Shown here in pieces: positions 1 to 64,000 of a stretch of 64,000 nucleotides of DNA. The DNA lies in contig CM068839.1 of the NCBI GenBank assembly GCA_028554795.2, positions 10,319,220-10,383,219 on the forward strand, written 5' to 3'. A program made the position numbers and the translations under genes. The number at the start of each line of letters is the position of its first letter. Positions within the stretch are counted from its first letter, which is position 1. This stretch comes from Sinohyriopsis cumingii. Taxonomy: Eukaryota; Mollusca; Bivalvia; Unionida; Unionidae. The notes below the pieces were generated by a model that saw nothing but the letters and a program-made list of their open reading frames with translations, made no database searches and had not been told where the DNA came from.

Positions 1-721
1 ATTATTATAAACAACATATCATAAACGCCGCCTGTGAATACTGTATTTTCTTAAGATCAATCAAGCTTTGAACGAGATCCTCACGTTAGTTAATAATTAG
101 AGACAATTGTCTTTTATTTCCAAACACATAACTGTCAAAGAAAACTCAAAAGTTGTATCTTTATCAATTAACATCCGCTCGTCATACCAATCGATGGCAT
201 GCATTAAAACAATCTTTGAAAAGCTGGCTGTTTTTAGATGGCAATCAAACAAACTGCCCGAAGCTTTCAATGGACCGGAAAGTCGGCGAATTCCTGATAC
301 GTGCAAATATTACGATTAGAATGCAGACGAGAAGTTAAAAAATAAATATTTACTCCTTATGTGTCAATAATTGATTTAAACAGTCAACGTTCACAGTATC
401 ACCTCTGCATGAGAAACGGCGAAACTGACCTTGACAGTCACTGCAAGATGGAAATAACACGTGCAATAAGATGAAAGAAACTATAGTCATGAATGAAGCA
501 TAAAAATAGGGTACATATAAACGCTAAATAAAGGTGTCGATTTACGTATCATGGCGAGATAGCAGGGTATAAAACTTACAGAACATAAAGCATTAGGAAC
601 TGAACACATCCCCTTTTCAGTAAATTTGCTCGCAATTATTTTATTTTACCCAAACCACCAACTTCCAATACATTGTTTACTCGTACCCCTTTTTAATTTT
701 TATAGACTTGCATGCAGGTTA

Positions 722-773
<52 letters not shown>

Positions 774-1330
774 CCTAAATCTCCATCAACTACTACTCAC
801 AATAAACTGTATCATTAAATACAATCCTTTAAAAACATAAGTGAGAGTCGCCAGTAAAAACATTATTAGGTACTAATTGTTTTCATTCTCGTCATTGGTA
901 ATGGTTTTCAGTGTTGCCAATTTCGGTGGCGTAGAACTGTCATTGATGTCATTAATTCTATTGGCACTCTTAACTAGTACAATTCGTTTTGGGAAGAAAC
1001 ACGATGCGGGATTAAATAAAAAAAGGTTTGAATGAACTCATAATCTTCGTTTTCTCATCCATTTTTGGGATGTTAAAAGTGTTCGTGCTTATCTTTAAAG
1101 GAGACCAGAAACCAATGGAAATATAGAATAATAATAAAAGTACTATAGCAGAAAACCTTATTCTGAAGTATCATCTGCGACTGGAATGCCAATATTTAAA
1201 TATTGGCCTATCTTCTAGGAGATGAATTTCCGTGACCTCGTATGCAAAATTTCCGCGCCTATTCGGTTACTTTCGGGATGTGACGTCATAGTAGCGACTC
1301 CAGCAACCCAAGTGGGAGTTGCCAGAGTAA
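1..1330. other. Non-coding AT-rich DNA before the THAP exon
   Basis: I see no convincing gene here. The short open frames near 97-338 overlap each other on both strands and resemble nothing I know. The stretch contains a (GT)n microsatellite and, close to its right end (about 1279-1286), a TGACGTCA sequence. That is a consensus CRE, about 60 bp upstream of the THAP coding stretch, and it could belong to a promoter. Confidence 0.5.
725..768. repeat. (GT)n microsatellite
   Basis: Uninterrupted GT dinucleotides, about 22 units. Confidence 0.95.
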
Positions 1331-1668
1331 AAGACAATACCGTTTTGCGTTGCTTACGGGTGTAATAGAACATTAAGAAAAGCCTGTGAACATATTTTTT
1401 TTTCTTTACCGAAAGATAAAGGCATCATGAAAGAATGGGTACATTATTACAAAAGAGTCGATTTCAAAGCAACACCATACAGCACTATGTGCACGTTACA
1501 TTTCTCAAAGGAATGTTACGAGACGGATCATGAAAAAATAGCAGCTCAAAGATACGCAAATGCTAGGCCTAGACTAAAAGTTGGCGCTGTTCCAGACATA
1601 CCTTTGAACATTTTAAATCCTGGGAAAAGAGTTAAACGTGTGAGTTACGAAAATGGGCAGAAGGACGA
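1331..1668 (+). CDS. THAP-type zinc-finger exon
   Basis: The frame encodes one complete THAP domain, a C2CH zinc-dependent DNA-binding module found in animal transcription regulators and P-element-like transposases. Visible landmarks are CVAYGC (first cysteine pair), FFSLPKDK, the invariant tryptophan in KEWVHYY, CTLHFS (the C-x2-H pair) and LKVGAVPDIPL at the end, matching the usual AVPxxF-type box. The frame then meets a good splice donor (gtaagt at 1669), so this is probably one exon of a longer plus-strand gene whose next exon I could not find. The start is unclear: no ATG precedes the first cysteine in frame, an in-frame stop lies at 1328, and the internal ATG at 1427 would cut the domain. 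Either a weak acceptor near 1334 is used or the copy is a remnant. Confidence 0.6.
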
Positions 1669-3073
1669 GTAAGTGACCACAAAATGCAACAATCAATCCA
1701 CATATCTTTTATCTAAAACAGCAGTGCTAAAAACAAATCTGATAGCCCGACACCCTGGGCCCCTTCTGGTTTTAGTTCCGGCCCATCCTGTATTCAAAGT
1801 GAGGTGCCCGTCAGGCTTGTCGAAACAAAAAGTGTATGCCTGAGGAAACTTTGATCGCGCTGGTGAAATGAGTAAATGTATTTTCAAGATGTTGACATAC
1901 GTGCCGTGTTAACACGGCACAATCTAAATCAAATCACCACTGTCGTAGATGAAATTTAGATTTGATTTCAATCAAATCGAAGCTTTGCTAAAAATAAGAT
2001 TCTAAACCTGTCGTGTTTCAAGAAAACACAATTTTCAGTAATCTTATAAAAATTAAATTTAAAAAAAAATGCATTGTATACATGTAGGATGCATAAACGG
2101 TAATCTGTATTAACTGGAACTGATATAAAACTATTCCTTGGGCAGTTTAAAAAGGAGCGATTAAAAAAAGGTCAAAGTTTCACATTAACTGTCTGACAAT
2201 AGAACGGGGGAGGGACTATTGACCCACCCCCCTTGCCCCAATGTGCGACCGCCCATTTGACGTGCCTTTTCTCGCTGTGATACGCCTTATTATTCCCCCA
2301 TGACAAGCCCCTTTTGCATACTCTGGTCAGTTCTGGCTAAATTGCAAAATAGCTAAAGTTTTGATTTAAGTACGCAAACAATAAAGCCTGTGTGACTAAT
2401 GAACAGAATCCTTATCCATACATTGATCTTGTGAAAAGGACTGCCCTTCGGACATACTTCCAAGAAACCATGTTCAACAGTGTGTGTATGTAAAAGCACC
2501 AGCAATTGATTACCAAATAAACGATGCCTATTTTGTTGTTACTTACGATGCCATGGACTTCATTTTAACAGTTCAAATCTGCAGTCACAAGTTACCGTAC
2601 ATCTGGCAACTGTTTTTCTCAAGTTTTATGCCCCACCTTATTTTCTTAGGTTTAAGTCTTAATGCATGTAACACTGTTTGCTGATTAAAATATTTATTCA
2701 GAATTAGTTCTTTAGGGCCACATATACTGCATGGTATATTTTGTTTTATTCCTTGTAATTTAATCATGGTAATTAAACTTTTCATATACGGTAGAGGAAT
2801 GTCAGGTGTTAACTGGCCGAGTTTCTTTGGCGGAAATGGAGATGCGATTTTGTTTGCAGAGAAAATTTCAACGTGATCATTCATTTAAGCTAATTGGTGA
2901 CAATTTTATTCTTTTAATTATTTTTTTTTACTATAGTACTGTTGTAGTTGTTTAAAAAATCTGAAATTTACTTGAATAATGTTTAATCTTCACGTTCTAT
3001 TTACTGAAGAAGAAAAAAAGAAGAAAAAAACTGTTGTATGATATTAATTATTTCGTCCAGTGCCGGGTTTAGA
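1669..3073. other. Intron or intergenic DNA, no gene seen
   Basis: No coding signal that I trust. It contains a perfect 20-bp palindrome at 1901-1920, followed at about 1921-1978 by a looser inverted repeat built on AATCTAAATCAAATC, plus T- and A-rich tracts. Confidence 0.5.
1901..1920. repeat. Perfect 20-bp palindrome
   Basis: GTGCCGTGTT followed by its exact reverse complement AACACGGCAC, with no spacer. It is GC-richer than its AT-rich surroundings. It may be the centre of an old inverted-repeat element or a binding site for a dimeric protein; neither can be decided from sequence. Confidence 0.8.
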
Positions 3074-3160
3074 CGTGTGTGCGTGTGATTTGAATTTTTA
3101 ACGTAGCTTTAACAATTTTTCAGTCATATCGCTACGATGTCAGCAGTGTGGCAGTTTAGA
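3074..3160 (-). mobile_element. 3' end of a tRNA-derived SINE (family 1)
   Basis: Read on the minus strand, this matches the tails of the two full copies at 25881 and 44633: the segment running from the CTGCAGACATCGTAGCGATATG region through GACTGAAAAATTGTTAAAGC to the CA-rich end. The tRNA-like head is absent, so it is a 5'-truncated copy. Confidence 0.8.
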
Positions 3161-4091
3161 CTGTGGATTGCATACGTTATATTTAAAAATGGTTTGGGGT
3201 TGGGTTTTTTCTTCTGACAAATGAAAATTGACAGACATAATGTAATAATCGGGACTTCGCTGCGCAAAATTGAGAGATATTACGAGATCGGGAGGTAGAT
3301 GAGGAAATACCCCCAAAATCGGGAGGTTTTTCTCCCGGCTTGAGAGTTGACAGGTATGAACTGTACAGGTTATGAACTGTCCGGGCTTGTGGAATTTCAT
3401 TCAGGACTTTAGTTTATTTAAGTCACCAGCCCGGGGCCTGTGCCTAACAAATTTCTTTTAGTACTTATCAGTACAGTACATAAACTGTTATATCAGACTG
3501 CAGATTCAACTTTTGAATGTGCAACCCAAATGTGGTCTCCTGTCTGCCTCGCTCGCCAATGTTTATGTTTGTATTCGAGGACTCGCTAGTATAGCGTCAC
3601 GGTACCACGTGATCTGTCGTCTCATTAAAACTCGGAAAAACTCGGCAATTTACGGAATCGTGGTATCTTCCACGCAATATAATCACTACCCGCTTACGAT
3701 ATTTCATTTATAAACATTGCAGTCGAATTAAAATCTGTAGAGAATTACATACGTAAAAGGAAAATTTTGATTTCTAGTCTCCTTTAAGAGTCGTTCATTT
3801 GCAAGCTATATAACCACTGTTTGAAGGTCTATCCATTCTGTCATATAAAGCCTCCGTCTAAAGATCGAAGACACCGGTTGAGACATGACTTGCTACCGTC
3901 TAAAGATCGAAGACACCGGTTGAGACATGACTTGCAAACTAAATATATAACCTCATGCGACTACACGTGGGAACATTTCATTTCTCACGGTAGCTTAGGG
4001 GGAAAAAAACATTTTGTTGCGTGCAAACGCTATGTAACAGATTTTTCCCACAGTTGGCTCTTTCTTTTTTCAATTTCCAACAGAGTGAATG
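3161..4091. other. Non-coding DNA with a 42-bp tandem duplication
   Basis: No gene recognised. The one clear structure is a near-perfect 42-bp direct repeat at 3854-3937 (units begin CCGTCTAAAGATCGAAG). An open frame across it is a by-product of the repeat. Confidence 0.5.
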
Positions 4092-4316
4092 TAGTTATGT
4101 AGTTATGGGGTTTAACGCCATTTTTCAGCACAAGATAGGCTATACATGGCGGCCAGTATTAATGGTGGAGGAAGAACCCGGGAAAACCCCGGAAAGAACC
4201 ACCGACCCACGAGAAGCTACCGGCAAGCTTTCTCACATACCCACATTGACCGAGCCCGAGACTCGAACCCACGTAGACAGAGGTGAGATGGCAGTGATCC
4301 GTGACGAGAGTGAATG
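4092..4316 (-). mobile_element. tRNA-derived SINE (family 2), antisense
   Basis: The block begins with GGGTTTAACGCCATTTTTCAG and ends with the reverse complement of a tRNA-like head (GACTCGAACCC is an inverted B box, near 4260). Related copies lie at about 34185 (same orientation) and 46074 (opposite orientation). They share the internal run ACCGACCCACGAGAAGCTACCGGCAAGC or close variants of it. Confidence 0.65.
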
Positions 4317-4342
4317 TAAATTTTATGCATGCATGTATGTAT

Positions 4343-4361
4343 GCACACACACACACACACA
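4343..4361. repeat. (CA)n microsatellite
   Basis: Short CA tract directly after the SINE. Confidence 0.85.
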
Positions 4362-4436
4362 TTATTAAGACAATTAGCTTGTCCATAGCAACAGCAACTG
4401 TCTTCCCCATTAAGAAGATGCCATGTACACGTTGTT

Positions 4437-5043
4437 CATAGCAGCAATCACTGCATACCCCATTTCAAAGATACCGGGTACAATTTGTCTATTGCAGCAA
4501 TCATCACTGGATACCCCATTTCAAAGATATCTGGTACAATTTGTATATTGCAGCAATCACTGAATACCCCCATTTCAAAGTTACCGGGCACAATTCGTCT
4601 ATTGCAGCAATCACTGAATACCCCATTTCAAAGATACCGGGAACAATTTGTGTATTGCAGCAATCACTGAATACCCCATTTCAAAGATACCGGGTACAAT
4701 TTGTCTATTGCAGCAATTACTGAATACCCCATTTCAAAGTTACCGGGCACAATTTGTCTATTGCAGCAATTACTGAATACCTCATTTCAAATATACCAGA
4801 TACAATTTGTCTATTGCAGTAATCACTGAATACCTCATTTCAAAGATACCGGGTACAAGTTGTCTGTTGCAGCAATCAGTGAATACCTCATTTCAAAGAT
4901 ACCGGGTACAATTTGTCTATTGCAGCAATCACTGAATACTCCATTTCAAAGATACCGGGTACAATTTGTCTATTGCAGCAATCAGTGAATACCCCTTTTC
5001 AAAGTTACCGGACACAATTTGTCTACTGCAGCAATCACTGAAT
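4437..5043. repeat. 53-bp minisatellite, target of the Polinton
   Basis: About eleven head-to-tail copies of a 53-bp unit containing CACTGAATACCCCATTTCAA, AGATACCGGGTACAATTTG and TCTATTGCAGCAAT. The array stops abruptly at 5043, where the Polinton begins, and resumes for part of a unit at 19110 with CTGAATACTCATTTCAAAG. The element therefore inserted into a repeat unit. Open frames over the array only reflect the repeat. Confidence 0.9.
5038..5043. repeat. Left copy of 6-bp target-site duplication
   Basis: CTGAAT immediately before the left inverted repeat. The identical hexamer follows the right inverted repeat at 19110-19115. Six-base duplications are the family hallmark of Polinton/Maverick integration. 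Confidence 0.9.
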
Positions 5044-5440
5044 AGTAGTATAGTGGGCCACCTTAGCCTCAAGGGGAATTAGCATTAAAAACCACCCTGG
5101 GCCTGTTTAGCCTCTATGTAAATTTAACATTAACCACCCTGGGCCTGTTTAGTTTCTATGTAAATTTAACATGGGCAAAAACCCCTGGGCCTGTTTAGCC
5201 TCAAGGGAATTTAACATGGGAAAAAAAAATCTTGGGCCTATTTAGCCTCAAGGGGAAATGGAACAGGGTCGGGACCCTATTTTAATAGTGTCCCGACCTG
5301 ATGGGTCTATGGAAATGGAACATGGGAAAATTGAAATAGGGAGGGTCTCTATTTTTTTTATTTAAAAAAAATGGGGTAGGCAATGAAAGTCAAGATCTTT
5401 TCGAGACCTATGAATAGCCCTGAAAAGGGCCTTTGGGTTT
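5044..5440 (+). repeat. Left terminal inverted repeat
   Basis: Matches the reverse complement of 18742-19109 over nearly its whole length. Internally it is built from roughly 45-bp subrepeats centred on CTGGGCCTGTTTAGCCTC; the left end has one more subrepeat than the right. Its inner edge contains an A/T-rich tract, then the block GGCAATGAAAGTCAAGATCT, a purine/pyrimidine stretch and the histone-type stem-loop at 5416-5431. Confidence 0.92.
5416..5431 (-). terminator. Histone-mRNA-type 3' stem-loop, left end
   Basis: On the minus strand the sequence is CCCAAA followed by GGCCCTTTTCAGGGCT: a 6-bp stem (one G-U pair at the base) around the loop TTTC, the shape and core sequence of animal histone mRNA ends (GGYYCT-UYUN-ARRRCC). 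It lies about 20 nt after the stop of the left-end minus-strand gene and is followed by a conserved CTCGAAAAGATC block where a histone downstream element would sit. Use of this signal by the element is inference. Confidence 0.75.
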
Positions 5441-5449
5441 CTTCTTCTT

Positions 5450-6130
5450 CTAACTCCTCCACTTCTTTAACCATCTTCTCACTTTTGCCACTATTCCTGT
5501 CTTCGTCTTCTCCTTTTCTGGCATCCAGTCAGGATGGCCTAGAGCTCTGAACTTTTCCTGAACTTTTATCCAATTCTGATTGAGCCTCTCAAACTCTTCC
5601 TTTATCTTTAAATTTTCCTTATCCTTTTCTTTCTTTACTCCATTTCTTCTTTATCTTCTTTACTTCTTCCACCATCACTTTTCTGATTAGTTATTCAGCT
5701 TTCTTCAGCTTTTCCAGACCCCTTTTGACAAAGGGCCAATCTGACCATTTCACCATTCCTTCCAAAAAACACCTTACTTCTACAACATTATCCAAGGCCT
5801 CTTTTAACATTCCAATTTTGACATAGGAAGGATTAATAAACCCTCTCAACTTCTTCACTTCTTCTTCTATTAACTCCTCTATCTTCTCCCTGCTACTTTT
5901 AGTTTGTTAGCAAAGTCCAGACTGTTTCTTATCCTCCATTCTCTTTCAATTCTTTCCACTACATATTCACTGTATATCATCCAATAGTATGTTTCCTTTA
6001 AGTTGTTGAACAGATCATGGATCGTTGCCCCTTGGGAATGGTGAAGGCTTCGGTATCAGTCTGTGTCTGACCCTATGCAAATTCACGTAGGCTTCGTTTA
6101 GCTTAGCTAGTCTGGAGTACATCTTCATAG
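5450..6130 (-). pseudogene. Left-end gene of the element, charged coiled-coil type, broken
   Basis: Part of the Polinton fossil. The minus strand shows coding character in several stretches rich in Lys, Glu and Trp, consistent with a mostly helical protein of about 200 residues. I do not recognise a family. The upstream end could lie near an ATG at about 6128. The last codons precede the stem-loop in the inverted repeat by about 20 nt. A 35-bp patch of capsid-gene sequence is embedded at 6013-6047. Confidence 0.45.
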
Positions 6131-6338
6131 GAGGATGAGTCGACAATGGATGGTTAGACTGGAGACTGCCCCGGTTTTAAAGTCAAAGCGCGGACGTGAA
6201 GGAAAACATCCCTACACGGTTTTCGAGCCACAACGTTCAATGAGTGTCATGAGAGGGATAGTAAGAAGTCAAAGAGCATGAATCAAGATTCCTATAGCAA
6301 AACAAAAGACAAAGGCATTTTTTCTTCAAAACAACATT

Positions 6339-6344
6339 TTTATT
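6339..6344 (-). terminator. Poly(A) signal AATAAA for the protease/capsid side
   Basis: AATAAA on the minus strand about 65 nt after the protease frame ends. It separates the virion-gene cluster from the left-end gene, which instead ends at the stem-loop. Confidence 0.55.
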
Positions 6345-6406
6345 CAAAATCACTTAACATTAACAAACAACTATATCATTTTTAACAATAATCAAACAAT
6401 ATAACA

Positions 6407-6925
6407 TCAAACATTTTTTTTCTTCAAATTACAAACATTTTTTTCAACTAACACATTATTTTGGACAGGGCTGACAACGTTGTGAAAAAAATTGTGATTT
6501 CCACTGTTGGAAGTCATTAGGCCATTGATGGACACTACGTTTCCTAGCTTGAAACAAAAGGAATAGCCCAGGCTGCGATGATGCAGAAAATGCACACAAT
6601 ATTGTCCACACACCGAGGAATCTGTGCCTTGTAATTTCACATTATTGAATCGGGTGGTCTGAGCATTTCTTCTCATAAAGTCAATGATATCGTCTTCCAA
6701 AGGGGGCAATCCATGCGAATCGAAATATTCCACACATCCTTCTTGAGGAAAGTAGACGGCTACCCAGTGGGTTCCTGGGAGATGACTGTCGCCCGTGTTG
6801 ATCACATAAGCTTGATGGTCTTGAGGTTTGCGATGAGGGAGTTCATCTTTAGCATAGACGACAGGATTCCAAGAAGCCGTGTACGAGCTGTGGTTCAAAA
6901 GGTAATAAAGTTCCCAGGTATCCAT
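6407..6925 (-). CDS. Adenain-like cysteine protease (Polinton PRO)
   Basis: Element part. A 172-residue frame resembling the adenovirus maturation protease family (C5), which cleaves capsid precursor proteins. The catalytic arrangement is visible: His53 in GTHWVAVYF, Asp69 in EYFDSHG, Gln99 in the position of the oxyanion glutamine and Cys106 in SSVCGQYCVHFLHHR. The N-terminal half aligns with the usual WELYYLLNH-type start. The tail beyond residue 125 is low in complexity and rich in Asn and Val, unlike the family. It lies at the downstream end of the leftward virion cluster and is followed by a poly(A) signal. Confidence 0.88.
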   Translation of the reverse strand: MDTWELYYLLNHSSYTASWNPVVYAKDELPHRKPQDHQAYVINTGDSHLPGTHWVAVYFPQEGCVEYFDSHGLPPLEDDIIDFMRRNAQTTRFNNVKLQGTDSSVCGQYCVHFLHHRSLGYSFCFKLGNVVSINGLMTSNSGNHNFFHNVVSPVQNNVLVEKNVCNLKKKNV

Positions 6926-7420
6926 GTTTTTTCTTCTTCACAGGTAATGATAAGTGATCAATTCGATCCTGATTTTCTCTTGGAAAATGTCTGACAAGTA
7001 AAAGGCGTTTAGCTCTGACTTCGGACCCTGGTTCACGAGAGTTTCGATGCGACAGATCTCGAGAGGCGTTAATGGAGGACAAGAATGTTCACGCAAGCCT
7101 TTATACCACTGATGAAACACGACTTCTTTCGAGATGAGACCCCAAGCTTCGTCCAGATACTCGTCCACTTTTTCTTCTTGACTCAGCATCAGACATTTAT
7201 CGTGTTAAATTTGACTGGGATGATCGTTTTGACATCCATAACACTCTTCTTTGATTAATTCTTTCATTTTTTCTACCAGGACTGTAGCAAAACAGGAGAC
7301 TAAATGGGCTTCTTGTTCTGGCCATCTTGACTTCATCATGATAACTTCTTCTTCCACAGTCTCCTCACATTCCATGTCTAAAGTTTCTCCACTAGGTAAA
7401 GAGGGATAACAGTCTTCCAT
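6849..7420 (-). pseudogene. Small conserved Polinton protein(s) with C-x2-C...HPSQ motif
   Basis: Element part between protease and capsid. One 71-residue frame ends with EECYGCQNDHPSQ, a cysteine-histidine motif I associate with a small protein found in other Polinton/adintovirus genomes at this position. The neighbouring frame (SQEEKVDEYLDEAWGLI...) is acidic and helical. The region is not one open frame as it stands. Function is unknown; a zinc-binding structural or regulatory role is a guess. Confidence 0.5.
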
Positions 7421-7425
7421 GGTTT

Positions 7426-8748
7426 CTAATAATCTAGAATGACTTCTCTCAAACTGTTGATTTCTATTGTATTGTCAGATTCTGCATACAGGATGACGTG
7501 CACCGTTTGATCAGGGACTCGGTTTGCAAACTGAATTTCCACACGAATCTGACCGGATTTTATAGGGTGGAAATGTCCCTCGTCGCTGCCTTGGTCTGGA
7601 GTGAAATCTAAAGCCCACAAAGCATAGCCTCCTGCATAATCTTCGTATGTAATGCCATTACTGGTGTTGGTTCCTAACTGTCCGGTTTCTTCGTACAGGG
7701 AAAAGTACGACCTCAAGAAATTCTTCTTGTCAAAGTTATGTTCGAAGGGTCGGGTACACAAGGTCTTGCCATCGCGACTGACTTCGATCTTGGACACGCC
7801 AAAGTGTTGAAAGTAGAAAGGATTTTTATCGGCAGCTCCATTGAAGGCTGCATTCTCGACGACACCAAGGATTAAACGTTTGGGTAGCTGTCCTTGGAAC
7901 AGATGATCTTCGATCATGGATCGTTGCCCCTTGGGAATGGTGAAGGTTTTCACTTCCACGCGTCGTATCGGATACTTAGCGGTCGTTCTGCTCAACGTGT
8001 GACTGATGTCGTTTCCCATTTTAGGTAACACTTCCACGCGTCGTACGTAGAGCCTGGCTTCCTCGGTGACAGTTTTGCAAGTGGCAGCAGCAGAATTAGC
8101 CATCAAATGGAAAGCGGTACTGCTGCGATTGAGTCTCAGGCGGACATTTACACCGTTCAGCAAATACTTTTCTTGCAACCACATGTCCAAATGCAAGCGA
8201 TCCATCAGTTCTAAACTTTTGTTGGCTCCTATGATTTTGTTTCTTCGTTATACAAATCCCTCATTGTGTTCTTTCTTTGTATCAATTTCCAATTCTTCAA
8301 ATAGGCCCGCATCGTCAGCTTCCCATACCACACAGGCATTGAGATGAGTGTTCTTGGCGTCTATTCCATACGTCAAGAGACTTTCCAGGTACGCTCGATA
8401 AGGGTAAGTATCCATGCTGCTACTGACTAGTTTGTTATTCAAGTACAAGTCCATTCCACTAAACAAGGAATGCATGAAATTGTTGACGGGAGCTATTACC
8501 TCATCACCTTCTAGGCTCGAATTGTCATCATCTACAACTTTGACTTTCAGGTACAAGTAACTGCTATTCAGATCGATATAATCTTCGGGCTGTCCTTTGA
8601 TTTCAAACTCGATGGGGGCTGAGGCTGTCAAAGAGGAGACGGGATGAAATTCCACCCACTGGGATTCTTGCATGGTCATCATGGTGGGGGGCATGGCAAA
8701 CAGATCCAGTTCCGACTTGGAACAAGCGCAAGACTCTCGGTGTATCAT
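7426..8748 (-). pseudogene. Major capsid protein region (double jelly-roll, F54H12.2-like)
   Basis: Element part. The N-terminal portion has the hallmark of this family: SQWVEFHPVSSL, then a block ending in DLNSSYLYLKVKV, NNFMHSLFSGMDLYLNNK and YPYRAYLESLLTYG. The C-terminal portion ends with VHVILYAESDNTIEIN and REVILDY, as in annotated 'F54H12.2-like' proteins, which structural studies of the family identify as hexon-like double-jelly-roll capsid proteins. Total span is about 440 codons, a normal size. The region is broken. It sits between the protease side and the core protein, the usual Polinton order. Confidence 0.88.
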
Positions 8749-8769
8749 TTTTTTCTCTTTCTCAATACC

Positions 8770-9114
8770 TTAATAATCGAAAACGTCTAAGTCTCGAACG
8801 GTTCTTCTTTTCTTTGTCTTTCTAGTTTTAGACGTGTAAAGTTTGGTGAAAGGGTATTTTCTTCGTCGTCTCTTTCTACCTTGTCCTTGCTGTGGCTTCA
8901 GGGAAGTAGGAATGCCTGACTCGGTAGCGTGCAGGGCATTTATAGGTGTTTCTCGTCGGCCCAAAAGGTCTTTACCTGTTTGCAGCAAGACATTTTTGCC
9001 TGCCCTCAAGAAGTCTTCATTGGTGCTTTGTTTGTCGATGATGACATTTTGGAGAAATTCTTTGCCTTGCATCAGTGCGACATCTTTTAAGGCGTGCAAT
9101 CCGCGTGTCACCAT
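8770..9114 (-). CDS. Basic core protein (adenovirus pVII/pX-like)
   Basis: Element part. A 114-residue protein with an acidic-neutral N-terminal half (KDVALMQGKEFLQNV, AGKNVLLQTGKDLLGRRE) and a strongly basic C-terminal half (QGRKRRRRKYPF, TRKTKKRRTVRDLDVFDY). Small Arg/Lys-rich proteins immediately upstream of the capsid gene are typical of adintoviruses and likely bind packaged DNA. The frame is open throughout. Confidence 0.65.
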   Translation of the reverse strand: MVTRGLHALKDVALMQGKEFLQNVIIDKQSTNEDFLRAGKNVLLQTGKDLLGRRETPINALHATESGIPTSLKPQQGQGRKRRRRKYPFTKLYTSKTRKTKKRRTVRDLDVFDY

Positions 9115-9216
9115 CAGCTACAACACCGGATCCACCGAACGAAAGGCTGATTTTAACAAATCTCCTAAGCCGTGTCCTCGCTGTCGAGAAACCCCTCGGT
9201 ACACTGGATACATGAC

Positions 9217-10155
9217 TTACGAGTCGTGAGAGAACCGTTTTCGAAAATGGAGTTTCACCGTGACTTTTCCTTTGGTGAATGGAATATTTTGTCCCAGGTC
9301 TCCTTTTATAGCAATGTTCACCGTGTTCAAATAAGACTTGCTGACAGGCAAATAGTGAGGATGTACAAATTCGCGGTGAACGTGGTAAGTGTTTCCACCT
9401 TCCTCGTCAGCGTTCGTGGCAGAATCCACTTTGACAGGAATGACACGCAGTAACGGTACGAAGGTGTGTCCCACCACGTTGTACTCCACCACATCGGAGT
9501 ACACAAAGATCAAATTCAGTCCTTGGTTCAGTTCTACCGGGCCACGAAAAAACTTGGCAAAAGAATCGTTGTCGGAAATGACTGGTAATTCGTTTTCCTT
9601 GAGCATAGTCATCCTCATGTCCATGTCCCCGCCCAACATGTCAAACAATTCAGTACAAAATAAGATAGACATAATTTTACTCCCCTCAGGAAATTTCATC
9701 AGGAAGCGACGAGCTACTTTATGGTAGTCCAGGGTGACACTTTTTTTGACACTCTCCAAAGCTTTAAGAAACACGACATTAAACCTGGAGGCTATGGTGC
9801 TGACTAAATGTTGACCACTAAAATAATAGCCTGGGGGAATGAACAAGTGATAGGTGGTCCACTTTTGACGTTTTGTCCCAGGGGTTTTCTTGTCATATTT
9901 GACATGGGTCTCCAAGCACTGTTACAATTGTTCGTCATGAACTTCTACCGTAAAAGAATTTTGATTGGGAAGGACATTGAGGACTTGGGTCGGGTGAATG
10001 ATTTCCACTAAAGCCACTTCCCAATGGGCTTCGTGATCTAATTGGATGGCCTGAGGTAATTTGGCCATGTAACAGCACAACGTGTTGTTGGGAAACACCT
10101 CCATAGAACTGTCACTGGGTAAGGTTAAGTAAAATTGGTTGTTAGTGTGACTCAT
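9217..10155 (-). pseudogene. Minor capsid (penton-like) protein region
   Basis: Element part. The upstream piece starts MSHTNNQFYLTLPSDSSM followed by FPNNTLCCYMAKLPQAIQL and HWEVALVEIIHP, the conserved opening of Polinton minor capsid proteins (single jelly-roll, forming the vertex). The downstream piece continues with YHLFIPPGYYFSGQHLV and ends with a beta-rich domain containing LRVIPVKV and HREFVHPHYLPVSK. Combined size is normal for the family. The region is broken. Confidence 0.75.
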
Positions 10156-10577
10156 AATTCCAGAGTTCTGTGGCTGTCCGAGGTGTTACTGGACGTCAGA
10201 GGCGTGTCTCCGCCGAAAATAGGGTTGTTGTTGTTGTTGCTATTGGAGAGGTGACTGACACTGGCACTGGACACAAGGTTCCTGTTGTTCCCGTTGGAAG
10301 AGAATTTCAGGGAGGGATTGGGAAGCAGGTAACCGATGAAACTGCTCAATAAAATGGTCCACAATTGTTTGTCTCCTTGTTGCAAACTCAAATTGGCAAT
10401 GGCTGCACCGATGACACAATACACTACAAAGATTTGGCAGAAAAAGACGATTTGCATTTTAGGCACACGTTCTCCACACCACACCCACAAGGGTTGTTTT
10501 TGTAAATCTTGCAGAGAAAAACTGGGTGAAGGAGTTGTCGACGTAGCTGCTTCTGTGTGAAAGGGCATGATGGTCAC
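10152..10577 (-). CDS. Two-pass membrane protein of Polinton type
   Basis: Element part, 141 residues. Two hydrophobic segments (about residues 43-62 and 72-88) flank a short polar loop (LSLQQGDKQLW). The block ERVPKMQIVFFCQIF and the segment SSFIGYLLPNPSLKF match a small protein repeatedly seen in invertebrate adintovirus genomes. The C-terminal third is Asn/Ser-rich and looks disordered. A TATA-like CTATAAAAA lies only about 4-12 nt upstream of the start. Its end abuts the start of the minor capsid region. Function unknown; a membrane role in virion assembly is plausible. Confidence 0.65.
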   Translation of the reverse strand: MTIMPFHTEAATSTTPSPSFSLQDLQKQPLWVWCGERVPKMQIVFFCQIFVVYCVIGAAIANLSLQQGDKQLWTILLSSFIGYLLPNPSLKFSSNGNNRNLVSSASVSHLSNSNNNNNPIFGGDTPLTSSNTSDSHRTLEL

Positions 10578-10719
10578 TTCTTTTTATAGTGAACCATCGT
10601 AAGACTTCTTTGAAACTGGCTTCTAAGACACGAGCCCGTATTTGTGGATTTTTTTCTCGACTGATGCCATACAAGGTACGAATCAATTTGACGGGAAGAT
10701 GCGACTGAAGGGACGTCAT
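10459..10719 (-). CDS. Small basic protein overlapping the membrane-protein gene
   Basis: Element part. Starting at the ATG at 10719, the frame gives about 86 residues opening MTSLQSHLPVKLIRTLYGIS and continuing with ARVLEASFKEVLRWFTIKR. The longer upstream extension overlaps the ATPase end and a TATA motif at 10756-10767, so this ATG is preferred. The last third overlaps the next gene in another frame and may be non-functional. I do not know the family. Confidence 0.45.
   Translation of the reverse strand: MTSLQSHLPVKLIRTLYGISREKNPQIRARVLEASFKEVLRWFTIKRSDHHALSHRSSYVDNSFTQFFSARFTKTTLVGVVWRTCA
10581..10589 (-). promoter_or_regulatory. TATA-like motif before membrane-protein gene
   Basis: CTATAAAAA on the minus strand, almost touching the start at 10577. 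The same nonamer precedes the genes starting at 10719 and 12315. At this distance the transcript would have almost no leader. Confidence 0.5.
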
Positions 10720-10755
10720 GTTCAAAATGTGTGAGACAGACGAAAAGTGTCCGAG

Positions 10756-10767
10756 GTTTTTATAGAT
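10756..10767 (-). promoter_or_regulatory. TATA-like motif before small basic gene
   Basis: ATCTATAAAAAC on the minus strand, 37-48 nt upstream of the start at 10719, inside the end of the ATPase gene. Confidence 0.55.
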
Positions 10768-10780
10768 TTTTTTGTAGGGG

Positions 10781-11509
10781 TTAAGTCGAGGACGGAGACG
10801 TGTACAGGACAGGCCCTCCGTCTTGGCACCAGTGGTGAAACAATTGGGTACGAAATCGTAAATCATCGGGGGTCGTAGGTTTCAAATCGACGAGTAAATA
10901 GGCATGTGGAGTTTGAGTGGCATCGTCGTACGCCTGAGTCAGCCAAGGCGTTCCTAACTGTTTGGCTAAGACTTGCACTTGCGATTTATCTCGAGGGCTT
11001 TTAAATAAGACTACGTAATGCGCATTGAGACTGATGGTGCGATGGGCTTTACTTTGTTGAAACAAATTTTGAGTGATGTAAACGACACTGGCATTACGAT
11101 GATGCCCTTTGCGTGTAAACCACAGTTTAATTTCTTCTTCGTTTTCTCCTAACATGTCGTCGAAAATGACCAAATGGGTTTGACGGGAGTCAGAGACGAT
11201 GCCATCGTCTTCTTTAGGAATGCCTTCCACAAGCACGATGGAATCGCCTTGACTTTCTCGCAAGAGGCTGTACGCCGAATGCCACTCTTTGTAACACCAC
11301 ACGAAGCGTTGAGGTGGTCGATCGATCAAATGAAGTTTATGTTCAATCAAACATTTGACAAATTCGGTTTTGCCTGAACCGCTAGGTCCAGCAATGAGCA
11401 TGTTAAAGGGATGGCGAAGATACAAAGCCTCCCAACTGACACAATCTAAGTGTTCGTCGATGACTTTGACAGTAGAGGAAGAGGGAGCAGAGACATCAGA
11501 GGTAGGCAT
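10781..11509 (-). CDS. DNA-packaging ATPase (FtsK/HerA, A32-like)
   Basis: Element part, 242 residues, open throughout. Walker A GPSGSGKT is at residues 41-48, Walker B LVIFDD at 113-118, and the YITQNLF segment near 144-150 is the sensor region. This family powers genome packaging in Polintons, adintoviruses and many nucleocytoplasmic large DNA viruses. Size and motif spacing are normal. A TATA box at 11554-11564 lies about 45-55 nt upstream, so it may have its own promoter. Confidence 0.9.
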   Translation of the reverse strand: MPTSDVSAPSSSTVKVIDEHLDCVSWEALYLRHPFNMLIAGPSGSGKTEFVKCLIEHKLHLIDRPPQRFVWCYKEWHSAYSLLRESQGDSIVLVEGIPKEDDGIVSDSRQTHLVIFDDMLGENEEEIKLWFTRKGHHRNASVVYITQNLFQQSKAHRTISLNAHYVVLFKSPRDKSQVQVLAKQLGTPWLTQAYDDATQTPHAYLLVDLKPTTPDDLRFRTQLFHHWCQDGGPVLYTSPSST

Positions 11510-11553
11510 AGTGTCAGGAATGTCACTTGTGACACGAAAACAAACAAGACAAG

Positions 11554-11564
11554 AGTTTATATAC
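11554..11564 (-). promoter_or_regulatory. TATA box of the ATPase gene
   Basis: GTATATAAACT on the minus strand, about 45-55 nt before the ATPase start. It lies only about 15 nt from the poly(A) signal of the upstream gene (11580-11585), showing how tightly the units are packed. Confidence 0.6.
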
Positions 11565-11579
11565 TTTTTTCAGGACACG

Positions 11580-11585
11580 TTTATT
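11580..11585 (-). terminator. Poly(A) signal AATAAA of the accessory unit
   Basis: AATAAA on the minus strand directly after the end of the accessory frames (11593) and just before the ATPase TATA box. Confidence 0.55.
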
Positions 11586-11592
11586 GAATGTT

Positions 11593-12315
11593 TTAAGCAT
11601 GAACACGAAAGACAAAAATACATAAAAGCCAAAGGCTTAAGTACAAGGATAAAAGGCACATGAAAACCATCAACGTGGAATAGGAACAAGTTTCTGCACA
11701 ACATGTTTTGGGTAATGTTCTGACCAGTTCTATAGGGGGTAAGGTTACACAAGTGTCCTCACGAAAGGGTCTTTCAGGCCTGTCCACGACAGTCCTGTCG
11801 TATGTGACGGGTTCTTCTTCTGGTACTGTCATCAACACTGGTTGAAAAGTAACTTTTTTCCTTGAACAACTCTCGTGCATACTGGGCCACTTCTTGGCTC
11901 CAAGCCTCAAATCCCCCTTTTTTCCAGGCATGGACATCTGTCCAATGGGGGTGTAAGTCACAAGCTACACACACATCGTCATACACGTCTTCGGTAGCTA
12001 AAAGTTGACGAATCTTTTTTTCCTGTAGAGGTCGAGAAGTTTCCAGATGAAAACGCAAGGCTTTGAGCAAAAGGAGTCTTTCGTGACCATTTAAGGCCAT
12101 TTGGGTGGTAAGTACTGTTCGTAAAGAGTCCACAAGGAATCGACTGGTAAACGAAATCCCAGAAAACAAGTCACTAAGACACACACCACTTGTCGACCCA
12201 AATTGAACGGAAACAGTTCTTGTAATAATTGATGGTAATGATCCACAGATTCAATATGGTCATTGAGTTCCTTCCACGGAATCTGTTCAATCACATGTGA
12301 TAAAAGTCGTGGCAT
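11593..12315 (-). pseudogene. Accessory region of the element, unknown protein(s)
   Basis: Element part. Several overlapping minus-strand frames with coding character. One starts at 12315 just below a CTATAAAAA motif; another contains a CVACDLHPHWTDVHAWKKGG segment with paired Cys/His residues and acidic helical flanks; the last ends in a hydrophobic stretch (LMVFMCLLSLYLSLWLLCIFVF) that may be a membrane anchor. I do not recognise any of these. The region does not form one open frame and is probably broken. Confidence 0.4.
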
Positions 12316-12778
12316 GGATTCCTGTTTTTATAGTCTCTTTGTTTCGGAAGCAATACACGTACTTTCTACCCAGAGATCCTCGTTCTCCAGTTGGAAATTT
12401 AAATGCTCCAAACTGTAACCTAAACTTCAGAGTTCGTTTAGAAGTTTCCTCTTCCTCTAAGTAGATTCCACGTAATATATGTTGGTAATCCTTTAACTCG
12501 TCTTCCTCAATGCGTTGCACTAGGTGAATCTCGAAGTAACCAAAATGATGAACATTTCGATCATTCACTAACTCAAAGTGTTGAACAAGGTCTGACTACT
12601 GAAACAATTTCTGACGAATCAGTTCTCTTATACCATTCAGGTACCAGTGGTTAAACATCTGGTGACTTAACGGATGCAATTGTTCTTTACGTTTCACTTG
12701 TATTTTGACCAGCTCTCGGTAAATGCGTTCTCTCAACTCCACAGGCAAAGCACGAATGTTCTCTTGTAAAGTATCCAT
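12287..12778 (-). pseudogene. F-box-like accessory paralog A, broken
   Basis: Element part. The N-terminal stretch is nearly identical to paralog B (MDTLQENIRALPVELRERIY) and the C-terminal stretch carries the related EEDELKDYQHIL block. It is a tandem copy of the next gene, and no longer a single open frame. Confidence 0.6.
12324..12335 (-). promoter_or_regulatory. TATA-like motif before accessory gene
   Basis: GACTATAAAAAC on the minus strand, 9-20 nt before the start at 12315. It is one of three near-identical CTATAAAAA motifs in the element. Confidence 0.5.
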
Positions 12779-12790
12779 GAATAGGTCATA

Positions 12791-13243
12791 CTAAATCCTT
12801 TTTCTGACACAAGAAATGTACCGTTTGCACAGACATGGTTTTAATTCATTGTCGAATCTAAATCGTTTAATCACAAATTTACACATTACAATTCGTTCAG
12901 AAGTTTCCTCTTTCACTAAGTTGACATTGTATAAAAGATGTTGGTAATTCGTTAACTCTTCCTCTGGAATTCGATGCAGTAACTTTACAATGTAGTACAT
13001 AGAATCATCAATAGCAAACCAATCCTTTTTTAAACCAGGGGGTCGTTGATCAATGTCTGTCCAATGGAACACTTTCAATTGAATCAGTCCTTGTATAGCA
13101 TTCAGGTACCAGTGGTTCAAACACCGGTGACGTAACGGATGCAATTGTTCTTTACGTTTCACTTGTGTTTTGACCAGCTCTCGGTAAATGCGTTCTCTCA
13201 ACTCCACAGGCAAAGCACGAATGTTCTCTTGTAAAGTATCCAT
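12791..13243 (-). CDS. F-box-like accessory protein, paralog B
   Basis: Element part, 150 residues and open. Residues 9-25 (RALPVELRERIYRELVK) have the LPxELxxxIY pattern that opens F-box and related helical adaptor domains, which recruit targets to SCF ubiquitin ligases in eukaryotes and several viruses. The rest is a charged helical region with a DYQHLL/NYQHLL-type block and a Cys/Arg-rich tail (LCKRYISCVRKR). The match is short, so F-box function is an inference. Neighbours A and C are paralogs. Confidence 0.5.
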   Translation of the reverse strand: MDTLQENIRALPVELRERIYRELVKTQVKRKEQLHPLRHRCLNHWYLNAIQGLIQLKVFHWTDIDQRPPGLKKDWFAIDDSMYYIVKLLHRIPEEELTNYQHLLYNVNLVKEETSERIVMCKFVIKRFRFDNELKPCLCKRYISCVRKRI

Positions 13244-13264
13244 GAATAGATCAGTCAGTACAAT

Positions 13265-13654
13265 TCACAATCTTCTCCTAGGGCAAAAGTAATCCACATA
13301 GTGAGTAATTTCTGACCACTGCCATTCAGGGTAACGTCCAAGAATGTCACTGAACTCTTTTGATGTAAACGGTCTAGAGTAATACAATAGGACGAATGCA
13401 CACTTGACCCAAAGAAATCTAACACACTGGTTGACTTTTTTCACTTTCCTCTTGTGAATTTCTCGACACAAAAGTTCTACAGTTACCCATTTAGATTTCA
13501 CTCTGGCAAGTCCCTGCCAAACTTCCTTGTAAATCTTCTCTTGAAGTTCTTTAGGTAATGATTCAATATCTTTTTTGAAATGGAGTTTGAATACTGGTCT
13601 CGATGATGTCCAACATTTGACTCCTAACCAGGCTGGTTTCTTCTTCAACGACAT
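13265..13654 (-). CDS. F-box-like accessory protein, divergent paralog C
   Basis: Element part, 129 residues and open. Residues around 32-45 (ESLPKELQEKIYKEVW) repeat the LPxELxxxIYxE motif of paralogs A and B; the remainder has diverged, except for short Trp/Tyr-rich segments near the end. Its position next to A and B points to repeated gene duplication within this accessory block. Confidence 0.45.
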   Translation of the reverse strand: MSLKKKPAWLGVKCWTSSRPVFKLHFKKDIESLPKELQEKIYKEVWQGLARVKSKWVTVELLCREIHKRKVKKVNQCVRFLWVKCAFVLLYYSRPFTSKEFSDILGRYPEWQWSEITHYVDYFCPRRRL

Positions 13655-13665
13655 GGTAAGTTACT

Positions 13666-14301
13666 TCAATGTCTCGGTCCCACTAAGGGTAAGTAATGAC
13701 AATTTGGTGACCATCGAGCATGTTCTAGGTAGGCCGAATCTTGTGGTTCCCAGTGGTGAAGTGACACACCGCAACTGAAGCACCTCACTTTATCCCCGTC
13801 GCCCAAGTAGAAAAATCCGGCTCTGGCTAATTCTTCGGGAGTTGGTCCTCCCAGATACTTAGGCCATTTTCCTTTGAACGATTGAAGACGATTTTCAAAG
13901 TCGCAGTATTCCGACAAACGCACAGGAAACGAATATTCGTCTTTCACAGGTTCGTTACGATGAGGGTTGGGTGACATGGACAGGAGTTTGCTCAGGGCTG
14001 GATGACATACGTAGGGAGGTAGACGTGAAGGTGGACATCCACATTTAAAACGAAACCCAGTAAAGTGTCCAAGAGGACAAGCGGCATCGCTTTCGCATCC
14101 CTCAGGTTTGACACGCACAGCATCACTTTCCATGATAGGGGTAGTGAGAACAAAGTTCCCATGATGCTTTACGGCATCGCTAAGGTCACAACGTACAGCA
14201 TCGTTCCCATCGCAAGGCTCACAATCGCATTCCACTTCAGAGTCCCCAAACTTGAATTGTACCTGTCTGAACTTGTTTTGTGTTTCTCTGAAAGTATTCA
14301 T
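13666..14301 (-). CDS. BIR-domain protein (inhibitor-of-apoptosis-like)
   Basis: Element part, 211 residues and open. Residues 138-203 form one BIR zinc domain: RLQSFKGKWP opening, GFFYLGDGDKVRCFSCG, and the exact zinc ligand spacing C174-x2-C177-x16-H194-x6-C201 with the HHWEP and HARWSPNC blocks. BIR proteins bind caspases or IAP antagonists; baculoviruses and other large DNA viruses carry captured copies that delay host-cell death. The N-terminal 110 residues are Cys-rich with short SDAV repeats and are unfamiliar. There is no RING domain, so it would not act as a ubiquitin ligase by itself. A TATA-like TATTTAAAAAGG lies about 50-65 nt upstream (14353-14366). Confidence 0.85.
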   Translation of the reverse strand: MNTFRETQNKFRQVQFKFGDSEVECDCEPCDGNDAVRCDLSDAVKHHGNFVLTTPIMESDAVRVKPEGCESDAACPLGHFTGFRFKCGCPPSRLPPYVCHPALSKLLSMSPNPHRNEPVKDEYSFPVRLSEYCDFENRLQSFKGKWPKYLGGPTPEELARAGFFYLGDGDKVRCFSCGVSLHHWEPQDSAYLEHARWSPNCHYLPLVGPRH

Positions 14302-14333
14302 CTTGTTCGCTTGGTCTTGGTAGTCACAATGAA

Positions 14334-16829
14334 CTATCGATCTTGCCTAGGGTTCCTTTTTAAATACAGACCAATAACGACGTGTCCATACGGTAAGGTG
14401 AAATGATTGGGAAGTCGGAATCGCTTCTGGTACACGATTTGATAGACTTTTTCCAAGGGTCGACTGACGATGTGGTGAGTGGGTAAACGTACAATCTTGT
14501 TGGGCTGATAGGTGGTCACTTTAAAGTGTTCATCTTCTCTAGACTGCAAGGCTTCTTTCAATACGTCAAAGTTGACCACTCGACTGGTACGATAATTCAG
14601 AGTCAGTCCTTTCACTTTACACTTCGTGTGCACTTCTCCTTGTTTGTCCCGGTATTCGTAGCCGTAATTTTTAGGACCGCCACTTGCGAAACTTAGAATC
14701 TTGTCGTCGGGGTGCTCGTCTGTCCAGGCTCCTAAACGGTCTCCTTCGATGTCAGGTTGCTGTTGACTCGGGTGATGGATGTAAATGCAACTGTCCGTGT
14801 CAAAGTACAGTACGCGTTCCCCTAACAGTTCTAAAGCTTCGTACAATTTTAAGCGAGCATAAGCTTAAGCCGCAATGATGACATTTCCAAAGGGGTCGGC
14901 TTCTACAAAGTCCAGATCTTCTTCGTAATTCAGTAAGATCAAATCTTCGCGAACGACGTCCACGTGTTTCATGAATTTAGTTTTGTCATGAATCATCTGG
15001 AAGTAGCGGGAAGGTTCTGTCAAATATTCCTTTTTGGATAAACACGGTCGTTGTGCTATTTTTCTCCACAAGCAATTTAACATCACTTTGGCAAACGATC
15101 GCCTGCCTTCGTTTTTCTCGATGTGATCTAAAGTGATGCCTTCTTGTGTCCAGTATTTCTCTTTGACTTGTATTTGGTCTTCGGGAGTGTGACACCAGGA
15201 CGGATAACCACTGGCTTCTTGCTGCAGTTTCAAAAAGGCATCCACGTAGTCTGCGAAAATGCCTTTCTGACTGAGGTCTCCCTTGTGATATTGTTGTGTC
15301 TTGGGAAAGTGGCAAATTTCGTACACTTATAACAGTTGGTATCCCATGTCCAGAGCTTTGAACAATTGTACGCTGACCCAGGTTCCCGTCAAGGCCCTTT
15401 CTTCCTGGGTGTGCTGACAAGGCTGATCTTGGTTGCACGTTTTGGCACAAATGAAACATCAGTTTGCCTTGACAATGGTGAGGTAAGACGGGATGGTATA
15501 GGTTCATGGGAGGCAAAACTTTGCACTTGATCAAGCCTTCATATTGTCGAATGTTGACCAGGTCGATCTGTTCCGTCAGCAATTGTGGGTGCCCTGCAGG
15601 AAAGTGACAATATTTGCACACGTAGGGATACAGCGAACACACGTCCAAGTATTTCATTTCTTCTCCTTTCTCTTCGTCGGCTTGGTACAGCAAACAGGTG
15701 GCATTGGTCCTTCCTCCGTACAAACTATCGCTTGGGTTCAGGGGGTCCATGAACTGGTAACTTTCCACGATGCGTTTGAACTCGGGATCGGTTTTCAAAC
15801 GGTGATCGTACTCGTGTTCCCACATTTTCACTACTTGATATCCTTCCTGTTCTAACTTTAGGCGTCGCTGACAAGTGTCCTGGTACAAGTCTTCCATGGT
15901 TTGTTGTAAAAACTGATTTTTAGTGCCACGGTCAGGGTAACAGACGGGACATCCGTGAAATAAGCAACCGTTAAACTCGTACACGATCTTGGGGTTTTCT
16001 AAGTCCCAGCCATCGACCGAATACGTTCCGATGGTCTTTTCGCCCCCTCCGTTGCGGGCATGCTGAATCCATTTGTCTTCCTTGTCGCACAAGTAATGTA
16101 ACCAGCGTAGGGCTTTGACCGAGTATTGACGTTTGACATAGTTGGTCGTTTGAGGACTGATGACAGCCACGGTCTTTTCAGGCATGAATCGTTGCCGGTA
16201 CACTAAGGAACACGCTTTGGCAATGGTGCAAGCTTCTTTCAAAGGATTGACCCATCCATGTTCCATGAACAGTTCTCGAAATTTTCCACAGCATCGCCGT
16301 AAAATGTCCACATCGGAACGACAATACTTTAGCATTTCTTCCTGAAAGTCGAAAGGGTCGGAGGCATGAACCTGGTACCAAGCGTAGAAAGCCTCTCGTT
16401 GTTCGGTACGCATGTTGTCGGGGTCGTAATAGTGAGCCTGTTGTATGGAAAGTCTCAAGCGATCGTCTTCTTTGGGTTGACATTGTCGCTTGAGTGTGGT
16501 GAGCAAAGACTCCCACATCTCAGTGATGAACCCTTCTCTAACGGTACGTCGGACTTGAAATCTTTAAACTTCACCGTGTATTTGTAAGCCGTGGTTCTAA
16601 ATTTTCTAGAGGGACGCTTTTCCGTCTCTTGAATGGAATAGTATTTTTCAGGGTTGACTAAGGGTGGTGAACTTTGTTTACAGGGTTTGGATTCTGGTTC
16701 ACTCATGTCCTCTTCAAAATCACTGGCATGAATCTGTGCCAAGACTTCAGCCCTGGTACGAGGCGATAGATCACATTTCTGCCTCTTACTTTCTTCTTCT
16801 TTCTTCTTGAATGAGTTGGATCGTTTCAT
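14334..16829 (-). pseudogene. Protein-primed family B DNA polymerase region, broken
   Basis: Element part. The minus strand carries the ordered landmarks of Polinton/adintovirus PolB: an exonuclease III-type YCRSDVDIL segment, the YEFNGCLFHGCPVCY block, palm motif A (LDVCSLYPYVCKY), motif B (KVMLNCLWRKIAQR) and motif C (YFDTDS), followed by the thumb-side KVKGLTLNYRTSR segment. Protein-primed polymerases copy the linear genome from terminal proteins bound to the inverted repeats. The charged N-terminal frame starts at 16829, downstream of a TATA box near 16877-16884. The gene lies in several open pieces and is broken. Confidence 0.88.
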
Positions 16830-16962
16830 CTTGATAGCAAAAAGTCAAATGACTAAAGTTTGAACGGCATGGGTTACTTTATAGTCATGGCAGACCAGCG
16901 TATATAAAGGGTATGTGTCTTGTCCTTTCACTATTCATTTCACTCTCAAACCGAGCACAACG
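16830..16962. promoter_or_regulatory. Divergent TATA-TATA promoter between PolB and CCHC genes
   Basis: Two TATA boxes about 20 bp apart face away from each other: CTATAAAG on the minus strand (16877-16884) and TATATAAAGG on the plus strand (16901-16910). A T/C-rich TTTCACTATTCATTTCACTC stretch about 25-35 bp after the plus-strand box could hold the start site, which makes the ATG at 16963, not the one at 16915, the likely first codon of the CCHC gene. Confidence 0.65.
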
Positions 16963-17259
16963 ATGGAAGAGACTACACAGATCGAACGTTTCATCAGAGC
17001 TTTGCGAAGAGTCATTAGAAAATTCTCTTCAGACCAGTCGAGGGACTACTCTCTTTCCTTTGGAGATAAAAGTCAAGATACTTGCTATATCTGTCAGAAG
17101 AAAGGGCATTGGTCTTCAGAGTGTCCAGGTCGTCAAAAAAGCAAAACAGGGGTTAAAAGAGACAAAAGCCAAGATACCTGTTATTATTGTCAAGAAAAAG
17201 GACATTGGTCTCCAGATTGCCCTAAGAAACAAGAGGTGTCAGAAGAAGAGAGGGATTCT

Positions 17260-17291
<32 letters not shown>

Positions 17292-17469
17292 GGAAGAAAG
17301 CAGACAGGTGAAGAAAAAGAAACAGGAGAAGAAAAGAAGAAGGGAAGAAAGTGAGGAGGAAGAGGAGGAAAAGACTGTGACGGTGAAGAAATTAAAAAAA
17401 ACAGAGAGAGTGAACAATGAGACAGGAGAAGTCTATGAACTTTTTAAAGTGTTATGTTGTGAATTGTGA
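16963..17469 (+). CDS. Double CCHC zinc-knuckle protein with acidic and basic tail
   Basis: Element part, about 168 residues from the preferred start. After a basic N-terminus (RFIRALRRVIRKF) come two CCHC knuckles, CYICQKKGHWSSEC and CYYCQEKGHWSPDC (C-x2-C-x4-H-x4-C), in a near-repeat of about 32 residues with a shared KSQDTC lead-in. The tail is a run of acidic residues, then Lys/Arg-rich segments. Such knuckles bind single-stranded nucleic acid in retroviral Gag and cellular CNBP-type proteins. It is one of the few rightward genes in the element and ends at a normal AATAAA. Role unknown: RNA binding or genome packaging are possibilities. Confidence 0.75.
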
Positions 17470-17494
17470 ATTGGATTGTAAATATTTATAAAAG

Positions 17495-17500
17495 AATAAA
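17495..17500 (+). terminator. Poly(A) signal AATAAA of the CCHC gene
   Basis: Located 26 nt after the stop, followed by a GT-rich stretch at about 17513-17527. This gene therefore uses ordinary polyadenylation, unlike the three units that end in stem-loops. Confidence 0.6.
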
Positions 17501-17656
17501 TTAGATATAAAGGTAAGTGTCTTTGGGTTTTGATTTTAAAATAAGAAGCTATACTCACGCACTCATACACAGACATGTACTATAGGGGTAAAATGTTTTT
17601 TTTTTTTTTTGAGTTATTGGCAATTGAAAGTCTATCTCTTTTCGAGAGACATGGGT

Positions 17657-17672
17657 AGCCCTGAGAAGGGCC
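17657..17672 (-). terminator. Histone-type 3' stem-loop, internal copy
   Basis: On the minus strand GGCCCTTCTCAGGGCT: the same 6-bp stem as the end copies, with loop TCTC, still within the UYUN loop consensus. It lies about 20 nt after the end of the minus-strand gene at 17692 and is followed by TACCCATG and CTCTCGAAAAGAG. Similarity to the inverted repeats extends some 70 nt (through GACTTTCAATTGCC), so the cassette was copied into or out of the element's ends. Confidence 0.72.
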
Positions 17673-17691
17673 TTTGGGGGTAGGGGTGAGT

Positions 17692-18266
17692 TTAAGCAAT
17701 CAACTTTAACTGTTTTAAACCTTTGCCACGGCCAAGGCCTACTTCTGGACTGCGTAATGTTGATGATGATAATGATGATGATTTGGTTGAAATCACTAAG
17801 GGTGGTACGCATGGCTTAGTCACAGAGTTGGAGTGTTTAGCTGGGGAAGGTGGAATTCTCTTCGGTCGTAATAAAGAAGTCTGATACATTTGTTTCAGAC
17901 TTGTTAACTCTGCTAAAATGTCTAACAGTACCGTGACCGTTTGACTTTCACACCCTTGTTTCTTTGCTGCTGCTTCTTCTTCTTCTTTTTTTTTTTTACC
18001 TGTTCTTCTTGCTGCTGTTGCTGTAGGAGAAAAGCTTGTTCCGCTTCCTTTTGTCGTTGTATAAATTTCTCCAATTCTTCTTTCTGTCTCTGTCTAAAAT
18101 TCTCCAATTGCGGTAATGAAGGTGACGAAGGTTCCGGAACAAATTCTTGCGAGGTAAGAAAATCCACAAAATCCCAATTTACCTCTTCTGAAAGTAAGTC
18201 CGGGTTCCCTTGGGCGGTCTCCACTGCTGGTGCACCCCAATGGATCGTTTTCTGAGTTTCCGTCAT
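17692..18266 (-). pseudogene. Coiled-coil Gln/Lys-rich gene of the element
   Basis: Element part. The N-terminal frame (114 residues) opens MTETQKTIHWGAPAVE, has an acidic Trp-containing segment, then a coiled coil (LENFRQRQKEELEKFIQRQ) ending in poly-Gln and poly-Lys. The downstream frame is Ser/Pro-rich with a basic end and stops about 20 nt before the internal stem-loop. The two parts are not in one open frame today. I do not recognise a family; the layout (own TATA, own stem-loop terminator) suggests an independent transcription unit. Confidence 0.45.
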
Positions 18267-18486
18267 GTTGAATCACTGTCGCATAGATTGACTACATACA
18301 GGCGCTAGAGAATCTATATAGACCACGTGACGTCACAGACTACTCTCTTCGGATTGGACGTGGGCTGACTGAATTTTGTAACGCGTGTTTGGATTGGTCA
18401 ATGAACTCAATCCGTTTCGATCCTTCCTCTCCCTATAAATAAGCGCAGTTCACTGCATTCCTTCACCTGTTCTCGGCACCCCAAAC
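18267..18486. promoter_or_regulatory. Divergent promoter with E-box/CRE at the right end
   Basis: A minus-strand TATA (18313-18321, TATATAGATT) serves the coiled-coil gene and a plus-strand TATAAATA (18434-18441) serves the right-end gene. Next to the first lies CACGTGACGTCA (18324-18335), an E-box overlapping a perfect palindromic CRE (TGACGTCA), the site bound by ATF/CREB-type factors. The arrangement resembles early promoters of DNA viruses; the role is inferred. Confidence 0.6.
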
Positions 18487-18720
18487 ATGTGGACCGACGT
18501 GCAATCATCAACTCTTGTATCTTCCATGATGTTCCGGACGGACATACCGATGTATGTCCGATCCAAGTAGACAGTTGCCCACAGGACAGACACCAGCCTG
18601 TGGATCAGAAGAATATATGTGGAGAGGCAAGGATGCCTAAAAAGGGTTCTCATTTACGGTCCTGCAGTCAGGCGCAACTTCAGGACAAGAAGAAGACCAA
18701 TGCGGTGCCCTCTGTGTTAA
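18487..18720 (+). pseudogene. Small Arg-rich right-end gene, broken
   Basis: Element part. Starting about 46 nt after a TATAAATA box, the plus strand shows a short coding region ending with an arginine-rich segment (AVRRNFRTRRRPMRC). Its end lies 28 nt before the stem-loop at 18749, a spacing like that of histone mRNAs. A second overlapping frame runs on through the stem-loop and is less likely. No family recognised; a small DNA-binding protein is a guess. Confidence 0.4.
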
Positions 18721-18741
18721 CAATAGGGTATGTTAATATAA

Positions 18742-19109
18742 ACCCAAAGGCCCTTTTCAGGGCCATCCATGTCTCTCGAAAAGATCATGACTTTCATTGC
18801 CTACCCCAATTTTTTTTTTTTTTTTTGTTTTTTTAAAAAAAAAGTAGAGACCCTCCCTGTTTCAATTTTCCCATGTTCCATTTCCAAAGACCCATCAGGT
18901 CGGGACCATATTAAAATAGGGTCTCGACCCTGTTCCATTTCCCCTTGAGGCTAAACAGGCCCAAGAATTTTTACCCATGTTAAATTCCCTTGAGGCTAAA
19001 GAGGCCCAGGGGTTTTTGCCCATTTTTAAATTTACATAGAGGCTAAACAGGCCCAGGGTGGCTTTTAATGCTAATTCCCCTTGAGGCTAAGGTGGCCCAC
19101 TATACTACT
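18742..19109 (-). repeat. Right terminal inverted repeat
   Basis: Reverse-complement partner of 5044-5440, ending CTATACTACT. It contains a poly-T run near 18806-18835 and the GGCCTGTTTAGCC-type subrepeats, one unit fewer than the left end. Confidence 0.92.
18749..18764 (+). terminator. Histone-type 3' stem-loop, right end
   Basis: AACCCAAA followed by GGCCCTTTTCAGGGCC and ATCCA: a perfect 6-bp stem with loop TTTC and the flanking AAA and CCA bases of the animal histone consensus. A CTCTCGAAAAGATCATGAC block follows, in the place of the histone downstream element. It is in the right inverted repeat, so the left end carries the mirror copy. Confidence 0.82.
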
Positions 19110-19115
19110 CTGAAT
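19110..19115. repeat. Right copy of 6-bp target-site duplication
   Basis: CTGAAT, identical to 5038-5043, after which the interrupted 53-bp minisatellite continues (ACTCATTTCAAAGATACC). Confidence 0.9.
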
Positions 19116-19150
19116 ACTCATTTCAAAGATACCTGGTACAGCTTTTCGAT

Positions 19151-20057
19151 AGCAAAGCCACTCTCTACCCATCTGAATAGTAAGCGTGAGATAAGTTGTG
19201 AACTATGGGAGAAGGCATTCATTTTTATATTATACTGGTAACTGATGGTTTTTACAATATTTCTGTACGAACATTAATTTTATGAGATACGAACAAGTCA
19301 ATAATTTCACGAATTTAAGTTTATTTATCAAAATGGCGATTTAAATGAATGTCTTTAACAAGTACAACAATCATATCCTTAGTAGAATATATATCAATTT
19401 TCATATAGAATGAATGACAACATACGTCAACTGTACAAGACAATATTAATAAACTTCATTTTACGACTTAAAATTTAAACATGAGGTACAAATCATAAGC
19501 TACTAAAATATAAATAGTTTTCATAAAATCCTAAAATCCACCATAACATATATACACTGTGCTAGAAAATATTAATTTCATGAATTGTTATCACAAATTT
19601 AATTAACACACACCTCACCAATCTGGTAAATATATATAATAAGGATACAAATGAAAACTGATATAGAAATATTGATATCCTCAAACAAAACCCACAGAAA
19701 GAACCGTAAGAGATCGTTCCCATCATTACAATAGGTTTGACATTTATACATAGAAAAGCTCAACAGACTCGCTGCTCAAGAAAGTCACTTATAAAATTAA
19801 AACCTGATCTACTTTGGAATGCAGCACTCTTGGGAACGGAAAGGATACTGGTGTGAGGGGGTGGGGTGAGGGGATGGGGTGGGGTGTCTCACTTTCAGGA
19901 ACAGTGAAAAGTGAGATATAAGTCAAAATAATTCTGAAAAATCTAAAGATGTTCAAAATTTGAATTACTAATTGTTTCAAAAACCAAAGAGTATGCAATT
20001 AACGTTGTAAAGAGAGTATATGATGGGTATAAGAACTATAATTTAATCCTTCTGTTT
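19151..20057. other. Non-coding AT-rich DNA
   Basis: Nothing recognisable apart from a G/T-rich patch near 19855-19885. No exon-like stretch seen. Confidence 0.5.
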
Positions 20058-20636
20058 TGAGGTACCAAAGAACATAAGTATATATACATCGCTAGAGGTA
20101 CTAAAGGACACTAGCACATTTGCTTCGCTAGAGGTACTAATGTACATAGTACATTTGCATCGCTAGAGGTACTAATGTACATAGTACATTTGCATCGCTA
20201 GAGGTACTAATGTACATAGTACATTTGCATCGCTAGAGGTACTCAAGTACACTAATACAGTTACATCACAAGAGGCCCTAATGTACACTGGCATATTTAC
20301 ATCGCTAGAGGTACTAATGTACATAGTACATTTGTATTGCTAGAGGTACTCAAATACACTAGTATATTTGCGTCGCTAGATGTACTAATGTGCACCAGCC
20401 TATATGCATCGCTAGAGGTACTAAATTACACTAGCACATTTGCATTGCTGGAGGTACTAATGTGCACTAGCACATCTGTATCGCTACAGGTACTAACGTA
20501 CACTAGTACATTTGCATCACTAGATGTACTAATGTGCACCAGTCTGTATGCATCGCTAGAGGTATTAAAGTACACTAGCACATTTGCATCCCTAGAGGTA
20601 CTAACGTACACTAGCACATCTTCATCGCTAGACGTT
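20058..20636. repeat. 35-bp minisatellite
   Basis: About sixteen copies of a 35-bp unit (CGCTAGAGGTACTAATGTAC followed by ATAGTACATTTGCAT). Part of each unit, GTACATAGTAC or GTACACTAGTAC, is an imperfect palindrome. Open frames on both strands arise because 35-bp units shift frame regularly and contain few stops. Confidence 0.92.
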
Positions 20637-20997
20637 AAGGGAGATCATTAAGTTACTGTTCAAGATTTTAAAAAAATGCTTTCAAAAACATTACATGTTG
20701 CGTCTATTTAACTATCATCTTTATAAAATTACATCATATTTCACTGACCCCATCCCAGAACTGGATGGGTGAGTGGTTCGAATTTAAACAAATGATGGAA
20801 GAATGATATATCAATGTCTACATCAGGCTCAAGTGTTGGGGGGGGGGGATGTTCCAAAATTTCAAAAAGGCCCCTACTTTCTTTGAAAGATCACCAAACC
20901 AAAAGTCTATCTATCTGTTTACTCAAAGTGTGCATAATTCGCAATAAACGTGCACAAGAATGAATCGATGGTCAAATTTCAAGTCACCAGTAACTGA

Positions 20998-21049
<52 letters not shown>

Positions 21050-21546
21050 CTCTTATTTAGTTGGGGGACTCGATTTGACCCTGTATCTCAACCATTGCAA
21101 TGTATGACAAATATTTTTGGATGGTATTATCAAACAAATACAATATAATTTCATGTTTGGAATCTTAATATAATTCAGTGACACTAAAGTAGGCCTGAAT
21201 ATCTTTGATAACGCACAGGCACTTCCACTTTGAGTAGTGATGCTACGCGTTTTCTCGTCTAAAGGCGATTCCTTTCTAAACCTCGGTAAATAATACATAT
21301 AAAATAGGGTCGAGTAGCTTCTAGACGTTCTAGACAAACCCATAATCAGTTTAAACTACTATTTTTCGTACGTGTGAAATATTTACACGAGGAAAATGCT
21401 TCATTCAGCAATGTTTAGGCCGTTGCTCACAAAATATCATCATTCATTCTAAGTAGGTCTCTTAGCACAGGACAAGACAGACGCGAAATGCGTGTAGCTT
21501 CTTAGGCGCAGTCACCAAACCGGATGTTCTGATGCATATGTTCACG
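20637..21546. other. Non-coding DNA downstream of the VirK-like gene
   Basis: Holds a (GT)n microsatellite at 21001-21048 and a poly-G tract near 20839. The 3' untranslated region of the minus-strand gene ending at 21547 should lie here; I see no strong poly(A) signal close to the stop. Confidence 0.5.
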
Positions 21547-23934
21547 TCACCGTCCTTGTGCTTCTCTGTAGAAATACACCGCATTCATATTAGCATTATT
21601 TCCCATCATGCATCTGTATCTTCTATATCCACCGACGATGGAATGGTCGCGAAATTTCCCTCCTAAAATGCTGGCATATGTTGTCAGCATTACCCTTTCG
21701 TCAGCAGTGAATATTGCCATGAAATTGTCTGTCTGAAGACTGAGTCCTTCTTGGACAGTCGATATAAAAGATGGTCTGCTTAAGGTCATCTCCAACGTCT
21801 TGCCATGATGAAGGACATCATAATCTGAAAATATTAACGATTATAAATTTTCTGTTACAATTATTAAAATGGGTTTGACAGCGACGCAAATACTTGAATA
21901 AAGGGTCTGATGGATACAAATGACTATAATTAAATAGCTAGCAGTGGGAGAGATTTGAGTGAGCAGAAAGCTGATATATTGGAAAGAGTCGATAGTGTTT
22001 GTTTAGGGTGTGACAACGACTAATACCAGAACCATGGTTGTAGAGAGCGATCACGGGTCCTTGGGTAAGAAACAACAGGGCCTCTCATAGTTCTTGGTCA
22101 AACAAAATATTTCTTTTATAAAATAAAAAAGTGTTCCGGAATATATTCCTGGTTGCCACCCCCACCCCCCCACCCCCACCCCCTTATCAGCCATGACCAC
22201 AGCTCACTTCACATAGTCTCTTTCCTTATAATATGTTTGATAACTGGAAGACGTCTGTCTCTTCTTTTGAATTTACTCATCGTGTTGAGGCTCAGCAATA
22301 GGATGATTGCTTAGATCACGTGGTTCAACTGATTTCAACTAGAATCGAGTTACTTAAAATAGATCAAAACACATGTTTGCATTGCTGACATCAAAACTGA
22401 ATGTTTTCTTTTTCAAAGTTTGGAAATTAGGCTTGAGCATGTGCGTGTGTCCGTGAGATTTAATTAAAAATAAATTTTCATAGCAAAGAATTACAATCAC
22501 TGAACAAAATGTATCTTTCCTTGACGTTTCCACAACAAATCGAGTATATCTCCAATTCATTATGTAATAAATGATGAATGCTTATAATGTTGTACTATAA
22601 TGGTATAGAGAAACCAATAAACGATTCGGCTGGACCTTACACTGATTGTCTAATTATTTCGGATGATATCAGACCTATAAAAATTTAGACATAAGAATGG
22701 AATGTTGGAAACTATTCTTGCTTATGAGACTGGCTACAACAGTATTAGGAAAAGGCGAACAAATAGATTTTTTTGCGAAAGAGGGCCAGACAGGACATCG
22801 ATGTAGGTAAGGAAAAAAAATTCAAAAGTAGAACTGGCGAATGCGAATAAGAACCATGATTATTCAATGTGATAGCTGGTGTGTGTGTAAAACTGATAGA
22901 AAAAATATAACACAATTCAATACAAATATCACATGGATGACTATGAAAGACATCCATAGTAATGTAAACAAGCTGTGTCGCATGTGAAAAAATTCACACA
23001 TGTTTCTGGGCAAAAGAAAGCATTTCAAAATCGAAAGGTCATGAGGTGGTGGTTGATAGGCCACTCCCCTTTCATGTCCTTGTCATCGCTAACGACAACA
23101 AGCAGGATAACCTGTCTGAGGATGGTTCTCGTCTAACGTGTCAGGTTGAACGAAGTTTTCACATGTCTAGTCTGCTAACAAAGACATAAAATTGTATGCC
23201 AATCATATATTTTGATGTTTGGTCAGAATATATATATGTAGACATTCGGAACAATCAACAGCTGAAAGCAGACTTCATACGTTCCGGTGTTTCTTTTTTG
23301 TAGTCTGATCACTTCTCTTTAGGCATTATGGGATTGCGAACTACCAGCAACATTTACTTACCTTTGAAACTGACGAGCTTAACAGCGTGCCAAACTACGC
23401 ACATCCGAAAATGAAGATTTTGAAAATGGAAGTGCTCCAATAAGCATCGTCAATTTTACGCTTTGCACAAACACATATTAACATACTTTTTGAAAGAACC
23501 GTGCTTAGCTTAAAATTGCTTCCAAGTCATGTCTTAGACTGACTTCAGTAAGTAGTGGAAATCAACAAAGTAACGGGGCCACATGCTTGGACCTAATTTG
23601 TTGCTCTTAATATACAGACGTGACCTCAGAGTTGGTCGGCGTAGGGGTAATATCCAAAACTGGATAGTTAATCGCCAGATAGCAAAGTCTCTTATTTAGC
23701 GACTATGGCGCAGAGTGTAGCCGAAACGTGCATTCAGTTATATAACTTACTTTTAAAATTTCCACCAACAGTGACGTCTGTAGACGATGCACCATTGCAT
23801 GCAGCCAGGTTAATGCTCATTCGGACTGCTTTTCCTTTCTTCAATGAGGAACGAAGAGCTCCGAATGTATGAATAGGCTTCATGCCTTTGAAAGGATTCA
23901 TGTGAAACTTTATATCACCATGTCTGAAATAATA

Positions 23935-24000
<66 letters not shown>

Positions 24001-26366
24001 AGTCAGACTTGGAAGAAGATGAGAAATAACAAGATTTATGAAGGAACAAGAAATTTATATCATGCCAGGCTCAAGTCGAAATGTATACTGTGTTAAAATT
24101 TCCTTGAATTTATCCAAGTGTAAACTATATATATGCTATATGGCGATATATGTACATGTATAAAGTAAACGAATTTCGGACACTGATCAACGTTTTTACT
24201 AACACTCACACACAGAAAACACAAGAATATCAGAATAAATAGATATCATTTTTTGTGTTTATTATATTTAGGGAGGAGGGAAGGAAATATCTTTCCAAGC
24301 TCCGTGAATAGGTATAGAGAAACTACAAGCAAAATTGTACATAATGTCAATAACATTGCAACAAACCCTTACTCCCTAACCCGTCACGCGTAGCAAGTCA
24401 ACAAATATGAATTCTATCAAATATCACACGTATATTATATATTCTCTTCAAATTGCAAAAACTGACAACATTTGATTTAGGGGTTGCTGGCTTTAAAGGT
24501 GCTGTTTATGTATTTTTTAGTTAATTTTGACCCTTGAATGCATCATTTTGAAGTCTTTATGTTAACAATCAACTTATATAATGCCCTGTAGTACAGCTTT
24601 AGTGCAAAGATGTACAATATTTAACCTTCATATGTCTCATTTTGAGCCGAATGTAAATGCTGGTGTACGAGTGATCCCGCTGGGCACAGTCTTAAAGGAA
24701 GAAACAAACCAGCTCGTGTATCCTAAACAAACACGCGATATCAGCGTTGACCTATAACTGTAAGCATGTGGGAAAAAATATTACCTACAAGATATTAATT
24801 TGGAATAATACTGAACCTCAGATGTAGAAAAGAAAATCGTTATATAAGTTCCCAAATGCTAATGAGGGCATATACGTAGATAGTTTTGTTTTTCATGGTG
24901 TCAACGGCACTTTTGACATATCATTAACTATATTATGTCACGGAAATATGACCTATGTCTTTACCAAAGATAAACAAAGACAGCCTACCGGTCTGTCCTG
25001 GGAGGGTATCTCACCCGTGACCCTTATATAACGAGTCCAACGTTCCACCAGCTGAGCTGCAGAGATCGCGTGCGTTATCAAGGTGAATTCTAAATCATAT
25101 GATGTGATTTGCTAATGTGTAATCAGCAGAAAGTCCGGAAGTTCATAGTAACGACTGATACCAAATATGTTTCCACTAGCTTCAGTGAAAAACATATGGA
25201 GACAAGTTAAAACGCTGTGTTTTGTTTCGGTAAAATTTGTGTCAGAAAAATCATAAAATGTAATCCCTATTTTTGGCTAGTTTCGGAAATAAACGACTGG
25301 ATGCGGGATGAGAAAATCGAATGTTTTCATCCACGAAAAACATGGTTCTCACCTGTATGGAAATATTATGGATTAACTAACTGAATTCTAGTGAAATTGT
25401 AATAAAAGTTGTATGGCATCCCATCTGAATTTCGGATCAAGAAGGCGAAGAGTGACCAAACACTATGAGCCTATCACTACTGACGGACGCACAAGTGCAT
25501 TCATTTTGCTGAATTTCTTTGTTGGTTATTTTGTGTGTGTGTTTGACAGGTTTGAAGTGTTTAAGGACAAGCAAATAATTTTATCAAGTTTTCATTCTCA
25601 GTCCTACCTGCTGTCCGAATTGTGCAGTATACAGCTGACAGTGAACACTGTTCGGATCTGTGATGTATCCGGATCCGAGTGTATTACAGTTACTGTGACG
25701 GAACCGTTTCTGTGAACCGTAACTTCCCGTGTGACTTCTTCTAACCCTGTGTAAATGTAGAATAAATGCAGACATATGAAAGAAATAAGCTTTGAATAAA
25801 ATAGATCAATGATGCAATAGTCCATATCTGTCCATGTATCCCGTGTACATATGTACGCATCCAGAGATACTAAATAAGTAGACCGCTCCGGTGGCCTCGT
25901 GGTTAGAGCGTCCGCCTCGGATGCGGGAGGTCGTGGGTTCGATCCCCGGCCGAGTCATACCAAACACTTAAAAAAATGGTACAAACAGCTGCCTCGCTTG
26001 GCGCTCAGCATTAAGAGGTTAGTGTTAGGACTGGTCGGCCTGGTGTCAGGATAATGTGACTGGGTGGGACATCATGCTGCACCTCTGCTGCATGATGCCC
26101 CTGTGCCAGACATCACTATAAACTGCCACACTGCAGACATCGTAGCGATATGACTGAAAAATTGTTAAAGCTACATTTGAAAATCCAAATCACACACACT
26201 AAATAAGTAAATTTTTAATCAAACCCAAACTTGGGCTGTGTTCCTTTTCAGACCATTCGTGTATTTTAAATACTATCGAACAGAGTTTCAAAGAGCTTAA
26301 TTTGGCCGGCTTAACTTGCAAATTGCAAAGATTTATTTGCTTTACATTGTTATATATACTTGACAT

Positions 26367-26398
<32 letters not shown>

Positions 26399-26945
26399 TG
26401 TTGTGTGCACACTTACCAGTATCTGACGTAAACAACTTCCTACGAGAAAATTGTAGATAATCATGGTAACGTCCTTGATGACTTCCAATAACGTAGACGT
26501 CAATAAGATCTCCAAAGGAATATCTACTAGGTGGATTGCCTTCAATTGTTTTACATCCAGACAGATCTGCCAAGAAGTTTACATCACGTCCGCTATTTAG
26601 AGAGTCCGTTATAGATTTGTAATTGTTAAGATGCCACACACTGTGCATAGGTGTTTGAGACTTTCTTTTTGATCGTGGAGCCTTTTCGGACTTCAATGCG
26701 GAAAGTCTAGTTGTGCTTTCGGCTTCATCTGACTGTGTATATTTAACCCTGTGAATTGAATGTTTGGAACATATGCAGAAAATGGCAAAGAAAATTAGAA
26801 ACATAATCTATCCGGACAGAGAATTACAAGACAATCTTTCAATTGATAAAGCGAGTATGTTTCATCATCAGCATCATCGTTATCATCGTTACTGTTAATA
26901 TTCACGCCTCGAAGGCACAGAAATGCAGTATATGATATGTTCATC

Positions 26946-26987
<42 letters not shown>

Positions 26988-27984
26988 TATGCGTGCATGT
27001 AGCAGTCAGACAGTTTATTTTACATTAACTCGTTTATTATATCCAATGAATGTAACTTTTGAGATATTAACGCACCTTCAATTTGTTTCCGTGAGCTTTT
27101 GAACCAAATTACACAACAAATTCTATTGTCACATCTAAGCATTGTAATTTCCAACATATTCTGTAATAGACGTGAAGTACCAATACGTTTCATAAAGCAA
27201 ATTACTTTTGGAGGAAAGGAACATTTTAATTGATTACCAGTAACAAATGCATAAATAAATTTACATGAATACTATAAATGGTTGCAAGAGATATATGGTA
27301 AAGTGTAAAGTCTTTTCTTAATGAAGCTTCATGTAAAGATTACAATTTTTAGTCCATCTGACGTCTTTGTATTCAAATTTTCTCAAATTACTGGTCACTC
27401 CACGATTAAGGGTGAAAAATCCGAGGTTTGGGATTCGCCAAAGCTCAAACTAGATTATTTACAAGTTGCAAATCTGAAGTTAGGTCAAGGTGTGTAGTCA
27501 GTAACTCAAACTACACCCGACAATAATACATCAAAATAAAAGGGAATTAAACAAATTATGTTAATCATACATAAGAGAAACAAAATCCTTATTAAATAAC
27601 CATGATAAAACCAATGGGGAAAGCCTGGAAAATTATTTTTCTTAACAAATCAAATCCTGTGCAAAGCGCGAAATCGTAGAGTTTAACCTGAATGTATGTA
27701 TGTATGTATGTATGTATGTATGTTTGTATGTATGTATGTATGTATGTAATGTATATATATGTATGTATGTATGTATGTATATATGTATGTATGTATGTAT
27801 GTATGTTTGTTTCCAAAACAAGTCTCAATTTTCTTGCTTACTCTTTTGGTCCTATCTTGTGGATCTTGACGAGGTTGATGGGTACAGTCAGCTCTACTTT
27901 TTTGTTCCCATCCTTCAGATAATTCCAGACTTCGTTCAGTTGTAAGCTATTAGAGGTCAATGTTGCCATTACAGATATGCGGAT
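21547..27984 (-). CDS. Secreted-type protein with tandem VirK-like domains (3' five exons)
   Basis: Five minus-strand exons join in frame with canonical GT/AG ends: 27984-27842, 26748-26417, 25746-25608, 23923-23751 and 21824-21547 (stop). Lengths 143, 332, 139, 173 and 278 total exactly 355 codons and every phase fits. The product has at least two repeats of one domain: VWHLNNYKSITDSLNSGRDV with FLADLSGC and a final GDIKFHM, then IHTFGALRSSLKKGKAVRMS with INLAAC and a final MNAVYFY. A third, partial start (NEVWNYLKDGNKKVELTV) is in the first exon. This pattern resembles the VirK family known from bacteria and expanded in molluscs; function unknown. The 5' exons are missing from this model; see the CpcT entry. 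A SINE sits in the intron at 25881. Confidence 0.7.
23929..24000. repeat. (ATA)n-(GTA)n trinucleotide tract
   Basis: Compound trinucleotide repeat six bases from the exon at 23751-23923, so it occupies the region upstream of that exon's 3' splice site. On the minus strand it reads TAC/TAT and acts as part of the pyrimidine-containing tract before TTTCAG. Confidence 0.9.
25881..26199 (+). mobile_element. tRNA-derived SINE (family 1), full copy
   Basis: About 315 bp. The head has pol III A and B boxes (TGGCCTCGTGGTTAGAGCG and GGTTCGATCCC), the centre contains CTGCCTCGCTTGGCGCTCAG and GTGTTAGGACTGGTCGGCC, and the tail has GACTGAAAAATTGTTAAAGC ending in a CA run. This core-plus-tail layout is common in mollusc SINEs of the V/RUDI kind. 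It lies inside an intron of the VirK-like gene, opposite strand. Confidence 0.88.
26375..26399. repeat. (GA)n microsatellite
   Basis: Pure GA tract within the intron just after the donor at 26416. Confidence 0.9.
26952..26984. repeat. (CA)n microsatellite
   Basis: Uninterrupted CA tract within an intron. Confidence 0.92.
27691..27806. repeat. (ATGT)n tetranucleotide tract
   Basis: ATGT/TGTA repeat with a few TATATA interruptions, about 35 bp past the donor of the exon at 27842. Open frames across it (poly MYVC) are artefacts. Confidence 0.92.
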
Positions 27985-28626
27985 CTAAAAGAAAACAATG
28001 TTTTTATCAGGTTTTAGAAAGAACAATTTAATTATCAACTGATAGATTAATCAGTTTCAGGCTAGGGTGTAGGTCAACAATTCATGCTACGTAACTAGCT
28101 GTTTCCGGATCCAGTTAACTGCAGTCGTGCTACGTAACTGTTTCCGGATCCAGTCAACTGCAGTGGTGACGCAGATTAGGGTAAATAATAAGCTTAGAAC
28201 ATAGAGATTAAACAATAAAAGAAATGATAGGTCTAAAAAGTAATATTCAGGGACGGATCCATATATATCGTTTGGAGGGGGCGTAAACAAGTACGTATTG
28301 GTTTTGTAAGATGGAACCCCCTAATTGGGGCCCAGGCAGTGAAGCCCACAAAAGCTTATGCATTTTAAGCGTTCTACCTTTAATCATAACGTAAAGAAAA
28401 TTTACTCTTGAAAGCGTTCCTATTGTTGTGCGTTAATGTTTTTTTTTTTGGGGGGGGGTGAGGTGGAGGGGACGCCGCTGCCCTGTTTCCGATCCAGGAT
28501 CCGTCCGTTATGCTTAAGAAATTTTAATCATGAATTTATCAACAGAATTCAAGAAACAAATCAAATAATTACGGAAACCCCTATATTATCTTTATATTCA
28601 AGAGTGGCGTGCCTCAGTAACCTAAT
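27985..28626. other. Intron/intergenic DNA with a MITE
   Basis: Contains a direct duplication at 28088-28165 (TGTTTCCGGATCCAGT units) and a MITE at 28248-28508. No exon found. Confidence 0.5.
28248..28508. mobile_element. MITE-like non-autonomous DNA transposon
   Basis: About 260 bp with inverted ends CAGGGACGGATCC and GGATCCGTCCG. The CAGGG-type terminus is typical of hAT-derived MITEs, but no clear 8-bp target duplication is visible. The interior holds poly-T and poly-G runs and no coding sequence. Confidence 0.6.
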
Positions 28627-29063
28627 CTTCAAAGGGAGACAGGTTATAACTTCAAAGGGAGACAGGTTATAGCTTCAAAGGGAGACTGGTTATAACTTCA
28701 AAGGGAGACAGGTTATAACTTCAAAGGGAGACAGGTTATACCTTCAAAGGGAGACTGGTTATAACTTCAAAGGGAGGCTGGTTATAACTTCAAAGGAAGA
28801 CAGGTTATAACTTCAAAGGGAGACAGGTTATAACTTCAAAGGAAGACAGGTTATAACTTCAAAGGGAGACTGGTTATAACTTCAAAGGGAGACAGGTTAT
28901 AACTTCAAAGGAAGACAGGTTATAACTTCAAAGGAAGACAGGTTATAACTTCAAAGGGAGACAGGTTATAACTTCAAAGGGAGACAGGTTATAACTTCAA
29001 AGGAAGACAGGTTATAACTTCAAAGGGAGACTGGTTATAACTTCAAAGGGAGACTGGTTATAA
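28627..29063. repeat. 23-bp minisatellite
   Basis: About nineteen copies of TTCAAAGGGAGACAGGTTAT plus AAC, with AGACTGG and GGAAGAC variants scattered through the array. Confidence 0.93.
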
Positions 29064-30700
29064 CAGTAATAAACAGGATTTAAACTTTGAAGACTAAGCA
29101 CGACATTCATATATCTGTCACTGTTAAAGTGTAGCGTGCTTCTGATTATATGCTTCCCACTGAAACTGGCTGATGGGAAAATATACCACTCAAGGGACGC
29201 TCTCATTATTGTGGTGACGAAAATTATATTGGAGACAAGCAACAGTATTATTTTGCCCGTTCTCTTTTACGAGATAAGAGAGAAATAATTTTTAAGCCAT
29301 TCTGCAACTGTAAAACTGCAAAAGCCATATTTTTCACATAATTTCTCCTCATAATCTTTTACAATATATCAGTTTTATAATGAAACCGATATCCTAAACA
29401 ATTCCTGGTCTGAACATAAAATTGTGTCAATATGATTTTTGTTAAGATAATACTTCCAAGAACTCTGACAGCTAATCATATTCAACTACGCATATCATGT
29501 ACAAAGAGCGATGTTTACCTTTTGGCCAAATTTGTATCAAAGTCACTTATGCAAACATTGACACAAACATTCTCTTTTTTCTCTCCTCAGATTGACGTTT
29601 AAAACATTACTGGTATTGTTTACAATGGCATCAACAATGCCATTTCAACCATTACTGGTATTGTTTACAATGGCATCAACAATAGCATCAACAATGCCAT
29701 TTCAACCATTACTTCACAATATCTAAATAAGCTGATGTGATGCTCGCATGCGAGACATGAGAGATTCGTCATAAATAAATATATGTTGTGGTCTTTTTAA
29801 ACATTCATTTGGACTTTGCGCTAGGAAGAACAGGTGAGCTGGATACATTTGCCATGCACAACGACCGTTTATTCTATGGCAATGAGATATGTTTAAACCA
29901 ACCCCTACTTCAAACAGTCTTTGAGCTTAGGTCACCAATTTAAATGCAAAAAATCGTAGTTTCCATGAAGCAAAATAGCCAAAGCATGTCCTTCGAATAG
30001 TCATATAATTAAAAGTTATATTAAACTGAAATCAGTTAAAATTTTGCTGAAGAAAGCTTGCAGTCAGACGAACATTTTTCAGGCGCATTAAATTTGAATA
30101 AAAGAGCAAAAAATTAAGCACAGTAGAAAAGGCATACCACTTCCATCAGTAAAGACCCAATCAGACATACCGTAATTACCCTACATACCACTTCCGTCAG
30201 TAAAGACCCAATCAGACATACCGTAATTACCCTAATCAGTCATATGCCAACAGCATATACTCAGAACTTATGTTACGTAGTTCGGTGGCAGACCATGGTT
30301 ACATATTTAAATGCAATTTAAAGACTGAACCAACAGTATAGACCCTGATCTGACAATGGACTATGTGATGGATTATCAGGGTCTACGTTGTTTGCAGCTG
30401 TGCCCACTTTTTATGGAAACATTTAACTGGTGGTACCTATTGCAATCATCTGTTATTTATTTGAAAATTCCATACAACTCTCACCTGGACTTGTCAGTTT
30501 ATCGGAAGTTTATATACACTCACAGAGAGGAAGAAACTATTGTTTCATCAAGATATAAAACAAAGTACAGTTGACTTGGCAATAAATTCAAGCACACGAC
30601 TTATATTTATTATGGTTACATGCAGTCGAACACATTATCTCAAAGAAAATTCAAGCTGATTAATTGTGATCATCATCAAATTCTCAGGCATTATCTTTTC
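29064..30700. other. Non-coding DNA with two short duplications
   Basis: Direct repeats near 29600-29706 (ATTACTGGTATTGTTTACAA units) and 30136-30233 (CTTCCATCAGTAAAGACCCA units, about 48 bp). No convincing exon. Confidence 0.5.
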
Positions 30701-30830
30701 ATTCTTTAGTAGTAGTAGCATCATTATCAGCAGATACAACAAAAGGTAGTAGTAGTAGTAGTGTAGTAGAAGTAGTAATAGTAGTAGTAGTAATAGTAGT
30801 AGTAGTAATAGTAGCAGTAGTAAAAACATA
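30701..30830. repeat. (AGT)n trinucleotide tract
   Basis: Imperfect AGT/ATA repeats. The minus-strand poly-Leu frame over it is an artefact. Confidence 0.85.
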
Positions 30831-33663
30831 TTCATCCAGGTAATGAATTCTTAACACGTCTGAATTACATGTATCATGTAATTCAATGTGTCCATTAGCA
30901 TACTTCGAATCTTGGATGAGTTTTACAAAGCATCATTCGCAATCATAAAATACTTCTGTATCAACATATATGAACACGTGTCAGCAAATTACACACTATT
31001 AACTCGTAAGGTTTAGTCTCCATTGAAACTGCTAGTAACGACTCATATCCCGTCAAAAGGTCAAACACGTAATTACTGACGGTTTTTATTTTGAAACGAC
31101 ATATTTTAGTCTTGTGTCAGGAATTACATCCGTCCTCATTTCTAAACAACCACGGCTTTGCCATCCTGATATGATCATCCGCTGTATTTTATTTGCACAA
31201 AGAAAACTTAAAACTTTCATCAGAACTGACGAATATCTGGCCTGCCCTACGCTGACAGATTTCGTACATGTACATACATCCTTCATTATGAGCATTCGAG
31301 CTATAGCAGAATCAATATTCAATTTACAAACAAGTTTCATAATTCATGTACAATATTGTTCAATAAATGATGACAATTTAGGTTCTGTATTGACTACATT
31401 CTCCATAAACCTTTCTAAGGCTGTATCTTTCATATCAGTACCGTCCTTGAATTGGTGGAAGTCACTTTTTCCACCATTGGGGGGACTACAATTTGTTGCC
31501 ATACCTGAAGTTTTCACAACTGCCATCGGACTATTAGCTGCAGGGTGTATTAGCAGGGTGTGCGTTGGAATATAGTCATCTAGTACTAATATTAGTATCC
31601 TTACTCGTACCTCGTGGACAGGGTACTAACATGAGCATATACTTGTTAATGGAGCAAGCCGGCTGTGATTCACACCCGGTGCTCTTTTAGCCTAATAATA
31701 ACACTTTAATCATATTCCTTGCATGTTAATACCTGAAGTATCGAAAATCATTGTAGAAATAGTTGTAAAATCTCGTTTACCTTTTTTAGCCGATATTTTC
31801 GTTTAGATCGTCCGCCATATTATTTCAAATAATGATTACTTCCGTTCTCAGCCTCGTTTGTTTGTGTGCCATATAAGGACATTGACGCCATATTTGAAAA
31901 TGTAAACAAATCGTAGTAAAAATTTGGCGCCGTTTGGGTCAGAAAATTCTGCGCATTAAAAGTAAATACGGTTTATCAGCAACTTTGAAATTCCACCAAG
32001 AAGCGATTATTCGTACTTGATTGATAATAATATAGCGTAGAATATCCAAATATGGAGTGGCAAGCCTTACGTAGAAAAGGGGTCACGGCGATAGTCTCGC
32101 GTTATCTGTCATGGCGGACAGGATAAGGTTAGAGTAACCATGCCAATTTATTTTATCGTGTAAGGGCTTAATAAATTCAAAACAAACCAAACTTCTTTCA
32201 CAACATGATTATACCTATGTAGTTGATTTCTACACTGTTTGTTTTTCTAACTTTAGTGTTGATTTGTTTTGCTCCATTACATGATATGGGATCAGTTCAT
32301 AGCCTCAACCACAACAAATCAAGTTGAGGCTACGACATCGTAGCTAATAGTCATCCACCTCAATACGCCATGCAACGATTTATCAATGTTTGTAAATAAT
32401 ACTCGGCACAAACAACAAGCACTGGGGAAGTTTGAAGTTGTTTATGATTAGGCGAGAAAGACATGCATCTGACTTGAACTGTTTGGATTTAAAAATTGCC
32501 ACTTATGGACGTAATACAGAGCACTCAATTAACCTGGATTAGCCTAAACGCTGACCCTGTTTTTAGTATTTCAAACAAATATAAACATCCAATGTTATTT
32601 TAAGCGCATGTACGAAAGAATGGGTCCGACAGAAACCAAGCAGTTGTGCTCTACAATTTATTTACGTTATTGTGAACCGTCGTCCAGAGAGAAACGGTAG
32701 AGATGCAAGCAGTGGTTGGACTCAGAAGACCTTGACATTAGATAATGTTTACATCGTTTATGGATCATACACTAAATATAATAATAAAGACAATGACTGA
32801 CTGCAGCCATCTTGGCTTCTCTTGGGTAGAGTTACATCGGCAGATAATTCTCCTTTAAAGAGTGTTGTTTTCACGTGTTGATCGGTTAAATCCAACGAGT
32901 ATATTCCACTTTGCTAGCTCCTGCCATAAACTGAACTACTGCTAAGTACCACCGTGAAAACGATGCATTGTTTCATACAAGAGTTAGGATCGAAGTTTGC
33001 ATCTGCATGTGATTCCCCTCCTCTGACTGCTCTATTTCCTGTTAATTTACATCGGCAGGAACGCTTCCGAACCTAGTCCAAGGAGGGGAATCCCATGCAC
33101 ATGTAATCGTCTGTTTCCTTTTCCCCATGCATGAATACATGCCACAATACGGTCAAACGATGCATCTTTTGATTTGATTGCAACTAGATTAGCAATTAAA
33201 TAGCCTGTCGTACATTTGAAAAATATATGCCAAACAAAATCCTATGCAACACACTGGAACTCTGTAGATACACGCTGCCAGTAACAGGTACGGTGCAAAG
33301 TTTGCAAGTCGTTGGGTTCAGTTTTTTTTTTGGGGGGGGGGAATTTGGCAAGGTTACTGACAAGAGGAGTCTGGAAGAACACTGGCTCCAGTATTGTCAT
33401 AAATCTAATATTGTGCACATTTCTTTTAGAACAAGAAGCTCTGTCATAACAAAATGTTAAAAAAACGGGTGACCTTACTAAGCATTTTATTGTACTGACC
33501 TGGTAAATCTTAGCATATTGAAAAAAATGTGCCAATTAGACACTCAATTAGACACTCAACGTATGATCCAGTAAATACTACTGTGTCAAATTCCTTGCTC
33601 AACCTCTTGATAAACAATAAATATAATAGGGTGTGAAAAAACAAAAGCAATTTATCATATCAA
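30831..33663. other. Non-coding or unrecognised DNA
   Basis: Open frames on both strands at about 31086-31575 look slightly more coding-like than average (a minus-strand 60-residue piece contains KSDFHQFKDGTDMKDTALER) but I recognise no family and see no splice pairing; it may be an old mobile-element remnant. An imperfect inverted repeat (CATGTGATTCCCCTCC near 33007 and its complement near 33084) encloses about 60 bp. Confidence 0.35.
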
Positions 33664-33972
33664 AGTTTAGTCCGAGTTTCCTCTGACCATTGCCACCCCA
33701 TTTTTGATATTTGGACATTTATGTTGGGGTGTAGAGTCAGAGTACATTCCCTATCAAAAAGTTGGAATTCGCCGACGCCATTTGGTGTCGGCATGCGGTA
33801 GCCGCTTACTAGCCGGCCCAGCAAACTTGAACGATCTTTCGTCGAGATATACCTGCATGAAATCGATAGGAATATGATTTATTTTCTCAGAAATCGTGAG
33901 CATAGGATTTGTCATGTCTTTAATCCGCAGACAGACGAGATGAAAGTACGTCAGAGGAAACTAGGACTAACA
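33664..33972. mobile_element. MITE-like inverted-repeat element, about 300 bp
   Basis: Ends are inverted copies: TAGTCCGAGTTTCCTCTGAC at the left and GTCAGAGGAAACTAGGACTA at the right, each beginning or ending with TA, consistent with a TA target duplication. No coding capacity, so a non-autonomous element. Confidence 0.72.
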
Positions 33973-34041
33973 AAGTTGTAGCAAATTAAATTTTCTGTTT
34001 GTGTTCAAAAGTTTACCTCTGTATCTCGCTGGTTAATGAAG

Positions 34042-34042
<1 letters not shown>

Positions 34043-34077
<35 letters not shown>
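34043..34077. repeat. (GT)n microsatellite
   Basis: GT tract followed by a shorter one at 34132-34147. Confidence 0.9.
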
Positions 34078-34184
34078 ATGGATGGTTCCATTATTTCCTT
34101 TTTGGGGTACATTGGTGTACGCCGAAAAAAGTGGTGTGTGTGTGTGGTCCGATGGTGGTAATCAGTGGAATTAATGGCATTACA

Positions 34185-34332
34185 TGGTACGCTGAAGAGC
34201 CACTAACCCACGGAAAGATACTGGCAAGCTTTCGCACATACTCACATTTAATAGCATGAGCCCGAGATTTGAATCCACGCGTCCAGAGGTGAGAGAGCAG
34301 TGATCGGAAAAGACGAGCGCTTTAGACCACAG
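34185..34332 (-). mobile_element. tRNA-derived SINE (family 2), partial, antisense
   Basis: Shares the order of blocks with 4092-4316: GAAGAGCCACTAACCCACGG, ATACTGGCAAGCTTTCGCAC, GAGCCCGAGATTTGAATCC (inverted B box) and CAGAGGTGAGAGAGCAGTGA. The 5' part is degraded. Confidence 0.6.
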
Positions 34333-35821
34333 CCCCCCCCACCCACCCATCCACCAGCCCTTCCTCCTCTGGTCCATATTTAGCACGGTGTAAAAATTTG
34401 ATTGGCTATGAGCCAGTTTGTGGAATCGGACCCAGCCGATACTGGAAAATCTCGGAACTAATTTTAAAGTTATTATCAAAATCAGAAACCATAACAACTA
34501 TAATGATTTGTTGTGAAAAAGCTGTGTAAAGATGTGTTTTTGAAAGAAGCAGTATTACAAATCATACTGAACTTACGTACTTTACTGTTCTCGCAGCTGA
34601 ATTGCTGAAAATGTCGCGTCTGATTCCGTGTAAACGAAGCTTACTACGTTCAGTTATCACAGAAGCAAATAATAAGACCAACTCAATATCAAAAGAAGTG
34701 TTTTAGTGAAAACCCCGGGTGTTGATATAACCATGCATGTAAAAGGAGTAGCGTTAATAATATTGTCAGGATGGCCGCGGTGGCAGCAATGTTTGCCGTC
34801 AGACATGCACCGTCTTCCTTTAGCATAAACTTGACATCACCCGACCTCTTTCAGTGATAACCTGATGTTGAGATGACCATCCAGTCAGGAGATCTAGCGA
34901 TAACAGGATTTTCAAGACAGCCATATCCGACTAGTACCATTTTCAATTTGGACCACTGAGAGCACGCGAATGTGTGCAAAGTGTCAAGGTAATTATCAAA
35001 GTAGTTTAGAAGGGGTAACGATAACAAATCAGTGCTAACGGACAGACGGACGTACGACGGACAACAGACCATCCATAAGCCCTTCTGGTCTATTACTAAC
35101 AAAACTAAAAACAGATTTTATATCTCAGCGACTTCTCCAGTATGGAGTGAATGCTTCCGAAAACCTTTCTAAACATGGAAATCGAACGATCATGTGAATA
35201 TATGGAGTTAGATGGATATTATAGTAATTTATAATCGTATTTTGTATGTTCATGTTTTCTCAGTGATTTAAATCTAACATGATTATAGTCTTGGGCGAGG
35301 ACTGAGCTGATGTTTATAGAAAGTACCGAATGAAACTATAGAGAAAAAAATGAATTCGCCCCTGTGCTTAGTCAATTCAGAACGTAAACATTACACATAC
35401 CGATGTCGAGAAGGTATATCAGCACAGGCAGCTGGACATGGCCCCATAAACATGGCCCAGTCAAATTTCGTAACTCAAGGATATAAACTTTTTTTTTTTT
35501 TTGAATAATTAAAGATATGGATATATCTGCGAATTACCTGTATGTTTTTCGGACTTGGGTTATTATTGATACCGATACGAGTTATATGCCTACCATAGTT
35601 ATTTCACATTATCTGGACATTGAAATACAAGTAGTCGACTAGGAGGCCGAGCAAGACACCAATAGCAGTAGACGTATTTTATTAAAATCAAGTAGAAATC
35701 ATGTAGACCATCAGAGAAAAAAATGCCCAGATGACAAGTATTTTGAAGTACATCAAGCTGTTTAGTTCGTAACTGTTTGTTCGTAATTTCTTTAAATTAT
35801 CACACGATTAGCTTCACTTTA
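34333..35821. other. Non-coding DNA
   Basis: A C-rich patch at 34330-34360 and a poly-T tract near 35491. No gene recognised. The 83-residue minus-strand frame at 34851-35102 overlaps a GACGGACG-type low-complexity stretch common in repeats and is not accepted. Confidence 0.5.
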
Positions 35822-37488
35822 TGTACAAAAAATGAGTGTATGTAGGTAAACATCTTTTGATATGAGCTACAGCTGACTGTGATGTACAAACATGCGTGAA
35901 TGTACGTAAACATCTTTTGATATGAGCTACACTTGACTGTGATGTACAAAAATGAGTGTATGTACGTAAACATCTTTTGATATGAATGCAATTGACTGTG
36001 ATGTACAAAAATGCGTGTATGTACGTAAACATCTTTTGATATGAGCTACAATTGACTGTGATGTACAAAATGTGTGTATGTACGTAAACATCCCTTGATA
36101 TGAGCTACAATTGACTGTGATGTACAAAAATGTGTGTATGTACGTAAACATCTTTTGATATGAGCTACAATTGATTGTGATGTACAAAAATGCGTGTATG
36201 TACGTAAACATCTTTTGATATGAGCTACAATTGACTGTGATGTACAAAAATACGTGTATGTAGGTAAACATCCCTTGATATGAGCTACAATTGACTGTGA
36301 TGTACAAAAATGCGTGAATGTACGTAAACATCTTTTGATATGAGCTACAATTGACTGTGATGTACAAAAATGCGTGAATGTACGTAAACATCTTTTGATA
36401 TGAGCTACAATTGACTGTGATGTACAAAATGTGTGTATGTACGTAAACATCCTTTGATATGAGCTACAATTGACTGTGATGTACAAAGTGTGTGTATGTA
36501 GGTAAACATCTTTTGATATGAGCTACAATTGACTGTGATGTACAAAAATGCGCGTATGTACGTAAACATCTTTTGATATGAGCTACAATTGACTGTGATG
36601 TACACAAATGCGTGTATGTAGGTAAACATCCCTTGATATGAGCTACAATTGACTGTGATGTACAAAAATGCGTGTATGTACGTAAACATCTTTTGATATG
36701 AGCTACAATTGACTGTGATGTACAAAATGTGTGTATGTACGTAAACATCCTTTGATATGAGCTACAATTGACTGTGATGTACAAAATGTGTGTATGTAGG
36801 TAAACATCTTTTGATATGAGCTACAGCTGACTGTGATGTACAAAAATGCGTGTATGTACCTAAACATCTTTTGATATGAATGCAATTGACTGTGATGTAC
36901 AAAAATGAGTGTATGTACGTAAACATCTTTTGATATGAGCTACAATTGACTGTGATGTACAAAAATGTGTGTATGTACGTAAACATCTTTTGATATGAGC
37001 TACAATTGACTGTGATGTACAAAAATGCGTGTATGTACGTAAACATCTTTTGATATGAGCTACAATTGACTGTGATGTACAAAAAGTGTGTATGTACGTA
37101 AACATCCTTTGATATGAGCTACAATTGACTGTGATGTACAAAAATGTGTGTATGTACGTAAACATCCTTTGATATGAGCTACACTTGACTGTGATGTACA
37201 AAAATGAGTGTATGTACGTAAACATCTTTTGATATGAGCTACAGTTGACTGTGATGTACAAAAATGCGTGTATGTACGTAAACATCTTTTGATATGAGTT
37301 ACACTTGACTGTGATGTACAAAAATGCGTGTATGTACGTAAACATCTTTTGATATGAGGTACAGTTGACTGTGATGTACAAAATGTGTTGATATGAACAA
37401 CAATTGACTCTGATGTACAAAAATGCGTGTATGTACGTAAACATCTTTTGATATGAGCAACAATTGACTGTGATGTACAAAAATTGTG
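35822..37488. repeat. 60-bp minisatellite, about 28 copies
   Basis: Unit: TGATGTACAAAAATGCGTGT, ATGTACGTAAACATCTTTTG, ATATGAGCTACAATTGACTG. Two sequence variants alternate at the CATCTTTTGA/CATCCCTTGA and ACGTAA/AGGTAA positions. Because 60 is a multiple of three and each unit lacks a minus-strand stop in two frames, long open frames with a 20-residue period (MFTYIHAFLYITVNC) appear. They are a property of the repeat, not a gene. Confidence 0.95.
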
Positions 37489-39109
37489 TGAAGTCGGGAT
37501 TGGGGTACATAACCTTTTTGTCTTGACAGGTCAGATGAACAATTTATTGTTTTTAATTTATTAAAGCTGTACACAAATATGGAGCATTTTGGCATCGCTA
37601 GTGTAATGTATTTTGTTTCAAATTTTATATTCGGCAAGTGCACTAATAGCAGATAAGATGGGAATGGCATATTTGATACGAGACGGATAATGAATGATGC
37701 CTTCCTTCATGAATTTTACTTTCGACCCCCCCCCCCCACACACACCTATTTTATTTGAATAAATGAAACAAACCACAAAAAGAGTCGCCAAACAACACAA
37801 AGTAAGATAAAGGAAAGGGAACCAGTAAAAACATACAGCATTTGATCTTGAATAATGCTTTTCCAGCTACGAACAGAGATATTCCGAATAGTCTTGATGA
37901 ATCCCTCAGTCCTATAACAATATTGTTAACGCATGGCCTAATCTACCGAAGCATTAAGTATTATGCATTCGTCGATATTGAACAACTGTCTCTGCAATTT
38001 GCACGCGCTATACACGAGCATATACATATTCGTTTGTCATCTATCTGTGTAAGAGCGTTCAACAGCTGCACACCAAATTGGTGCATGACAGTGTGGGTCC
38101 TTACGTCTGACAGGAAGGTAAACTGGCACTGACAGGTTAAAGGGTAAAGGGGGCACTAGGTCGTGTTGGGAAATTCGATGACACAAATATCAGTAATAAA
38201 GATGACGTACCTATAGTTTTATTAATGTTGACATACCGTAAAAGTTAACCTAGATAGAAGACGGCTTAAACTTGGTGTCCGAATAGTCGTAAAATTATGT
38301 TATCGTATTTTCAAAAGTATGCTAGATCATTCAGATTATGTCATTTTAAGTAAAGGCAATTCCTCTCAATTACTGTGGTAATTATTTGCTGATGAGCAAA
38401 GAAATTTAAATAATTTGAAAATAAGCGCTTTTATGTGAGACGTTCTGGTTCCCAAACTTAACAGGTTTGGTATCTATTTTACGGCGACTTATCAAATGAG
38501 ATAAATTCAATTAATAAAGAAAATAAAACATGTGAATAATCACATTTAAGGTTAAAAAAATAACATTTATATCAGTCCAGATGAATGTTGTAAGATTAGT
38601 TTCCACGTGTACAAACCTCGTGTCTTTTTTGTGTCATTAGGAATGAGATTCAAACATGTCCGCTTGATACGAGCTAATCGCAAGAAGACGTAGTTTTCGC
38701 CGTTTTGTGTTTCTTCTCAGACTTATAGATGCATAATTCTCTATGCAAATACAGTCTGAGCAGATCAAGTTAGCTTGTGAAAATCAAATTTGTTAACGTA
38801 TGGACTGATAGAAACTAATAAAAACAAAGCTGTCCAGTTCACACCTTTAAGGTAAACAAAACTAAAATTTATGCCAATCAGGAAGAAGTTATGCCAAATC
38901 AGAAAGAATATTGCAAGATCAGTTTTGGTGTATTTCAACGCAACGTTTGTTTTGACGTAATGCACATTCTGATTTCATAATCTCTAAGATGTCAACACTT
39001 AGTTGGGAGATGGAACCAAACGGTATCCACTTGAAGAAAACAATCCGCTAGGGGGCGTAGTTTTGACCTGTATACCCATAATGAGGTCTGAAATATTCTC
39101 TATGTGGAT
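37489..39109. other. Non-coding AT-rich DNA
   Basis: Poly-C tract near 37727; otherwise no structure or exon recognised. Confidence 0.5.
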
Positions 39110-39785
39110 ACAATCTGGCTTGATTGAGACTCACTCAGGATATTGTTATAACCAGATTGATACAATCTGGACAGACTGAAACTCCTTCAGAATTTGATTA
39201 TAACTAGATTGATACAATCTGGCCAGACGGAGACTCATTCATAATTCGATCATATCCAGTTTAATTCAATCTGGCCAGACTGTGGCTCGGTCAGAATTCG
39301 ATTATATCTAGATTGATACAATCTGGCCAGACAGAGACTCAGTCAGAATTCGATTATGTCTAGATTGATACAATCTGGCCTGACTGAGATTCTGAATTTG
39401 ATTATAACTATATTGATATAATGTGGCCAGATGGAGACTCATTCATAATTCGATCATATCTAGATTGAAACAATATAGCCAGACTGTGGCTCGATCAGAA
39501 TTCTTTTGGATCTAGATTGATACAATCTGGCCGGACGGAGACTCAGTCAAAATTCGATTATATCTAGACTTGTACAACCTGGCACATGGAGACTCAGAAT
39601 TCCATTATAACTAGAATCATGCAATCTGGCCAGACTGAGACTTAGAATTCAATTGTATCTAGACTGATACAATCTGTCCAGACTGATACTCATTCAGAAT
39701 TTGATTATAACTAGATTGATATAATCTGGCCAGACTGAGGCTCAGTCAGAATTCGATTATAATCATATTGATCTTATCTGACTTC
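39110..39785. repeat. 52-bp minisatellite
   Basis: About thirteen diverged copies of CCAGACTGAGACTCATTCAG, AATTCGATTATATCTAGATT, GATACAATCTGG. Copies differ by 10-20% and some are shortened, so the array is older than the 60-bp one. Confidence 0.88.
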
Positions 39786-41357
39786 AGTAAAGAACGAGAC
39801 CTTACTATATTTTTGTTTTGGCGTTCATTGCTATCTTATATGGTTTTTTATTTATATTTTTTCATTATTAGGTAACTTCAGTTTGGAAATTATCGTATTA
39901 AGCAAGGCTATAATGTGTTGATATGTTGACTCAAGGAAAATGTTATGACAAATCGAATGTTTTTTCCAGCCGAAATTCTTACATGAATGACATGAAATTG
40001 AAAATGTCCTGAAAGACAGCATTGGAATTCTGTTAATCAAGGGTAAAGATTCCATTATAAGAACATTTTGGGTTTTATCGGGCAAAAGGCTCATGGTGTT
40101 ATCAACTGAATTAAATTCTGCGATCTGAACCACGCTAGAAACATATTTTTTAAAAATAAAACACTAAATGAATTGAAGTCAGACTGTAAGTTTGAGAATG
40201 TTGATTCAACGTTAATAGAATGAAGTCATGATCACCAATATTTATGACAAATTTAAACCTCTGTATAATCATAAAAATATATATTTTCAATTATGCCGAG
40301 GGACAATACGTGTGGATTTAAATGCGAGGTTTGCACAAGTTAATGTTTGATCGAAGCACAACGATACAATTGGAGGTAGACAATCATCTACGACTGCTCA
40401 TTTTGAAACAATAAATTACAAACATGTATCCTGCGGCTCTCGGATGCATAACTCAAAAGAAATGTTGGTCCATTTTATCAATTAAAAACCAATAAACTCT
40501 TTCTAGCTCGTTGTTAATTGCATCCATTAAACATAACATAATTTTAAAAGCTGGCACAATGTGTAGAAGTTTTTTTTATCGAAATTCTTGGTCTGAGTCT
40601 GCAGGCTTAAAGCACGATGATTACGGTTTCTTTACACAGCTTAAACAAGTGTGCAAACTGTTTTATTACATTTAAGCAGGCCCGCCCTTAGGATGTGCCG
40701 GACCCAAGGCAGCATGCGGTTGCCTCGTTTGCCTCACCTTAGGGCCGGGCCTGCATTTAATAATTAACAATTTAAAAGAGGTAGTTAACCGTCAAATGTG
40801 ATGGGCAGGTAATGTTTTTGAGATACGTTGAAAAACATCAAAAGAAGTATAGGAAATGATGCATCGTGTAACTTAATACAATACAGTCTATAATTCAACC
40901 TTTGTTTCATTTCCGCCGACTGACTCATCTTGTGTCGCGACAGGTTATAGTTTTTTGTTATAGCTAAGTGGGGATTTTTTTTTATCCTTGTTTTGGACTT
41001 GAAATCCTATTAATGCGCCTGATATCCAATTTAAAAACAACATATGATTAACAAAACTGCTTACTTGACAAAAGAGCTACTGTAAACCTACTTTTTTGCG
41101 TGTGCTACATATTTTCTCAGAGTTCAATGATCACATCTTCGAAATAAATTAACCGTGAACACATTAAAAGAAGTAAGGAAAGAAATTAAATGAACAGTCA
41201 GGGATAGACTCGAGAAAAGAAACCGCAGTGGAACCATCAGACATCTGCAAACCGCACAGTTTAGTCACCGCGAAGAACAGTACATTGTCAGCACATTAAA
41301 ATATATTTACATTAATACGCACAACTACTGCAGAAATTCGTTTGTACTTACACTTAC
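39786..41357. other. Non-coding DNA with a short MITE remnant
   Basis: The only structure seen is the 80-bp inverted repeat at 40676-40755. The next exon of the minus-strand CpcT-like gene should lie to the left of 41357, but I could not identify it. Confidence 0.45.
40676..40755. mobile_element. Short palindromic MITE remnant
   Basis: GCAGGCCCGCCCTTAGG and, inverted, CCTTAGGGCCGGGCCTGC flank about 45 bp. GC-rich palindromes of this kind are typical of decayed hAT-type MITEs. Confidence 0.55.
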
Positions 41358-43536
41358 CCAGGTCAATGATGCTTAGCTCTCTTCTGTTTGCACTTACGTT
41401 CGATGTTGACTCTGGTAAACTTTTATTAACATAAAACTGAAGTCTACACATTTACGAATAATCTGTTCTTTTTATTATCAGCACATAAACACGAAGTCTA
41501 AATTACGCATGATCTGTCCTTTTTATTATCAGTACAAAAACCTGAAGTCTAACATTTACTAATTTACTAATAATCTGTCCTTTTATTATCAGCACATAAA
41601 CACGAAGTCTAAATTACGCATGATCTGCCCTTATTATTATTAGCACAAAAACCTGAAGTCTAACATTTACTAATAATCTGTCCTTTTTATTATCAGCACA
41701 TAAACATGAAGTCTAAATTACGCATGATCTGTCCTTTTTATTATCAGCACAAAAACCTGAAGTCTAACATTTACTAATAATCTGTCCTTTTATTATCAGC
41801 ACATAAACACGAAGTCTAAATTACGCATGATCTGTCTTTATTATTATCAGCACATAAACCTGAAGTCTAACATTTACTAATAATCTGTCCTTTTATTATC
41901 AGCACATAAACACGAAGTCTAAATTATGCATGATCTGTCCTTATTATTATCAGCACATAAACCTTAAGTCTAACATTTACTAATAATCTGTCTTTTCATT
42001 ATCAGCACATAAACCAGAAGTCTAAAATTTACTAATAATCTGTCTTTTTATTATCAGCAAATAACACGAAGTCTAAATTATGCATGATCTGTCCTTATTA
42101 TTATCAGCACATAAACCTGAAGTCTAACATTTACTAATAATCTGTCTTTTTATTATTAGCACATAAACACGAAGTCCAAATTATGCATGATCTGTCCTTA
42201 TTATTATCAGCACATAAACCTGAAGTCTAACATTTACTAATAATCTGTCTTTTTATTATCAGTACATAAACACGAAGTCTAAATAACACATGATCTGTCC
42301 CTTTTATTATCAACACAAAAACATGAAGTGCAACATTTGAAAATAATGTCTTTTTTATTATCAGCACATAAACCTGAAATCTAACATTTACGAATAATCT
42401 GTCCTTTTTAGTATCAGCACATAAACATGAAGTCTAACATTTGCGAATAATCTGTCCTTTCTGTTTTCAGCACATAAATATGAAGTCAAACATTTACGCA
42501 TAATCTATCGTTTATTTTTTATCAGCACATAAACTTGAAGCGCAACATTTACACATAATCTGTCTACTTTTAGCACATAAATCAGCGGTATAAATCTGTG
42601 AAAATTCATAGTTTATTTGTCACTGTTCAAAAAGGTAAAGCCACTATCTGTCAAGGTCTTAGCGTGGAATCTGTGAAGAATCATTGTTTATTTGCCACTG
42701 TTCATAAAGGTAAAGACACTATCTGTCATATATAAATGTCAACATGAAGACCCACTCTATGACCTTTTTGAACTTTTAACGCAGAAAATCCTATTTACTA
42801 TATATCTTTTAGAATCATACAAAATAAATATATTATATGAAAATATAAATATATACCTCGAAACGAAACTGCATTTTAATCCAAGGTTCCAGATTTGCAA
42901 GCAGTTGTCCCATATATACAAAATCGTCTGCTATTCAAAAATGTCAACTTGCCACTAGAACGGGATTCTAAAGAAATTCCCCAGCGTATATAGTCTAATT
43001 CTAAATTCTTTAGTGCTTCCCCCCCCCCATAACCGTGACGTTGTAAACACATTAATCATATTCATTGTTGTTTCTCTACAGCATAATAGCTTCTTTTTTT
43101 AAATTAAATGTCGAGCTTTTACTAATTATTTTGCAAGATCTCTTTAGTTTGCTTAATATTTCTTGACAGTGGCATTGTTACGTTGAATTTTGTGAAACCA
43201 GCTATAAACCTGACCTACTTATTGTACTGAAATGCTGACAGAAATAGTCCAAAGTAATGTATTTCATTTCCATAGCCCGATGGGTAAATATTATATCTTT
43301 TTGAAAGCTCTGCGCAGAATAGGCCGACATATCGCGAGGCATGAAAACACAAGGGTGTTATCCCGTGTGTCCAAAATTAATATTATTTTGAACAATATTC
43401 TGGTGACATTTGCCTCTTTTCAAATTGTAAGCATTACAATATTTTATTTTCGTCAATCGTCGAATTCGGTATGTATTTTGCTTAAATATTGGTGATGGAA
43501 ACCTTAAGTGCTTAAGTGCGCATAAATGCCCGACAG

Positions 43537-43609
<73 letters not shown>

Positions 43610-45012
43610 ACAGCCTAACTAGCTGCCAACCAGCCAGTCAGATAGCCTGCCCAACAATTTACCTACTTAACCTGTTGCCAGTAACTCTTCCCCCCCCCCC
43701 CTCAAAAGACAGCCACATCCAAGAAGTGTACCTTGGTACCTTGAATGTGGCTGTGTGGAGATTATAAGTTTATTTCCACAATAAGCAAGGATCGTGAAAC
43801 GTCGATGTTTAAGGCAATAATTACTTATTTTGCCTAGGTTCCAAATTTGGGTCCACAATCATTAATTACTTGGCAACATTGTAAATTAAGTCAATATTTG
43901 TCACGAACAAACTGAAAATAGGCTTACCTGGAGCGAACTATATGAGTGTTTGAAACCCATTCGTTCAGTTTTCTACCTACGTACTAAACGAGATGGCTAC
44001 CTACGTACTAAAACTACATGGTACCTATGCGCGTTCTTCTCTAGGGAACATTGTAGCAAGATGCAAACTACGTAGGGGACATTATAATGAGATCCAAACT
44101 AATTAGGAGACATTACCGTGAGATCCAAACTACACAGGGCTCATTGTTGTTAGATCCAAACCATAGACAAGATCGATTGGTTGTCAGCGTGTACGTTCTA
44201 ATGGTTGTTAGCTGTGTACGTTTCTAATTAGGTCAAACGTACTAAAAACCTTGAAAACAAGTAGAAGTTTTCGTGAGAGAAAAAAAATCGAAAAAAAAAA
44301 CCATTTTATCTGATATATCTAATGTACAAAATTTGAAGTATGTAGTGTATTGTTTGGACCGTGGAAAGCATAATAGAAGTAAAACCTAAATAAATTTATA
44401 ATTGGTGCAGGGGCATTTTTCGGTCATACGACTGCAAGGACAAATACAATTTTTATCTAAACATTTTAGTCTGCGCATCTGCTAGACAAAAAGAGCGGCT
44501 AGAAGACGAAGAGAAACATCCTGGGTTAAGCACTTAGGAACTGAACTAATTTTGATGTTCCACCTGCTGTGTCATCTAGAGAATAGTTCTATTCAACTAT
44601 ATGCTTACTTTACTTGTCAGATATATTTAACGGACCGCTCCGGTGGCCTAAGTGGTTAGAGCGTCTACCTCAGATGCGGGAGTCGCGGGTTCGAACACCA
44701 GCCGAGTCATTAAAGACATACAAAAATGATACTAACAACTGCCTCGCTTGGCGCTCAACATTAAGAAGTTAGTGTTAGGACTTGTCGTCCCGGTGTCCGG
44801 ATAATATGGCTGGGTGGGACATGATGCTACGTCTGCGTCAGGATGCCCCAGTGCTAGACATCACTATAAATTTGCATACTGCAGACACCGTAGCGACATG
44901 ACTGTAAAATTGTTAAAGCTACGTTAAAAATCCAAATAACACACACATAATCCTGTTAATTGTTTTTCTCCTGTTTTATTTTACTTTACTAAGCATTGTG
45001 ATGGACCATTGA

Positions 45013-45054
<42 letters not shown>

Positions 45055-47025
45055 AGCATATTCTTCTCTCGTCTTCATATTAACTTATCCATTCATTATA
45101 GAAGTGGTACATAATGTACATGTACTATATAATACATATGTAGACATAATATGTAGATATTATTTATTAAAACATAATGTTTGGTAAAAGAAAACAGTTT
45201 GCATGAGATCAAATTTTGTTGTATATAAAGGAGACTCTACACCAGAGATGAGGGCGCAGATTGAACAGGTCAATATTTACTAGCTTCATTGACACGTTGA
45301 AAGTTGATAACCCGTCAAAAAAGCTGCACCGTGTCAAATTACGGTTTGTACAACAACAAAAGTGAATTAGGCGTTACATCCGTATAATGGGTTTACCACA
45401 TACAAACCCATCCATGCACGTGACTGGCAATGTCGTTTGTAGTCTAGAAGCTGCTGTCCTGATGGCTGTTTTACGTCATATGAATGAATCAATGAATGAA
45501 ATGTTGAATAATCTGTCTACAACACAGCATGACGCCTCTTAGTCGTCCAACAGTTTCACTTTATAAAACAAATTTATGGCAAGTTATACATTAATATGAG
45601 TGAAAAGTAAAAGTTAATATGGAAACCATACTTCTCTAAAATAAAAAAGAATCATTTGATTGTGTGTATTCTACATGTATTCGGATTATCCCGCAATTAG
45701 TAAGCCAATTGAATGCATTTCTCCACAAATTTGGACTCGCCTACCTGTGCAGTACCATAATTTCTTCGACAATGTCGCCATACACACTGTACGATATATT
45801 TGGTACAGTGGGAAACCTATGTATCGGGGTAGAATACTTTTTATATAAATTGGAACTGTTCAGTTTTTCAGTATGTATGCCTTTCTGCTACATATGTTGG
45901 TGGGTCTACTACAGGGGCTTGCATCATTCCTTGTTATTTACCTATACAACATATATGAAACATATAGTAATAACTAACATACAATAATAACTAACATACA
46001 ATAATAACTGTACAGTATATAAATGACTTAGAGGTCAACTGTAAGCAACGATAGAAGCCACTATACAACTACTAGGGTGTCCCGGGTGGTCGAGTGGTCT
46101 ACAGGGCTCTCACACATCTTACTGCTATTCGCGCGAGTTCAAGTCACAGATCGATCAACGAGGGCATGTGAGATAGCTTGCCAGTAGCCTCCCGTAGGTC
46201 GTTGGTTTTTCCTCGGTTTTTTCTCCACTAAATAAACTGGCCGCGTTGTATCGTGTGCTATAAATGGCATTAAATCTACAATATCGAACCAAACTCGGCC
46301 ACAATTGCTTATTCGTCTGCAGCTGGCACTACTCACTTGCTGCCGCTGCTACAACTATCAATACTACTACAGCAACCACTGCTACTACCACCACTACTCT
46401 ACTGCTGCCTCCACCACAACTACTACTATTTCTACCTCTATCACTACAACCACCAGTATCAATATTTCTTAAGAAATGCAAAGGGCAAGATTATCGTCCA
46501 TAGACCTACCTTTTCGTCCGCAAAGTCTGCGATACATTCTTTTGATGTTAGACCCAAAAAAGTCATGTTTAAGCGACGCCAAATCATCGTGCATCCATTC
46601 TGAGACGAAACATCAGACGGTTTTAAATACTTAAAAAATTTGGAACTAGTGCGAATCTTCTCTTCTAATCCTGGTTTTAAAAAGTTAAAAATGACCATCC
46701 TTATTGCCATTGCTCGTTTGTCCACACTGAAACTATACAGCCACTGTTTGAAGGGTTCTTTCCCGTCTTTCATGTGATGCTCTACGTAGACGTTAAACGC
46801 GCCGTGAAGGAACGTGACATCGACTGGGCGGTAGATGGCTCTGAAGGCGACGTTACCTTGAACTGACGGTAGATCATTTCTTGACACTTGGAAATATTGA
46901 TTACGGTTACTGTAAATTCCGGGTAACGTACGTTTCAAAAGATTGAAATCAGAGTTCAAGTCACAATATACGCTACCAATAACAATCACAAGAAGCAAAT
47001 AAAATCCACAATCGTTAGGAAACAT
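41358..47025 (-). CDS. CpcT/CpeT-like secreted protein, first two exons
   Basis: Exon 1 (47025-46510, 172 codons) starts with a clear signal peptide (residues 1-21, FYLLLVIVIGSVYC). It then shows CpcT/CpeT-family traits: GIYSNRNQYFQ, RPVDVTFLHGAFNVYVEHH at 66-84, PFKQWLYSFSVD at 91-102 and GCTMIWRR at 144-151. It ends at a donor (gtaggt) in phase 0. Exon 2 (41436-41358, 26 codons plus one base) follows an acceptor in the right phase: FYVNKSLPESTSNVSANRRE, then LSIIDL and donor gtaagt. CpcT proteins are bilin lyases in cyanobacteria; animal relatives are secreted and of unknown function. Further exons should follow to the left, possibly the VirK-like exons at 27984-21547. Exon 2 is less certain than exon 1. 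Confidence 0.6.
41437..42570. repeat. Dimeric 51/52-bp minisatellite beside a splice acceptor
   Basis: About 22 units in which two related types mostly alternate: one with CACGAAGTCTAAATTACGCA, the other with CCTGAAGTCTAACATTTACT, both followed by a TGATCTGTCC or TAATCTGTCC block and TTTTATTATCAGCACATAAA. The pair forms a higher-order unit of about 103 bp. The first unit merges with the acceptor of the CpcT exon 2 at 41436, and on the minus strand each unit repeats a GACTTCAG-like 3' splice-site sequence. Confidence 0.9.
42571..44632. other. Non-coding AT-rich DNA
   Basis: Contains a (TA)n tract at 43541-43601, C-rich tracts near 43020 and 43690, and imperfect 36-bp repeats around 44045-44165 (GAGATCCAAACTA units). 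No exon recognised. Confidence 0.5.
43541..43601. repeat. (TA)n microsatellite
   Basis: Thirty uninterrupted TA units. Confidence 0.95.
44633..44948 (+). mobile_element. tRNA-derived SINE (family 1), full copy
   Basis: Same layout as the copy at 25881, about 85-90% alike by eye: A box near TGGCCTAAGTGGTTAGAGCG, B box GGTTCGAACAC, core CTGCCTCGCTTGGCGCTCAA and tail GTTAAAGCTACGTTAAAAAT with a CA end. Confidence 0.87.
45018..45050. repeat. (TC)n microsatellite
   Basis: Uninterrupted TC tract. Confidence 0.93.
45051..46073. other. Non-coding DNA between SINEs
   Basis: Overlapping open frames at 45660-45987 on the plus strand show no known motif and no splice context; not accepted as a gene. 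Confidence 0.45.
46074..46275 (+). mobile_element. tRNA-derived SINE (family 2), sense copy
   Basis: GTGTCCCGGGTGGTCGAGTGG resembles a pol III A box, GCGAGTTCAAGT a B box, and the rest (TGCCAGTAGCCTCCCGTAGG, TCGTTGGTTTTTCCTCGG and CTATAAATGGCATTAAA) is the reverse complement of the blocks at 4092-4316. It lies in the intron of the CpcT-like gene if the two-exon model is right. Confidence 0.65.
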
Positions 47026-47712
47026 CGTTAAATTGAAAACATTAAATTAAAAAAAAAAACACAGCACAAACTTCAAATATCAACCGTTGAAAATATGAAA
47101 TATACGCCTAATGATTCTGTCCTCATGTAACAGTCCGTGGGAACACCTTTCTCCATATATAAAGCTACACGAAATCAATCTATTTCATTCACTAATTTTG
47201 TTTATGAGATTTTCTGCACAGTTGACTTAATCTTTCTATTAGATGTTCCACCAATCCTCATACAGGTTGAATCATTGTATTATAACAGCAAGTTTGGTTA
47301 TTGACGAGGGATTAAATTATTGATAGTGACAGCCGATGATATATCCCATTCACAAGAAGCCGGGTACTATACGCTCCTTGTGTACACTAACTTTGTCGCT
47401 TTAACATTCTTTCAATCACTCGTAGCTCAAATTGTAAAGTATTAATATTCCGACCGCCGCGTTAGGACTGATGTTCACTTGTATTGTGCGCAGAGAGGTC
47501 GGTGCGCTGGGATTTATATACAAATTAGTGAGGGCAGGGCTGGGCTAGATAACAGCAACTTCCCCAATTAAATACAATAACTCTGTTCGTCCCTTACCGT
47601 TATAAAACACCGTGGTGAGGAAAGCGAGGACAGCAAACAATATAGCAGACAGATACACTAATCTCTGTACATAAAATCACAACGACTCTCTTTAATATTC
47701 ATCATGTATGTA

Positions 47713-47778
<66 letters not shown>

Positions 47779-49002
47779 TACATGCATACATATATATCTC
47801 TGTGTGTGTGTGTGTGTGTGTGTAGAAAGAATATTTTATGCAGGTTAGAGTATATTTTTCAAATTTTCCTCTTATGTGATTCGAAACTAGATTTGCAAAT
47901 CACATTAGAGGACAACACTAACACAAATTCTATAATCTGTATGATAATATTCTTTCTCCATATAACATTTGGCTACATATTTTTACACATCATCCTGTAG
48001 GATCCCAAGATAGCATTTTGCACTCTGTCTAGTTTATACGCCTTTAACGGACATGATAACTATATTTAAACGATGTTAGACGCCCGTCATTCAAACTTCT
48101 GAGACATTTGTCAATATTGTGTGAATTAAAAATATGAATAGATGATAGCAGTGACAATATGCGTAGGTTGGTGGGTAGGTAGATAACTAGATGGGTAAGT
48201 AGATAACTAGATAGATATAAGTATAAACGGATGATGAAAAAGTCACCTAATGGAGTAACCTTTCAACGGACTAAAAATTTAATACTACTATTGATAAACC
48301 AAGAATCACTCCTGAGATCAAAATGCGATATACTCTTCGAATATTGGAAAATTATCAGAACCAATGAAATGCATCAATACATATGAAAGATGACATTACT
48401 CAAACGGCTGCCCTTTGCTTGGCTGACTCTAATAGACTTGGCCTTTCCTTTGTGACCTTTTCCCCGCGACCTTTATCATTGATCTTTTGACTCATCGATC
48501 ACTTCAGCTCGTTTACATCCTAGAGAACCTGCTAACGGGCAATATATTATATAATCTTTGACTGAAAAATCCATTCAGGCAGTAAAAGCCCAATTCTCGT
48601 CCGAAGCCACGGGCGAAACTCCGCTACGCGCTCATATCACCCTGAGCTTCCTACGATCCGAGTCCCTCGTTCTCATAAATGCGTACAAACCTACTGAACC
48701 AATCACGGTGAGCGTGAATAAAATGTTCTCGCAAGATTTAGCGAAAATTACCTTCCACGCTGTTTGAATTAGTCGAAGTTTCTCTACCAAACACATTATA
48801 AATTATAAAGTCACTTATCGATCGATAAAAGCCACTATGATTGATGGGTAGGAGATAGTTACATTGTGTTGTTGATAACGTATTTTTTATATATATAAAA
48901 ATGCGTATTAATGAAAAACAGAAAATCTGCCACAGGCAGTAACGGCTGAAAAAGGAAAGTAGAAGATTGTTGCCCGTTCGTTGCGACCGCATCAAACAAT
49001 TA
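47026..49002. other. 5' flank of the CpcT-like gene and non-coding DNA
   Basis: Candidate TATA sequences for the minus-strand gene lie near 47151-47165 and 47505-47517, but neither is certain. A compound TG/TA/CA tract fills 47716-47825. The plus-strand frame at 48558-48767 is GC-richer than its surroundings but unrecognised. Confidence 0.45.
47716..47825. repeat. Compound (TG)n(TA)n(CA)n tract
   Basis: TG, TA, CA and again TG runs in succession, largely self-complementary. Confidence 0.92.
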
Positions 49003-49256
49003 CTAAAACCGATTGACTGTCCTTAAAACGACCCTCTGTAATTTTTGTTGCCCAAGGAAGATTTTGTCTTTAATACTAATCATTTCCACTCTTCTTAATC
49101 TGCTGGAGTTAAAAGTATCCCTGTACATTCTGAGGTCAGTCCAGTACATTTTCATATAGACAACAGCCTTTGTAAGCTCAGGGAACGTCTTTGAGTCGCC
49201 TGCCAGTGGCGTGATCAAATGATTGCTTATTTGCAGTAAATCGCCGTCGCTGTAAT
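49003..49256 (-). CDS. Candidate unrecognised coding exon
   Basis: After an acceptor-like ATACACATAG, the minus strand stays open for 84 codons with protein-like composition (KAVVYMKMYWTDLRMYRDTF, then RRVEMISIKDKIFLGQQ and a final VLRTVNRF) and a stop. It could be the last exon of a minus-strand gene lying to the right. I know no family with this sequence, and the upstream exons were not found. Confidence 0.3.
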
Positions 49257-50299
49257 CCTATGTGTATATTTACATACGAAAATATCTGATTCTGAAAAAA
49301 CGTGGCAAGTTCAAAGATGGCGAAAGAAGAGAGAAAAAGACGTGGTTTGCTCAAAGAGGGAGAAAACATAACTGATAGAAAATTCCCACCGGAGGGACGG
49401 GTAGAAGAAGGACATTGTGACCGCTTTGACCCACATTTTGCAAACATTAATAGCAGGCGAGACAAAAAGGTAACACAATTTCAATGCGTCTCTTAGCTTC
49501 TCGCGCGATCTTGTATATGACGCCCAAATAAATGGGGCAGCAAAGATTCAGCACTTCAATCGCAGATTTCCTTCGTAGTAGGTCTTCCCTGGAAATTATT
49601 CTTGTCTTATAATTTTATGTTAACAGCTAAGAAGCTAAGAACTGTCTTGTGGTTAGGCTGGTCGCTATGTGAGTTTGTGCGGTATGTCGATGATTGCTTG
49701 ACGGTAAATAGACTAAGCATATTCGGGACATCAGATCTGTTTTATGACTCGACAGGCAATGTTTACGTTAGTTCGCCTTTGTTTAAAAGTTAACTACGCG
49801 TGTAAGTAATTAGGATGATCTGTCTCAGGCCTTTATTGCATTTGATTATGAAATTCCTTGGGGGGGGGGTCAGCTCACCTGGCCATAAGTAAGCTTATAT
49901 ATTGGCTCTGCCTACTCCATGCGTCCATCAATATGTGTTATTTTCAATTTCTAAAAACACAAATACACACATACACACGACCAATTAAAAACAAATGTTA
50001 CTGGACTATTTTTGGCATCAAATTCATTTCAAATATATGAAAACTATGCCTGTTCACTATACAAAAGTTACTAAAAAATAGTAAATGGTTTTAACTGCCT
50101 TTCTCAACAAGCACTATACAAAATTGGATTAAATTATACAAAAAACGATTAGCATCAGGGTCTCTTAAATTTATGCACATAATGCCGTCCGATATTGCCC
50201 ACGGGATCTGTTACTAAAAATAAACTTTAAAAACGTTCTTCTCAGAAGCCAATCAGCCCAATTTAACAAAATTTAATTGAGTACTAGGGTCCTACGAAT
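49257..50299. other. Non-coding DNA
   Basis: No gene seen. A poly-G tract lies near 49860. Confidence 0.5.
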
Positions 50300-51046
50300 A
50301 AGATCTTCTTTGTTGTGTTTATGATCTTTATTTGAGTTCATATCTTGAGCTGAGACACATCAGCTCAATTCGCAAATATCTTTCAGCTGATGCCACTAAA
50401 ACACTTGTGTGCTCATTAGTACTTTCAAGACTGGACTATTGTAATTCAGTTATGTCTGGTCCATCTCAATATCTACTATAGAAACTTCAAAAAGTTCAAA
50501 ACACAGCTGCTCTGATCATACTTAGAATACCACGATCAGAACACACCTCCCCGCTGCTCTGTACCCTACACTGGCTATCCATTCAACCCAGAATCAAACA
50601 CAAAATTTGTTCTCTGTGCTACGTTTCACTGACGGACTCCAGTCCAACATACCTATCCGACCTCAGCCATGTGTAGACACCAGCAAGATAATTACGCTCC
50701 TCTTCTGACAATCGTATACTCCTTATTCCCACTATGAAAACAAAGTCATATGGATAGCGTTCTTTTGCATACCAGGGCCCAGCAACGTGGAATGAATTGC
50801 CCACTGAAAAGACACAGTGATCCCATTCAAGAGATCTCTTAAAACTCACTTATTTCGACTGCAAGAACAAACTTAAAGGCCTAATAATGTTTCCTACCTT
50901 AAATATTTTCAGCATCTTTTTATGTTTTCTAATTTCATGGTGTTTGTTTTTGTAATCATATCATTATATATGTTTTTTATGTTATAGGTGTTGTCTAATG
51001 TTGTAAAGCGCTTAGAGCTTCTAAAGATTAGGCGCTATGCAAAGTC

Positions 51047-51079
<33 letters not shown>

Positions 51080-51080
51080 T
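50300..51080 (+). mobile_element. 5'-truncated CR1/L2-type LINE with (ATT)n tail
   Basis: The plus strand encodes the end of a reverse transcriptase: LRHISSIRKYLSADATKTLV, LVLSRLDYCNSVMSG, KLQKVQNTAALIILR, LLCTLHWLSIQPRIKHKICS and AYQGPATWNELP, the usual C-terminal order of this clade. Internal stops show it is dead (one after SQYLL near 50479, others past 50670). The 3' end is the typical GCGCTATGCAAAGTCC followed by about ten ATT units. The protein start, endonuclease and catalytic YxDD region are missing. Confidence 0.88.
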
Positions 51081-53608
51081 ACGTTATATCCTGGGTGTAA
51101 ACTGTCCTCATTTGGTCATGCAATACGCCAATAGAGACTTCCGGTCAATAATGTACGAAAAAATATCCTAAGAAAATACGAGATGTACCAAGTCCAGTCA
51201 TTTTTTTCATATATCGACGTTTCCAAGGTCTTACATTGCATACTCTTATTCGTCATGTCGTTCTAAACATACACGTTTCCAAATCATGGAAGTAGCTGAG
51301 TTTATTTGAAGACTGTTGTATTTGAGAAACGTGTGCAATTAAATTGTTACCAAAAACAAAATTTTAAAAAATGGCCGCGTGTCACGAAACCCTAAGTAAT
51401 TTATTTTTAACAGCAATTAAACACAACCTTTCTGTAATTGTATCAGTCACATCTTTTTTCAAGCTAAAACGTACTAGTTATGTATCCAGAACTTATTTAT
51501 AAAGAAATTTGTTAAGATTTTCAGGCTGTGTGATAAATGAGACTCGTCTTAATCGGAGTCCAAATTTAATATTACCCACTGTACTTGATAAAGGATGATT
51601 CATTATGACCAGCCAGCAGATAGAACAGCTGAAAACTAGTGGACGGAAGTACCCTTAACTAATGACGGTATTTGTAATAAAAGCTATCGCTTGACGGGCT
51701 TGTCAAAAGAAATGTAACTTTACTATGTGGCTGGCTAGCTTACAGAGTAATTCTCCAGTAATTAGCTGACTAGTGAGAAGAATACCTTAAGGTCAATTTA
51801 CCAAATCGGAATAGATGTAGCATTTGTTCGCACTGTAGCGACGGTAAAGAACTTTACTACGGCAGCGACAACCGCATGAAAGTCACCTCCTATTGCAGGA
51901 AGACCCTTTTATTGCTTCTGCTTATTTAGGCAAATATGACACTATGAATTAAATAGAGTGTCCCCGTGTTGAGGTCGTTCGATAGCGACAGCAAATATAT
52001 ATGCATATAGACTCTTCAGCTATTTTAAACGTAATCCAGTTGATTGTTGTGATCATGGAGGGTCACCAGGAGTTTGAAATTTCATGTTTGAAACAGTACT
52101 ACAGCTGCGCTTAATCCGAAACGACAGTATCGAGCCAGAAGGATACTTTTATAGTTTACCCAGTCTATGTTACCCGACTAACTGGAAGATTTTTCTTCGC
52201 GATAGAACGTCGTGCTTTAAAAAAAAACAACAAAAAAAAAAAAACGCACATGCACAGTTGGTAGTGTTACGTGTTTAGGCTCGAATAAACAGCAACACAA
52301 GAAAGAGTGAAAACAGCAAGCTTTGAAAAAATTAACAAACAATTTATTTCCCTGGACAAATACTGTAAAAATGAAGAAAAAAAGAACTTCCCAAAATAAT
52401 ACAAGAATGATCCACGAATAAAATTTTAGAAGTCCTAATAATGAAATGCTCTAATGATTTCAAGTTCGAGTCCCGACGAAAAATCCAAGATGGAAGGCGA
52501 TGACGTATGCTGTATCCGGTACAGTGTGGTTGTCTACAGTTCCTTGTAAAACACAATAAATAATCCTCCGGTTTTGGAAATCCAAATAAAATATTTAAGA
52601 AATGTCTTTGTTCAAGAATTCTGTATGAGCAACCGTATATTTCCATTAAAAGGAAATAATTCTTTTGAATCCAAAATGATCTGAAGAAAAATTAACATAT
52701 AACTCGAAAACTGGCTTCAACAGAAAGAAACACCTTGACGTCAAGTGTTTTTAAGCCCATACTAACTAATTTTCTCTAAGCATCACTTAATAACACCAAC
52801 TAATGCGCAATTTCGAAAAGCCTTAATTACGAAATAGAGGTTCACGTGATCATGTTTACATATAAAACAATTACGTAGCCTCAGTATGACCTTGATAAAA
52901 ATCAATCATTTTACTCTAAGAATAACATTTAAAAAAGTTGTTTACTTCACTAAAATCTAATTACAAGCCTAGGGTCACGTATCCAATACAGCCTCGATCT
53001 CACTCTTATTACTCTCACAATAAAATAAATTTAAAAAAAGAACTTGTTGACGTGACTGTTACTAAGTTTGAATTAAGGTCGGGAACCAGGTCAGCCTTAT
53101 GTTTACAGAAATGAAGAGTCACGGTCAAACCATTTTCTTGAAAAAGTATGAGTTCCTAATAAACAGAACTACTTTATTTTGACATATAATACAATTTAAA
53201 AAATAGAAAGATTTTAAAACTTACAAACAATTAAATGAGATATAAATTAAATCAAATATACATAACAGCAGGCCGGACTATTTCGCCGGTTTGCTGGCCA
53301 CTTCTTACTAAGTTTCTTCACATTATAAAATACAGTGTGTTTGTGGGTCTCAATGAATCCCACGTTTTATGTTTAAAAAACTGATTTTTTACTTTATCGA
53401 TTTTTTTAGATCCATTTTCGTGTTTCCCAAGTCAGAACTTTCGACTTTTGTTTAGTGTCATCTAGCTGCCGAAGGCGACATAAGTTCAGTTCCCTTAGCT
53501 TGTTACTTTGATCCCGGTTAATCCCAATCTCTTACAACACTCTGCGATATTGATTCATTCACTGGTCATGCATCAAGAATAATATAAAATTCCTTTAAAA
53601 TCTTATCC

Positions 53609-53611
<3 letters not shown>
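51081..53611. other. Non-coding AT-rich DNA
   Basis: No gene, array or element recognised. Short A-rich and T-rich tracts only (for example 52219-52242). Confidence 0.5.

Positions 53612-53673
<62 letters not shown>
53612..53673. repeat. (CT)n microsatellite
   Basis: Thirty CT units. Confidence 0.95.
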
Positions 53674-53677
<4 letters not shown>

Positions 53678-53887
53678 TCAATTACCTGAATGTAGATACT
53701 AAATGGGTTAAAATGACCCGTCTCAAAATGATACTATAGATTACGGCACACTTTTTTAGACCAAGGACTTAACAAGATAAGACCAATGGATCGTATAAAC
53801 ATTTAAAGCTTATATTGTCATTCTTTTTGCCCATGCTTCTAAAATTAGAACAATGTGTTGCCAAAATTAGGGACTTAACCTATTGCT

Positions 53888-54575
53888 CTAGTCCTGAGTT
53901 AAGTCCTGAGATAAGGCATGAAAGGGTGCTAAGAAAACATCAATTGATCAACAATCTAGTCCTGAGATAAGGCATGAAAGGGCGCTATCAAAACATCAAT
54001 TGATCAACATTCTAGTCCCGAGATAAGGCATGAAAGGGTGCTATCAAAACATCAATTGATCAACATTTTAGTCCTGAGATAAGGCATGAAAGGGTGCTAA
54101 GAAAACATCAATTGATCAACAATCTAGTCCTGAGATAAGGCATGAAGGGTGCTATCAAAACATCAATTGATCAGCATTCTAGTCCTGAGATAAGGCATGA
54201 AAGGGTGCTAAGAAAACATCAATTGATCAACATTCTAGTCCTGGGATAAGGCATGAACGGGTGCTATGAAAACATCAAATGATCAGCATTCTAGTCCCGA
54301 GATAAGGCATGAAAGGGTGCTAAGAAAACATCAATTGATCAACATTCTAGTCCTGGGATAAGGCATGAACGGGTGCTATGAAAACATCAAATGATCAGCA
54401 TTCTAGTCCCGAGATAAGGCATGAAAGGGTGCTATGAAAACATCAAATGATCAGCATTCTAGTCCCGAGATAAGGCATGAAAGGGTGCTATCAAAACATC
54501 AAATGATCAACATTCTAGTCCCGAGATAAGGCATGAAAGGGTGCTATCAAAACATCAAATGATCAACATTCTTGA
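53888..54575. repeat. 56-bp minisatellite
   Basis: About twelve copies of TAGTCCTGAGATAAGGCATG, AAAGGGTGCTATCAAAACAT, CAATTGATCAACATTC. Variants (CCCGAG/CCTGGG, AATTGATC/AAATGATC) come in blocks, suggesting growth by copying groups of units. Confidence 0.93.
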
Positions 54576-54654
54576 TTCTTAGATGCCGTTGATTTTGTGC
54601 AATTAAAGGTTAACGTATCGTTGTCTTAGAATGTCGTGTATGACGCTCTCTGAG

Positions 54655-54870
54655 CTCAGATCAAGGCAGACACGGGTCAGTCGAAAACAGAGTAGACACA
54701 GGTCAAACGAAAGCAGTGTAGAAACAGATTAGCCGACAACAGCGTCGGTCTAGGTCAGACGAGAGCAGCATACATCCAAGTCAGACGAGAACATCGTACA
54801 CACACAGGTCAGACGAGAGCAGCATACATACAAGTCAGACGAGAACATCGTACACACACAGGTCAGCCTA
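54655..54870. repeat. Degenerate 26-28-bp repeats
   Basis: Alternating CAGGTCAGACGAGAGCAGCA and AAGTCAGACGAGAACATCGT units, the last two pairs nearly identical (54-bp dimer). Confidence 0.75.
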
Positions 54871-57339
54871 GGCGTAATGAGTCAGCAGATCAATTTACCG
54901 AGTTCGCTTAAAATCTCATGTAGATGAACAGCAGATATCCTTAACAGCACGAACTTTACGTGACGGTAAATCTAGGTCTGACATATTTCACATTTGCTTG
55001 AGATCAACATAGGATAGTTTGGGTAGCGGTATGCTATTTTGTTTGCAGTAATTCGCCTAATATAATAACAATTAGTACTTAAACAGCAAGCTACAATTTA
55101 CGCATCGGTCTGACAGTTCAAAAGATAACTATATGATCAAGGCCTGTCGATGGATACTTATTTACTTGCCACAATACCCTTATTCATGTTGACTTTAACA
55201 GTACGTTCCTTAATGTTCTGCAGTGATAAGAATGGTGGTAACGTCTACAGATGGGCGTCCAACGGCATTGACAAAGGGGAAGGTATGCAATACAGCTGTC
55301 GAAAAAAAATTGAAATATTATAAAATTGCACTACGCGAGTACGTGTATTACGCGTATTAGTAAACATATTCAATTCTTGTAATATCTGTTACGAGTCTAA
55401 CGTTTTAACTTTGACATGAGATAATATCTCCAAGCGTTGTCTATGAAACTTAGTTATCTATCTCAAGTATCTCAAATACTTGTATTTAACTCACCAACTA
55501 GGAGCAACATGGACCCAGATCGGTATTCAGATAAAGCAGTTACGAAGGTGAGAGGTCTTGAGCACCATGGGATTTTTATTTGTAAACAATTAAACATATC
55601 AACAACTCTGTTACAACCTTTCAAAACTGGATTTCAAACTAAACTTTCAGTGCACCGGGAACTCGTACATTTCTTAACTACATAAATGACTGAATAAAAA
55701 GATAGAGAACTACGTGACCAACTAAGAATATGTAAAGTGAAAAACTGAATTGTAAATAGATAAAAATGTTTCATCTATCTGTTATATATTCTTCATAGTC
55801 TTAAGCATTGATTCAAGTCTATGGTCTATTCAGTTACAGAAAGAAGCAAAACCAATAAATTGTGTAAAACGTAACAAATATTTTAATTCTACTAAGCTAT
55901 GAAATAAATATTTAAGAGTAACATACTGTATTATAAATTAAATCCAAAATAATCCTAAAAAGTTTTATCACAAATCCAAAAGAACGGTGTTTAGAATAAA
56001 TTACAAGTCCTCGAATGTGCTGATGTACCAGTATCATTGAATGTGTTGAATTGCCAACAGTCTTGATGTATTAAAATGACATTGTCCGAAACTCCTTAAA
56101 ATGATTTCACAATATACCCAGAATAGTATTTTAGCCCTGAGTCAATGAACACTTTGCGATTCCTACGAATAATCCAAACAAAAAAAGACCTCTCAAATTA
56201 TTTATAAACACAACATTAAATACATATGCAGAATGATTTAAAAAGAACGTAGTAAAAAGGAATTAAGTAATTGTCCATTCCTTAACAATATATAACCACA
56301 GTGTCTCTACATCACAGTGTTTTCCTATTCGATCGCTGTCCAACCAAATTTCACAATACTTCACTTCGCAACAGAATCCACCTGACCCAATGGGAAATTA
56401 CCTCAAACTTGTCAACAGGTTTATTATTGAGCTTGATTTTAAAACTTATAAACACCTGTACATAGCTCAGATGCAATCGAGTCATGCACCAAAAGTAAAA
56501 GAGACAATATAGATATCAATATAGATATACATAACACGTATGCAATACATTATTTATGTCGTATCTTATTTTTCGGTTCTTTTTGCTTTGCTATTGTATT
56601 AAATGATTGCCTTTTCAACAATAATGAGGTCAAAGTATTTTATAATTTCCAGTTGCGGTTTACTTAATTTGCATTCATCTTTGAGAATTTCAACTTTATT
56701 GAGTTTTGAAAGCGTCACCCAAAACACTGCATCTATGTTTTTGTAATTAAGCGCATTAGGCCAAAATATGCATTTTATGATGTGCGCCATGATAATATAT
56801 GATGTATTCAAAAGAATCTTTTCTTGCTTTATCTGTTAAATTTAAAGGAAATCCGGCAAATTGTTTACCTATACTGCATCATTTACGAGCTAATATTAAT
56901 TTTTTTTCCTTTATTCTTATCGCACTGTTTTTAATATTGAGCAATTGTTTAAAAATTGTCATCGGATAGCTAGTGGTTGATATTTGTACTTTCTACTAGA
57001 CTGATAGTTGGATGCTTCAGCTTTATTATTTTTTTTTTATTGCTAGGCATAATGTCGGAGCCTTAATTTAGGTTTAACACAAAAGACTAATTCTTATTTT
57101 TAGTTTTGTTGGGTACCTAAAGAATAATTGTGTTGAAACCGTCTCATGCTTTTGTAATAAGTAACACCATCATTATTCTGAAAAGAGCTCCAAAAGCAGT
57201 GACAATCTGCAACTTATAGTGAGTTTTCTTTTTTCAAAAATTAGCTGAAGTTTTGACCATTTGTATCAACAGTCCTTGACAATGCATCGTTCATTTCAAT
57301 GAAACAATTGTACAGTTCCTTGTATATCTACCTATCTAT
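54871..57339. other. Non-coding AT-rich DNA
   Basis: No gene recognised. Open frames at 55437-55685 and 56599-56811 lack known motifs and paired splice sites. Confidence 0.5.
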
Positions 57340-57446
57340 CCATCCATCCATCCATCCCAGTGACCCACCCACCCACCCATCCATTCACCCATTCACCCAT
57401 CCATCCGTCCGTCCATCCATCCATCCATCTATCTATCTATCTATCT

Positions 57447-57516
<70 letters not shown>
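57340..57516. repeat. Compound (CATC)n(CTAT)n(TA)n tract
   Basis: CATC/CACC tetranucleotides, then CTAT, then about 33 TA units. Confidence 0.93.
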
Positions 57517-57518
<2 letters not shown>

Positions 57519-57899
57519 CACTCATGGGCATAACACGTCTACCCCCACCCCCTTTTCGGAAATTCAACTCACTTCTTTCATAAGATGATCGTATAAATAC
57601 GAGACTTAAGAAAGCAGTAGGAATGGGTTTACATTATCTTTTTGTAGGCACGCACAATCAAGCGTCACATGGTTTGATGGGATATATTTTTCGCATGTGA
57701 CAAGTCAATAAATAAAAAAAAATTAATGACATTTTATTTATCGCATTTATATTTAACTGACTGTAAAAATGCAACACCTTAAATGGACATCAGTTAATAT
57801 GTTTACGTTTTCATCCAAATAGCTTTTGTCTTTATAAACTAATGATGCTAGCTTGTTCACAATCACGTTAAACCTCTTATGATGAAAAAAAACCCGAGC

Positions 57900-60800
57900 A
57901 GTTAATTTACTGGTAATTGTGCTTGTGCTTGAATAAACAATCCTTGTACATTTTCAATCTCAGATTTTTTAATCACGTATTCCTTTATTCCTTGCACACT
58001 TTCTTTTCTTCGTAATTGAATAGAACTTAGATTTTAAACCACAAAACTCTTTCATCTGTGCGCTGTTAAGTTCATCATTGAAAACGCCTGGTATCTTTTT
58101 GTTGACATATAGTGTGCTGAAGACGATGTCCTTCGATGAATGAATGGTACCGTTAACTTGCCCTTCATGTCACTGTACAAATTGCTTGTTTCATCAAGTG
58201 TACACAACTAATCTGTGTCAGTCATAAGTGGTATCATTCTTTTTTGTCATGAATTCTTTGCGTTTAAGGTGTTAAGATTGGTAAATTAGCCACATCGATA
58301 GCTCTAATACAGTGAAGGCACCATAAATATGTTTAGCTAATTGGATTTTCTGGACTTTCATGCTAACCAAAACTGAAATCAAAATCAGCTATTGTTTTCC
58401 TTCAAAAGGAAGATCTTCCTATTATGTCATAAATGATTTTTCCCTTTGTCTCAAACTTAGCTTGATGTACGATTTTAACCACGGTCGTTGCTAAAAAAGG
58501 ACGACTCAAAGTCTTCTTTCAGTTTCAAACCAAACTGGAGTTACAACTTTCAATTTCTGCAGTTAATCACATAATTTGTTTTGTGATACAATGCACAGTA
58601 ATAATTGTTAAGTTGTTTTAGGTCCTTCATTTTTTCAATGAGTTCTTTTGAAGTTACGACATTTCTTCCGGAGGTACTACCAACCTTGCAGGTGCGAAAG
58701 GACACCCCTTGAAATAGTCATATTTCGGGTCACCTCACTATTATTTCTCCTCTTGTTTTTCACACAAACCAATAAACTATGAAATCCTTGTTGCGTGAAA
58801 CACAGTGCTCGTCGTTGGTCGGTATGATTGTTACCTCATGATCTGGCTCATGCATAACTAACCTTGATGACAAGTTAACTATCATACCCTAAAAAGGTGG
58901 GAATGGGTAGTGAATTGAATTTTCAATGTTATTAATTTAAATTGCAATTATTATTATCTGGGTCTCTATACTTGCCTGTTAAGTAATCATCGTCTCTAAC
59001 AGTATGGTTAACAATTTCTTTCCCACAAATATGGCTTGTGTTGGTTGAATTAAGATGTTTTACACCTTCTTCCTTGAAAATATCATAGATTTTAAATTCT
59101 TAATCTTTAACTTTGATATGCCAAGTTTGCGAGTGCACATAAAACATCGTAAAACACAGGAATATAACCAGTATCGCTAACAGAATCGGTTTATGTCTCC
59201 TGTGTTCAGATTTTCGGTACATGCAGACGCCAAGTGTGATGTGTTTATAAAAAAAATGTTTCCATGATTGAACCTTTTGGTTCGTTATTTTGCTGCGACA
59301 CATCGCCTCCTGCGACCGTTGTGAGGCCTGAGTTCCGTTACGTCATTATTTTTAACCATGGTGTTAAAAATCACAGAAAAGGAGGAATTAATCCTCAAGT
59401 TTGTGGCAATAGCTTTTGCATATAACAATAGAACCATGTCTAGGCATAATGTACATCGTGTTATCAGTATTGTAACATAATCTTTCATGCGCTGTTAATT
59501 TTTCAAATATATTGAACACTATTAAGGCACTTTTTACCGACGATTTTTTCTATACACGTATGAGTCAAAATTCCGAGAATCATTTTATTCTCTGGCAATT
59601 GTACTTTCCTTCATCCTTATCAATCATGCTATCATCATGTCAGCGTGTATTTCTTTATTTTTGATCACGTTTACGGGCCTAATAAATTTATGTTCGAGTA
59701 TCTCATATACATGTACGGATATACCAAACTCATATAGATGTACGGATATACCGAAATCATATTCATGTACGGATATACCGAACTCATATACAGGTACGGA
59801 TATACCGAACTCATATACATGTACGGATATACCGGACTCATTTCAATATTCTCAGTTTTTACAGGACATAACTTTAACCTATTACTGTCTCGATATTAAT
59901 AGTATTTCGATTTCCTTTGTGGACGTTTAATAAGGGCATATAAAATCGACTCATTAGCATAAAGAAGCACTTTTTAACGTTATTTTACAAATCGATACAA
60001 TCCTTCTTATTCTTAATCCAGTCTGTTAAATCTCTACTAGACTTTCTCCCGATTGATTCGCATTTGTCTGTGATCATGATTAGGTATACGATCCTGTCAA
60101 TTACGTGTTATCAGCAGACCTTTGTTCAATTTTGCATGAATTTCATTAGATAAAGTGTGGGTGATAACTTTCATCTCTAGTTTATTGACAGAGGCTTGGA
60201 AACGAGCAGTATTAATAGCAACGTAGTAAAATTTATTTGTTTTCTCTTCGTTGAATGCCTTTTCCTAGCGAAGAAGTGGTATCAGTGTAACAAAGAACAC
60301 GAACTGAGTTCATTGCTAATGATTTTCTTTGCACTTTTTCGACCTGAGCGAAGAACACGTAGAGGTCAAGGGCATTGCCACCAACAAATTAGTATTCGCT
60401 GATTCTGTTAATAAATGATCCTTTTTTTTTGATCGAATGAGACTTTGTCCTATGTGTTGTTTCCTAAGTACGGCCACTACGTTGTAGACTGCATGTTAAT
60501 GTTGTAATTTGCAGTCTCGGAAGTGTTTGTCTTTCGTGTTCTTTACTTCGATATTAAAATTAGTCTTGTCTTCGTCGTTGCCCTTGTTGCGAGGCACCAA
60601 TACCTACCGTGCTTATCTATTTAAAACGTTATTTGCTTCGCTGTAAGGATCTAATTACGATTGGCTTTGCTTAGCTGTAAAGTTCTAAGACGTTTTCTTT
60701 CAACCTCTAAAGTAATCGATTGTTCCTGTAGTTTATGTTTGAGTTCACCATACTTTGATCTGTATTTTTTAATTCATCATTCGCTGTCTTAGACGTGTAC

Positions 60801-61300
60801 CTTTGGTCATTCACCTAAGAAGGCACTGGTTTATTTACTGATTTTTATTTTGCGTGAAAATTTCACAAACTTTCAACTGTATTATCAATTCTCAAAAACT
60901 AATCTGATTTACAGAGTGAACATTGTCTCTGCTTGCTTTAGAATTCATGAAACCGTTTTAGATATGTATTGTGGATTTTGGAGTGCGTTTTCATTGAACG
61001 GATTGTTGTTTTGTACACATGTGCGCTAAACTGTTTTCTAATTTTGCGTACTCTAACCATTCTAATTCAATCATGGTTTAGATTATTCGCATAATTTGGA
61101 CATATAATCCATCCATCTTGTCTTTTCTCCATTAGGTATGGATATTTATGGTTATAGTACTTTATACACCATTTTTGATTTTTCTTAACAAGAACTTCAG
61201 ATCATTGCCTCAGACGAAAGCTTGAGTTGTAAGAATAATCATTTGACTGATTTATTTTGCCACACATTTCTTGACTCTCAGACGAACTTGGAACTAAATG
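57900..61300 (-). mobile_element. Old remains of a second virus-like element with a family B DNA polymerase
   Basis: On the minus strand, two blocks match the C-terminal half of viral/Polinton-type DNA polymerases: one at about 58020-58110 with KKIPGVFNDELNSAQMKEF and a following GLKSKFYSI, the other at about 58300-58365 with KHIYGAFTVLELS. These correspond to the conserved K-x-x-G-x-F-x-DE-x-N...EF-x-GL-x-x-K-x-YS block and the segment just before the catalytic YxDTDS region. Scattered coding-like pieces continue to about 61300 (a coiled-coil piece with KYGELKHKLQEQSITLE). It is heavily broken, with many breaks and no ends recognised, hence much older than the element at 5044. This polymerase type differs from that one. 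The exact family (Polinton or another virus) is undecided. Confidence 0.5.
59695..59840. repeat. 27-bp minisatellite
   Basis: Five to six copies of CTCATATACATGTACGGATA plus TACCGAA. The plus-strand frame repeats a nine-residue unit (SYTCTDIPN) only because 27 is divisible by three. Confidence 0.9.
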
Positions 61301-62530
61301 TGACTACATAAAAGTAAATTGACTGACTAAAATTGACACCCTAAAAGGTCCACTCAGTGATTTTCAGTCTCTATTAGTGACTTTAGTTAATAACTTCCTA
61401 AGGACTTGGTTTTTCCAACTTAAATAGGTTGCAGCCATGTTGCACTCACTCATCCATTTATATATGAAATGTTTCTTTACGTGTTCAAAATAAACAACAA
61501 ACGAATTCAACGACATGAGTAGAAGAATTATCAGAGCAGATAACTGGTTGACAATAAAAGAGGCACTGAAGTTACTGTCTAACGACTTAAATGTAAAGGA
61601 TTATTTAGATGTTTTCTTTATCAAGCTAGATAAGATTGAATGAAATGAATACACTGAAAAGCATCGTTTTCTGTCCCATGTTTATGAAAACTAAACTTTG
61701 ATAAATTTCAAGACTGTTTGTTTTAATGTGTCATTCGACATTCAAAATAAATTGTTTTATAGTAATTTTCTTTATTGGCTTTTATTTCGTATAAACAAAA
61801 CGACTGCCGCGTCGTGGCTAAATATTTTAAAACTCTTAGAACATATGCTCAGCTCAGCAACTTCAAATTTTAAGTTAGATATAAGCACTGGCTTTATCCA
61901 CGAAAAAAAAATGCACCAGTTTCTGAATCTATTATATTCAAACTATCATCGTGGATCAAGATACTTTAATGTCTACAAACTTAAATGTTTAATAATTTTA
62001 CTACGTCATGTTATCAGATTGTTCCTTTTGCGTGGAATCTACCTCAGATTAGGAAAACCACTATGTGCAAATAATTTAAATTGCAGTTACTCGTCGTATC
62101 CATATTTTATTCCTTGCAGTATCATAAGTTACAGATACAAAATAAACGTATTCACCTTTTTCTTTCCCTCTCACTTAATTATGTTTTCTTTCTTTTGGGA
62201 CGTGCGTGAAGAAAATTTGAAAGAGACTGCAGTCGATCTTAAAAGACTATTTTGTTCTTCATTAATGCTGACTACTGATATCTTTAGAATAAGACATGAA
62301 ATAAATACATTCCAAAGAAGAATCTACCCCATCTCAATCTTTATCTTTTGAAGAACATTTGTCCGGACTTTAGAAGCACTTTATTAGACTACTACTGCTG
62401 TACAATCCAAATGATCCAGTGGATTTACAGCTGGGGAAAATGTGATTTTATATAAGTTTATATAGTTGTTCTATTTAAATCATTTAGGATTCAATAGTAT
62501 TGGTTATGTATGTAGGGTCCCCTTCCCTCA

Positions 62531-62566
<36 letters not shown>

Positions 62567-64000
62567 ATCCGCACGCACTTGAAATTTTCTTAATGTGTTT
62601 GTTACTAAAAGTTTCTTTTTTTTAAATGTACGCTCTTCCATGATTCAGTTAAGAACCTGGATGAACATGAAATTACGTCGCTTCTCAAAGGTTATAGGTA
62701 AATCTTACTTAGAACAGTTGTATGACAATAATTGCTGGACAAAAAATTAATGACATTTCATTGAAAAACTGTCTTCGACTTTCAACGAAGGAGATGGGTT
62801 GAGTAAGTTATCTTTGGTCATCCCTTGAATGTATTAGTCACTTTCGTCGTTTGGACAGACATAAGCAAACCCTACCCACAAAAAATAACTTTTCAGAACA
62901 AGCTCAAATATGGATAGTCACTGTTTTACTAAAGGAACGTTTTAGTAAAATGTTATTGTTAAACACAGAATGTTAAGTACTAATTAAGAAACAACAAGTA
63001 TGGGTTCGGGTAATTGAAAAACGTACAAATCATTTAAGTGTAATCGGAAAAAGGAAATAACACTTGTAACTGTCCTCCCCCGACTTGTCTTTGAACGGAA
63101 GCTTTTCTCTTCCTTTGGTTCTCTTCCTAGCACATGCTTAACGGCAGCTAATTCTGCACGTGCCGGAAAGAGGGATGTTGATTAATATGTATTCGGTCAA
63201 ACAGGATTGTTTTGACCCCTCCTTACCAATTAATAATATTTGGGACAAATACATCAACTCAGTCAAAACCTAAAAACATCCTGTATATTGTAACCATTCT
63301 TAGCGATGCTGTTAAAGATAGATAGCTGTATACGTATAAAGAACAAGTCGTAAACTAAAGACTTGACAAGCGAACAGGAAAACAACTCAAAAAGTTAGAT
63401 TCGTGATAAAATCTACACTATAAGGATGGGTGGATATATTAGCGATTATGCAAGAGAAAAAGTGGATAAGGAATTTGCGACAGGGAAATGCTATATTTTT
63501 ATGATTATTGACAGTAAACAGTCAAAATATTTAAAGGAATATAGTTTACACCAAAATGACCATCTGTTCCTGCAAACGGCTGTGAAAAACTTCAGCTTAT
63601 ATACTGATTGCATATTCCAGGATCGTAATCAATTTAGTTGAAATTGCTGCATCATATTATTTACCCCTGCAACAAAAATAATGCTGAATAGTACATGATG
63701 TACTTTTTCATTCCTGCTTACTGTTTTATTAAAAAAAGACATTATCATGGCTAACAATGATCGTTTCAATCGACCCAGATATCATCAAATTCTGACAAAA
63801 TACTGGACTTGGAAAGACTCATTTCTCAACAAGCACAAGAAAAGAGAGAAAGAGAGAGAGACTCTTTATTGACTCTTATTCGACTTCCAAATTTAAACTA
63901 AAAATGACAGATAGGAAAGACCAAAGAAAACCCACTGTTTAGTACTGACGACTCAGTATAAAAATAGCATTGTTTTATTGAAATCAGCTTCTAAAATTTA
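61301..64000. other. AT-rich DNA, no gene accepted
   Basis: A 217-residue plus-strand open frame at 61698-62351 has no motif I know and a Phe/Ile/Leu-rich composition expected of AT-rich DNA; I do not accept it, though its length is above chance. Microsatellites: (CA)n at 62533-62563 and (GA)n at 63840-63862. Confidence 0.45.

Follow-up and report, generated by a model that had tools for sequence, protein, structure and literature searches.

The 3′ ends of replication-dependent histone mRNAs are formed through the SLBP/U7 snRNP pathway, and, to our knowledge, ends of this type are generally regarded as a private signal of replication-dependent histone genes. In the bivalve Lucina pectinata, histone mRNAs have a palindrome near the stop codon and, in some, purine-rich elements, as reported for that species (PMC6210712). 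Those are ordinary host histone genes, whereas the sequences described here belong to a mobile, virus-like element whose stem-loop genes show no histone match. The element lies in the window, a 64,000-nt stretch of Sinohyriopsis cumingii DNA. Like Polinton/Maverick elements and adintoviruses, it has a family B polymerase, an A32-type ATPase, a probable adenovirus-type protease and terminal inverted repeats; it differs from them in that its accessory genes have histone-type ends. No retroviral-type integrase was recognised among the 20 window frames scanned, the window copy being internally deleted and its siblings seen in part. Judged by its sequence, this Polinton-type element very probably gives at least five genes (L, g4, g5, g3 and R) the host's replication-dependent histone 3′ end. 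The sequence-only reading knew of no description of such ends in Polintons, and literature searches likewise gave none.

To score the stem-loops, we used the Rfam family RF00032 and a host-histone model built solely from five host histone 3′ ends. The features of the window copy are as follows.

5044–5440: left terminal inverted repeat, with the left stem-loop block at its inner edge; matches 18740–19109 (86% over 354 columns, 5107–5440 against 19090–18740), with further arms to 5044 and 19109; tandem repeats lie immediately outside it
5396–5402, minus strand: left purine core GAAAAGA, 13 nt past the stem, a candidate histone downstream element for U7; core and offset as in host H3, H4 and H2B
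5416–5431, minus strand: stem-loop belonging to L; UUUC loop on a 6-bp stem with a G-U closing pair; RF00032 30.1 bits, host-histone model 42.0 bits
5450–6055, minus strand: left-end coiled-coil gene (L); frame broken in the window, open in some siblings; relatives P0125–P0129 have a similar C-terminus
6042–6268, minus strand: remnant of the start of g5; matches the L097 g5 frame in tblastn at 84–94% identity
6407–6937, minus strand: probable adenovirus-type cysteine protease gene; Peptidase_C5 E 7.6e-4, 19.7 bits, slightly under the cut-off of 21.3; AATAAA at 6344 (minus), no stem-loop
7426–8769, minus strand: two conserved core open frames, probably capsid protein by position; no Pfam match; 38–48% identity in L001 and L003
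10781–11569, minus strand: A32-type packaging ATPase; Pox_A32 E 7.2e-8, above cut-off; 481 relatives at E ≤0.001
13666–14346, minus strand: BIR-domain protein; BIR E 2.4e-23
14334–16563, minus strand: family B DNA polymerase, frames broken; DNA_pol_B_2 E 7.3e-18 in frame 14986–16563
16885–17469, plus strand: zinc-knuckle gene, a control without stem-loop; zf-CCHC E 1.4e-13; AATAAA at 17495 (plus)
17637–17643, minus strand: g3 purine core GAAAAGA, 13 nt past the stem, by sequence and the offset rule; able to form a second hairpin in silico
17657–17672, minus strand: g3 stem-loop; UCUC loop, G-U closing pair; RF00032 31.9 bits, host-histone model 35.9 bits
17692–18272, minus strand: gene g3, split into two frames in the window; intact relatives of 193–199 aa
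18439–18720, plus strand: right-end gene (R) with an Arg/Cys-rich C-terminus; one in-frame stop in the window, open in siblings; coding by its codon-position pattern
18740–19109: right terminal inverted repeat, paired with the left repeat
18749–18764, plus strand: stem-loop of the right-end gene; RF00032 34.6 bits, above the gathering score; host-histone model 45.0 bits
18778–18784, plus strand: right purine core GAAAAGA, 13 nt past the stem, by sequence and the offset rule

The three stem-loops were originally noticed from the sequence alone, and all three were verified at those coordinates and strands. Each matched RF00032 (E 6e-7 to 3e-5), placing them in the histone-type class as claimed; only the right-end site exceeded the gathering score of 34 bits. 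Their architecture had been called exact: the 6-bp stem and 4-nt loop are present, but the left and g3 copies read GGGCT, which gives the G-U closing pair. The proposed stop-to-stem spacing of 18–28 nt on the matching strand was confirmed: the left stem is 18 nt from a stop ending at 5450, the g3 stem 19 nt from one ending at 17692, and the right stem 28 nt from the stop at 18718–18720. A purine core lies downstream of the stem at each site. The g3 stop is genuine, as the relatives P0121–P0123 terminate at corresponding residues. With up to two mismatches, GGCYCTNNNCAGRGCY occurred eight times in the window against 1.69 expected, and none of 100 shuffles reached eight; six of the eight came from the three sites because each reads on both strands. 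In the host-histone model, the three sites took ranks 1–3 across the 64 kb, the next score being 17.9 bits. A chance match was rejected on these shuffles, on this ranking and on the genome-wide RF00032 matches.

The copies at 5416 and 18749 occupy the inner ends of the two terminal inverted repeats and are therefore not independent of each other. In addition, a 60-nt block of the 17657 copy is common to the right copy (88%) and the left copy (83%). With two of the three window copies inside terminal repeats, the hairpins might be DNA-level parts of those repeats, serving as replication, resolution or packaging signals, with an incidental likeness to histone ends. We consider this extremely improbable: at g3, g4 and g5 the copies are outside the terminal repeats; wherever the gene of a copy was identified, the copy follows it on the sense strand; and host histone genes have a matching downstream core at a matching spacing, which would be irrelevant to a DNA hairpin.

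The window copy is decayed, with an internal deletion, and its motifs score lower than those of its siblings (RF00032 30.1–34.6 against 34.5–45.6 bits). The remainder of g5, with its stem-loop, and g4 were not found in the window by tblastn, which gave no g4 match. Siblings in the same genome were examined, as the sequence-only reading had proposed. An RF00032 search listed 75 matches, 69 of them scoring 42.6–45.6 bits and six 34.5–36.5 bits; we read 50 of these loci, and all 50 were sibling elements. The motif was present there, usually better preserved than in the window, and stood on the sense strand behind the stop codon of the left-end gene, the right-end gene or g3. At 48 of the 50 loci, L, R or g3 was matched on the same strand no more than 600 nt upstream; for eight of these 48, only the first third of L was matched, at a distance of about 420 nt. 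In most copies the stem position was 18–36 nt past the stop. Some decayed copies showed broken frames and longer stop-to-stem gaps. Mistaking host histone genes for element genes was also rejected, since the nearest upstream gene was never a histone match in the 50 loci and the host histone cluster was located separately.

Ends that had not been chosen for the motif gave the same picture. A stem-loop followed g3 at 13 of 13 right-end-selected loci holding the g3 3′ end (exact in 9 of 13), g4 at 15 of 15 ends (12/12 left-end loci at E ≤1.6e-4 and 3/3 further elements) and g5 at 5 of 5. A stem pattern requiring a G-starting stem misses the g4 and g5 ends, which the host-histone model detects; their stems mostly have an A-U closing pair, a difference from histone genes. 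The three transcription units of the initial reading were thus borne out, but three was too few, since five genes (L, g4, g5, g3 and R) carry these ends.

Comparison with the host histone 3′ ends, also suggested at the outset, revealed the same stem-loop type, the same downstream core and the same distance. Both share the stem, the loop, an AA(A/C) lead, an ACCCA-like context, a purine core 13–14 nt downstream and a short stop-to-stem distance. Among 69 G-type motifs, the core was at offset 13 in 67 (58 GAAAAG, 9 AAAAAG; none in the other two) and ACCCA, a putative cleavage context, followed the stem in 61. At offset 13 or 14, GAAAAG was present in 8/8 g4/g5 sites checked and in 5/5 host histone genes. 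A CTNGAAAAGA stretch is common to the downstream element of element genes and host histones and is a candidate U7-pairing region. The letters before the stem are AAAG in L, R and g3, whereas host histones have AACG in four of five and AAAG in H1. A search for the U7 gene with RF00066 gave no match, and the control of the same search was equally silent.

The stem-loops could alternatively be relics of a single capture of host histone 3′ ends that later multiplied inside the element and are now functionless, with the genes relying on other poly(A) signals. The window blocks are related by duplication, because about 60 nt are shared; the window copy is decayed, and AATAAA lies near some ends. Among unselected g3 ends, minority letters amounted to 3.1% in the stem-loop and 3.2–4.7% in the coding part, so that by this measure the g3 stem-loop is no more conserved than coding sequence. 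However, the spacer of the same ends reached 12.7%. In the right gene, where most loci were motif-selected, variation was 1.3% in the stem-loop, 14% in the spacer and 27% at third codon positions (minority letters 12%, 5% and 27% at positions 1, 2 and 3). Stem pairing held in 97.0% of cells; in 9 cells both sides had changed, compared with 3.3 in shuffles (0/500). A compensated closing pair and a core spacing kept over five genes and two stem sequences make relics a very unlikely explanation.

Other genes of the element had been said to have AATAAA. This is true of the zinc-knuckle gene and the protease gene, but AATAAA also lies past the left stem-loop (5362, minus strand, about 54 nt away). 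No stem-loop was found at any of 11 zinc-knuckle ends, 7 of which had AATAAA at or before +28, or near any of six protease ends, all of which had A[AT]TAAA no more than 90 nt from the match end; altogether, AATAAA or ATTAAA was present at 13 of these 17 control ends. As the protease and zinc-knuckle genes have ordinary poly(A) signals, the element would produce two transcript classes, one with histone-type ends and one with these signals. Of 24 g3 ends, 7 have an AATAAA that starts 8 nt ahead of the stem position. A[AT]TAAA was present no more than 160 nt from the match end at 10 of the 24 g3 ends and at 5 of 28 ends of the right gene, so some g3 and right-gene ends may be polyadenylated. The AATAAA ahead of the g3 stem position would fit a dual mode, in which the stem-loop acts in S phase and poly(A) signals otherwise, or the loop serves mainly for stability or export. 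Either complex is reported to assemble on human histone pre-mRNA (PMC9756948). A dual mode, which overlaps with our preferred explanation, appears unlikely overall, because A[AT]TAAA was missing from this 160-nt range in most cases (14 of 24 at g3, 23 of 28 at the right gene).

Related elements in tubeworm and mussel symbiont assemblies (L001–L003, perhaps incomplete) scored no higher than 16.4 bits for the motif and lacked clear relatives of the stem-loop-bearing genes; on this comparison, histone-type ends are therefore not general to Polintons. Exact stem-loop patterns had no match in viral_contigs, where no relatives of the polymerase, ATPase or left gene were confirmed. The polymerase gave one weak partial match in the phage collection, and PHROGs and PDB sequence searches for function yielded nothing convincing.

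Under the preferred explanation, a histone-type 3′ end on element genes, the host SLBP/U7 machinery would produce poly(A)-free, S-phase mRNAs from L, g4, g5, g3 and R. The sequence features suggest tailless mRNAs of element genes tied to host DNA replication. The likely benefit would be that accessory genes are expressed during S phase of dividing, early embryonic or germline cells, settings in which the integrated DNA of the element would itself be copied. We think it probable that, in one lineage of virus-like elements, the accessory genes have come under the host histone 3′ end pathway, beside polyadenylated core genes, as a built-in S-phase switch with poly(A)-free mRNAs produced and translated only during host DNA replication.

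We know of no other mobile element or virus with non-histone genes using SLBP/U7 3′ ends; if the explanation is true, this would be, as far as we know, the first. A mobile element with at least five such genes would show that the histone 3′ signal is open to takeover, and would supply natural non-histone substrates for studies of SLBP/U7 specificity. Such transcripts would escape poly(A)-selected RNA sequencing. The finding also suggests a route by which an integrated virus-like element could keep in step with host S phase without encoding a sensor protein.

Histone-type stem-loops had been claimed, from the sequence alone, to end three transcription units of the Polinton-type element, and all three were recovered at those coordinates by the Rfam histone 3′ UTR stem-loop model (RF00032), whose gathering score is 34 bits:

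18744-18789, plus strand: stem-loop block of the right-end gene (R), 34.6 bits, above the gathering score
17632-17677, minus strand: stem-loop block of a further gene, g3, 31.9 bits, below the gathering score
5391-5436, minus strand: stem-loop block of the left-end gene (L), 30.1 bits, below the gathering score

Each lies past a stop codon on the matching strand, as also proposed, at 18 nt from the stop ending at 5450 (minus), 19 nt from 17692 (minus) and 28 nt from 18720 (plus). The left and right stem-loops are the innermost portion of the terminal inverted repeats, and are therefore not mutually independent. About 60 nt are common to all three blocks at 83-88% identity, indicating origin by duplication. 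In the g3 block, the core (the GAAAAG-type purine element downstream of the stem, a candidate U7-pairing site) is predicted to be able to fold into a second hairpin.

We compared these blocks with the 3′ ends of the host's own histone genes, which lie in units repeating about every 8.3 kb, judged from the 150 candidates scored among 662. At each of two places (L084, L085) one unit was read. All five host genes have the form GG[CT]CCTTTT[TCA]AGG[GA]CC, followed by a GAAAAG core at 13 nt in H3, H4 and H2B and at 14 nt in H2A and H1, the last assigned from its place in the unit, without a match. Of the 69 G-type motifs in the elements, 67 have a core 13 nt past the stem, as GAAAAG in 58 and as AAAAAG in 9 (the expression used leaves out A-type stems), and GAAAAG is found at 13 or 14 nt in 8/8 sites of two further genes, g4 and g5. 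The elements mostly have ACCCA after the stem (61/69 G-type motifs), whereas the host has ACACA, ACAAA, ATACA or ACTTT. A covariance model of the five host 3′ ends alone ranked the window sites 1-3 (45.0, 42.0 and 35.9 bits), the next-best window match reaching 17.9 bits (E 0.24).

The element and its surroundings include the following features:

Between the inverted repeats: family B DNA polymerase, A32-type ATPase, BIR-domain gene and zinc-knuckle gene, by Pfam
13666-14346: the BIR-domain (inhibitor of apoptosis) gene
12580-12788 and 13045-13253: 209-nt direct repeat, ~90% identity, in neighbouring open frames; perhaps a gene duplication
4379-5097: 53-bp tandem repeat array directly outside the left terminal repeat
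19110-19140: short stretch related to the 53-bp array, outside the right terminal repeat
20004-20647: 36-bp tandem repeat array just past the element
25885-25957, plus strand: tRNA-like match at the Rfam threshold, 29.2 bits

The protease matched just under the Pfam cut-off, and 481 sequences related to the ATPase reach E 0.001 or better. The window copy is decayed, with broken frames in the polymerase, g3, the left gene and the right gene. Some siblings elsewhere in the host genome have open frames. The start alone of g5 was found and g4 had no match within the window, which points to an internal deletion in this copy.

RF00032 was then run on the host genome (2.9 Gb, 1138 contigs). Of 589,472 first-look candidates, 75 received a score, and every one of them exceeded the cut-off. 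Since the host histones, which score 35.0-39.4 bits, are absent from these 75, the list is not exhaustive. Among the matches listed, 69 of 75 score 42.6-45.6 bits, and 44 of those 69 are among the 50 loci read (the 30 best and 20 of the other 45, including the 6 weakest). In these loci, chosen by RF00032, the stem-loop was present in 50/50, a histone gene was the nearest upstream match for no motif, and in 48/50 an L, R or g3 match lay upstream on the same strand, no more than 600 nt away. Because the left gene is variable, its match in eight of the 48 (L004, L008, L023, L025, L027, L044, L048 and similar; the third motif of L019 aside) is of the first part alone, ~420 nt off. The remaining two loci, L009 and L028, were recognized as siblings from g4 frames. 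At L016:1500-2800 (minus), two right-end genes with stem-loops lie ~1.2 kb apart on one strand.

Ends not selected for the motif were also analyzed, in elements all found via the stem-loop at another gene. Among the 30 three-kb loci, 15 had been picked through the right-end stem-loop. A g3 3′ end was present in 13 of these 15, and all 13 had the block, the stem-loop being exact in 9 and slightly altered in 4; each matched the host-histone model at E 3.1e-5 or better. Another 12 of the 30 had been picked through the left-end stem-loop: ten in which the left gene was matched, and L009 and L028. Each of the 12 had a second match to that model (E 1.6e-4 or better) ~0.8-1.3 kb upstream; it sits after g4, which in L004, L009 and L022 has broken frames towards its end. 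Eight elements were sampled in sixteen stretches (L086-L101) directed at their middle and left portions, which gave 9 matches at 8 distinct sites (43.6-52.1 bits). There the stem-loop followed g5 in 5/5 elements with that place fetched and g4 in 3/3; in the other three elements the stretches end short of that place, and in one of these three (L093, L101) they had no related gene apart from one weak ATPase match.

Stem pairing was examined in 26 sequences, 4 from the host and 22 from elements, which make 22 distinct rows; it is supporting evidence only, because we chose the rows and omitted host H2A. Pairing held in 97.0% of cells, and 9 cells were changed on both sides versus 3.3 in shuffles (0/500 reached 9). 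Two pairs had two-sided change, a number reached by 48/500 shuffles; the number of further pair types was reached by 485/500. The closing pair was GC in 11 rows, AU in 8 and GU in 2, with one row unpaired there; the AU pair may go back to a single event passed on to g4 and g5. Minority letters in the right-end gene (12%, 5% and 27% at codon positions 1, 2 and 3; 15 sequences) indicate that it is coding. In g3 (14 sequences, window included) they were 4.7%, 3.2% and 3.3%, the third position not being raised; its stem-loop (3.1%) is more conserved than the spacer (12.7%) and no more than the coding part, so g3 adds little of its own to the case for selection on the loop. One g3 relative, P0124, has its second half swapped for a different tail, perhaps through splicing.

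Other genes of the element had been said to use AATAAA, and this was borne out for the zinc-knuckle gene and the protease. None of 11 zinc-knuckle 3′ ends had a stem-loop, and 7/11 had AATAAA at or before +28. The protease, matched in 6 of 7 control loci, had A[AT]TAAA no more than 90 nt from where the match ends in 6/6 and no stem-loop nearby, the nearest being ~680 nt further, after g5. A[AT]TAAA also lies no more than 160 nt from where the match ends in 10/24 g3 ends and 5/28 right-gene ends, so some of these transcripts may be polyadenylated. In seven of the 24 g3 ends (L010, L013, L017, L024, L026, L049 and L053), AATAAA begins 8 nt upstream of the stem position; two 3′-end pathways might cut there at nearly one place. 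The zinc-knuckle 3′ flank (17496-17560, plus) contains a GTAAGTGTCTTTG[GA]GTTTTG stretch kept in several siblings, possibly a 5′ splice site or a GU-rich downstream poly(A) element. In sibling proteases (L087, L097, L099 and L100) a gap of ~88 nt, resembling a small intron, breaks the match after residue 127.

The motif is absent from the elements of one tubeworm symbiont assembly (L001, L002) and one mussel symbiont assembly (L003), and none of the five genes has a clear relative there, the best match reaching E 0.017. L003:15841-15905 (plus) gave a weak twister-P1 ribozyme match (28.9 bits; gathering score 67.2). Pfam, PHROGs and PDB sequence searches with the five proteins gave nothing convincing, the weak Pfam matches of g4 being to charged low-complexity regions. 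Among the titles and starts of abstracts listed from the open-licence literature on Polintons, Mavericks and adintoviruses, on viral or transposon histone stem-loops, SLBP or U7, on molluscan U7 snRNA, and on bivalve histone genes, we found no description of such 3′ ends. No U7 snRNA was found in the host, by a search whose result is unable to show absence.

Histone mRNA 3′ ends are formed by SLBP on the stem-loop, U7 snRNP on the purine element and cleavage by CPSF73, giving a tailless S-phase mRNA. Because both signals resemble the host's own, and five genes carry them while their neighbours use AATAAA, the most economical account of the sequences is that the host SLBP/U7 pathway forms the 3′ ends of these five element genes. 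Counting against it are the poly(A) signals near some g3 and right-gene ends, the second hairpin predicted for the core of the window's g3 block, and the lack of the motif in L001-L003. On this account, SLBP would bind the stem-loop of the element transcripts, the downstream purine element would base-pair with U7 snRNP, and CPSF73 would cleave after ACCCA; the product would be a tailless mRNA, stable and translated in S phase.
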